Below, in pieces: positions 1 to 64,000 of a stretch of 64,000 bases of DNA. Source of the stretch: Loxodes magnus (Eukaryota > Ciliophora > Karyorelictea > Loxodida > Loxodidae). Position 1 is the stretch's first letter. Every line of letters begins with the position of its first letter. Where the stretch lies: NCBI GenBank assembly GCA_946699065.1, contig CAMPDV010000135.1, positions 186,001 through 250,000 of the forward strand, written 5' to 3'. The notes beneath the pieces are model-generated. The model was not told the DNA's origin. It ran no database searches and worked only from the letters and a program-made list of their open reading frames with translations. Both the position numbers and the translations under genes were made by a program.

Positions 1-820
1 TAAAACTTCTATCTTGCAATAGACAAAATTGTAGCAAAAACTCAAAGTTAGGAAAGGAATAATTAAAATATCTATTTTCTAACAAACCCAACAGTCATTC
101 ATGATACTAAAGGTATCTCATTTTGATTTATTTTTCTAAATTTAGATTATTAAAATAAGAGCATCAAAAAATTAATTTTTGTATTAAAAACTATCAACTG
201 CTATCTATATTAAACGAGAAAACCTTAATTTATACCAATGATAAATGAATTATACAGCTTAATGAAATTTAAGATGTTTTAATTCAATTGATAAATAATT
301 TATTTAATTTATTCTATATATAAAATAATAAACATTCAGTTAAGTTATTATGCCTCGATATTTAGATATTATTTCTGTAAATTAATAGAAAGATTGTTAG
401 TTCAGTAATAATAGCAACTAAAATAGGTAGTTCACTTCTATACTTAAAGCCATTATATTATTTAATATTAGCTTAGTTTTATAATCTGGGACTTAAAGAG
501 TAAAACTAAAGCTAAATATAAGTTATTTAAAAACTTGTAATATCGTATTTCTATAAAGATTAAAGTACTTTCTTAAGCTTTTATTTTAGTATTTAAGATT
601 AATTTAGTAAATTATATCTAATCTTATTCATATGTTTCCTTTATGCACATCTACAGTCATAAAGTTCTCTTAAAGGTTCTTAACTTAATCCCTATCTTAT
701 TATATAAAAATGCTCTATAAAGCAATTTATAGTAAGTGAGTATAGCTTAGATAGTATGAGATAATAAAGGGATTTAAATTAAAGGTAAAAAGGAAATAGT
801 TAAATATAATTAAGATACTC
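1..820. other. AT-rich stretch without a recognised gene
   Basis: I see no protein-like frame and no RNA gene on either strand. The last few hundred bases must contain the promoter of the glycosyltransferase that begins at 821. The sequence is dominated by short A/T runs with no obvious repeat. Confidence 0.5.
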
Positions 821-1939
821 ATGAAGTATTCTAAAATTTGTAAACATTTGCTTATTTTCATCTGCTTATCTATTCTCCTACTTCAAACCTTATTTATCAG
901 TCAAATTATTTTCAAATGTAAGGATTAAAATTCTGCTGAAGATAACATTTAATCCAATTTTTTGGAGAGTAGAGTTGTGAAAACTTGAACTATGCAATAG
1001 ATGGAATAGTATATTTAAGAGGATAAGTCTAATAAAACTAACCTGTTTATGACTGTGACTGATGATAATCCTTTATTATAAGTGAGGAACTTTATTTGTG
1101 TCGAATCGGTATTCAAGTAAAATAACCATTCTCTCAGAGTATTTATCCTGTCTCTAAACTTAGAGCCAGCCTAATTTTAAAAGATTACAAAGTTGGGATA
1201 TGAACTTCATGTAGTTAAAATGAACCTTACTTACATTTTTTAAAAGACACCTTTAGAGACTTGATGGCTAAATAGAAAAAAAGAACTTGAAGCTAATATG
1301 TTATCAGATCTACTTAGAATGGCTTTACTTTATAAGTATGGAGGATTTTATATGGATTATGATATTTTACTTCTTAAGCCTATTATGTCATTAGCTCAAT
1401 AGTTCAAGAATTTTATGACAAGTGAGTTAGATGAAAAACATTATTGGTATATGGATTAATTAACTACCAATGTATCCACATTAGAGTGATAAAACTATAA
1501 ACTAAAAATGGAAAACTATAGTGCTTGCTTTTTTACGAAGGTTAGAATTATGTATAAACCAAATGGTTGCTTCATGCATTTCTAAAAGCATAATGAGTTT
1601 TTATATTTTGTTATGATTTTAATTTAGAAAGAATATAGTTGAGATGGACCCTGATGTGCAAATGGACCAGATTTACTTAACAGAGCCTTCAACTACTTCT
1701 AATCTATTAAGCCTTTTCTTCTTCCTAAAAATCATTTCCATATATTTTATAAAAAAGAAGGATAGCATAGATTATTCGGACTGAATACCATCGATAAATA
1801 ATAATAGCTAAAATATTATGATGCGTATGGAGTTCATTTTTAACAAGGTAGAACTTAAGGATGAAAGATAAACGAGACTTCTTTTTTCTTTCAACTCCTA
1901 CAAAACAATAGACTATTTTCAAGCCCAATTCCTATTTGA
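821..1939 (+). CDS. GT32-type glycosyltransferase with DXD motif, type II membrane protein
   Basis: With TAA/TAG as Gln and TGA as Trp this is a 372-residue protein ending at TGA 1937-1939. Residues about 8-30 form one hydrophobic signal anchor (LLIFICLSILLL), as in Golgi glycosyltransferases. The core matches the DXD sugar-binding region of the GT32 / A4GALT / OCH1-like family: a run reading SDLLRMALLYKYGGFYMDYD places the metal-binding D-Y-D at residues 179-181. Further on, NGPDLLNRAF resembles the conserved C-terminal GPxLL motif of alpha-1,4-galactosyltransferase-like enzymes, and a later Val-His-Phe segment fits the family's C-terminal His motif. The likely role is sugar transfer from a nucleotide sugar in the Golgi lumen; donor and acceptor cannot be told. 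TGA is read as Trp at several inner positions, for example in DGPW. The start is the only ATG that includes the anchor. The family call is from motifs seen; the exact activity is inference. Confidence 0.8.
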
Positions 1940-2272
1940 GTTATAATAAGGTGTCAAACTATAAAATTAGCTTTAAATATTTAACTTTATTTAATAAAAA
2001 GGAGTTATTAGGTAAGCAACTACTTGCTATTATTAATATTATAAATACCTAGTTCATATTTTAGACTATGTTCTAATAGCTTATGCAAATAAAAATAAGA
2101 CAGAAACAGAAAGTTTAAACAATTGTACTTTAATTAAGGAAAATTTTAATTTATATTTATTTCATTAAAAGCTAAATAATTCAGACATTTAACTATCAAA
2201 TTTTGCTAAGTTTATTTAAAAAAAGTTGAATTTAAAATCTAAAATTATTAAATTCAGATAAAGTATCTAAAA
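1940..2272. other. Convergent intergenic spacer
   Basis: About 330 AT-rich bases between two convergent genes, the glycosyltransferase (+) and the ankyrin gene (-). No protein-like frame was seen. It must hold both 3' ends and poly(A) sites, but no signal stands out. Confidence 0.5.
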
Positions 2273-3049
2273 TCATATAATTAGGGAAGAAATAGAAGTT
2301 GGCTAAAAGAAAAATATATTTATGGAAATCCTAACTAATTAGGAAGCAGTTAGATTAGTAAGGAAAGAAAATAATTACAAAGTTTTTGCTTATAGATATT
2401 CTAAGATAATTTTAAATAAGCAATCAGGCAAACCCTTTATAAGTCTTATTTTCGCTTAATATGTTTAACTCTTTTCTTCTAAATACTAACATGCCGACTA
2501 AAGGTTAAAATCTACACACAAATCTTTAGCCATTTTGCCGTTTGCGTTCTTAAGAAGTGGATTTAATTTTCCGTCTTCAATCAAATATTTGAACAAGAAA
2601 ATTTCGCAGTTTCCTAAAAGTTCCTCGGCTGCTTCTTAAGCAGTTTTTAGCTATTTTTTGTTCTTTAACTGTTTCTTTTCATAAGCCTAAGAAATTTATT
2701 TTCCTCTCTTTTTTACCTCAATTTAATGTTAATATCATTTAATGTATTCCTTTTTAAAGCTGTCTATCTATCATTATTGAGGGATTCCAAATAGATTTAA
2801 AGAAATTGCTGCTAAATGTAGTAGTGAATTTTTATCTTTATCAATGACATTTAAAGGTACCTTTGCATTCATAGCTAGTCATTAAACTAAATGAAAGTTT
2901 CCATTTAATAAAGCTAAAGATAAAGCATTCTATCTCTGTTCATTCTTCCAGCTTGTTAAATACATTTTTTCGGTTACCTATTCATATAACTATTTCAAAA
3001 CATTAAGATCTCCTTTTTCTGATTCTTACAGTCAGGCAAGCGTTGACAT
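2273..3049 (-). CDS. Ankyrin-repeat protein with F-box/SOCS-box-like C-terminus
   Basis: The reverse-strand frame runs from ATG (3049-3047) to TGA (2275-2273), 258 codons, all in one frame. Its base composition is clearly richer in G+C than the flanks. Ankyrin-type helices are visible: ALSLALLNGNFHLVQWLAMN, then a KDKNSLLHLAA turn typical of ankyrin repeats. A Lys/Gln/Glu-rich linker follows at about residues 110-150, and a further ankyrin-like unit at about 160-195 (IFLFKYLIEDGKLNPLLKN, then NGKMAKDL). The last 50 residues contain LPDCLFKIILEYL, which resembles the start of an F-box or SOCS box. Ankyrin repeats mediate protein binding, and a C-terminal box of this kind would suggest a substrate adaptor of a cullin ubiquitin ligase; that part is inference. 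It is divergent from the Q-rich gene at 3406. Confidence 0.72.
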
Positions 3050-3405
3050 CGTTAATTAAGGGTCAAATAATATACTTAAATGAAGTTTAAAATGAATAGT
3101 CTTTATTAAATATCTAAATTCTTTTATTTTACTAAAGCAAACAGCAAGTAGCTTACTTTATTCTTCTTCTTTATTTAAATATTTACATGCTTTCATTACT
3201 TAGAATTACCTATCACTAATACCTTTAAGTCTAGGATTTCCTTATTACTAACTTAGTTAAAAGTAAGGTATATAGCTATATTAGTAGCAAGTATTTGGTA
3301 AGGAAAGATCTATTTAAAAGGTATCTTAAAATAGGTTGAAGCAGAGATATGTAAGTGATTATATTAATAAGTAGCTTTATGTATAAATTTAGTCATAATT
3401 ATATA
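3050..3405. promoter_or_regulatory. Divergent promoter region
   Basis: About 355 AT-rich bases lie between the start of the minus-strand ankyrin gene and the start of the plus-strand Q-rich gene. Both promoters must sit here. I see no defined box or operator, so the call rests only on gene orientation. Confidence 0.4.
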
Positions 3406-4287
3406 ATGGGAAATTAATAAGAGCTAGAATAAGAGTAATGCTAATAAGATTAAGGCTAAAATTAAGATAACCTATACTAAAACTACTCTTACAAACTTAA
3501 TAATGAGGATTGAGATAAAGAAGGCTTGCAAAACTTAAAAAGAAAGATAGAAAATATTAGCGAATAGTTAAAGGATCTTGAAACTAGTTAGAGCACTCCA
3601 ACTAAGATATTAAACTAGTGAGATCCTCTTTATTTAGGATTGAAAGATGTTTAGACGTAAACTGATGTTCCGTTTGAATAGATTTAATAAGACTTAGAAC
3701 CAGTGAATGAAAGTGATAATGTGAAGTATGAATTAAGTTAAGCAGTCTTAAGAAGATAAATTAATTAATTAGCGTCATAATCACAGCAAACTTAAAGATC
3801 AAATGTTTCAAATAAAAATTCTTTAAATACCAAGCATACCAAAAAAAGAAAAACTCCTTGAACACCTACAAAGCATGAACTTGATATTCTTATTCATACA
3901 AACATTCCTTAGGAAAAGTAAAAGCAAATATGTCAAAGCATGTTTAATTCAAATATCGTAAATCCTAATATAACAATATCTAGAAGTAGTAGTAGAGCTA
4001 GTCACAAGAGACAAAGTAGTTTTCAACTTTAAAAACTTGCCATAAGTCCTAAAAAAGGAAATTTTTCCAACCAAAATTCTCCATAATTTAGGAAAACAGT
4101 CAATTAAATAGCTGTTTAAAAAAAACAAATCAATGAAGTTGATTTTTATCGAAGAAGTTTTCATAACTATAAAGAACTAAAGTAATAAACGCAATCTTAT
4201 AAGAAAAGCGTTACTCTGAACAAATTAAAGAATAGAAATGTTTTAGATTAAGAACTAAAATTTATTAATCTACTTTAAAGAAATTGA
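3406..4287 (+). CDS. Gln/Ser-rich hypothetical protein, 293 residues
   Basis: The frame from ATG 3406 to TGA 4285-4287 is 293 codons. The N-terminus is a Gln-rich stretch written almost entirely with TAA/TAG codons. Residues about 28-70 are charged and look like a short coiled coil (NEDWDKEGLQNLKRKIENIS). The middle has a WDPLYLGLKDVQTQTDVPF segment and a basic KKRKTPWTP segment. The rest is rich in Ser, Asn, Lys and Arg, with an SRSSSRASHKR patch like a phosphorylation-rich or nuclear-localisation region. Three inner TGA codons must be Trp. I recognise no family and give no function. Protein-like composition and a TGA exactly where the sequence turns AT-rich support the bounds. Confidence 0.6.
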
Positions 4288-5496
4288 AGGTTTTTAGTTC
4301 TCATAAATGTTTCAATACATACTATATAAAGTTATTTAAATCTAGAAAATAAAATCACTAAGTTTTTATATGACCATCTAACTAAATTATTTATACATGC
4401 TGAGCTAAATTTAGCTTTAAGAATAACCTTAAAACCTCTCTAGCCCTATATTCTTGTATTACTGAATAAAGACCGAAATAAAAGAACTATAAAATTCTTA
4501 ATCATGCAATATTAAATAGATATACTATTTAATTGCAAAATACCTATTTGGCTTAAATCAGCTTTCTATTATCACTGATAATGATACAATATATGAATTT
4601 TACTTAGCTTTCCTTTTACTAATTTTCTAAAATCTTAGAATTTAAATTTTTAAGTTTCTAGTAGATTATTATTATGAAACTAAATTTAATTTTACTCTAA
4701 GGTGCCCAAAAATTGATTAAATATACATTTTAGGCTGAAATATATTAAGCTATCTAAAGAAATCAGTTAATTATATAAAAGCATAATCAGAATATCTATA
4801 ATAGAACATTGACTAAGCATATTAAAGCAGTAAGTTAAAGACAATACTGTAGAACTAAACTAATCTGATTCGAAGAGCAAAACTAGTAATAACCATCTTG
4901 GTGTTATTATTTCTGAATATAAGACTTTAAAAATCTAACTCTAGAAGTAATTATTATCTATCCTTTATTCTTTTAAATAAACAAAACTATTATCTATAAA
5001 TAAAGTAGCAAGTAAAAACAAAATGAAGGAAATTTATTTAATCTAAATAGACAACTATAAGTATAGTATCTTAAGCATAACTATAAAGTGAAATGATATA
5101 TTAACTTAGAATAATAGCAAGTCATTTAAATCGTCTTTTACTAACTTAAAGCTTATGCTATATTATATGTTTATAGTGCTCTAAGAAATTTCTAACTTTA
5201 AATATCTTATATCTCTTAATAAAAGCTTTATTTGCTTTTTGGCTTTACTTATACAGGTTAACTTTTTTTTCGACTGAGACTATAAAAAGTAAGGTAAAAT
5301 TAGTTGAGATAACAAATGAATGAAAAGGAGTAAAAATATAAAGATTTGCAAGAAGGAAGATGATATAGAAGACTAGAATTAGCTAATGAAGAAATATAAT
5401 AAAATTGATTTAAACTTAGTTAATTAACCAAGTGTTAGTTGATTACTACCTTTATGATTTTTATGTTAATATATATTTTCAAATTATTAAAAAGGA
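4288..5496. other. AT-rich intergenic stretch
   Basis: About 1.2 kb with no convincing protein-like frame on either strand and no recognisable RNA gene or repeat. Confidence 0.5.
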
Positions 5497-6606
5497 ATGT
5501 GTGCATCTCGCAAAGGACCATCGGCAGAAGAACGTTGCAAATTATTATAACAAAACCTCGAGTAAATTTAAAAGGAAAATGAATAGCTAGCTAAAGCCCA
5601 TGAAGAAATGAAAAGCTCTGTAAATAAAAATAAATAAGCTCTTGATCAATACCTCAGATAAGCTGAACAAACTGTATAAAACCTTTAGAAAAAGTTGAAT
5701 GAACTAGTTTAATAAAGTTAAAGCTAAGAAAAGGTAATTAGTAATATGCTAAAGCAATTGGAGGAAGGATAGTAAGCCAAAGAAAATGTTAAATTTCAGG
5801 TAGAAGAAGAGTAAAATAATGGAGAAACTATCAATGAAAGTGTCATATAAACAAGCCCTGAATTGTAGTAACTTCTTGATCGAGCTCACTAAGATGAGCC
5901 CATTTATTTTGTAGATAATGAGCAAAGAGTATGGGAAATTGTTCCGAGAGACGATTTGAACTTTGAATCCAATTAGTAAAATATTTAATCAGAATAATTT
6001 CTTCTATAAGCATCATATTAATTCTACCATTCAAGATCATTCTATCAAGTTATATTTATCCTATTTCACTAATCAAAAGGTAAAAGAGGCTTTAAAATGC
6101 TTCCTTAAATTTATTTCCAATTAAAAAATCCAAGTAAGAAAATAAAATAACGAAAAGCTAAATAAGTTAAAAGCTTATTATTATTAGCCTTTATTAATTA
6201 ACTATGTAATAACTTAATAAATGGAGTAGTTAAGATATTAAGCTAATTTTAGTATCTGGAATATAAATAATTATATGCTATATAAACTTTATCTATAATC
6301 TAATTAAAAGAGAGTAAATTTGTTTAACAAGAAACCATTTTATATTCAAAATGTTTTTAATCAAAATAAACATATACATCAAATTATCATTAGAGCTTCA
6401 TCACTTATAACGATTGCTAGAATTAGAATATAATTAAATCAAGAATGTCATGGAGTCAGAAAAACTTTGTGTATGATTTATTAATATCATATTAAGAAAT
6501 TTTATATTTACTAAAGAATATTTCTTGGTATTAATATATCTAAAACAATATTTTAAAACCCTAGCAGTCTAGTAGTGTGAGGGAATTGAAAATTATATAA
6601 ACGTGA
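5497..6606 (+). CDS. Coiled-coil hypothetical protein
   Basis: The frame from ATG 5497 to TGA 6604-6606 gives 369 codons. Residues 10-120 are a clear heptad-type coiled coil rich in Glu, Gln, Lys and Leu (CKLLQQNLEQIQKENEQLAK and LQKKLNELVQQSQSQEKVI). An acidic segment follows with EPIYFVDNEQRVWEIVPRDD at about 145-165. The last 190 residues are Lys/Gln/Tyr-rich, less protein-like and richer in A/T. The gene may therefore really stop or be spliced near 6030-6150, although no TGA occurs in this frame before 6604. No family is recognised. The start is supported by the sharp rise in G+C at MCASRKGPSAEERC. Confidence 0.5.
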
Positions 6607-6854
6607 AGCTTGATAACTATTAATCTTATTTTATGATTATAAAATTAAACAAATTAAAAAAAAGCGAAACAAATTTGATTCAAGAAGATTAAATAACTGG
6701 ATTGCTGTTTGTGAAAACTTTTACTTTAAAATGTATAAAATTTAACTATATTAGACCTATTTTAAGTTTGAGTGATGTAATGATTTAGAATGATTTGATT
6801 CTAAAATATTTTAAATTCCAAATTTGAAAAATTATAATTTTTTAATTTAATAAT
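6607..6854. promoter_or_regulatory. Upstream region of the USP-like gene, start of duplicated unit
   Basis: This is AT-rich. Patches ending in a TTTAAATTCC element can be lined up with about 47600-47800, so the segmental duplication seems to reach into this upstream DNA and not only the genes. No promoter motif was identified. Confidence 0.35.
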
Positions 6855-8024
6855 ATGGGCGGTTTAAAAAGGAAAGCTGAAGCTAAATATAATCAAGCTA
6901 AAAAAAGAAAAACAGATGCTATTGCTAACTAAAACTTGAGAAAAATGAGACCAACACGAAAAAATAAAAAACAAATAAAAAAATTTAGTTTTTGTTGCCT
7001 TATGTGTGAGAGACAAATGGACGAAAGTATAATAGAAAACCATAAGATGACTCATTAGTTATCCTGTGTGATATGCAAATAGTTATTGTTCACTGAAAAA
7101 ATTAAGGAACATAATGAATAACATAGGCTAGAGCTACCTAAAAAAGAAATTTAGTAAAACGGTCTTAAAAACCCACAAAATTTTTGTTATATAAATTCCC
7201 TGTTTTAAATATTAGTTAGGATAGTGGGGTCAATATCTAAATTAAATAAGAATTAGCAGTTTCCGTTTTTCAATAATTTTTTCTCAAATTTTGCTTTAAA
7301 TTGCTCTCCTTAAGCAATGTGTGTTGATTAGGTATTAGATGAACTAAGAAGGAAAAAAGTCTGAAATCATATAGGAATTTAAGATGACTCAATCGAACTA
7401 TTTATAAGTCTTATTTAGAATGAAGTTATACCATCTTGCTTTTTCCAATTCTAGCAAACTGAAAAATAATGCTGTTTGTCTTGTGATTATACAAGATATG
7501 AAATTTCTAGCTAGATAGTTTTAGATGTTTTTCCTCCAACTTCAAAAGAAAACAAACAAAACAAGCAAAAAGTAAATATCCAACATTTAATTGATAAGAA
7601 CTTAGAAGAAAAGCTAGATTACAGATGTGAAAATGGATAATGCTAGGGAAAGGAAAGAATAAAAAATTGATCTTTAAGTTACTTTCCTAATTACTTACTT
7701 ATTAGAATAAGAAGATATTCCACTAATATTAAAGGCTACAATTACAAAACTAATAAGAAGATCTTAATGCTTGAAAGCATCAAGGTTTTAGGATAGAGCT
7801 ATTCTTTGAAATTTTTGCTCTTTCACAACAGTAGCAGACTAAATTCAGGGCATTTTACTTCTTATGACGTTGAAAATGAACTTTTATTTGACGATGAATG
7901 CATTGAAAAAATTAAAATTAGCTTGGATAACAAGTCTATTTATTCTGCAGTTTACACGAAATCTCCAACTGTCTAATATTTATTATAAATGTATTTTATA
8001 GATTACTAGTTTCACTTCTATTGA
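6855..8024 (+). CDS. Ubiquitin carboxyl-terminal hydrolase (USP) family protein
   Basis: 389 codons run from ATG 6855 to TGA 8022-8024. A Lys/Arg-rich N-terminus is followed by a Cys/His cluster at residues about 38-75 (CCLMCERQMDE, CVICKQ, HNEQH) that looks like a zinc finger. The catalytic core follows USP order. The Cys box GLKNPQNFCYINSLFQIL has the nucleophile at Cys111. Next comes a CxxC zinc-ribbon half (CCLSCDYTRYE), its second half (RCENGQCQGKE), and PNYLLIRIRRY as in the USP fingers and palm. The His box is SGHFTSYDVEN with His333, followed by LFDDECIEKI as in the USP FDD segment. Catalytic residues appear present, so activity is plausible. The usual GNTCYMNS signature is divergent, and the protein is short for a USP. 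Its expected role is to cleave ubiquitin from substrates. It is followed by the F-box-like gene and the giant receptor, and all three recur in unit 2. Confidence 0.8.
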
Positions 8025-8982
8025 TAAGAGAAGATAAAATTAATGGAAATAATTATATAGTTAATACAAATATCTCACAATTTTAATCCTATTTTTACAT
8101 TTAATTGAAATAAACTAAATAAAGGCATTAATTGTAATGATAGATGCTTAGATAGATAAAACTAACACACTTAAAGTTAAGGCTTTATGTAGCTTTATAA
8201 TTATAAAAGCTAACAGGCTATTATCTGTTTTATTTCTCAGTAGATTAAATGTATTTTAGTATATAGTGTAGTTTTCTTTAATTATGCTTCAGATATATTT
8301 ATATCAAACCTAAAATTTTGTAATAAAATATAGATATATAAAGTGCAAGAAGAATTAAAGTATTAAGTATATAAAAGTTTTTACAGTAGCATAATAAGTA
8401 GCTATATATAACGTATTAAGATTAGGATAATTTAAACAAATAAAGAATACCTGCTTTATAACTTTTATAGAAGATTTATCTAGCTCTATTCATTCCTATC
8501 TTATATATTCACTACTATCACTTAAATCTTATGTAATTAATATCTCTTAATTATCTCTTTATGCTTTTAAAGTATTTATATATTTCGCTTCTATCAATTA
8601 ATACATTAGCTAATAGTTATAGTAGTTAGCTTATCTGAAATAGTATCTTAGATATTTTAAACTAGTCTTTGTAATTGATGTAGTATAGTTATGTATTATG
8701 AGATAAAGCATTTCTTCAGTATTACTTTTAGAGATTTAGTTATATTTAACTTAAAAATATTTTAATTATATCAAAGCTTTATACAAAAAAACTAAATACA
8801 ACCTCATTTGAGGAGACGAAGTAATGATAAAGAGCTTCTACTTATATTGATGGAAGAATAAAATAAGATTAAACTGCTGTATGAAGTAGACTGATAATAG
8901 TAGAGTTAGTAAAAGGTGAAATGGCTCTTTTAAAGTAAATAAGGAATAGGATTTTAATATCTATTTAATAGATTTATTATAA
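8025..8982. other. AT-rich spacer between USP-like and F-box-like genes
   Basis: About 950 bases with no protein-like frame. The equivalent part of unit 2 (48900-49900) is only weakly alignable and carries an extra compositionally distinct patch near 49640-49840. Confidence 0.45.
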
Positions 8983-10350
8983 ATGAAAAGCTTATATAGA
9001 TAAAAGAAAAAACCAATAGTTCAGTAGAAGATAAAACCTTCACTTCCATCACCAATCTTGTAGCAAATTGCAATGTTCTATATTAAAAACCACATTGACT
9101 TGTATATTTTCTAGCTAGTTAGCAAAAAATGATATCAAGCTATTTAAAATAGCCTTTAAGTTTGGTAAAATATTGCTAAAAGCTAAGAAGGAGATATCCA
9201 AGTGCTAAAGTAGAAATTTATAGAGCAAATTTAGAAATAAAAATAGCAGAAAACTCAAAAATTTGTTAAGAATTCGAAACTAACTAAGAATTTGGCAATC
9301 TCATTGAATAAGTTCCTATAATTGGAAAATATGGTAAGTTTTGAATTTTAGAAGTTTAAAATAGATTTAAATGAGTAAGCTATTAGTATAAAATAAGTCT
9401 AGATATCTGATAATTCTGTAATGATCTTTCTTACTGACTTAAATATCAATCAAAGAATTAAGATGCTCAAAATTTAGTTTGAAAGTGAAGGCAAATTACC
9501 TAAATAACTAGTCTTTTAAAATGTTCAATTAAAGGTACTAGAGTAGAATAATATAATGGAGCTACATGAAGCTCAAAATCTAGAAAAAGGAATTAGCATT
9601 ATATTTGGGAAATTACCTGAAGGTTTCTTATAATTCGCATTTATAAACATTTGCACTGGCTTAATCTATTATCTTTTTAATTAGAGGCCTAAATAGATTA
9701 ACCTGTACGATAATATAGTTTCACTTTCATTAAGGAGAGGAAGCTCCTTAATCTGAAAATAGTATTTTTGCAATAAAGATTGCTAGTCAAACTGTTGGGT
9801 ACTAATAGAATCTAATGAAAGCTAAAGTTCTTCTTTCTATGAAACTTTATAGCTTGAAACAAAAAATTCTTAAAATAAAGTCTAAAAATTCAAAACTTTG
9901 TAAGCTTTATTAGCTATTCCTTGAAAAACCTAAGCTTTCTAAGGCAACTTTGAAAGCAAAGTTGTAGTTGATTACTAAATTTTCAGTTATGGGGTGCCAA
10001 GTCCTTTTTAGTATAGTTGTGAAATATTAAATTGCGAAGAACTTACAAGCAATAAGTTTACATATGAAAAGTTTTATATTTTGAGTAGCAGAAGTGTAGA
10101 AATGAATATAGCTCTTATACAAGATACTTATTTCATAAGCAGCTTAAAGGTTAAAAAGATTTAATTTAATTTCTTTTATTACTAAATGATATGCTTTTCA
10201 ATTAAGCACTAAAAAATATTAGGTCCTATCAAGTAGAAAGCAATCTTGTTTTTCTTAAATAAGACTTTAATTAGATGTTTTTAGTCTTAAGTTATTAAAT
10301 TAGCTAAAATATCTTTAAACTATTTTCCAAAATCCTAGGAAAACATTTGA
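8983..10350 (+). CDS. F-box-like protein
   Basis: From ATG 8983 to TGA 10348-10350 there are 455 codons. Residues about 20-60 match an F-box: LPSPILQQIAMFYIKNHIDL, then LVSKKWYQAIQNSLQVWQNI, with the expected LPxxIL start and LVSKxW core. A Gln/Lys-rich coiled coil follows at about 70-110. The remaining 340 residues are not a recognised substrate-binding repeat. F-box proteins recruit substrates to SCF ubiquitin ligases through Skp1; that this one does so is inferred. The TGA at 10348 may be read as Trp. The next 100 codons to TGA 10660-10662 still look protein-like (LENLAAIFNCLGVWFKLIGA), which would give 559 residues. The decayed counterpart is at about 49930-51300 in unit 2. Confidence 0.68.
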
Positions 10351-10662
10351 TAAATGTAATTAAAAAACTAGTTGAATGATTAGACCTAAATAGAATAAAA
10401 ATCCTTAAAATAATTAGAAAATCTAGCAGCAATATTTAACTGTTTAGGAGTTTGGTTTAAATTAATAGGTGCTAGGTATACTAGAAGGAAAATTAACTAG
10501 GATTTTATCTTAAAGTATTAGAGGTAACTTTATCTAAATTAATATAAGTATATAATTTAGTTTAAATAGTAATACAATAAAGTTAAGAGTATTAGTTTGA
10601 AAATTACTATAATTTTATAATTATTAAGTCCATTTAATTAAATAAGCAAAGAGTGCTATTGA
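10351..10662 (+). other. Possible read-through extension of the F-box-like gene
   Basis: The same frame continues for 104 codons after the TGA at 10348 to a TGA at 10660-10662. Its Leu/Phe/Trp and Lys/Arg pattern is protein-like (ENLAAIFNCLGVWFKLIGAR). It is either the true C-terminus, with 10348 read as Trp, or an eroded former C-terminus. Confidence 0.4.
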
Positions 10663-11058
10663 TTTTCAAAAAAGATAAATTTAATTAAAGAAGAAGTTTA
10701 ATAACAGTGTTCAAGTTCTATTTATTTAATGATTGAACAACAATTTAATAATCATACATTAAGTTGAAAACTTTCAAGGACCTTCATTCAAACTTGTGCA
10801 CAAAATAAAGATTAAATTAAATAAGAAGCCTTTTATAAGTAATGCTAAGGAAATAAATTACTTATGCTTAATAAAGAAACATTTAAGCCTATAGAGATTG
10901 TAAGCTTATAAAGCTGTTGGTTTCTGCTGGAGTTGCTAGTGTTATAAATTAATAAATAAAATAAGGAACTTTATTATTTAATTTAAACATAAAAAAGTAA
11001 AGTACTATATTCTCTTAACTTATTTTATTTATTAAGAACTCACTATTTCTTTAAAAAA
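10663..11058. promoter_or_regulatory. Upstream region of the giant receptor gene
   Basis: About 400 AT-rich bases before the giant gene. A stretch around 10890-11030 (including the TTGTAAGCTTATAAAGCT element) aligns with 51765-51930 before copy 2, so the promoter was duplicated with the gene. No specific promoter motif can be named. Confidence 0.4.
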
Positions 11059-14000
11059 ATGTGAATCAAATTTTTTATTTTAACTTCTATTATCTCTTTA
11101 TCACTACAAAATGCAATAGATTTAATAGAGGGTGATTAGATAATTTAATATTCTGACTCTTTTAGAAACTAGGAGATTACTTTAAATTCAAGCTTTGATC
11201 TTCAATCAGCTGATTAATGTTGGCTTGTCACTCTATATTTTAAGCTTGAATTATCACCGGAAGACCTTGAAAGCTGTTACTGCAATTCTCTATGCAAAAA
11301 TTAGATTTTGTTTGAAATTTAAGGAAATTAATACAGATATTAGATTTCTCTTAAGCAGAATCAAAATAATATGTCAGTAACATTCGCTGTAATGCAAGAT
11401 AATAATTAAACAGAAGTATCAGAAGAAAATTAAATCAATGAGATTTGGCCTAAGCATTGATATTTAGCTTAAATATCTTTTAGTATAGACGGATAGACAT
11501 CTATTAAGTTCCAACATTTAGATAGCTTTGGCCTAGCTTAATAAACCGGAGATTTATAAATTGACGCTCTAAATTTTTCTTAACTTGAAGAAAATAATAA
11601 ATTTATATTTGCTCCAATAGACTGCATTTTTAATTAGTGTGATAACTTTACAAACTTCAATGGATATATATTCAAACCTAAATTCTATAATAATATTACT
11701 TGCAATTTCACATAGTTTCAAGATTGGAATTATAAATGAACTTCTGATGAAATAACTCTAGTTGAAGGCTTGTTTTACTCTAATAGTTCAATTTATTAAC
11801 CGTTTAAGTATTTCTAAAACTACAGCTATGACTCAAGTCTTTATTCTTGAAAAGCTTATAGTCTAAATGGATTTATTAAGTCAGATTGTGAATTGAATTT
11901 TAGAACAATTATGGAGATTTAAGACTAAAATGATGAAACTTATTTTGGATGGTTTATAAGGAATCCTTCAACTTAATAATTGTAATTTTCTTATCACTCC
12001 CAACCTATAACTTGTAATAAATAATTTTCTTTCTAATTGAATAGAAATTTAAATTAGGCATGCAACTCATGGCTATTTTTCTCTCTTTCGTTCTAATTTA
12101 ATAGTTTAGGCTATAGTTTCTAATTATGTAATGGAAAAGCTAATGATTAGGCAAGTATGTAATGTTGATATCTATAATATGCAAAAAATAAAGAAGATGC
12201 ATGGCTGTAAATATAAAAGAATCATAGAATTAAAATTGGAAATATTAATAAAGCAAGCAAATTTTATTACACAGGATACATGTATAATATCAAATTTTAT
12301 ACTAACAACTAATGATTTACATAAGCTTAAATGAAATAGCAAAATAGTGTTACTTTTAATCCTTAGCTGTAAAATCCTTTTGGTTTAATTGGTAGCTTCT
12401 TTTAAATGAACACAACTAATTTTGAAGGAATTTATAATATTTAGCAAAAATAATTTAATAACTTTTATTTAACAAAATATCTTAGCCTTACACTTTGACT
12501 TAGAATTGAATACTACGATAAAGAAAATCCTTGTCCAGGCTATGATTATCATACTATTGAGATTCTATGCTTAGTTGATTAAAATCAAAATGATTGCAGT
12601 TAGTTTTAATTTAAATTTATAATCAGCAATTAAATTAGTAGTCTTCCTTTTATAATTGTTGCTTAGCAAGATTTATCAGAGTATAAAAAGACATTAAACA
12701 CAGAAATATTACATAAATGGATATTTATTTATTTAGGCTTAGATTTCTTTAATAATTAAATCACTTGGAAAATATAAGATTCTTAATAATTATTTATAGA
12801 TTAAGATTCACAACCATTTCAATTATCTGCGTGAAATTTCTAGTCTTAAAAAATTATTTTTGGAGCTCCAAATTTAGTTGAATGTCATAAAAAGCTAATA
12901 GGAACAGTTCATTCTTACTATTTATTTACTGAAAACCTTATAGATGATACTTGATTTAACCAGTTATTTTAAGAAGGCCTTAGTACTACTTAAGGTATTT
13001 ACGGACCCAAATATAGTGATTAACTACAGCATTATTAGCTCACCGATGAAGACTATGCTTTGACAATAAAGTAGAACTATCAAATAAACTCTATAGTATT
13101 TTGGGATAAAGCAATTACATTTGATGAGTATACTTTAATATTCTGAATGAAGTCATTTATAAATACTACTTCCACTATATTCAAATTTATTTAGAACTCT
13201 ATTACAATTCTTAGCTTAAACTAAGATTTACAATCTAACAGCTATACACTCACTTATGGATCAGCCTAGATATAATTCACTGCTCCACAAAACTAAACAG
13301 TATTTTACGCTATAAAAGCATGTAAAGCTTTTAAAACAGTAAGCTTATGATATGATAATCTATTTGATGATCTAAAAGTTTAGAATCTATTTAGCAAGAA
13401 CTTAACTGAAATAGTAACTTTAGATCTATCTAAGCTTCAAATAATCTTTAGTACTGAAAATTAAATCCAAGCAAACATAACTAATTTTAAACTTTATTTT
13501 GGCTGTTTAGATTATTTCTAGATGAATCAGATGCTTATGGATAAATCATGCTCCAAAAGCTGCCCTGGTACTAATCCAATTAATTGCACTGGTCCATCGG
13601 ATTACGAATGCTAAAATTATGTTTAAGAATTTCCTTAAGAAAGACATAAAAATAACAGTTTATCATGCATAAATGACTATATCAGATTTAATCTAAATGG
13701 AGTTAAATAATGCATTAAATGCTAAGAAGGAGCTTCATGCATTTGCATAAATATGACAAAAAGTATAAGCTAATATAGAAATAATCTTTATAAGGAAAAG
13801 TTTTTAGATTAAAGTTCAATTTACTAAAGCTATAATCCTACAGGCTAAGTATTTTAACCTTACTTAAATATGAAGGATTCTTAGGTTGGAAATGCTTAAG
13901 GTATTTCACATATATTTTGAATAAAACCTGAATAAGGAGTTTTGATATTTTAGCATAATTATACAGACAATTAAGATATTTAATGAACCAAAATAAACTA

Positions 14001-17000
14001 TAAGTTTACCAATCAAAGTAATTTCCTTTTAATGGAAGCTAAAATAGTATGATTAAGCAATTAATAAATTGTAAATAGACTTTATTTTTTAATTTCTCAC
14101 TAGATAAACTTTTTTTACATATAGACCTCGATTTTTAGTTTAGAAGGATCTTCATAAATTAAGATCTGCGTTATTCAATATAACTTGAACAAAGCCTGCC
14201 TATTGTAAAGCTTTGGACACGATGTATTCTTTTAAATATCCAAATAAGATTCCATTATAATAAGTAGGGATAATTCACTTATTTCAATCTATTAACCTAC
14301 TTTTTATTTAGTTATGGGAGATAATAGTAAAGTATTTATTGAAAACTAGCTGATTTATGATTATGTGACTCAATTTGCCTAGCAAAGCTTCTAAGATACT
14401 ATTTAATAAATACCTTATATAGACAGCAGCTAAAATATATGAAGCAGTGAAATGTTTTATAGTTAAGATGGTAATCCTTAATATATAAAGCTACCTTCCT
14501 AGAAATACTTGTAAATAAAGTATAATTAATTACTTAATAAAAACATTATTATGCTAAAACCTTCATTTTCAGTTTCCTTATGAGTAGGAATTTCCTAGAG
14601 CTTTATTAAAAAAGGAGTATAGGTTACGATAATTAGCTTTAATGACTCTAGTTGTGGAAAAATATTTACTATAAGAGCATCGCACTATTAGCAATTACTT
14701 TAGGTAAAGAGTTCATGCTAGAAAGAATATTTTCTTTATAGCTACTTCTAAATAAATCGCCCAGGATATTACAAATTTGCAGCATCAAACTACCATTTTT
14801 TTGAATAAAACATATCATCCTTTGAAATGAATTTGTGTGTTTCTAATTGAGATTATACGAGAAAGTAATGTGTTAGGAAATAAGTTTATGGTGCTGTTCC
14901 TTGTAACTTAAAGCCAAGTTAAGATTCAAATATATTAATACTAGGAGATTTAGATTCTAGCTATAGCATAATTAGATCTTTCGATTCATTAACTCTTTGG
15001 CCTTATTAAGGTAGAAGAGGTTAGGAATTATTGGATAATCCTTATTAGACTGCATGCTAATTCTTCCTATCTCAAATACTTACTTTTCCAGATGGTTGCT
15101 TGGGACCATCATATACTGGAGTTTAATTAAAATTATTCAAGCAGTATAAGAAACAAAATATTTACTAAGAAAAGCTATCTAATTACTTTGAAATTGATTA
15201 AATATACTAAGATATTAGTGAAGCTAAGCTAAGTTTTGTATTTTGGTTTAAGATTCAAGTAATAGACACTCAAAACTAATAGACTATTTTAAAGTTTATA
15301 GGAACTGATCAGCATATGGAGATTAACCAAAACTAAAATATAATATAGTTTTCATTGAGTGACGACTAATTAGTAGACTAATATCTATTTGAAGTAAATA
15401 CACTATAATGGATATTTATGTCTTTAGATTTTACTTTTAGCTGATACCCTTAAACCTTAAATTTTAATATAAAGGAGTGAAATTAAAATAGACCTTAAGC
15501 AGTATAACTTGATATATCTGATTTTTACTTTGATATCTTTGATATCTTTGATTATATAGAAATAAGCGGAAATAATTCAAATACCTTTATTGACTATTTT
15601 GATTTCAGGTTAACTTATGGAGCTATTTCGTAAGAAGATCCCATACTTTTAGAATTCTTAATGGAAAATTAGTGCTAATGCCCCAATTCTTGCTTAGGAC
15701 CAGTTGAATGCAGTATTGAAGATTTAACTTGATATTAAATAACTAATATAGGATTTGCTAAATCTTTGGGATATGAATAGAGAGCAAAAATACTGAATTA
15801 CTAGAAATAATTCCTAGATATAGAATATTCTATCACAGTTTGATTTAAATAAAGCTAATATATAGATGCTTAAATATTGAAAGTATAAGTAGATACTTGA
15901 TAAATATCTTTCCAAATTAATAGCTAATAGCAGGTAGCATTATTAGACAGTAACTAATTGTTAATTCAAAGTTCTGATTATAAGATTAAGATTAATACTT
16001 GAACTTTATTAATTTTTAGATTTTCTGTATATAGATAAATTATTTCAACTGTCTTCTTAGAAAATTTGAATTTAAATTATAGTGAACTAATTGCATGATA
16101 ATAGGAAGTAAAGGCTTTTAAAAGCAATGATACTATTATAGTGGGATATAACAATTAAGCACTTTAATAAAATAACTATGCAATAGTTTATGATGCTAAG
16201 TATTTTTCTACTTTCTTAACATATTCACAAATATTCCAACTTTAATAAGCAAACATACTTGATTGTAACCAAAACGCTAATCAAGAAGGTAGTTATTTAC
16301 TTATTGACCTTAAGAATTGCCCAACACCATAAATAATGAACTGTTAAAACAGGTTGTAAGCAAATTCTTAGTGTCTTAGTACTTGTGAGCCAGGGTTTAC
16401 TTTGATTGAAAAGGATTGCATAAAATGTAGTTCTCATTAAGATAGATGCTAATATATCAACTCAGTTTTCATTCCAATTACTTGCTAATAAGGCTATTAC
16501 TTAGATCAAACTTCTAAAGAGTGTGTGACAACATGTTTAATAGGATATTTCATCAAAAATGGAGAGTGCTAGAAATGTCCTTCTAATTGTTAAGAATGTC
16601 TTTAAGAAGATGAATGCGTTTCATGTAGTTCTGGCTATCTTTCTCCATATTTAAATGAATGTGTTGAATCATGTCCTTCTGGATGATAAGTTCAAGATTC
16701 TAAATGTCAATAATGCCCATAATTTTGTGAAGAGTGTTAAAATGGATAATGCACTTCATGTAAAGACCCAAATCTATTTCCTCCAGATTGTAATTGAAAC
16801 TATGGTTTAAAATATTCATATTGGGCTTCCTCGTTATAAGATTATAATTGCTCTACTAATTTTAGTGTATAGTAGATAGAGAATAAAAGCAATGCCACTT
16901 AATCCTAAGTTAATAATTCCCAATGCTCAAATTTGTGTAATGAATGCTTAGGAAATTCCATCCTTTAATGTAAAAATTGCTTAGACACACTTTATTCCTA

Positions 17001-20000
17001 TTAAAATCAGCCAACTTTTTGTGTTTGCTCATCTCCAAATGTATTTGATTTTGCAACTAGTAGCTGTAAAGAAATATAGGATAAATAAGTATATTATAAC
17101 TATTAATTTGAGAATCCTATTTACAAATGATAGTGAAGTTACCTACAAATAGAAAATACTTAGAAAAACTCTAAATACACAATATTTGATACCATCAAAT
17201 CCATAGTAATCCCTTCTATTTAAAATTGCTACTTTCACTTTACAGTTTTTGTATAGTTTAAGTAGCAAAATTCCTACAGATTCAATTTCTATTCTAACTC
17301 AGATTGTTTTAATGCTTATCTAACTGATAGACTATATTTAATCACTAACAGCAACTAAATTAGAGTTAATTACTCAATGGAAGTATAGAAGTGATATTTA
17401 GTGGGAGTAACTATTAATGCCAAGCAATAAATTATGGGAATATGTGTGAAATGGTCAGAGTTATAAGGCGAATGCTGGTATTAGTATTTCCTTACTTTGC
17501 AACAATAAGCAATTAATCAAATTTCATTTTAATCAAGTAACGAAATGAGTGTTATAAACCCTCAGTTTTCTACTAAGGACATGGTTCTCAATATATATGA
17601 TATGGAGTATATTTGGTATCATAATCCATGCTAACTAGGATGTGGTTTTAAATGCAGTTCAACTGATATAGAGTCTACTTAATGTAATTGTGGACAAAAC
17701 TATTCTTATTGTAGTGACAATCAGTTTATATGCAAAGATCCCTAAGCATATTCTTTTAATTAGGAATAGTAGTATCCTTGTAGATGTAATGAAGGATATG
17801 TCTTAGATTACCAAAATATTTGTAGCGAATGCTAAAATAATGTGGGAGCATGCAAGTAATGGGATTAGCAGTGTTCGGAAATACCTTAAGAGGCAAATGT
17901 TGCAATAAGAAATCTACTTTGGCTAAAATATGATCTAAATAACGTAGATATCTTATAAAGCAACCAAGTCACACTTACAGTTTATTTGAGAACTCTCATT
18001 TCTATTTAAACTAATATCTTATAAGCCTTTAGTATGTAAGGAAGCGATGTATTAGACGAAATTATAAAGATAAGCATTCAAGGCAGCAATTTGACTCTTA
18101 AAGTAAAGAATTATGATCATTATTAAACAAATAACATTTCAACATCAATTAAGCCTTCAACTAATAACATGCTTATAACTCAATGGTATTTCATTTCTAT
18201 TAGCATAAAACTTCCACGCTTAAGATTTTGCTATGCAATTAAAAGTGGATGTGGCAAGTGTCAGGATTTGCATTTGAGAGAACTATAAGATTTATAGGTA
18301 TAATATTGGTTTTTAAAGACAGCTATCTTAAAAGAAAGCTTATAAGGTAAAAGTTTGGAATTAAAGGAATTACTAGATTAGTAGTATTTTTATGAAGCCA
18401 GATATATAAAGTAGTTGGTATACTTAACTCCATAAGATGCAGATTTTAAAAATAAATATTCAGACTGTTACTTAAAGCAAACTACTTATTGTGATAATAA
18501 TGATCCAAGATTAAATACTACTCTAAGGCAGCTTCTTTCTGCTTGCTAATTTCCAGCATGTAGATTGTGCACAGCTCAATCTTGTATTGAATGCGGATTT
18601 AATGCTTATTCAATTTACTCTGATGGATAGAATGTATAATGCTAATGTAATTAAGAATACATGCTACTAGACAACTAATGCGTGAAAAGTGATACATCTT
18701 GCTAAAAGGAAAACTGTGACTTAGATTTGAGTGACAAAGAATATTGAATAGGTAAAGGATGAAATAAACTATCAGATATGGATTTAGATAAAGGTTTGAA
18801 TTCTAAGATAATACTTGATGAAATTAAAATTAACAAATCATTTTCCTTTATAGCTTTCATAAATGTGTAAGATTTATAGCAATCAGATGATATTTTCCAT
18901 ATATATGACTAGCAACCAATATTACTCAATCTTTCCTATTAGTACTAAGACATGTAGCAAACTATTTATCTCACACATTTAACTTAGTAAATAACTGTCA
19001 AAACTCTAATCAAACCAAATTTATATTACATTCTATTTTTTTCCTTCAATCTATCAAACACCTGGAAAGTATGCCTTCTCCCTGATGATTAAAATTGCTT
19101 GTAGTGCTATGAAGGAGTACTTTCAATAAATAGTCTCGTAGGAACATATAAAATATAAGTTAACTCTGGAAAAATAAGAACAGGTAAGGCTTACTATAAT
19201 ACTAAGGAAATAGACTTCTAGTAAGGCAATGGTTAAGTTTTTAGATAATATAACGTAGAGTGCTTGATGAATGAGTAAATAAGTTAATGTAAGAAGGATT
19301 TCTATAATATAAGTTTAGTTTACAATTTGAATTTAAGTTATTCGCTTGAATAATTATATTACACCAACTACTACTTCCTATGCAATTATTTATAAGAAGC
19401 CTTCTACTTTTAAATCTTCTTTATCAGCACAAATGATTACATGACATTTGATCTCTTTTAAATCCAAGGAATAGTAAAAGTATCTTTATCTAGTTTCCAA
19501 ATTCTAGTAGCTGTCTATAATCAAACTTACACAACTCCACTTATAGTTCCTTAAGATGTGCTTGGAATCAGTATTGATTTGATAGACCTAAGGTAGCTTA
19601 GAATATGCTATATCAATCTTTAGAAGAACGAAAGATGCTGAACAATACAAACAAACATTGCAATAAATATCTCAAATTTCAACAGATCATAGAAACTAAC
19701 TACCTATTAACTACAGCAAAGCTACATTCCACTTTAGCTAGATTTCTGATTAAACTAAACAGATTTACACTAATTAACTAAATACGAAGAAACAAAACTC
19801 TATTGTGATATTCATATTTCCATATAAGCATATACATACAACTGTGCCCAAGTAGACATTAGTCCTATCATTTTAGGCAACTTCAACCAATTTTAATTTG
19901 AAACTATCGAAATAACAAATCAAGAATTAAGCTAATTAGGAGTGTCTTTCTGGTTTTTAAACAGATACTAATAATCGCTAATAAAGGAAGTTTTAAGAAT

Positions 20001-23000
20001 CTAAAATTAAGTTTAGCAGATATAAGTAAACTAAATTCTTGATGACCAATCAATGCTCTAGATTAAGCTTTAAACTGCTGATTAAAGCCAAATCATTTTA
20101 TAAGATAACTAAATTTAAACTAAATACACATGGGAATTCCTCTATTTGTGCTTTTAAGTTCCATAGCAGTAGATGTATGTTATAAGGAAGTAATGAAATA
20201 CCAATAAGATATTTTAAATTCTTACTTAAATTGATGCAATTCAGAACTTCTCACTCAATTCACAGCTCTATATAGGAAATGTTATGCTTCACAATATGCA
20301 GCTTTACACTATAGGCTGCTTCTCACCTTAAAACATTGCTCTATAAACTTTAAGGAGCAGATTTGCCTCAAATTGTACTTTAGGCCCATACAATTAAGAT
20401 TGCGAGCTATATTAAAATAATACTTTAATGGCTAGATATGAGTTGACTCACTAGCACGATTCTATATTTCTCTTTAATAAAACAATCTAGTGAAATACAC
20501 TAGAATTTAATATCAGAGTCAATGTTGAAAAAGTAGACTATCAAGATATCACATACACTGTCTGGCTTAAATATTTAGATACTCCTTTTGCTGGAGATAG
20601 AGTTATTTTTCATATGTCTAGTAATCTTTTAAATTCCAGCTTTCCTGGTCACAAACTACCTAAAGTTTATATGAGCAGTTAAAAAAACTATATAATGGAG
20701 CTTACTAATAATAAAGGAGAAGACTTAATTATTGAACTTGTTAGTGACGTTCAAACTTAATAGCCACATTTCTTAGTAATGCAAATCTGTAGAAAGAGCA
20801 ATTTAGCTGGTTTATGCATTTCTTCATATAATAATTGAAACTTGAAATGTAACTTTGTAAGCTTATAAGAGAACGAAATTCCTGTAATAGATTAGTTGAG
20901 AGGGTACAAAGTAGTGTTTAGTAATTAAAACAACCCTTATTATGGATTTTTAACTCATTTATAGTTATTCTAGCACTGCTTGATAAATTAGCAACTTTAA
21001 ACCATTTATAATTAAAAACAATGTGCCCAATAGTGCAAAGGAAAGTGCTTTGGAAATGGTAATAATGACTGCTTAGAGTATTAGCTTATGATTGACTCCA
21101 CTGATTAAATTATAGAAAATTCGGTAGTGTGAAAGCATTAAATGTTTCAGTATTTTTTCTCACTTAACTAAGAATTCTCTGTAAGCTTCTGGATAAAAAT
21201 AGAATAGCTAACCCAAAAGGCTTAAATCCTTAAAATAATAGACCGAGATATTGAAATAGTTCTATTGCAGCTATCAAGTACTAGCATTAACTTTACATGT
21301 ATCGAGTAATAAGGAAATTAAGCGTTTAACTTAGTATACAATAGTTGAATTTTCATTAACGTTAATATTTGAAGTTAATAAGGAGCTTAAAAATGCTCTC
21401 TTGAATATTTGAATCTGCTAACTAACTAAATTTAGGAAGACTAAGTTTTGTAGCTTTCTCATTCTTACTAAGTTTATAAGCTTGAACTTTATTTTCTATC
21501 TGATTAATTAAAAGGAAGCATAAAGAACGCCAAGATATATGACACAGGAGTAAGATTAAGTGAATATAATAAATATAACTTTAATACTAGCTATTTGATT
21601 TAAAGTACTCAGCATTGCTCTACCTTTGATAAATCTTAATGCACACTCTGTGAGAATGGCTTTGTTTTAATAAATGATTATTGTTACGCCTGCTATTTTA
21701 TGCTAGACCAATGTAAGGTAGTTTCAATAAATTAATAAAGTACAGGCTATTGTCTTTAAGGGTAATATGAGCAAGATAAAGACTGTGTCGATTCTGATTT
21801 ATGTAGATTTGGAACTTACCCTGATAGAGATGCTAGAAAATGTGCAAATTGTGATATTTCATGTGAAGGATGCATTAGTTTAAAAGAATGTCTGACTTGC
21901 AAAGCTAAGTATTTTATGCTATCAAACAATACAAATCAAAATAATCTTGTTACCAAGACTTGCGTACTCAACTGTGGTTAGGGTCTTTTTGGAGATTAAC
22001 TAACTTGAACTTGCAAACCATGTGAATATATTCTTTGCTAAAACTGCTAGTATGAAGCTAATAGATGCTATGACTGTAAAAGAGGGTTCTATAATCCTAC
22101 TGTATAAGAATCATTTTACTGCTAATGTCCTGCAGATCAATGCTAGAGTGGATTCGATTGTATATCGAAAAATTGTGAATCTAATTGCTCTTTATTCTAA
22201 GAGAAGCTAGAAGGAAATCCTATATTATTGAATGATGATAGCTATAGTACCTTTTACGAAAATGTTAATATTACATCTATGATAAAAGTCTTAGGAGATA
22301 GAACTATCAGTAAAGGCTTTTCTTTTATGACCTGAATTAAGTTAGAAAATGTTACAAGAGCTGAACAAAATATATTTGGATTAGTTTAAGAAAAATAATA
22401 ATTTAGCATTAAAATTAAGACTGATACTTGGTTCTTAGTAGTAGAAATTTAAAACTAGGCTATACTAATCTAAAGGCAGCTTTCAGTTAGTAATATAACT
22501 GGAAAATGAACTTTGATAGGAATCTCTTTTTGCCCTTATGTTAATGATAGATTTAACAATTTTTAAATATTTGCTTTTGTTAAAGACAAGCTATGCCCCT
22601 ATGAAATTAAAGTTCCTCTTTAAGTTATTTTTCAAGTTAATCTAAATACTAAGATACATCTAGGAGGAATATTTACAAATACTTTCTAAGGATATTTACT
22701 CATGAGTTAACTGTTCCCAGATGGAAGATGTTCTTTAAAAATTGAGAACTTACAGTATAGAAAATTAAATACTCCATGTAATTAGAATTGTAAAGGCTTC
22801 TGCCTTTTATCTTAGCCTAACATGCAATCTTGTAAATAATTATCTTGTGACTTACCCAATAATTATGATGCTAGTAAGTAGTATTTAAATTTCACTGATC
22901 TATCATATGCTGAAAGTTTTGATGTCACAAAATAGAAAAGCTTCAATTTAAAAAATTAGTTGTACTAGGGTGGATGAACTATAAGCATTTGATTTTATTC

Positions 23001-26000
23001 CACCTCACCTGGATAAATTTCTCTTTTTAGCATAAAATCTTTGGAGAGAGGAAATAATAACTTTACATATGCATAACTAACCTACAATTTTGTGACTTAT
23101 TAGCTAGTCTTTAGATATAATTAAGACTAATAAGTTACTTTTAACTACTAAGTAATAGATGTAGGAATATGAAATTTAGTAATGGTCACTTGGACTAAAA
23201 ATGAATTCAAAAATATTAAAGACGAAGCAGTTAATCTAAGAATATGCTTCAGCAGATACAGCTCTTGCCCCATTTGCTAGGATTAAAAGTTGGCTTTTAC
23301 ATAAATGAAGTAAAATTCGCTACTATTAATAGGTTCTTAGTAAAACTATTCGTTTAGTGGTTAAATTCTTTCAGGAAGGATATATTCTGAAGCTCTTTTA
23401 TCTACTGATTTAAGCCTTATATAGCCTACTAGTGTTATGAAGTATTATATGGAATATTCTCCCTGCTAAACGTATTGTGAAACTGGTGTGTGTCTATAAT
23501 ATCAGCCAGATACAGGATTTTGCGTTTACTGAGTAGTTCATAGTTTCTTCTTATCTTAAGCTACTTATACCAGTAGCACCTACAAAGCAACTGATCCTTT
23601 ATTCCTTAAAGATAACTTTAACTCTTAAGCATTTTCTGTCTTTTTCTAGGCAGATTTTCAATAAAATCTGAATGATTTAGTAGATGTAGAATTTGCCAAA
23701 TTTGTGAATCAAGCTGGAATAATTTCAAGAATAGGCTTTCAGAACCAAAACATTTATGCAGAAGTTTAGCTGCAAGATAAAGTGGAAAGAATTTCCCTTA
23801 AATAATAGAATCTCTATTAGGGATATTATGGATTAGGATATGGCGTATCTTACCAAAATTAAGCGTAGAATCTAATTTTATGTGCAGTTAAGTTCAATTA
23901 CTCTGACTATGAATGCGAGTAGGTGGCTTTAACTAGCTAAACATATAGTTTTAAAGAGCTTAGTTCTAACATATTTTAAATTACTGCCTAAGACTTGATA
24001 GGTATAACTGACTTATACTATCTCTCACATACTAGCTTGGATAAGATGCAGCTTATATAAAATATATACAATTCATCTTCATGCTATCAGATATGCAGAG
24101 ATAGATGCTTTGGACCTGAAGCATCCTCTTGTTCCAAATAAATAGTGAAGAAATAAGAGTTTTCAGGATAATTTTATTATGAGTAGGAATTTGCTGAGTT
24201 CTAGTTCACTAGAATTAATCGCTTTGCTATAGTTTTGTGGTAAGTTGATGAGATTATAACAAAGCAGGAATCAGTCTCACTCTTAATAAAAGACAACGAT
24301 GAGGAAAATATAGTACTGACAGTTAGGAAATAGAATGACTATTTTGTTAATTCTTTGTATATTAAAGATTAACTTATTTAAGACTTTGGAAAAATACTAT
24401 TATCAGTCTGGAATTTTGTAGTTGTTTCCATTTGTGATTAGGCTATAATGTTAGCAAGTTCAAACTGACCTGATAACACTTTGGAAATACATGAAATTTC
24501 TTTTCCTAATTCAACTGGAGGTATTAACAGCCAGAGCTCTTTCCTATATTTAGGCGGAAATAGTGAGAGAAGCAGTGCTTAAAAGAAATAGGGAAAGATG
24601 AACGAAGTCAACTTCTTTTACTCAGGATGCTTAAATAAATAATAAATTAAGAAAGTCTGACTAAATACTAAGCAATGTGGATAATTGTGCAATAATTGCT
24701 TTGGTCCATTTGATTAGGATTGTACAATTGATTATGCAGAGTAGTATTAAATTACTGGTAAGCATGTTGCTCTCTCCTTATATTCCGAATCATAAATTCA
24801 ATACTTAGACTAAAAATTCAATCGTTAAACCCTAGACTGGAATGACTATTCACTTACTTTCTGACTTAGGCCATTTAAATTAAACAGTAAAGTGAAGAAT
24901 GTTTTAAAACTAATGAATGGCTAATAGACTGTATCCTTATATAATTAAGATGGAACCTATATCTAAAGAGTTTAACATGAATCTCAACAGTTTCAAACCT
25001 AAATACAGAATGAACTTAGAGTCATTGAAGAGAAAGAATAGTTACTAGTTGTTTAGGTATGTAGCTCTGCTTCCTACATAAAAATGATTCAGACTGATTA
25101 TTTAAAGAGTTATTATAAAGTAGATGCTAGCCAATTAGATTCAAATGTTTAGTTTTAGTCTAAAAATTCTTAGATCTGATTATCAGCAGGTTAGCAATTC
25201 TAAGGATATGCTGCTGATTTAAGAATTTGGAAGGGATGCTTAAGATCTGCTTAAATCGAACAGTTAGTGGAAATTACAAAGTAAGAATGCTCTTCTAGAT
25301 GTTAAAAGACCTGCTTTGGAGTTACTAATAGAGAGTGCAGTGAATATGTGAATCTATTAGACTTAAGATACAGCTCTACTGATATTATGTTTGCTTCATA
25401 GTTTAATGATTTCATTTTTATAGGCTAAAACTTTGAATAAATAAGAAGGGAAATATACCCTCTCTGTGATTGGTCCATCACTTTCTGAATTAAGTTATAG
25501 TATGCCCTTGCTAATGATAAAATATTCAAGATAATTTCAGGATTTCAAAAGTTAGAAATATTTTCTCTTAGCATAGTAAAGATATGTAAAACCTGCTTAA
25601 GTTAGTTTGAAATAAGTATTAAATAAAGTTTTTATCTGAATAAGACAATCTTTTATTCTGAAAAATATGAAAACATATAAGGAGTTTGATTTTTCTTTGG
25701 ATTGACAAATAAATTTGAATAAGAATTTTTCCTTTTCTTAAAATAGTCTACAAGTAATTCTCAAGAGGTAAATATTTTGCGTTCAAGTTCTTATTTTTAA
25801 TAAGGAAAATCTCTGTCAAGTGATTGCATTAACGCTTAGTAAGAAAATTACCTGCAATTATATATATTTGGGAGCGATGAGAATGAAGAGTCTAGTAGTG
25901 GTTTTACATATGATATTCGTTTATATTTGTAGATCTTATCAATAGACCAGTATTTGCAAATCTTTAGCACCGTTTAATGTACGGATAACTGCAAGACATG

Positions 26001-29000
26001 TAAAGATATGATTTGCTAAGAATGTTTATCGGGATTCGTGTTTTTCATGGGTTAATGCATACAGTGTTGCTTCTCTACAAATGAATGTTTCGATCTGTCT
26101 TGTGATGACCTAATGAGTTGCAAAGCTGGATTATTTAAATAATATAACTCAGTTTTAAAAAAGTTTGACTGTGTAAGCAAATGCAATAGTGGATTTGTAT
26201 AGAATGAGTAATTAGGAGAATGTGTATGCTCATATTGTAAAAATTCCTAAGATTAACCTTAAATTCTCTATGTTGTATCAGAATAAAATTATAATACAAA
26301 TGCTCAGCAACTAAGAGATTAAGATAATTTCTTCTCTTCATTGTTTTAAGCCTTAAATTCAGATTTGGTTTCATAATATACTATAGTATATCTATCAAAG
26401 GAGATTCATAATTTTTAGCCTGAGGGAAATTTAACTTCTCCTTTACTAGATAAAAACAAGAAAATATCTAAACCTTATGATATTCTCAATATAACAACCC
26501 ATAATTGTTAGGGAAATTGGAACTAAATAATGTGTCCTTAGAATTCACAATAACAGTATCCCAAAATAGAAGTTTTAAACACAAGCGTTACGTTTGATAT
26601 AAAGGGGCTAAGATTAGTCAATATTTCGTATGTAACTTTTAGTGGTTACTAGCTAAACTAAGACCAAAGCGGCTTCTATAAAGATTGCTTTCCCTTGCTA
26701 TTCTAAATATCTAATATTGAACTTGAGGATAACTAAATGAACTGTAAGGTATTTGAAAGAAACTAGTTTATAACAGTAACTGAAAAAGCATCTTTATTCC
26801 TATACAATGTAGTAATCTAAGATTTTAGAATTTAGTATTAGAACTATATTTATGTAAAAGATGCTGCTGTTATAGCAGAACTTACTAGATTCACTAACTT
26901 GGAAGCAAGTTAAACTATAGTTAAGTATGATTCCTGTGATTGTGACACTGACAGTATTTGTAGTTGTTGAAACAATTTCATACTTTAGCAAAGTACTGTT
27001 GAGCGTATAAATTATAAAGTAAAGCAGTAGAAGTTCTAAATCATGCATGGCTTCATATAAGCAGACTATATGGAACAAATTATTATAGAATCTTCTTTAT
27101 TTTAAGATAATCAAGTCCTTTAAGATAGCTTGATCTTGCTAAGTCAGAGCAATAGCATTCTAATAAAGGGAAGTTCCTTTTTGAGAAATGAAGGAGATAT
27201 GATATAGATAGATATTAAGAAGGATATGCAGAGTTCTATTTTAGTTTTAGATAATCAAGTTTAAGATAATATTGGCAGCATTTCCTTCTTACTAAACAAT
27301 CCTAATACAAACTTGATAGTTAAAGGACTTAACTTTACCAACAATACAGGAAACATCAAATTTGAAAGCTAATTAGAAAAAGCTCCTTCTGCTTCTGTCA
27401 TAAACGTAAGCTTTACTAAAAACACAGCTAGTTAACTACTCTTATCTTCTAACTTATATGCTATGTGACTAGAATCCCTATACTTTTAGGATAACAAAGG
27501 AACTAGTTTAGACATAAGAAGTACTAATCTTACAATCCTGAAAAGCTTCTTTAATAATACAGGAAATATAGCTCTGAAAGCAATTTAGAAGGTAGAAGTA
27601 ATAGATTCTTAGTTTTATAAGTGTAAAGGGAATTAAATCTAAACTAGTATGATGAACATCTATAATTCTAATTTTAGTGACAACCAATAAGAAAAAGGTG
27701 GAGCCATTTAATTCATGTAAGATCTCCAACTTAACATTTTCAATTCCTCTTTTTCCCTTAATAAAGCAACACAAGGAGGAGTCTTTTATGGGACTTTTAT
27801 TAATCTCAACATATCAGACTCCTACTTTGATAAAAACTCAGCAGACTATGGAGGAGTATTTTAGATTTAGTCTTCCTTAATCTCTTAATAAACTGCTTTG
27901 ATTTATATTGAAAACACCATTTTTAAATCTAATCAAGCGTAAATTCAAGGAGGTGGAATTTACATAGTAGAAGATTCATAGAAAAGGATTCTGTAAATTA
28001 GCAATTCCTTCTTTAATAGCAACTATGCTTCAAGAGGCTCAGCAATTTTCATGGATTCCATTTAACTTGAAAACTCTTTTATAGAAAAAACCCATTTTGA
28101 AAATAACTCAGGAAATAGGGGAGTTCTTTCAATAAAGATAAACGGGGTACTAAAGTTATATGAGAACTACTTTAAAAGCAATATCTTGAATGGAGTTTCC
28201 TGCATCGAACTAATATAATCAAAACTAGAAATATGGGAGTCTCATTTTTATAGCAACTAAGAGCAAATTTCTATTTTTGCTTAAAACTCTTCTTTAAAAA
28301 TAAAGTACTCTGTATTTAAAAATAATAGCGGGTCTTGTCTAAGTCTATACTAAAGCGATTTAGACTGTGGTGACTCTCTTTTTGAGGAAAACAATGGTCT
28401 TTAAGGAAGTGTTATATATGCTAATACCTATTCTAACTTAAGATTTTATGATTCCATTGCATCTAAAAATAGTGCAGTTGATGGTGCTGTTTTTGCAATA
28501 ATACAGAACTCATTTATAAATATAAGCGGATCAAGTGTAACTTATAACAAAGCGTCTTAAATTGGAATCATTTATTTAGAAGCATAAAGTTCAGCCTTTA
28601 TAAGCAAATCTGCTTTTTAGTTCAATGTTGCTAGTATCGCCTCATTTCTATATATGCTAGGATGCTAAAACGAGACTATTGTAGTAAACTCCATTATTTC
28701 TGATAACTAAGCCTCCTAATCTACTGTGTAGGCATTTTTATCTAACTTTAGACTATAGAACACTTAAATGGGCAATAATGAGATAATTAAGGAAAGCAAG
28801 AAAGAAGGAACGCCTGGAATTTTTATGGATTTTGCCTCAGCAAATATATAAAACAGCTAGTTTTATAATCACACTGCATATAAAGGAGATTTTTTCTATT
28901 CCATAAATAGCAAACTTTACATATCAAACTCATAAATATAAGCAAAAGGAGTTTCAATTTACTTAATAAACTCATAGTTTTAAGCTAATCATACTATTTT

Positions 29001-32000
29001 TAAAGAAATGCAAGCTGAAGCTATAATAGGATCAAAAAGCTAAGTATAGATGAAGAATTGCATGTTCTATGAAAGCATTAGTAAAGTTCCTATTTTATAT
29101 TTTGAAAATAGCGAAATTGATAGTAGCGATAATATCTTCGAAAACTGTACTGATATCTTTTATTTAGCTCAGTGTAACGCTACTGTTAATCATAGCGTTT
29201 TTATTAATTCTAACAGATCTATTTATAGCTTAGATCACAAGCAACTAGTTATTTAGCATTCTCTCTTTAGCAACAACACTGCTAAAGTAGGAGGATGTTT
29301 ATACCTAACAAATAGTAGAAAGGAGCTAATAAACACTTACATTCTAAATACCATTTTTGATTCTTGTAAAGCAGATGAATTTGGAGCTATTTTTGCCTTT
29401 AATGTAAACTTGTTTCTTAATATTTCCTAATTTAAGTTTTGTGAAGCAACTAACATAGACAGTACCAAGGGAAGAGCAGGCGCTATTAAACTTTAGTGCG
29501 ATTAAGAAAATTGCACTCATTTTATCTCTGATACCTACTTCCGTTATAATAAAGCAAAAGAAGGAGGGGCAATTCATTTCTAGGGAACTACTCCTTAGTT
29601 TGGATATTAAATAGGAAGTTAATAATTTTGCAGCTATTTCATAGAAAATTAGGCAAAATATGGCCCTATTCTAGCTACTTTTGCTACTTAGATTACTAGA
29701 TATACCAAAAATATACCAGATCTATGCTAGAATATTAGAGAGCTAAATGAAATGGAAAATTAAGAAGAAGACTAGATTATCTAAACTATTCCTGGAGACA
29801 AACCTGAACATTTTCAGTTTGCCGTTTTAGATCCTTTTGGGTAAATAGTTAGGACAAATAACGAATCAAGTATTAATATAGAAAGTAGTTGCACCTAAAA
29901 ATGCTTATATGGAGATACTTACTATAAGGCAATTAATGGAATACTTGAAATTAAAAATTTAAGAATAACAGGATAATCTTCAAGTATAGTAAAGCTAACC
30001 ATTTAATCATCTTAATCAAGCTTTCAGATAAAAACAGCTCAAATATAATTATCTAAATGTGTGGAAGGATAATAGATAGAGGGATTTTACGAGCAGTAGG
30101 AATGTAAATTTTGTCCAGCTAACACTTACAGCTTTAGTAATTAAGAAAAATGCAAATTATGTCCTACTGGAGCTAGATGTTATGGAAGATAAATAATGAC
30201 TCCTAAGCATGGTTATTGGCGTTCTGGATACTATTCAGATAAATTTTATAAATGCTTTAGATCAGATTCATGTTTAGGTGAAAAACTGACCTGATCTTAA
30301 CAATCAAATATTGAGGATACAATTCAAAGAGGATAAATAAACTGAAAAGGCGAATGCTAATATGGCTATTAAGGCGTTCTTTGCGAAATATGCATTGAAA
30401 ACTATTAGAAAGTGGGAAGGGAGTGTGAAAGATGTCCAGAAAGCTTGAGTAATAAATTTAAGCTTGGCCTTATCACTTATATAGTGTTTTTAGTATGCTT
30501 ATATATGATCTTTCAGTCCTTAAAAATGACAAATAGGCCTTCATCACTTATTTCAGTTTTCTTCAAAGTGCTTATCAACTATATCTAATTTATTCAGTTA
30601 GTAATCAGCTTTCAGATTAAATGACCTTCACTCATACTATCTCTTATAAGCTCATAATATAAGATAGCAGAAACAACAACTAGTTTCGTAAGTATGTAAT
30701 GTCTAGTAGGAAATAATCATTTAGATTCTCATTACTTTTGAACAGAATTAATCATAATGACCTCCACTCCTTTGCTAATTTTAATTTTATCAGCTTTATT
30801 TTGAATGATATACTCCGTTTATAGTAGAAGTATGATTTATATGAAAAACCACTTCATTTCGACTGTCACTGTATTCATATTTTTCTTTTTCCCTAGTATG
30901 ACAAAGACCATTTTTGAAACCTTTAACTGCATAAAAATAGAAGAAACCTATTATTTAACAAGATATTTTGAGATTCCCTGTTGAGAAGGAGATCATTTAT
31001 ATTATGCTCTGCGGTTAGCTTTACCTGGGTTAATATTTTGGTGCTTTGGTATTCCATTTATATTTTCTATTCTTCTTTGAAAGTCTTAGGATAAAAATAA
31101 GTTTGGATATATTTTAGTTGGATACAAGCTTAAGTATTACTACTGAGAGATAGTTATACTCTACTAAAAGTAACTTTTGGCCTGTATTGTTGTGTTTTTA
31201 AATGTCTTTGAAGTATAAATATAAGCTTTATGTTCAATTGCTTTGTTTCTTTTGGCAGGGTAATACTAATACATTTTATAACCTTTTCAAACAGAAGCTT
31301 TAAATGCTCTTCAACTAAGATCTATTATAATAGCTGGAGTAACTACTTATTGTGGGCTAATAGTAATGTCCACTACTAACGAAGTAATGTCATTAATCCT
31401 CTTTATAGTGCTAATTATGTGCATTGCTTATTTTATGCTGCTATGGGGTAAAGAAACTATTACTGAAATGGGAATTACAATCTAACTTCACTCGTTCTGA
31501 CTTTACAGAGTTCTATGTCCTTGCTTGCACACAACTCAACATATTAGACTATTAGATCATCTGATTATTCAAGATTTAAATAAGAACATTAAAAAATAGC
31601 TTAGAAGAGAATTAAAAAAAGTACAGGCAGCAGATTAAATGAAATTAGATTAAGAACTTCACATTTGTAGATTGGCTAGAATGGAACGTAAGGAGTTCTT
31701 CAGAGATGTCGCTTCTAACTTTCAGAAGCTTCATTTTAAAGATGGATACTACCAATTCGTATGAAATAAGGAGCGGCTTCAGTTCCTATTTAATGAACTC
31801 AATTAAATTTAGCAAAAGTCGTAAAGGCAACATTTTAAAACACCAATTTTTACTTTAAAAAATTCTCCAATTAAGGAAAATTAACTAACCTCAGAGTAAA
31901 AAAAAGATAAATTATAAAGGGTAATATGAAATGAGTATGTTCCTAAAATAAACGCTCAGTCTTAATAGTAATAGGAAGAAAGGAATGTTGAAAATACTTA

Positions 32001-33291
32001 TGTTACTACTTAAGATGAAATGCTCAACTAGACTTAGGTTTCATATTATGATTCTTCTAGTAAACTTAATAAAAGTCCCGCTATACCTTAATAAATTAAA
32101 GAAGAGGAATCTGTTTTAGAATCGCAATAAATAGAAAAATTAGAAATGGAGGAAGAGAAAAAATCTCCAAAACGTATAATTAAAAAGTTATTTAAATTTG
32201 AGAAAAAAGGCAAAAAAAAAAAATAAAAAGAAGAGAACAAAAAGAGTTAAGACAATAATATTCAATAGTAAAATTAATTGTCTATTTCTCCAAATTTTAC
32301 AAAAATACTTATGAATGAAAATGAAAATAAAAGAGTTTTAAATTTCTATTAGTTAGAAATCTAAGGACAGAAACCAGTTAATAGATTTGGAGCATAAGTA
32401 TGCAATTTAAGCCAAGAAATATACTTATTTGGAGGTTAAGCACATGTTAGATAAAATTTTGTATGATCAATCAACTTATTGGACTCTGAATGAATTTAGA
32501 TAATTGAAGGACCTCCAATGAAATATGGAAGTTCTATGTTTATTTTCAAAAATATGCTGGTAATATACGGAGGAGTTAGTAAAAGAAGAACTAGTTATAG
32601 TGCAAAACATTTTTATCCTTATTTATGCAAAATGGATCTCAAAAGTTTATAATGGAATAGCAAAGCTCTTAATATTGAAGCAAGAGCATTTTAATCATGC
32701 TGCTTATTAGGAAATTGGTTAATAGTATCAGGAGGTAGAGGATAATCAGGAAAATTTTTAACTGATATATGGGCAATTAATTTAAACAACGATGAAGAAA
32801 CTTAATTATAAACTTCTCTGAAACCTCTTATTTAGCATTCATTTACTCCTGTTTTTGAAGAGTCCATTATGAATAATTTATATCTTGATCTATAAAACAT
32901 TAACTGCTAACAAAATGAAGGACTATATGTTTTCGGTGGAATGGCGCAAAATGGTAACTTTGAAAGTTGTTTATAGAAAATAAATCCTTAAAATTGAAAG
33001 ACATAAGTTATTTCAAATGAGCAAATTCCTCCTAGAAGTAGTCACTTAGCATTCTTATATTAAAAGTAATTGTGAATATATGGTGGACAAAGTAAGCAAG
33101 ATAGTGAAATATAACCTTTAAATGATTGCTATGCTTGGCATATAGAAAGATAGCAATGGAATCAAATTTTTATTCCAGGTATTACACCAAGACGATCCCC
33201 TTTTGGAACAGTGGTTTAGCAAAATTTCATTATATTTTCTCAGGAAAATGATAATGAAGAGTTACTTGTAATAGATTTAGACTCTTAATGA
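11059..33291 (+). CDS. Giant LamG / beta-helix / multi-pass membrane / Kelch protein, 7410 residues
   Basis: The reading frame runs from ATG 11059 to TGA 33289-33291. Frame checks at 16321, 22021, 30121 and 33271 all agree, so no frame-changing intron is needed. Residues 1-18 are a signal peptide (MWIKFFILTSIISLSLQ; codon 2 is TGA=Trp). Residues 20-5100 are repeated LamG/ConA-like modules with recurring FSVSFWIK-type strands, separated by short Cys linkers such as CSKSCPGTNPINCTGP. Cys-rich furin/GCC2-like blocks lie at about 1755-2000, 2190-2275, 2475-2555, 3515-3715 and 4970-5060. Residues about 5180-6190 form a pectin-lyase-like beta-helix (repeated SxFxxNxAxxGGxxY). Residues 6330-6465 end in CQYGYQGVLCEIC. 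About eight membrane helices follow at 6468-6808, then a charged cytoplasmic coil, then a Kelch propeller at 7105-7400 (EIYLFGGQ, LVIYGGV, LIVSGGRG, LYVFGGM, LWIYGGQ). It is probably a surface receptor or adhesin with an intracellular adaptor domain; that role is inferred. Confidence 0.85.
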
Positions 33292-34199
33292 AATTCCTTT
33301 ACTTAAATAATTTAAATTGTTCTGATTGAGATTTTTATTAATAGAAATATCTCAAAAGATCAATATAATATTAATTAAAAGTATCTCTAATATGCATCAA
33401 AAGTAAAAAATTGCAGTTATCATTCTATTTATTCAAAATTTCTACATTTTCCTATTTATTCTACTATTTAATTATATTACTAAACTAAGTTTTATTCTAG
33501 TATATAAAATAACTTTTATACTATTGCTTCGTGTTATGTTTTTAGTGTTAGATATCCTCTATGAGTATTAATAGAAGTAGATTGAATATAATGGTGTATA
33601 TTCTCAACCTAATGATTTTAAATTAGCTATATTAATTTTTATTATATAAATAAGGTATAAAAGGCAGTGCTATTATAATCTTATTGAGTATATCTTAAAT
33701 TATCCTAAAGTTAGTTTTAAATTGGCATCATTATATTTATTCAAGTTGCATTTTTATATTAATATCTTTTCTTAATAACTCAAGCTAACTCATTTAGATT
33801 CTTCATAGTAGATAAAAGAGACAAAACTAATAGCTACTATACTTTATCATCCTTACAATTTTCCTAAAATAAATAGATAGTCTCTATACTTAAGGATTGT
33901 AAGATATTGAGAGTAAATTTAAAATATTTAATATATAATTACTAAGAAAGATAATATGCTTTTCTTATAATTTCCTCAAAAGAAAAAATATTCAAACTAG
34001 ACTCTTTTTAGATAAATAAATTCGAAAAGTAGTAAATCAGGAGATTCTAAATAAAACTTTAAACTAAAATTACCTCTAAAATTTATGACTAGGCTATTGG
34101 ATTAGCTTTACATCTATTTTTAGACTTAAATAAAATTTATTATATTATATTAAAATTATTTGCAATTTCCAACAGATCGCCGCTTAAGAAATTTTTTAT
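33292..34199. other. AT-rich stretch downstream of the giant gene
   Basis: The giant gene's frame stays open after its TGA for some distance, but the translation becomes low-complexity Ile/Tyr/Gln/Phe-rich and the Kelch domain is complete. I therefore treat this as the 3' flank. No other gene was seen. Confidence 0.5.
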
Positions 34200-34947
34200 A
34201 GTTTGAGTTACTAGCTTTTAGCGAGCTCTAGTATTAGTGAGTCTTGTCCTTATAATCACTCATCTCCTACCTTATTTTGTTCTAATTATATCTTCATTTT
34301 CTTTTGGTCCAAGACTTCTTTTCAGCCTATATACTTCTCCATTTTTCCTGCATCAAATTTGGCTTTAGCTTTTCCTCATTTGTATTTGCATTGATTCCTT
34401 CATAACTGTTCTTTGGCCTTACTAAATTCTTCGCAATTCTTCCATATGTGTTTCTTGCTCTAAAAGTAGTAATACATTTTCTTTTCCTTAGGTGTCTGCT
34501 TTTCTTTCTTCATTTGTTGTGGTGATTATTCTATTTCCATCTTACCATAATTAATATTTTAATTCTAATAGAATCTATTAACTTTGAGAACTCTTCTAGC
34601 TTTGAAGATGCATTCAATCTACTAATTCTGGTCTTGAATCTTCTGCACTTTCTTGCTAGTTTCGCTAAACTGCTCTCGTTTAGTAATTTCAAAGGTCGCC
34701 GATCTCTCACTCCTTATAAGCCATTCTGAGTTCTAAAGTATCTTAGAATGTGCCGAATCTATTCCGTCAGCTTAACATTCTTTTTCTGGAGCTTCCTAAT
34801 CTCTTCTAGATGTTTAAAAATAATTTAATGAGCTGTTCTCTACTTGTTTAACCAGAAGGATAATCCTGAGACCACCTGATGTAGGGAGGACTTCGTTTGC
34901 TTCTTCAAAATTTCTTCCGTGGTATTTATTAACGTGATGTAAGTCAT
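34200..34947 (-). pseudogene. Decayed coiled-coil / zinc-knuckle-like gene (copy A)
   Basis: A G+C-richer island whose reverse-strand translation gives a basic helical N-terminal part (LEEIRKLQKKNVKLTEQIRH) and, further on, a degenerate zinc-knuckle-like segment (HIWKNCEEFSKAKEQL). It belongs with three neighbours at 36450, 37891 and 38865 that share the order coiled coil then CCHC knuckle then Lys-rich tail. The family is unclear: a retroelement gag/ORF1-like protein or a host nucleic-acid-binding protein. It is broken in roughly one or two places and looks old. Confidence 0.45.
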
Positions 34948-35040
34948 TTTTGCAGCTATTTTTACTTCTCGTATCTCTGCTACGTTCCAAGCTCCTATTT
35001 CTTTGAAATGGGGAAAAATTATTTTCTGAAGTCCGTCATC

Positions 35041-35465
35041 TTTTTTTAAATAAAAATTTAGCTTAAAGAGTTAAATTAAATACATATTATCAATAGAGGA
35101 ATTAATTTCCCATGTGAGCGTGTTTATAATCATTTTTTTAATTATTTGTATTAGTTTTGAAGTAAAAAAGAGGAGAAATTATTTAAGTTAGGGATACTAT
35201 TAATTTATTTATGATGGTATTAGAAAAATAAAGCAGAATCAGTCAATATAATTTATTTAGCTCTAGATAGTATTGAAGGAAGCATCTACATAGTAAAGTC
35301 CTGAACAATTTTAAAAAGCCAAAAGCTAACAATAGAATAAAAGCGAAAATCTTATAAATATGGAATCCTTTATAGCAACAAATGCTATATCTATACATTA
35401 TAAGCTAAAAAATCAAACACTTCAACTATCTACTTAAGAAATGAGAATGATTTTAAAATATTGAT
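35041..35465. other. AT-rich spacer
   Basis: No gene was recognised. It separates the decayed zinc-knuckle copy A from the uncertain open region that follows. Confidence 0.4.
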
Positions 35466-36388
35466 GTAAGATAAGCATAATAAGAATTTATTATTTTTAA
35501 ATTTACTGCAAAATAATAACAAGCAATCCTTATAAATAATCATTAATCAGCTAAATATTAAAACTACTCTTTAATAAAATTCTGAAAAGTCTTAAAATTA
35601 TTAATTCATAGGATCGAATAACTTATAGAAGTTTCATTTAAATTTAGTAGTTTAAACTAAATTACTTTATCTGCTAAAAAGTAGAACTAAATTAATTACT
35701 TTAATAAGAATCGTAAGGATATTAGTTTAAATAAAGTAAACATTAACGATATGGAAAAATATCAGAATCTCTATCTGAACTAGATATTTCCCAACATAAA
35801 ATTGAAAGAACTTATTAATAAGATTTAGTTTAGTTTTAAAAGCCAAAGTAATTCCTTTCTAAATCCTTGAAGAGTGACTTATATAATTAAATTATCCTGA
35901 CTAAAGGAACCTGAAGATAGTTTATGTGATGAACATACTGTTTAATTCTGAAATAAAAATAAGATAATTAAGTTTATCTTTAAGCAGTTATTTAATATTT
36001 GCTTAAATGGATTCAAAAATTGTAGGATATGAAAGAATCGAACTTAGCTTTGCTTAAAAAGATTATAGTTATTAGAAGTAAAGGTAAATATTTTCCAATT
36101 AATTTCTCAACGAAATAAAAAGGAGCAATCAAAAAAGAACCAGAAGTGAACGTAGACAAAAACTTGTAATAGATTTTTGTAAGTTTACTAATAGCAGAAA
36201 ATTTACTTAAACAGAAAAATGATAAAAATTAAGAGCAGCATTCATAAAGTATTTAATTAAAACAATTAAAATTATAAATATCAGAAATTTACAGCATTAT
36301 ATCAAAATGCAGAGATGTAATGAATGCTTGTAGAATATATAATTTAAATAAAAGCCTTGAACTTCCTATAATTTATGGTTTAATTTGA
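35466..36388 (+). CDS. Uncertain open region with protein-like stretches
   Basis: The frame is open to TGA 36386-36388. Several parts look coding, for example ISESLSELDISQHKIERTYQ and LLKKIIVIRSKGKYFPINFS, followed by a Lys/Gln helical end (VDKNLQQIFVSLLIAENLL). No ATG lies in frame near the beginning, and a tandem TGA TGA occurs near 35933, so the real gene may start or end inside. No family is recognised. It could be a short host gene with unresolved ends or chance openness under a code with one stop codon. Confidence 0.3.
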
Positions 36389-36449
36389 TAATTTAAACTT
36401 CTTTAAAAAAGAATAGAGTTCTTAATGGTAAATATATATGTAAACTAAA

Positions 36450-37226
36450 ATTATTAATGTTTTGCTCTTCCCTGGAATTTCAATCTAGTTCTTGCTATCA
36501 TTTTTTTACGTGGATGGATACCACGATCAAGTTTTTTACGTGGGAGGTAGACACAAAGAATTTTCTGCATTTCCTGGGAATATTTTCCTCTTGCAGGTTC
36601 CACTTTAAGTAATCCAAAGTTTATTGATCGTTATTCAAGTTCTTTATTGCTCTCTAACTCAAATCTTCTTTCTGTCATAACTTTTTTTTAATAATTGTCA
36701 TTTGATTTGCAGTACCAGCAGTATCTAGTTTGCTTTTTCTAAAATTTCTTCTTCAATATTTTTTTCAAGTTAATTAATTCTTTTCAGTAAATCTTAGACA
36801 ATCTTTTCATTGTTCTGCTATTCTTAAACATTCGCTTAATTAAAATCTTTTTCAATAATCATACCTTGATTTTACTTAAAATTGGTTTAAGATTATTCGT
36901 ATAGTTGCTATTCCGTGACAAAATATTTTTAGATTAACTGACGTCTTATCATCTATGAAATTCATCAATTCTCTTATTTATTTCTCCTTGATTTTATACT
37001 GTTTCTTGATATTTCTAGATTGTTATTTTCATTTAATAGAGTTATAATTAGAATTCTGATTCTTCCTCAATCTTAATTGGATTCTTCTCGATTATTCCGA
37101 CTATAATTTTTCCTTCTGTTGAGGAAATTGAATTGTTCTTTTCTATTATTTTTTCTACAATTATTTCTCCGCTTTCCTTTTTGTTTTTCTAATTTTGTTT
37201 TTGGAAAGGCGAATAGATTGTTCCAT
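36450..37226 (-). pseudogene. Decayed coiled-coil / zinc-knuckle gene (copy D)
   Basis: The reverse strand shows a Lys/Arg/Gln-rich start (MEQSIRLSKNKIRKTKRK), a coiled-coil patch (LLKRINQLEKNIEEEIL) and a half zinc knuckle (RYCWYCKSND) in which the later His and Cys positions are not recognisable. It ends in a basic tail. Same family order as the neighbours at 34200, 37891 and 38865. Broken, about one or two interruptions. Family uncertain (gag/ORF1-like or host). Confidence 0.42.
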
Positions 37227-37829
37227 TTTTCTTAATGATAAATGTTTTTTTTGTGCTTAAAGTTTTATATTTCCTAAATATTTTCTCTTTCTTATTTTAT
37301 GAGCAAGTAACTTAAAATGTGCAAGTTCTATTGCTTTTTTATTAATAAAGTTTTATGATATTAAATATAAACTTGTACATATCTAATACTCTAATATAAA
37401 TATATAATTTAGTCATTTGGTTAATATTAATTCAGTTCCTTTCTTATAAACTAAATTGCTCTTAGAATCTTAAAGTCATCCTTTAGAATTTATATATCAA
37501 AGACACTGTATCTTATGCGATATGCTTGTAGCTTTCATAATCGTACAGTTTAACTATTCTCTTAAAGTTAAATCCTTAAAACTGCAGAGAAATTTTATTA
37601 TTATATAAGAGTCAAAAGATATAAAAGAAACTATATTAAATATGTCAATTATATTTAACCTCCTTTAAACTAGTTACTAGTAAGCCAAATATTTCTTATT
37701 TAAATAAAGTACTCAACTATTAGAGGATTTTCCTTATTTTAATTTTACTAAAGAAGCTATAACTAATACAAATATTTTATTCTTTAGCTTTAATTAATTA
37801 ATTAATTTTAACTATAAGGGTTAGGGTCA
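37227..37829. other. AT-rich spacer within the zinc-knuckle cluster
   Basis: About 600 bases without a protein-like frame, ending at a strong inverted repeat. Confidence 0.4.
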
Positions 37830-37865
37830 TCTTTAATTAGAGGAAATGTTTCCTCAAATTAAAGA
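37830..37865. repeat. Near-perfect inverted repeat (hairpin)
   Basis: The left arm (37830-37846, starting TCTTTAATT and ending GAGGAAA) and the right arm (37849-37865) are reverse complements over 17 bases with one mismatch, separated by the two bases TG. It lies 25 bases beyond the stop of the minus-strand zinc-knuckle gene ending at 37891. It could therefore be a 3'-end RNA hairpin or the scar of a small inverted-repeat element. Confidence 0.75.
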
Positions 37866-37890
37866 CAATAAAAGTTTTTATATTCAATAC

Positions 37891-38741
37891 TCAACTGTAC
37901 ATGTCTTCATCTGAATCAATTTAAAACTGAGATAATTCTTCTTTCTCTTCAATAAGCTCATAGAATTGTTCTTCCATCTTCTTGTAATTTTTCTCCAGCT
38001 TCTCTAAACAAATTCTAAGGTCATTGTTGTCCTTTTAAAGCTATTAATTCTGTTACTATTAATTACCAAGATCCTGTGTTATTAGTGTCACACTTGAGTC
38101 ATTTAATATCAGCTTCTTTCTGTAAATACCTCCAGAGTAGTTACAATATAGCCTCCTCGATGTTCCAAATTCTTTACGGTGCTGCTCAAGCACTCTTCTT
38201 CACTTCGGACATTACCTCCAAAAATGTCCAGCCTTTTGACAACAATAGCAACGTTTTATTAAAGGTTTGAATTAAAATTTTGATTCTGTTTGCATTTTTT
38301 CAATTTCCATCTTATCTGTTTGAGGTTAGTTTTTTTTGATTGGTAATCGATTTTCTTCTTTAATTTTCTATTGGTTTGCTACTAGGTTTTTTTTAATAGT
38401 TCAAATTAGGAAGTTAAGGCTTCAATTTAAAACTAAACTTTACTTACCAAGTCTTGATCTTCCTTTTTTCTATCTTACATTAGAAGCCGATGATTCAAGT
38501 TTTCCGCCTTCAGGATCTATATTTCGGTATTCATTTTCTCAATTAATGAATAAAGCTAAATAATGTCTTGTTCGTGGGGTTTCTCAAGTTTTTTCAGTTT
38601 GCTAGGAAATTCCGTATTTCCCAATCCTTAACAGGAGTAGATTTATCTTTTTTGAATTCTTGGTTCTTGCTAGTTAACTGAGACTTAAGATTGATCTTTA
38701 AGGTTAGAATTTAAGGTTTAGTCTCCCGGGTTTTTTTCCAT
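37891..38741 (-). pseudogene. Coiled-coil / CCHC zinc-knuckle protein gene (copy C, best preserved)
   Basis: The reverse strand gives a start MEKNPGDQTLNSNLKDQ, a long coiled coil (LYSLIEKMNTEIQILKAEN), and a canonical CCHC knuckle CYCCQKAGHFWRQC with spacing C-x2-C-x4-H-x4-C. An acidic coiled C-terminus (NDLRICLEKLEKNYKKMEEQ) ends at TGA 37893-37891. CCHC knuckles bind RNA or single-stranded DNA. The order coiled coil plus knuckle is that of retroelement ORF1 or gag-like proteins, but also of some host RNA-binding proteins; I cannot choose. About one interruption of the reading frame is apparent. It is the only copy with all four zinc ligands. Confidence 0.5.
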
Positions 38742-38864
38742 TTTTTTTTATTCTTTAGCTTTAAAATTTATTATTAAACACTTTATTACGAGCCATGCTG
38801 CCTGTTATATCAATTAGAAATAGATTTATGATAATTTCATCTTTTAAAAGATAAGATTAAAAAA

Positions 38865-39830
38865 ATGCAAGACTTCAAAAGAGTTTTTCACCATCTCCTC
38901 GAAGAAGGAGAGAAAATTAGAAAAAAATATCGGGCAGTCTTCTTACACTTAACCTTAACCCTTTTTTAGCAATTTTAGCAACCTGGAATATAATAGAACT
39001 ATAAAGAACGGAAGCAGACTCAGAAAAACGCTCACGCGCTTACTCCAATGTCCAAAGTTGAGTCAAGAAAATAGGTGAAGTCAGCTTTGCACCAGGAGGT
39101 ATCAGAGTTAACCCTTGAGCTCAGATGAGCATAGAATAGCTCATTAAAGTTGTACTAAACCTCCAGGAAGAGGTCAAAAGGATAAGGAAGGACAATGAGA
39201 AGTTAAGGCAGTAACTTAATCTAGTAGAAGAAATAGAGTCAAGACTCATGTCCTAGGCAATAGAGCAAAGCGCCTTTTGAAACATATCAAAAAGTTAGAA
39301 TAGCTAATCCTAAAATTAGCTTCAGAAATAAACTGAGCTGGAGAACTGCCTCGGAAAAATAGAAGAGAAATTGTAACTTTTTAAGAAAGATTAAAGCGAA
39401 CTAGAGCTATAGAAATGGAAATAGAATGCTAAAAAGAGAACCAAACGAGGGAAATAATTAAAAATCAATAAGAAATATTTCTGCTGTGGAAGCGTATGAC
39501 ATCTTTATTGGAAGTGTTGGAAATTTTTATAGAAGCAAAGAAACTATTGGATAAAAAGAGCAACAAAGAAGAAGCCAGAATGAAAAGAATGTATTGTAAT
39601 CCGGATGGTTTAACATACAAAATCAAAATGGAGCCCAATTAAATAAAAGGAAAGAAAACCTGGGAAAACTCGAGTTTCCAATCTCGCTAAAATTGGACGA
39701 CCCAAACTTTTATATCTAACAGCAGGGAGCAAGAACTACTGTCCTGCTGAAGGATTTGAAAATCCCTAAAACAGAAAACATCAACAAACAGCATTATTAT
39801 TATTAAAAGACAAGATATATATCCAATTAC
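38865..39830 (+). pseudogene. Decayed coiled-coil / zinc-knuckle gene (copy B, opposite orientation)
   Basis: The G+C-rich island reads, on the plus strand, as a coiled coil (LQEEVKRIRKDNEKLRQQL), a Gln-rich linker, a knuckle FCCGSVWHLYWKC that lacks the first Cys position, and a Lys-rich tail. It is head-on to copy C at 37891-38741. The plus and minus copies may be an inverted pair, with short TTAAGG/CCTTAA-type similarity at their junction. Broken in about one or two places. Family uncertain, as for the other copies. Confidence 0.45.
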
Positions 39831-41497
39831 TACTATTACCCATAAATATATTTATTCCTTTTTTTATTTTGCTTAAACTTAGTAAATAAATTAAAATAAT
39901 GAAAGAAGAGATTACTATAAATGAAAAGGTATGGTAAATAGGTAGGTAGATTAATTAGAATAGATCATTAAATTGCTAAAATAAATTAAAAGCTTTAGTG
40001 AGATAGAATCAATCTTTAATATATTAATAAACTTTATTTTTTATAGAATATCTTCCTTTTTCTCTCCTTCCTAAAATTCTATAAAGTACAGCTATTATAC
40101 TTTTCTTACTCAGTTCGTAAAAAAACTATGAAATAAGAATGCATAACCATCAGCATCTAGGTAAACATGAAAAAAAAAGTTGATTTAGAATATAATTAAT
40201 ACCTTACCTCTAATCATGATATTCTTAAAAATCCCCTAAAATTATCCAAAATCAACAATAGAAACGAAAAAAACCTTTTAACTGTCACTATGTTTATGTT
40301 AAAATCAAATTTTTAGCAATCTTTTAAAGCAAAAAAAATTAAATTAGAGCAGCACTGAGAAATTAAGTATAAGTTTTTCTTTGATATATATATACAAAAT
40401 AAAAATCTAAAATTAAAGTATTTCTAAGTGTAACATAATTTACTAAAATGTTTAGTTACTTGAATTGTTTTAGTTAGGTTTAAGCAAAATTATCATATAT
40501 TCGTATCTTTTAATCTTTATATGTCATAGCTTCTATAAATATTTGGGAAGAAAATCTATCTAATTAGGAAGAAATTTTTTGATTTAGATTAGGGTTTTAT
40601 AAGTACTTACCGATAAGTTTTCAAAAGCAGGATTTGCAAAAGAATTAAGATCTCTAAATCAACTTTCAAACATAATTTTGAGGAAAAACCAAAGAGAAGA
40701 TACTAAAACATTGAATAGTTTGATTTTTAAAAGAAATTTAAGAGAGAACAAAGCTAAAAATATCAATAAGCATATCATACATAAATAAGTTATTAATAAT
40801 AAAAATATAGGAGCATGGAGTTAAATAAACACCATTTTTACACAGAGATAAACTTACAAACAGATTGATATCTCCTTAAATAATTTCTCATAAGGTTACT
40901 TTATTTATTTTATATTTTGAAAACAAACTACTACTTGAAATATTATCAAATTAAATAATTAATTTCATTAGCTTTAAAAGTAAGGAGAAATTATTTTAAC
41001 TTTAGCATGAAGAATTAACATATGCTTATCCTTAATATAAAGAATATAATAGTACTACATAATTAAACTAAGGCTTAGTTATAAAGCTAGAACTAGTTTA
41101 ATCATATTGATATGATATAATATTAGTTAATCTAAACCTTATATTTATAGAGGTATTAAAGCGTTAATATTTTACTATAATTTAAACTTTACTCAAGATT
41201 TTATAAATCCTTAATATTTTTGCTTAATAGTCTAATCTCAAAAACAACATAGAGAATAAAAAACTTTAAGTAGAAAAATCCGCTAAGAATATCTTATTGT
41301 AAAGATTAAAAATTGTTATGATATTAAATAATTCCTTCAGATCTTGCTTTAAGATTATAAGCTTCCTTATTATATTTTCTGCTTAAAAAGAGTAAAAAAT
41401 TATTGAAAATATCATCATAATCTGAAGTTAAAGAACTAATTTATTGAGTCATTAAGTTAATAAGATTCCTAATAAAATTTTATATTAAGATAATTGT
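39831..41497. other. AT-rich stretch without a recognised gene
   Basis: No convincing protein-like frame. A slightly richer patch at about 40540-40780 reads on the reverse strand as short hydrophobic pieces but could not be assigned. Confidence 0.4.
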
Positions 41498-42987
41498 ATG
41501 ATTATTAATAACATTAGCTTTCAATCACATATATCCATTATGAAGAAGGAAATGTTTACTAAATTTAATAATACTGATTATAAGATTTTTTGATTTAGTG
41601 ATTTAATAATCAGAATGTATTTTAAAGAATCATAATATAGTAAAAAGATTTATTTTTTTAATTATTTACTTTAGCAACTAATTAGTTTTCTTCTTTTATC
41701 TATAACTTTTTATCTTTAGATCCTATTTAATTTAAATAGCTATTATCTCATAATTTATATGCTTAAATACAATCTTCACAATTTAAAAAGTTGTATGAGA
41801 GTTAAAGTAATTTAAATAATTTAGAACTATAAAAAGGCTTGATATCTTTAATCTTAATCTATATAAAAATTAGATAGAAATTTGATGCCTATCAACTATC
41901 TCCTTATACTCTATACTAAGATTTATTATATCTTAAATTTAAAGGCTTATACTTTGATTTTTCATTAAGTTGCTTTATTATTTTGAAACATATTCTTGTA
42001 CTTTTAACTTTAAAGACACTTCGTTTACATATAGTAGAAAATATTTGATAGGCTTATCTTTATTAGGAATTTGGCTTTTAGAGAAATCCCTTTATCAATA
42101 ATTTCAATCAAATCTTATTGTCGTTACTTTTTTATATCATATTACTTTAAAATTCCTAATCAAGTCTGCAAATATTAGCCTTCGAAGATTTTATCAAAGT
42201 TAGAATAATTTTATCCAAAGATAATAAAGCTGAATAATATACGAATAGATGTGCATTGAGTTTTATTTGAAAACTAGAGAAAGATGTGAGCATCTATAAA
42301 TAGCAATTATCTCATTTATATATTTTTTATTGCATTTAGTGTAGTTAATATAAGGAAAAATGCTTTAACCTTTGTCTATTTGGTATTTGGCTTTATGAAG
42401 TTATAGTGAATGCGCTCCTTTAGATACTTTCTTTAATAGTTACTATTTTATTTCTATTCCAAGTACTTGCTATTTCTTTGCTATTTAAGGAAGAAAATAA
42501 AAATTTCTAGTAGATACTAAGTTAATTAACATTTACCTTTTGGAAGTAGGACAAATCACTTTAGAAGACCGAAAATGATAGTTATGAGTAAATGGCTAGG
42601 TAGAAACAAACAAAAATAAAGCTACCATTAAGAAATTAGAAATTAAAAGGGCAAGCACTAAGTCAGAAATTTGAAATTGTACATAAAATGACTAATTAAC
42701 TAGAAAAATTTTTAAAAGCTAAGGTAAAAGCTAAACAATTCATCTAGTTACCCTTATATAGCAGCCTTCTATGTCTTATATCTTACTCAAATTATCGAAC
42801 TTGAAGAAAATGTATAAGGAAAGAGTAAGAATACTAAAAATTAATTGATTAAGGTCAGATTAAAATAAGAAAAAGTTAAAAGCTTTCAAAAGTAATTTTA
42901 GTTAGATTTCTGAAATTATTTTTAGCATTCCATAAATAAAAAATAGCAAACTAAAGATAATTCGAAAAAGTTTAAAACATCTAATGA
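41498..42987 (+). CDS. Multi-pass membrane protein, family uncertain
   Basis: The N-terminal part from ATG 41498 contains YKIFWFSDLIIRMYFKESQY and a first membrane segment (LISFLLLSITFYLQIL). The rest lies in a neighbouring frame from about 41700 and ends at TGA 42985-42987. It contains membrane segments GLISLILIYIKI, CFIILKHILVLLTLKTL, ILLSLLFYIILL and LIVTILFLFQVLAISLLF, and a charged cytoplasmic tail. A soluble stretch, AFEDFIKVRIILSKDNKAEQ, sits between helices. The general plan (helices, helical soluble part, helices, C-tail) resembles the large ciliate membrane families related to TmcB-like proteins, but I cannot confirm that. The frame change near 41.7 kb is either a short intron or an indel that makes this a pseudogene. 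Confidence 0.4.
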
Positions 42988-45900
42988 AATTTTACTAAAA
43001 TTACCGTATAAATATTATAATAGCTTTAATTAAATAACTAAAGAGTAATTCTATCTAATTATAAGACTTAGAATAAAAAAGATTATAAAAGAATGATAAT
43101 ATAATATTAAATCAAAGAATGGTGAAATTAGGATAAAAAGGAGAAAAATAAGATAAAATTTCAAGATATTAGCAAGAATAACTATAAAAAATGCCTTTAA
43201 GATGCAGAGATAGACTTATAAGACATTTTATAAATTATCTTAAAATTTTTTGCAACTATTAAGCTTCATAATTCTATTGCCAAACGCAAGATATTATTTA
43301 ATCAAGGAAAAAAATTGGAAAACTGCAAAAATCTTTGGTATTCAGCTTGCAATTTTCAATCTTCTAAAATGGAGCTAAACTCATAACTTTGAGATTTTAA
43401 TTTTAGTAATTTTCTTAATAAGGATAAGGCTCTAATACACAATGCTGAAATTTAGATAGATTTAATTGTTATTCTCTAACATTAAGAGTTTTAGTTTAAT
43501 TAGATATTAGAAATAGAATTTTTGATAAATTTGTATGCAACCTGACTAAGTAATAGTAGTAAAATAATTATCTATATACTTAAATAAGAGCTAAAAGTTA
43601 TTTAATTAAAAGATTTATCTAATGTTATAAGCTGTTTATTTATACTAGTGTAGAACGAAAGTAATTTGATATTCATTATTTTTTTAATAGTTAAATTAAA
43701 GTGGAATGATAAAAGAGTGTTCTGCTCTAATTTATTACACTTTTCATAAAAATCTAATTTTATTTGATTTCTTGTAAGATGAAATAATCTAAATACTTTC
43801 ATTCTGTTTAATTTCTAATTTAGCTAATAAATAAAATAGGTTCTTATTTGAATTTTTATTTAGCTAATTAACTTTATACTTTACTTTTAATTCTAAGACT
43901 TATATATTAATTATCATAATAATAATTAAGATTTTCATTTATTTTTGTAATTAATAAATAGATATTAAGATATGTAGCTTTAGTTTTTTCTTATTCATTT
44001 AATATACAAATCTATTGTGATTATAGGAACAAGAGGAGTCAATCTTTCCTAAAGTTAATTTTTCTGCCTAATTATAGTCAATATATTTACTTTTATTAGC
44101 AACTTAAACACTTAAATGAAAAACATTCTTATAATGAAAAATTTTAGAGTTCTACTTGATAAAATAGGATAAATATACTTGTTTAGAAGTAAGGATTAAA
44201 ACCTTAAAATATCTCAAATATACTAATTTAAAAGCTTAAGCTTTCCTTTATAAAGATATAATAGTACTTTAAAATTAATAAAAGCTAATTACCTTACTTT
44301 GCTTAAGCTTTTATAATGCATAAGCCAAGCTAGAATAATCTGATATAGTCTAATTAAGAATAAAGTAATATTGTAATTAACTAACTATAAGTCTTCTTAA
44401 TCAAAAGCTTACCTTTTAATTAGGATTCTTGCTTTATGTAGCTAGAGTACCCTCTATATAGCTATTAGCTTTTATTCTATACAACTCATTAAGTACTAAA
44501 TCTAATACCCTTAGCTATTGTATATTATATTACAAAAGTGTCTATATTAAACTAAGTAATTCAAAACTGCTTAAGGAGATACTTGGTCCTATAGTAATAG
44601 TTAAATGCCTAATTAACTTAATTGGCAGAGCATTTATAATTAGTAAGCACAGCTAGTTAAATGCTCTAAGATTAAATCTATAGTAGCTAAATTGAAATTA
44701 GCATACATTAAGATATAATTAAGCGAAACATTCAGAAGATGCGCTATTCCTAATAATTTTACTTCTACTACAGCAATAGTTAGGCATCTATTATACCCAT
44801 ACTAATACTATAAATCTTAAATACTAATTTTAGTTTCACTTTCTAATTTAAGAGAAAAGCATTATTTAGATAGCAATAGAAAATGGAAAGCTGCTTTAAT
44901 AAATTAAAGAAGATAAAATAAACTAAGTAAAAATAAAATGACAAGATAGGATTAGCAAGGCATCTAATTATGTTTTAATATAAGAAATAGGAAAAACTAA
45001 AAGTATAAAAGCTTTTCAGGGCCATATAACTAAAAATGTATTACTCAGCTTATACTTAAGTAATGCACAATTAATTAAGAATAAGGCTGTTTATTTATTT
45101 CCAATTTATATATGTTAAGATAATAGAATATCGTTATTTACTTATATAAAGGCTTAACCTTTAAGCTTCTTATACCAGGCTGTATATATTTGATTTCCTT
45201 TAGATAAATAGACAGTTAAATAAGTGTAATAGTATGCTGTAAGTATCATCTAGTAAGCAAAAGAGATAAATTAAGAATAAAGATAACTCAATTATATTAA
45301 CATTTTAGGCTATATAGTAGGAAATTATGCTTATAAGTATGAATTGTTATTAGTAATCAGCAACTGCTTTATTAATCATTCAGAGCAAATAAGTCTTTAA
45401 AGCTGAAGAAGTATTAAATTAAATAGGTAAGGAAGTGTTGTATTTTTATTGTAAGATTTATAAAGGAATAAAAATAACAAAGAATTAAATGAATAGATAG
45501 ATAGATCTATTAGAGTTAAATAAGAGAGTAGCTAAATTAAATAACAGTGCTAATATTTATCAAAGATAAATAATAATTGATGTATGTTGTTAAGTGATAT
45601 GATGCTTAAAAATAATTGTTGTAGTATACTTTAAATGCCTTCAATTTATTAACTTTATTTTCTATGGATACCTTTGCTAATAAATAAACTGAAAGCTAAA
45701 TTGAGTAATAAAGCAAATAGTTATAATAGAACTAATTTATACTAAATAGGTAATTAAAGAATAAAGCTATGTTAGAAAGTGCTTACTATAATTCAGACTT
45801 ATTTTACTTAAATTATTTAAATTAGAAAAGCTTATTTTATATTATATTATTTATGTAGATAAATTTAAATTCTAGGAATCATAAAAACTTATATTGCTAG

Positions 45901-47599
45901 TAGTTTCCTATTTTAATTCTTAAATCTAGAAAGCTTTATTTTTAAGCTTTAAACAGTTTGGGAGAAAGCTAAAGGATCTGTAGTAAATTGCAAGAAAACC
46001 TAGAATATTGCATGATTATTCCCAAAAGCTTGAGAATAATCAATCAAATTAGATAACCATATTGCTCTATAAGTAAAAGAATCCTTTATAACTAAGATAA
46101 AAATAATTAATGTAAAAGGATATTGGACAAGTTTCAGCTTAGAGACTAAAGATTAAGTTAAAGACTATTAATAAAACAAAAAAGAATAATCATTATAGAG
46201 GCCTAAGCATTTACTTTTCTCCTGTTTACTAAAAAGCAAAAATAGGAAAGTGATTAAAATCGCTTAGATATATAAGATAAGTTTAAATAACCTTCAAATA
46301 AATATAATTAAATTAAACTTTCATTAATATAACAATTTAGACTGCTAAAGATAGACGTAGCATATTTAATTATCCTCTAGCTATTAGAAAGTGTAAGAGA
46401 GATACTTGGAATGTCTATCTTATATATTATGTAGTCCAAATTTAGACTTTGAATATTATGCTTAATAAAAGGGGAGCTAAGTTTAAGATTTATTATTTGA
46501 TAAATGCTATTTAATTAAAGTTCTTATTAAGAAGATATATCTAATTTTAAATCTTTGACTATATTAAAATTGACCTTCAAAGGGTAATTTACTTGATAAA
46601 GCCAATAGTTAAGCAAGATTCGGACAGTAATGATGACTCAATGTAGCAAAAGTAAGAATAAAATATACTTATAATATAAAGGCTATTATAATTAAAAATT
46701 ATTTAGCTAAATACTTTATGCTATACATTACATTATTAATCAGCTCAATTTTTTAATATTTAAATTAATTAATTTAAAAGAGTAGTAGATTAAGAAATCT
46801 ATTCTCTTTAGTTCAAATCTTAGAACTACCTAACCAAGTAAAATTAAGTTTAATAGACTGCTATCTCAAACAAATTAAAAAAGAGAAGCATTTAATTGGA
46901 AAATTTCTATAAATAGTGCTAGTAAATATAAAAGAGATATAATAACTTTAATTTATGCTAGTGCTTTAAGAATTAAATTTTATAAAATTAATAGACTATA
47001 ACTTTATATTTTGCACTGGAAAAGTATGAATTAAATAGACATTTGAACAGTGGAAAGGAAGAAATTAATTTAAAATTAGCATATCTCTTCATTTGTAGTT
47101 TAGCGAATTTATTATAAGGCTAAAGAACAAATTATTATGAAAATGAAGGTAATTATAAAAATAATCCTTTAAATAAATCTTAAAATATAGTTAAAGATCC
47201 TTTTATTTTAATTTATAATATCCTTTACCTTTAAAAAAATTAAAAACACCTTTCATTGCAGATAAATTCAAAAAAGCAAAGTTCTTTATGAAAGTACTAT
47301 ATTATTATACTCAAATGGTCTTGCTTATAAATATAAGCCAAAGCATCTTTTATAACTCAATCTAAAAATAGTGAAAGGTAGAAATAGGATAAAATTATTA
47401 AAAGTACTCTATAGAAAGAAAAATTTTGAATGTGATTTAGGAATATTATATCAATATAATTTGATAACTTTAGAAATTCCTTTTATATAAATATTTCTAA
47501 TACCACTCTTCATTTCTTTAAGTTTTGATAGAGTATTGAAAGAAATAAAATTATAAACAGATAATAAATTTATAGACAAAAGCTATAGTACTTTATTTT
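42988..47599. other. Long AT-rich stretch without a recognised gene
   Basis: About 4.6 kb of low-complexity A/T-rich sequence. I found no protein-like frame of useful length on either strand, no tRNA-like element and no long repeat. The right end merges into the upstream part of duplication unit 2. Confidence 0.45.
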
Positions 47600-47820
47600 A
47601 AAATTGGAAAATGAAGTCATTTAGAACTATGAATAGGTTTATAAATATATGGGATATTTAAAAATTGGTTAAGCTTTATGAAAAGCTTTTAATTCTCAAC
47701 TACAACTACTATCCTAATTTAGTGTGATGCAACAATTTATAATATTTGCTTTTAAATTTTTAAATTCCCAAGACAGTTTTTATAAATAATATTAGCAATT
47801 TAAAAGAAAACCTAAAACCA

Positions 47821-47848
47821 CAAAGCATAAAGCATAAAGCATAAAGCT
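47821..47848. repeat. Short tandem repeat of a 7-base unit
   Basis: Tandem copies of an AAGCATA-type unit, about three and a half repeats. It lies where unit 1 has the Lys/Ala-rich N-terminus of the USP-like gene, so it marks slippage at the decayed 5' end of the unit 2 copy. Confidence 0.7.
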
Positions 47849-48900
47849 AAAAAAGAAAAGAAAAGATAGAAATGCTAACTAGGATTTGAGAAAAAGATTC
47901 CAATACGAAAGAATAGAAATAAACTATAAAAATCAATTTTTGCTTGCCTTTTACGTGAGAGATTAATAGAAGAAAGTTTACTAGAAGATCATAAACAGAC
48001 TCAATAATTATCCTGTAAGAAATGCAAATAGCTAATATATGCTGAAAAAAATCTAAAAATGCTCAATTGCATTTGCCAGAGCAACCTAAAATAAAAAGTT
48101 TAGTAAAAGATTTTGAGAAACCATAAAATATCGATACACAAAATCGCCTCTCTAAATATTTATTAGAATATGAATCAAAAATAAATTGATAAGAATAGGC
48201 AATTTCCTTTTTCAATCATTTCTTAAGAAATTTTGCTTTAAAGTTTTCTTCTTGAACAATATGTGTGGACTAGGCATTAAGTGAACTTGAAAGAAAAAAG
48301 TCAGAAATTATATAGGGATTTAAGATGACTCAAAGTTATACTGTCAAGCTTTTTCAGTCCAAGCAAACTGAAAGATAATATTGCTTTTCTTGTGATTATA
48401 CAAAATCTGAAAGGGCAAAGTAGATATCTATAGACGGTTTTCTTTCAATTTCAATAGAAATCTATCAAAATGAAAATAAAAAATAAATATCCAAAAATGA
48501 TTGATAAGAACTTGAAAGAAAAATTAGATTACAAATGTGAAAATTGATAATGCTAGGAAAGGCAAGTATAAAAATAGATTCTTTAGATATTAACGACTAT
48601 TAGAAAATATAATGGTCCCCATATATTAGAGAATTAAATTACAAAATTAATAAGAAGATCTTAATACTTGAAAACTTCAAAGTATTCTGATAGAACTGCT
48701 CTATGAAATTTTCGCTCTTTACAATTGTAGTGGACTAAATTTCGGTCATTTTACTTTTGAAAATGAGTATCTTTTTGTGATAAATGCATTATATACATTA
48801 AAATTAGTATGAAGAACAAGTTTATATAATTCTTAGTTTGCATGAAACCTTGAACGGTCTATTAGTTTTATAAATTTATTTTAGATGATATTTTCAGAGC
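47830..48900 (+). pseudogene. Decayed copy of the USP-like gene
   Basis: The DNA aligns along its length with 6870-8020. Examples are GCTAACTAGGATTTGAGAAA against GCTAACTAAAACTTGAGAAA near the start, and TTAAGATGACTCAA near 48320. It carries many small insertions and deletions, so no single frame spans it. The Cys-box region (about 48120-48165) no longer encodes the FCYINSLFQ motif and the nucleophile Cys is lost. The ATG context of unit 1 is not recognisable. It is a dead paralog left after the segmental duplication. Confidence 0.75.
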
Positions 48901-49639
48901 CTCTCTTCTGCTGATCAAATAATATAAATTTAATAGATATAATTAAATATTGCTTAAGTATAATATTTTGGAATTTTAGTACTTTAATTAGGTTTATTTA
49001 ATATTAAACTAAATGAATTTTATTAATAGACATGATAAAATCTTAGATATCTAAAAAAGCACAATATAAAGGATTTAAGCTTTTCTATTTCAACAGCATT
49101 AAAAAATATATAATATTAATAAAATAATAAGCTTTTATAACTTCAATAAGTTTATAAATTACTAGTCATCTTATTTCCTAAATCAATTTAAATACATTCA
49201 AGTAAATGTTTAAACTTTTTTAGAAGTGTTCTCTATTTAAATTAAGTCAGATTTACGTTTTTTAGTGTTTTGGTTAAGCCATAACTAAATAAATATCTAA
49301 AACTTGCAAATAAAATTTCTTAATCAAAAGATTGTATAAATTAGATACTTAATCTTTTAGATTGAATCGATGATAAATAAAGCTGATAAAAAAACACTTG
49401 ACTAATAACTCATTCTGCAGATAAAGTATCTTAGTCTTGGATATTTTGCAATAGTCTGTCTTTATCTTACCCATTAATCTTTCTTTGACTTAGTTTATTC
49501 TTAATACTTAAAAAATTCCTTACTAGAATAGTTGGGCTTTAAAAATACTTATTCTACATAGAAGGTAATTTATAAATGAAGGTATTTCTATAGCTATTCT
49601 GAAGTCTGAAAATTTAGTCTTTTTATGATTTATAAAAAT
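48901..49639. other. AT-rich spacer of unit 2
   Basis: Corresponds roughly to 8025-8780 of unit 1 but is poorly alignable. No gene was seen. Confidence 0.4.
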
Positions 49640-49840
49640 TAGTTAAGTGCTATATGATCAAGCATCACTTCACCATCATTTTAGCAGATTTTGCTTTTTT
49701 AATGCAGATATATCTTATCCAAATATTGCTAAACCAACGCAATTTGTGACTTCACTGGATGCAGAGACTTGTCATCGTAAAGAGTATCCACAAAATCTTA
49801 TGACAGAAGAAAAAAGTTTGATTAAATTGTTTCATTAAGT
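49640..49840. other. Compositionally distinct patch specific to unit 2
   Basis: About 200 bases with more even base composition than the flanks and no equivalent in unit 1. The plus strand is open from ATG 49647 to TAA 49836-49838 with no internal TAA, TAG or TGA (includes SYPNIAKPTQFVTSLDAETC). This is striking in a genome whose genes are packed with TAA/TAG. It may be an inserted fragment of organellar, bacterial or other standard-code DNA. No family is recognised. Confidence 0.4.
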
Positions 49841-49929
49841 ATCTTGACAAGCGTAAAATAAATAAAAGAGGAAAAGATTTTTGATAACATATAGATAGTT
49901 ATAGTTTTATTATCTATTAGGTATCTTTA

Positions 49930-51310
49930 ATTATAAATGAAAAGCTCATATAGAAGAAAATAAGACTCAAAAAGAAATCAAGCTTTCATTTCCTTCACTA
50001 ATCTTATTTAAATTGCTTTCCTCTTTTAAAAAAATAACCAGATTTTAAATTTCAAGCTAGTTTGAAAAAAATGATGTCTAGTTATTTAAGTCAGCTTATA
50101 GCTTGGCAATTTATAGTTAAAAATTAAGAAAAGAGATGCTAAGGACTAAATAGAAATTTATAGAGCAAATTTAGAAATAAATAGTAGAAAAATACAAATT
50201 GGTAATAATTAGAAACTAGCTAAGAATTTGGCAATTTATTGAATAAATTAATACAATGAAAGGATGATCTACTTTGAACTTTAGAAGTTTAAGATAAATA
50301 TAAAAGAGAAAGCTATGAATCAAAATTAAGTCTAACTAACTAATAATTCAGTAATTATTTTTCTTACTAATTTAAATATTGATTCAAGATCAAAGTGCAA
50401 AGGGTTCAGTTTGAAAGGAATATAAGCTGTCCAGACAAAGGTATTTTAAAAGTTTAAAAAAAGTAGTAGAATAAAATAGAATAATGGAGCTACATGATTC
50501 GCAAAATTGAAAAATAAATAGCATTTTATTAGTAACCTGAAGATTTCTTATAATTCATTTATAATAGTTTATTTGGGTTTATCTAATCTCTTTTAAAAAA
50601 GAGCCTTAAATAGCTTGCCTGTAAGAAAATTAAGTTTCAAATCTCATTAGGAAGAGAAATTTAGGGAATCTGAAAACAGTAATTTGGTGAAGAGAATTTT
50701 AGTCAAGCAATCAAATATCTTTAGAATTTAATGGAAACTAAAGTTCATTCTTTTACGAAGCTTTACGTCAGTAACTAAAATTTCTAGAACAAAATCGAAA
50801 ATTCAAAAATTTCCAAATTCTTTTAGCTATTTCTTGAAAGCCTAAGACTAAGACTGCTATAAAAATAATTTGTAGTTTATTACATTTTTACGTCAATTTT
50901 TTTTACTATAACTTGAAGCATTAAGTTGAGAAGAACTTAAAAGTATCAAATTTACATATGAAAGGTATTATTTTTTAAGGAGTTGAACTTAGAAAAGAGC
51001 ATAGTCCTAGTACTAATACTTATTTATAAGCTATCTAAAGATTAAAAAGATTTATAAGATAATTCTTTTTATTGCTTAAGGAGATGTTTTAAAGTGAAGT
51101 TATGACAATAAAAGAAGAGTTTAAAAAAACAATTTTGCTACTAATTATTAAATGAAAGCTCTAATTTATTATAACTATTCTTAAGTTTTAACAATTTAAC
51201 CATCCTTCTAGTTCTTTTCTAGAGCCTTTGAATTGCAAGTACAATTTTAATCAATAAATCAGTTCTTGATTACAACCAGATAGAAATAGATCCAGAAAAC
51301 TTAATTTGTA
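49930..51310 (+). pseudogene. Decayed copy of the F-box-like gene
   Basis: Aligns with 8980-10350 of unit 1. It starts at ATGAAAAGCTCATATAGAAG, and patches such as AAATTTATAGAGCAAATTTA (near 50153) and AATGGAGCTACATGA (near 50484) are nearly identical. Many small indels destroy the frame, and the F-box core LVSKKW is not readable in one frame. It is a dead paralog of a host gene, decayed to a degree similar to the neighbouring USP copy. Confidence 0.72.
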
Positions 51311-51931
51311 ATACTATGAACATTTGGAGCATTACCAAAATGAAAGATATTCAGTCTGGAAAATAGAAAACATACAACAGCAATTGCTTAAAGTAGTTGG
51401 TAAAAGTAAATTTAACTCAATTATTCCAATTTTAGCATATAATAGAGTTAAATAAGGACTGCTAATATTAAGAGTGGTACTTAGAAAAGGGTGAATCATC
51501 TCATAATAATAAACTATTCTAAACAATAATAATTTGGGAGAAAATAGAAGATATTCAAGTAAACAATCCTAGTTATAAGCATTAGACTAATAATAATTTT
51601 TAACTAAATGATTAAATGAGTCTTAGCACTTGATAGTTAAAAATTCCAAGGAATAGAATTTTAATTATCGTAGGAAATAAAGATTACCCTTAAATTTATT
51701 AAAGTCTTATACTTTAAGTAAAGCTGATAAATTGTTTAGCCAGCAAAGGAAAATTTAAACATTTTAGTATTGTAAGCTTATAAAGCTACTGAGAGTTTAA
51801 GTTTCAGTTATGAATGCTTGAACATTCTTTATTTAAATTAAAAAATTCTGCCATTTATTTAAACTTAAAAAAGTAAAGTACTCAAATCTCTCATTTAATT
51901 GATTCCTAAGTTTTTATTTATAATTTATAAA
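51311..51931. promoter_or_regulatory. Upstream region of giant gene copy 2
   Basis: The last 170 bases align with the region just before giant gene copy 1, including a TTGTAAGCTTATAAAGCT element. The rest is AT-rich and unassigned. Confidence 0.4.
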
Positions 51932-52573
51932 ATGTGAATTAAGCTTTTGCTGCTGATTTCTCTAATCTCTTTTTCGCTACAAGAAGCAATAGATTTAATA
52001 GTTAGTGATTAGATATCAAACTTCTCTGATTCCTTTAGAAACTAATAAATTACTTTAAACTCAAGTTTTAATCCTCAATCAACTAGTTAATGTTGGCTTG
52101 TCACTCTATATTTTAAACTTGAATCATCGCCGAGAGAATCCTACACCTGTTACTGCGATTAAATATGCAAAAATTAGATTTTGTTTGAAATTTAAGGAGA
52201 TTTAAATAGATATCAAATTTCTCTTAAACAAATTTAAAATATTATGTTAGTGGGATTCGCTGTAAAGCTCAATTAAACATAAGCGGAAAGCTTTATTTAA
52301 ATAAGTAATATCAAACCAAAGAATTGATATTTTGCTTAAATTTCTTTTAATGATAGCGGATACACCAATATTTAGCTTTAGCATTTAGACAGTTTGGGCT
52401 TTACAAAATAAACAGTAATATTATACGTTAACAATAGCTTTTTTTAGCTTGAAGAAGATTATAATTTTACATTCGCTCCAACAGGATGCATTTTTCATTA
52501 TTGTGATAACTTTACAAACTTCAATGGATATATATTCAAACCTGAATTCTATAATAATAATGATTGTGCTTTA
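51932..52573 (+). pseudogene. Giant receptor gene copy 2, 5' part before the LINE
   Basis: From ATG 51932 the frame is open for 214 codons to the LINE target site. It encodes the same signal peptide plan (MWIKLLLLISLISFSLQEA, again ATG TGA) and the first part of the N-terminal module. The protein is clearly homologous to residues 1-210 of copy 1, but with many substitutions (about 75-80% DNA identity by eye). Indels relative to copy 1 keep the frame, so this part was under selection before the insertion. It is interrupted at a conserved DNDC-type position. Unless the LINE is removed from RNA or DNA, no full-length product can be made. Confidence 0.8.
52559..52573. repeat. Target-site duplication, left copy
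   Basis: AATGATTGTGCTTTA; it matches 58623-58637 (AATGATTGTGCTTTT) in 14 of 15 bases and brackets the LINE. In the giant gene it encodes Asn-Asp-Cys-Ala. Confidence 0.9.
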
Positions 52574-52583
52574 AAAAAAAAAA

Positions 52584-55500
52584 ATGGACGAAATATAGAA
52601 TTCACTAGTTTTTAATAGTGACTCTTCTTTAATTAATTTCAAAGAAGCTGCAAATTCATAGGAAAAGCATAGGCAGGTGCTTTAAAATCTCCAAACGAAA
52701 GATTTGGAGTAACTACAAATTAAATAAGTAAACCTAATAATGAATTTATTAAGACAACTACTTAAAAATTGTAGTCAAAAACCGGAAAACAAATTCATAC
52801 GCGTCCCATTAAAACTACTTAGGAACTCTCTTCAACGTGGATATTAATTGTAGCGTATTATGAAAGTGAAATCAACCTATAAATAGATGAACAGATTAAC
52901 CGCCTAAAATAATACCGCGAAAGATACGAAACGATTACCTAAGAAATCTTTCCAAAAATAAGATATTATCTTAGATAGTTAGAATTCAAAAGATATACCT
53001 TCAAATCCTAATTAAAATTCAAATAAAGATATCCTTTTATGGTAGTCAAAAATAACATAAACTTAAGATTCATTTTTGAATAATACTAATTAACAATTCT
53101 ATTAAATTTCAAATAACGAAATTAATCAGAAATAAAATAATACTACTAATCCTGATAATTCAAATAATCATTATTTACCTGATCTTCAGAGCAAACAAGC
53201 TTAAAATTAAACTGCTGATTTAAGAAATGTAATATAAAATCAAATAATTAATTAGTCTAATGAGAATTTATTTACCTTAGAAATAAAAGAACTTAAACAT
53301 AATATATAAAGACTTATAGATAAGAACCAATAATTAAATGAAATGTTAATTAATATAAAAGCAAAATATGAACGAGATATTGAAACATTGATAAGTAACT
53401 AAGAAATATCCAAAATATATTATAAAACTTATATAAATAAAATTTATTAGAAATATAAACAATTATAGAACAATTTTTAGTCAATCAAATCTGATATATA
53501 GCAATATCACAAAAAAATGCTATCAAAATAACTAGTTCATAAAATTACTTAAACAAACTTCTCCACTTATTACAGTAACTAAATAGTTTAAACAGATGAA
53601 ATAATTAGTATAGTTCAAGAAATTTAGATATAATAGAAAAACTATGAGAATTAAGTCAATTCAAAATATGAAATATAATCTAATTAAGAGATTCAAATTG
53701 AAGCCAATGCTAATTAAAGCTTTACTTAAGCTTAAATGATAGGAGCAAATAATTCACTATGCCAAAACTTTAATAAAATTAAAAATTTTACTTAAATTGA
53801 AATAGATAACTTTCTAAATAAAACTTAGCAAGGATATCAATAGACTATATTAGAATAGAACTAATATTTACTTCAACAAATTACCTAATAAAAAATAATA
53901 AACGAAATTTAACTCCAAGAGTTATATTCTTAATATTAAAAATTATAAAACTAAAATAAGTAATTTATAGATTAAGAATAGAAAGCTTAAATGGAAATTT
54001 TAACTTTTAAAATCGAATTAGATAAGTAAAGATAATAAAAATATGAAATAAATATAGCTTTTCAAAATTAAATTCTATTAAAAAATAAGGAAATTCAAAT
54101 GTATAAAGAATTATTTTAGAATTAAATCTAACATACAAAAGAATTCAGTAATTAATAGTAATTTTAGAAGAAGTAATTTGTAGATGCATAAACTTAGACA
54201 TTATATGGAAATATTTAAACAAAGGATAGTATTATCTAAACAGATAATATAAATAAATAATAAACAGCTTTTTTGTGTCAAAAATTTACTCAAACAAATA
54301 TAATCAAGCAAGACAAGTTAATGTAAACTTAAAATAATTAATAGGAAGCATAAACTAATACTATTATAACATAACATAATAACTAATACTGTCAAATAAA
54401 ATTGCCAGATGAAGATTTTGTTTTACTATAGCATTAATATCACTAACTCAACTTAAAATTCATTTAAAGTACCCAAAATATGTAGACACTTGAGATAAAA
54501 ATAGAAGAGTTTTAAAAACTTAATTAAAATTTGAAAAAAGATATATTTAATTATTCTACTAAAAGATGAAAAAAAGATTAATAAAACTAAACAGATTCGA
54601 TCGATGCTATTTATCAGAATTAAACCTTATCTTCCAATATTAATCTTAATATTCTTAAAAGGAAACATGAAGAAGAAGATAAAACAATTCCGCCAGCAAA
54701 ACGTATGAGTAAACATAATAATAAAAAAGAGTGCGATTAAATAATATGTTATTTCAATCTGACTAGTCTATAACTTTAAAAGTTTATTAAATCCGAAACT
54801 TGAAGACGTCCATAGTACGAAATGCACAATATATAAGGTAGATATGTCACAGTTACTTAAGATTTAGAATAAGGTACATGTGATAGTGTGAAAAGTAAAA
54901 TTGATATAGATAGAAAGCTACTTAAAAAATATACGACGTAAGTAATATATATTTTGATACAATATTTTCATTAACATCCTGAGTATGGAAAAAGATTAGT
55001 ACATATTTAGATTAACCAATAAGGATAGAAAAGCATTTGCATTTACGAAAGTGGTCTATCTGCAGGCTCGGAAAAAATTAGAAAGGACTAATAAATTTAA
55101 AAAATAAAGATGGGACATATAAATATTAATGGAATAGCGAGCAAGTGCTTGAATATTGAAGAATTTATCAGAGATAACAGTATAGATATTTTATCAATAA
55201 ACGAAACCTGATAAAAAGATGACTTTCCTCCAATATTGATAAATGGATTTAAAACATATTTTAAGAACTCAGGAAAAGGAGGAGGTGTATGCTTAATTGT
55301 AGGAGAAGAATTTAATAGTACAGAAATACATATATAAGTTGAAAAAGAAATAAATAGATTCATAACAATTAAACTGGATAATATTTTAATCACGTCTTGT
55401 TACATGCCTGATAATGGAAAAAGTTAAGATGTTAAAGATTTAGCTTATGAACAACTAAATACATTGCTGAATTTATATAATGATAATCCACATATACTAA

Positions 55501-58499
55501 TGGGAGATTTCAATGCTCTTTTATAAGGCTTCGGTGATAATCCTGAAAATGCTTATGATAATAACATTAGACTATAAGAATTCTTACTATAAAACGATCT
55601 TGAGATAGTGAATGATAGCAACATTAATACATGTATTCACAAAGGAACAGGAAAAACGTATTGTAATGATTATATCATTATAAGCAACCATTTGAACGTT
55701 AAGTAGTTTGCAAATTTCACTGCTCATAATAATAGTTTATTTTCTGATCATATTCCAATCACTGTCGACTTTATCAATAATTCTATAGTATATTGGGAAA
55801 AGATAACTCAGAGAAAATATAAAATAAATAGGTTATAAGATGCAATAGATAGATAAAAATATTAAGAATCTTTCCTACAAACTTATCTAGAATTCTTTTA
55901 AATAGATTAAGATAATCTTGAAGATTAATATGAATGCATCAAAAGTAATATTTAAGACAATGCTGATCAAACATTAGGTTCGTTTATTCCAGATTCAAAT
56001 TATAACAAACTTCCTCGAGCTCTCACAAAGAAATATATAGAGGCAAAAAGAACTAACTCAGAATATAAGGAAGCTCACGTAAGATTTGGAAGAATAAACT
56101 AGCAAGTAACTAATCTTCATGAGGAAGCAAAACGACTTTGGAAAGACTTCAAGTATAATCTATGAAAATTTAAAAAAAACAAAGCAAAAAAGAAATTTCT
56201 ACTTCTTAATGGAGATTCTAGGGAAATTTTTTCACAGGCTAAGAAAATTCTAAATCCTTTGAAGAGAAATACTATGAACTTTAATTAAGAAATCAAAAAT
56301 AAATTCATTGAATCATGGGAAAATTGTGTTTTTAACAAGCATTATAATCTAACTCAAGAATAGATAAATCTTAGTAATTAAAAAATAGATAAAATATACG
56401 ATAATATTTAAGAAATTAAAGATTATCCACTCTCGTATTTGTAAGGATTTGATCTTTTTACCATAAAAGAAATATAAGAAATTATAAAAGAAATTCCGAA
56501 TGGAAAAGCAGCTGGTCCAGATGGAATAAAAGGCGAACTTCTGAAATATGGTGGATAATATTTATTAATAATTCTTCATTCTTTTCTGAATAATATGCTA
56601 AGACTTGGAAGAATCCCTTAGGAATTAAATATATCGGTGATAATTCCAATATTTAAAAAAGGAAATAAAGATGATTGGAAAAACTGACGACCTATTTCTC
56701 TTATTAATACTATTCTAAAACTATATGATAAAGCTTTAACAAAAAGACTATACAATCTGATTTATTAGAGAAATTTGATTCACCCTTCATAAATGGGATT
56801 TATGAAAAACAGATAAACAACTTAATAAATTTGAATAATATAACAAATAATTGATAACTATCGGAAATGTGCTAAAGGTAAGACTAAATTGATAGCGACA
56901 CTGATAGACGTTGAAAAAATGTTTGACTCAATAGAAAGAAGACTCTTGTTTGATTAACTTAAGAGAGTTAAACTACCACTTGGAATAATAATAGCTTTAG
57001 AATCGTTTTATAAAAACCTAAATTCTTCATTTATCATAGATGGTAAGAGCACCAGAACTTTATAGTTCAACAATGGAGTTATGTAAGGAAGTTCTCATGG
57101 ACCAGTTTTAGCATTATTGTATTATGACATAGTAATTAGATATCTGGAAAGTAAAAGTACCTAATTGGGATTTAAATGCCAGGATTCAAGTATTAGCTTC
57201 GCTTGTAGAGGATGGGCAGATGATCTTATTCTTCTTTCCAAATCTGCAAAGTAGATGTAGAATTTAATAAATGAAGCAAATAAAGTTTTTGCATGAACAC
57301 ATTTAAAGATTAATGTTACCAAATCCGAATGCATCTAATTTCTAAAGAAGAATCAGAAATAATAAATTTTAAATTTATAATTAGGAAATAAGCCAATTGC
57401 TTAAAAAGAACAAGTAACATATTTAGGAGTTATTCTACATTAGAAGAAGAACTTAAATCCCCATTGCAAAGAAACTGCATTCAAGTATATAGCTGCAATG
57501 AAGAAAGCTGTTTTTTAACTGATGAGATATAAGAATGTAACTCCTTGACATTTTAAAACTTTATGTAGACTTTTTACATTACCTAAAGCAGAATATGGAG
57601 GAGACTTAGTACCATGAAGTATTCAAAAAGGAGTAACTGGAGTTCTGAACAGAATAGAATCAAGCATGAGATTAATTTCAAGAAAAGCTTTTTAAGTAGC
57701 ATCTTCAACATTTAATGAATCATGTTATATAGACCTGAATTGATTACCCTTTAAGCACATTATGGCTATAAAATTCTTCAGATTCTACCATAAAATTAAA
57801 TAAGAAAGTACTGATTTTCCAAGATCAACAATAGGCTCTCTTTTCATTAATATATGGAAAAAAGGATTTCAATACTACGATTAAGTGTAGCAATTATCAG
57901 ACCTTTATAATATCGATCTGCAGAATTAATAGAATAATACCAATCTTAAAACTTTTACTAAACATGTAAGAGAAAAAATACAACAATATTTCTACAAAGT
58001 AGCTACTAAAAAATTTATGAGGATGAAAACAGCTAGAGTATATATTGAATAATTTGGTAATCTTTAACAATTTCCACAAATTACTTATACTAAATTAAAC
58101 AAATAGTATAGACGAGAAATTATCAGTATATATAAACTTAGAACCTAAACTTATAATTTCCGTAAGGATCTTTAAGATCGTCATTACCCCATTGATAATC
58201 CCTATTGTATGTGTGGAGAGTATGAAACTTTCGAGCATATCTTTAAATGTGTGTACTATTCTAATATAATGAATTGATTATCGGAAAATATCGGAAATTA
58301 TGACTTAAGGCGCCTTATACTATACGATCAAGAATATCTAAACTCATTTTCAAGGTCTAAATTGGAGTATTTAGACTTATAGATCAAAATATTTCATAAG
58401 AAGCTAATGACAAGGAGACTTGAGATTCTAGAAATGGAGAAAGCAAAAAAGGAAGAAGCTAAAGATGAATAGAAAGAAGAACTAATTAAAGAAAAATGA
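52584..58499 (+). CDS. LINE polyprotein: coiled coil, AP endonuclease, reverse transcriptase, zinc finger
   Basis: 1971 codons in one frame end at tandem TGA TGA (58497-58502). Residues 1-840 are Gln/Asn/Lys-rich with long coiled-coil stretches and no finger I recognise; this is an ORF1-like part fused in frame. Residues 843-1060 are an APE-type endonuclease: HININGIA, ILSINETW, GDFNALL (Asp975, Asn977), a later Asp, and SDHIP (Ser1054, Asp1055, His1056). The reverse transcriptase follows with NGKAAGPDGIKGELLKYGG, NWRPISLINTILKLYDKAL, a GVMQGSSHGP palm loop and the catalytic box WADD at 1544-1547, where Trp replaces the usual Phe/Tyr/Ala. The C-terminus has CMCGEYETFEHIFKC (Cys1875, Cys1877, His1885, Cys1889), the finger common in LINE ORF2 tails, then a Lys/Glu-rich end. 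There is no RNase H domain. It would nick target DNA and prime reverse transcription there. Confidence 0.9.
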
Positions 58500-58601
58500 T
58501 GAGATGTAAACAAGATTAAAAAACTATTTAAAAACATTTACTAACGTCTATAATTGAAAGAAGCAATTCTTGCAATTAAAGACGTCAAAAAACTCTTTTA
58601 G

Positions 58602-58622
58602 TTTAAATTTAAATTTAAATTT
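58602..58622 (+). repeat. TTTAAA-repeat 3' tail of the LINE
   Basis: Three and a half TTTAAA units immediately before the right target duplication. Simple-repeat tails instead of poly(A) occur in several LINE clades and arise during target-primed reverse transcription. Confidence 0.85.
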
Positions 58623-58637
58623 AATGATTGTGCTTTT
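58623..58637. repeat. Target-site duplication, right copy
   Basis: AATGATTGTGCTTTT, matching 52559-52573. The giant gene's frame resumes here. Confidence 0.9.
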
Positions 58638-61600
58638 AAAGAATTCTAAGAATGGAATTATTAATGAACTAATAATTATATAACTTTCGTTGATGGTCTA
58701 TTTTACTCTAACAGCACAATTTATTAGCCTTTTAAGTATTTATAAGATTACAACTATGACTCAAGTCTTTATTCTTGAAAAGCTTATAGTTTAAGTGGAT
58801 TTATTAAGCAAACAGAATGTGAAGGAGATTATAGAGCAATTATGGAGATCATAGATTAAAATGATTTAACTTATTTTGGATGGTTTACAAGGTATCCTTC
58901 AACATCATAATTGGAATTTTTATATTATTCCGCACCAGTAAATTGTGGTTAAACAACAAATTACATATTTATCAGATCTCTTGACTAAGCATGCAACTCA
59001 TGGCTATTTTTTTCTCTCTCATTCTATTTTAATAGTTCAGGTTATAATTTCTAGATATGTAATGGAAAAATGAAGGATTAGGCTAGTATGAAATGTGATT
59101 CTAAATAATATACATAAAATAAAGAAGTTGCTTGGCTTTAAATATAAAAGAATCATAAAATTAAAATTGGAAGAATTAATAAAGCAAACAGTCTTTATTA
59201 CACAGGATATATGTATAATATCAAATTTTATACTAACAACTAATTATTTACAGAAGCTTAAATGAAATAGCAAAATAGTGTTACTTTTAATCCTTAATTG
59301 CAAAATCCTTTCGGTTAAATCATTAACCTCCTTTAAACGAACACAACTTATTTCTTAGGTACTGAAAATGTTACGTAAAGAAACTTGAGTGAGATTTATT
59401 TTGCAAAATATCTTAGCCTTTCACTTTGACTTAGAATTGAATACTACGATAAAGAAAATCCTTGTCCAGGCTATAATTATCATACTATTGAGATTCTATG
59501 CTTAGTTGATTAAAATCAAAATGATTGCAGTTAGTTTTAATTTAAATTTATAATCAGCAATTAAATTAGTAGTCTTCCTTTTATAATTGTTGCTTAGCAA
59601 GATTTACCAGAGTATAAAAAGACATTAAACACAGAAATATTCCATAAATGGATATTTATTTATTTAGGCTTAGATTTCTTTAGTAATTAAATCACTTGGA
59701 AAATATAAGATTCTTAATAATTATTTATAGATTAAGATTCACAACCATTTCAATTATCTGCGTGAAATTTCTAGTCTTAAAAAATTATTTTTGGAGCTCC
59801 AAATTTAGTTGAATGCCATAAAAAGCTAATAGGAACAGTTCATTCTTACTATTTATTTACTGAAAACCTTATAGATGGTACTTGATTTAACCAGTTATTT
59901 TAAGAAGGCCTTAGTACTACTTAAGGTATTTACGGACCCAAATATAGTGATTAACTACAGCATTATTAGCTTACTGATGAAGACTATGCTTTGACTATAA
60001 AGTAGAACTATCAAATAAACTCTATAGTATTTTGGGATAAAGCAATTACATTTGATGAGTATACTTTAATATTCTGAATGAAGTCATTTATAAATACTAC
60101 TTCCACTATATTCAAATTTATTTAGAACTCTATTACAATTCTTAGCTTAAACTAAGATTTACAATCTAACAGCTATACACTCACTTATGGATCAGCCTAG
60201 ATATAATTCACTGCTCCACAAAACTAAACAGTATTTTACGCTATAAAAGCATGTAAAGCTTTTAAAACAGTAAGCTTATGATATGATAATCTATTTGATG
60301 ATCTAAAAGTTTAGAATCTATTTAGCAAGAACTTAACTGAAATAGTAACTTTAGATCTATCTAAGCTTCAAATAATCTTTAGTACTGAAAATTAAATCCA
60401 AGCAAACATAACTAATTTTAAACTTTATTTTGGCTGTTTAGATTATTTCTAGATGAATCAGATGCTTATGGATAAATCATGCTCCAAAAGCTGCCCTGGT
60501 ACTAATCCAATTAATTGCACTGGTCCATCGGATTACGAATGCTAAAATTATGTTTAAGAATTTCCTTAAGAAAGACATAAAAATAACAGTTTATCATGCA
60601 TAAATGACTATATCAGATTTAATCTAAATGGAGTTAAATAATGCATTAAATGCTAAGAAGGAGCTTCATGCATTTGCATAAATATGACAAAAAATATAAG
60701 CTAATATAGAAATAGTCTTTATAAGGAAAAGTTTTTAGATGAAAGTTTAAAGTATTTAAGCTATAATCCTACAGGCTAAGTATTTTAACCTTACTTAAAT
60801 ATGAAGGATTCTTAGGTTGGAAATGCTTAAGGTATTTCACATATATTTTGAATAAAACCTGAATAAGGAGTTTTGATATTTTAGCATAATTATACAGACA
60901 ATTAAGATATTTAATGAACCAAAATAAACTATAAGTTTACCAATCAAAGTAATTTCCTCTTAATGGAAGCTAAAATAGTATGATTAAGCAATTAAGAAAT
61001 TGTAAATAAACTTTAATTTTAAATTTCTCACTAGATAAACTTTGTTTACATATAGACCTCGATTTTTAGTTTAGAAGGATCTTCATAAATTAAGATCTGC
61101 GTTATTCAGTATAACTTGAACAAAACCTGCCTATTGTAAAGCTTTGGACACGATGTATTCTTTTAAATATCCAAATAAGATTCCATTATAATAAGTAGGG
61201 ATAATTCACTTATTTCAATCTATTAACCTACTTTTTATTTAGTTATGGGAGATAATAGTAAAGTATTTATTGAAAACTAGCTGATTTATGACTATGTGAC
61301 TCAATTTGCCTAGCAAAGCTTCTAAGATACTATTTAATAAATACCTTATATAGACAGCAGCTAAAATATATGAAGCAGTGAAATGTTTTATAGTTAAGAT
61401 GGTAATCCTTAATATATAAAGCTACCTTCCTAGAAATACTTGTAAATAAAGTATAATTAATTACTTAATAAAAACATTATTATGCTAAAACCTTCATTTT
61501 CAGTTTCCTTATGAGTAGGAATTTCCTAGAGCTTTATTAAAAAAGGAGTATAGGTTATGATAATTAGCTTTAATGACTCTAGTTGTGGAAAAATATTTAC

Positions 61601-64000
61601 TATAAGAGCATCGCACTATTAGCAATTACTTTAGGTAAAGAGTTCATGCTAAAAAGAATATTTTCTTTATAGCTACTTCTAAATAAATCGCCCAGGATAT
61701 TACAAATTTGCAGCATCAAACTACCATTTTTTTGAATAAAACATATCATCCTTTGAAATGAATTTGTGTGTTTCTAATTGAGATTATACGAGAAAGTAAT
61801 GTGTTAGGAAATAAGTTTATGGTGCTGTTCCTTGTAACTTAAAGCCAAGTTAAGATTCAAATATATTAATACTAGGAGATTTAAATTCTAGCTATAGCAA
61901 CATAATTAGATCTTTCGATTCATTAACTCTTTGGCCTTATTAAGGTAGAAGAGGTTAGGAATTATTGGATAATCCTTATTAGACTGCATGCTAATTCTTC
62001 CTATCTCAAATACTTACTTTTCCAGATGGTTGCTTGGGACCATCATATACTGGAGTTTAATTAAAATTGTTCAAGGAGTATAAGAAACAAAATATTTACT
62101 AAGAAAAGCTATCTAATTACTTTGAAATTGATTAAATATACTAAGATATTAGTAAAGCTAAGCTAAGTTTTGTATTTTGGTTTAAGATTCAAGTAATAGA
62201 CACTCAAAACTAATAGACTATTTTGAAGTTTATAGGACCAACTGATCAGCATATGGAGATTAACCAAAACTAAAATATAATATAGTTTTCATTGAGTGAC
62301 GACTAATTAGTAGACTAATATCTATTTGAAGTAAATACACTATAATGGATATTTATGTCTTTAGATTTTACTTTTAGCTAAAACTCTTAAACCTTAAATT
62401 TTAATATAAAGGAGTGAAATTAAAATAGACCTTAAGGAGTATAACTTGATATATCTGATTTTGACTTTGATATCTTTGATATCTTTGATTATATAGAAAT
62501 AAGCGGAAATAATTAAAATACCTTTATTGACTATTTTGATTTCAGGTTAACTTATGGAGCTATTTCGTAAGAAGATCCCATACTTTTAGAATTCTTTATG
62601 GAAAATTAGTGCTAATGCCCCAATTCTTGCTTAGGACCAGTTGAATGCAGTATTGAAGATTTAACTTGATATTAAATAACTAATATAGGATTTGCTAAAT
62701 CTTTGGGATATGAATAGAGAGCAAAAATACTGAATTACTAGAAATAATTCCTAGATATAGAATATTCTATCACAGTTTGATTTAAATAAAGCTAATATAT
62801 AGATGCTTAAATATTGAAAGTATAAGTAGATACTTGATAAATATCTTTCCAAATTAATAGCTAATAGCAGGTAGCATTATTAGACAGTAACTAATAGTTA
62901 ATTCAAAGTTCTGATTATAAGATTAAGATTAATACTTGAACTTTATTAATTTTTAGATTTTCTGTATATAGATAAATTATTTCAACTGTCTTCTTAGAAA
63001 ATTTGAATTTAAATTATAGTGAACTAATTGCATGATAATAGGAAGTAAAGGCTTTTAAAAACAATGATACTATTATAGTGGGATATAACGATTAAGCACT
63101 TTAATAAAATAACTATGCAATAGTTTATGATGCTAAGTATTTTTCTACTTTCTTAACATATTCACAAATATTCCAACTTTAATAAGCAAACATACTTGAT
63201 TGTAACCAAAACGCTAATCAAGAAGGAAGTTATTGACTTATTGGCCTAAAGAATTGCCCAACACCATAAATAATGAACTGTTAAAACAGGTTGTAAGCAA
63301 ATTCTTAGTGTCTTAGTACTTGTGAGCCAGGGTTTACTTTGATTGAAAAGGATTGCATAAAATGTAGTTCTCATTAAGATAGATGCTAATATATCAACTC
63401 AGTTTTCATTCCAATTACTTGCTAATAAGGCTATTACTTAGATCAAACTTCTAAAGAGTGTGTGACAACATGTTTAATAGGATATTTCATCAAAAATGGA
63501 GAGTGCTAGAAATGTCCTTCTAATTGTTAAGAATGTCTTTAAGAAGATGAATGCGTTTCATGTAGTTCTGGCTATCTTTCTCCATATTTAAATGAATGTG
63601 TTGAATCATGTCCTTCTGGATGATAAGTTCAAGATTCTAAATGTCAATAATGCCCATAATTTTGTGAAGAGTGTTAAAATGGATAATGCACTTCATGTAA
63701 AGACCCAAATCTATTTCCTCCAGATTGTAATTGAAACTATGGTTTAAAATATTCATATTGGGCTTCCTCGTTATAAGATTATAATTGCTCTACTAATTTT
63801 AGTGTATAGTAGATAGAGAATAAAAGCAATGCCACTTAATCCTAAGTTAATAATTCCCAATGCTCAAATTTGTGTAATGAATGCTTAGGAAATTCCATCC
63901 TTTAATGTAAAAATTGCTTAGACACACTTTATTCCTACTAAAATCAGCCAACTTTTTGTGTTTGCTCATCTCCAAATGTATTTGATTTTACAACTAGTAG
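58623..64000 (+). pseudogene. Giant receptor gene copy 2, 3' part after the LINE (runs off the window)
   Basis: The giant-gene frame resumes at codon AAT 58623 and stays open to the window end, equivalent to copy 1 position about 17071 (residue about 2000). It encodes the LamG-like modules and the first furin-like Cys-rich block. Up to about 59403 it differs strongly from copy 1; from there on it is nearly identical (about 9 differences in the 1020 bases compared by eye). The two small indels seen near 61893 and 62237 are each three bases, so the frame is kept. One change turns a Leu codon TTA into TGA at 63234-63236, Trp or a possible stop under this code. Whether this half is still expressed is unknown; the LINE separates it from its promoter and signal peptide. 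Confidence 0.8.

Follow-up and report, generated by a model that had tools for sequence, protein, structure and literature searches.

Kelch propellers of the KLHDC and LZTR1 type belong to soluble proteins, one of which, KLHDC2, has a C-terminal ligase box, and LamG domains occur widely among adhesion proteins. The Pfam family TRP (PF06011) covers the fungal TRP/Pkd2/Flc-type proteins, and none of its members is known to combine a giant ectodomain with a C-terminal Kelch domain. The gene described in the following comes from Loxodes magnus, a ciliate of a genus known for its gravity-sensing Mueller vesicles. Judged by its predicted parts, it is a real, apparently old, new domain combination assembled from known components. 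Literature searches, mostly of work outside subscription, listed no publication on this architecture among their matches, and the word Kelch does not occur in the main texts of PMC12716839 and PMC9960496.

The window, that is, the whole stretch of 64,000 nucleotides analysed, corresponds to C135:186001-250000 (C135, C149 and the like being contigs), and the genome searched comprised 705,730,643 bases in 7,843 contigs. According to the genome report (PMC11441545), the macronuclear (MAC) assembly of L. magnus amounts to 706 Mbp; its genetic code is table 27, with TGA as the sole stop, read as tryptophan too; introns average 19.3 bp with a mode of 17 bp and a depletion of multiple-of-three lengths; and the roughly 20 codons upstream of true stops are depleted in TGA and TAA. 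On the plus strand, where all parts of the gene are located, the table 27 translation of the window runs from an ATG at 11059 to a TGA at 33289-33291, giving 7,410 codons plus the terminal TGA. The frame holds 591 TAA or TAG codons and 70 TGA codons, including the terminal one, and is readable without any intron. The sequence-only reading had argued from frame arithmetic that no net-frame-changing intron is needed; the intronless reading holds, but the argument by itself is weak, because table 27 offers no stop other than TGA. Openness of the frame was discarded as evidence for the same reason, and the gene was therefore judged by comparison between copies, which in a code that lacks a dedicated stop settles the boundary that an open frame does not. 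The terminal TGA aligns with C149:390905 and is preceded by 71 codons free of TGA, but a TAA lies immediately 5' of it, against the reported depletion, and counts against the gene model. As to the surroundings, a glycosyltransferase sugar-binding DXD match (4.3e-13) is found at about 1097-1399 of the window, an F-box-like match of 24.0 bits, just below the cut-off of 24.3, at about 9040-9177 upstream of the giant gene, and the minus strand of 33300-42000 gave no Pfam match.

Gene-long matches were obtained at three places on C135 and at one on C149. For the C135 copies, residues 3-3400, 5001-7086 and 7094-7409 served as queries, residues 3401-5000 being left out. The copy at C135:299600-321823 matches all queried residues with every piece in one frame, and its gap over residues 3401-5000 measures the same 4,800 bases as in the window gene. 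The copy at C135:244599-266222 keeps the frame and the spacing of the window gene from residue 204 onward, its start being broken up by a retroelement. This element of non-LTR type, about 6.1 kb long with endonuclease and reverse transcriptase matches (window 52560-58647), is flanked on both sides by a short direct repeat and sits within the start of the second tandem copy (51932-52559 and 58648-64000). Comparison of window 30052-33288 with C135:262989-266222 gave mosaic divergence, with Ks of 0.45 in collar and core and of 0.037 in the Kelch part, which suggests gene conversion between the tandem copies.

The diverged copy on C149 is collinear with the window protein, at 32.3% identity over residues 1-568, 51.0% over 577-5085 and 52.9% over 5090-7409; it includes a single unbroken match of 2,332 columns from the beta-helix-like region through to the Kelch part and begins, as the window gene does, with an ATG (369010) and a hydrophobic stretch. 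Its three pieces each lie in a different frame. The first break falls between residues 568 and 577; there the two pieces share some of their DNA, and about 90 codons are apparently missing. At the second, between residues 5085 and 5090, the spacing is off by one base. Both may reflect an intron, a frameshift or an assembly error, and because of them C149 does not represent a clean second intact gene. When window and C149 are compared in 47 segments of about 150 codons (31 + 16), third-position differences are commonest in 46, the sole exception being the linker segment at 31717 (66/40/62 differences at the three positions). The two long aligned pieces contain 62 TGA codons of the window gene, of which 44 stand opposite W in C149 and 18 opposite another residue. 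Against C149, the ratio pN/pS is 0.40 in the ectodomain, 0.28 in collar plus core and 0.24 in the Kelch part, with pS near saturation (0.74-0.75). With the frame kept in the C135 copies, each long C149 piece in one frame and the terminal TGA aligned, the single 7410-codon coding unit proposed at the outset is borne out, and with it the order of parts, as far as sequence can show; 11059-33291 reads as a single intact gene.

The predicted protein starts with a signal-peptide-like hydrophobic stretch (residues 1-18; 11059-11112), recognized by hydropathy, and continues with a LamG-like, cysteine-rich ectodomain (11113-26313), recognized by PF13385 matches and a W motif. PF13385 is matched at 1.4e-15 and 58.1 bits, against a cut-off of 27.6, in three stretches within residues 2401-5100, and this score supports the LamG assignment; in a piecewise Pfam scan, the piece 22900-24900 exceeded the cut-off with 30.3 bits, and four other pieces stayed below it. 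Within residues 1-5100, a W motif of LamG type, picked by eye, has 14 matches, seven of the 13 spacings being 177-221 residues, and an iterative LamG search within the window protein returned its seed, one weak match (0.04) and nothing more. Counts of cysteines per 100 residues mark a dense block at 16276-16938, furin-like by eye and free of Pfam matches. Farther on, at 26596-29628, an excess of the rung-like motif [ST].F..N was found (17 observed against 1.2 in shuffles, with 0 of 2000 shuffles as high), the one feature that suggests a right-handed beta-helix. The extracellular beta-helix claimed by the sequence-only reading is a candidate fold; apart from the rung-like repeats, the region shows no clear period in hydrophobicity and no significant family or PDB match (Chlam_PMP 0.043; pectate lyase 0.22 and 0.29). 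At the C10 loci treated below, LamG-region matches of 29-31% identity precede the cores by about 10 kb, which suggests that these copies carry a similar ectodomain.

Between ectodomain and membrane lies a cysteine-rich juxtamembrane segment, the collar (30052-30465), which has cysteines that are invariant in 16 family members; its match to PF23091 is weak (6.7e-6; 26.4 bits, under the cut-off of 33.2). Nothing exceeded the cut-off for an ephrin/TNFR-like segment, PF07699 reaching at best 21.7 bits against 23.1, in a paralog. In the core that follows (30466-31443), hydropathy rises to nine peaks, of which two, at 1.30 and 1.32, are weak. The mean net charges between successive peaks are +2.1, +0.4, +2.6, -1.6, +3.8, 0, +0.6 and -0.4, with +5.8 after the last, and nine membrane crossings are a prediction only, because three of the inter-peak stretches have just two or three residues or little charge. 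Taken with the hydrophobic start, the alternating loop charges fit an N terminus outside and a C terminus inside, so that the cytoplasmic position claimed for the Kelch part holds as a prediction.

New here is the membership of the window core in a large membrane family. The core search scored at least 82 matches from 2,916 candidates at first look, and a second core query at least 85 of 1,237. The window protein gave no PF06011 row in Pfam scans at E up to 0.5 and up to 0.1, and the family consensus reached 5e-4 and 6e-4 (19.4 and 19.1 bits, under 28.5). Among the 16 core-family members, five matched PF06011 at E < 0.1, none over the cut-off and the best, on C22, at 28.1 against 28.5 bits. 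Of 71 places scored in a genome-wide PF06011 search, seven matched and two exceeded the cut-off: C1:602900 (34.4 bits), which with 371 bits to the core profile belongs to the family, and C1:613344 (33.7 bits). Against the PDB, the core profile had no match up to E 1, and the consensus had two non-significant ones (E 1.8), both to the calcium-sensing receptor, in its cysteine part. Homology to PF06011 is assigned through the member C1:602900 to the core family and not to the window protein; this family link points to a channel-like window core and ties a large uncharacterised membrane family of the L. magnus genome to TRP-type proteins.

The C-terminal part (32338-33288) comprises, by Pfam and repeat alignment, five diglycine repeats and a degenerate sixth, and as its predicted fold a Kelch propeller with some six blades is strongly supported. 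PF24681 scores 124.3 bits there against a cut-off of 50, and PF24981, PF13964, PF13418, PF01344 and PF13415 are over their cut-offs too; the best Pfam match is KLHDC2/KLHL20/DRC7 (6e-36), followed by ATRN-LZTR1 (6.7e-23). Five GG repeats occur in the C135, C149 and C18 copies and six in the three C10 copies. Among the best 60 of 89 PDB matches, a five-row Kelch profile was closest to KLHDC10 (5.6e-28), LZTR1 and KLHDC3, and matched dynein heavy chains and plant specifier proteins as well, so that the similarity names no role. Elsewhere in this genome, contigs C1503, C119, C9, C1832, C620 and C272 gave many equal-scoring, evenly spaced WD40 matches, a pattern like that of long tandem arrays.

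Core and propeller are connected by a linker (31444-32337), in which comparison with C149 distinguishes conserved blocks from a nearly unconstrained lysine-rich tract (32071-32337). The last in-frame TGA before the Kelch part, at 31927-31929, is TGA in C149 too and is followed by the conserved NxYVPKI. From 31930 to 32463 the window has no in-frame TGA, nor has C149 from 389561 to 390904, that is, between the TGA at 389558 and its end at 390905, and in the other two C135 copies the stretch from the conserved linker block to the Kelch part is likewise free of it. The window frame next has TGA at 32464 and 32491, both within the Kelch part, where C149 has TGG. On this evidence, the Kelch part does stand in frame behind the membrane region, as had been claimed. 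Over the 43 codons after 31927, pN/pS between window and C149 is 0.56, and over the following 88 linker codons 0.94. Aligned in frame 0, the linker 3' of the last TGA has a local score of 140, against 55.3 ± 8.5 and a maximum of 97 in shuffles; because both shifted frames beat their shuffles as well (97 and 98 against maxima of 78 and 76), the test supports the frame without deciding it. GC content is 22-36% in the linker and 22-23% at 32100-32399, and since it is 17-23% past the stop, GC does not distinguish the AT-rich linker end. On C18, core and Kelch part share one frame once a 19-bp GT-AG stretch is removed; five such stretches could restore the frame, the T-rich one of 19 bp being the most intron-like, and 19 bp is a usual Loxodes intron size according to PMC11441545. 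The C18 linker has an in-frame TGA after this putative intron and before the Kelch part, which counts against a single protein, and in the C10 copy that was read, core and Kelch part lie in different frames.

How widespread the fusion is was assessed in a genome search that gave 55 Kelch matches out of 89 candidates scored. Eight of the 55 are fused to a core (three on C135, one on C149, one on C18 and three on C10), the two matches always standing on one strand, in the same order and 0.6-1.5 kb apart. The genome therefore does not carry its Kelch homologs solely as stand-alone genes, these eight following the same membrane core. A core within 1.5 kb upstream was present at 8 of the 30 Kelch loci fetched; the remaining 47 matches comprise 22 fetched loci lacking it within that distance and 25 with no core among the matches listed. 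Conversely, six of 30 core loci fetched (of at least 82) have a Kelch match within 1.5 kb downstream, a range that a farther one would escape, and the 1.5 kb in frame downstream of the core at 10 of the 24 fetched Kelch-less core loci gave no Pfam match at E ≤ 0.01 in any of the ten. Four of the eight fused loci are strongly diverged (Kelch identity 26-31%), and for this reason the fusion looks old. Repeated core-Kelch fusion in diverged copies is in this sense established, by sequence comparison.

That the linker ends a membrane protein and a separate Kelch gene begins behind it, sharing its frame by chance, is very improbable: window, C149 and two C135 copies have no stop in the linker, which is why we keep this reading at so low a level, and constraint persists past the TGA at 31927, while eight loci repeat the arrangement at close distance. 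It draws on the 47 of 55 Kelch matches with no core within 1.5 kb upstream or among the core matches listed, on the 88 nearly unconstrained linker codons with a GC content in the past-stop range, and on the TGA in the C18 linker. We also think it unlikely that common modules were joined into the Kelch fusion repeatedly, leaving fused loci without a special shared function. In the Kelch tree (30 rows) a single branch separates the fused rows from the others with support 83/85, rising to 95/92 without C18 and 94/89 without C10, but they sit on long branches, and without the C135 and C149 rows SH-aLRT falls to 50 in a quick tree whose careful search was not completed. In the core tree (30 rows) the fused rows require two changes, yet the data do not reject a single clade for them (p-AU 0.349); the tree tool flags long branches meeting in both trees.

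Considerably more weight, if still the lesser share, goes to the same single protein without a channel, which would be a receptor for adhesion or recognition and would recruit through its Kelch part a cytoplasmic adaptor, for example ubiquitin-ligase-like or cytoskeletal. The ranking of the Kelch matches, in Pfam and among the best 60 of 89 in the PDB, would suit it, as would the LamG domains and the window core's own lack of a PF06011 match; against it stand the propeller's matches to dynein heavy chains and plant specifier proteins, the tie of the core family to PF06011 through one member, and the chain's stop right behind the propeller, which leaves no room for a KLHDC2-like C-terminal ligase box. 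The best explanation overall, to which we give about even credence, is one giant surface protein joining ectodomain, collar, a nine-pass core of a TRP-related family, linker and Kelch propeller. In such a protein the ectodomain may bind, or be pulled by, a partner outside the cell, the nine-pass core might convert this into a signal, ionic or conformational, and the propeller could dock a cytoplasmic partner, whereby outer contact and inner assembly would be coupled within one chain. Work as a channel or as the receptor proposed by the sequence-only reading is in either case inferred. If true, a ciliate giant surface protein would bear its own cytoplasmic propeller and would have kept it across deep copy divergence. 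Unlikely, by our estimate, is the further step to a karyorelict class of force- or ligand-gated giant TRP-like channels in which a cytoplasmic Kelch propeller, fused early, serves for built-in docking or gating; such a channel would find a natural setting in Loxodes, the tie being to the host genus and not to the organelle.

With LamG (PF13385) adhesion ectodomains, one of the closest known systems, the predicted giant protein shares three stretches in residues 2401-5100 (1.4e-15), but when scanned by pieces one exceeds the cut-off and four fall below. The [ST].F..N rung-like repeats recall Pmp- and pectate-lyase-like beta-helix proteins, whose best matches are non-significant (0.043; 0.22 and 0.29). 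PF06011 is approached through the core-family members C1:602900, over the cut-off, and C22, at 28.1 bits, whereas the window protein itself has no match. The propeller is close to those of KLHDC2/KLHL20/DRC7 and ATRN/LZTR1 (Pfam 6e-36 and 6.7e-23; KLHDC10 in the PDB, 5.6e-28); KLHDC and LZTR1 proteins are soluble, however, whereas the window propeller closes a predicted membrane protein at its C terminus.
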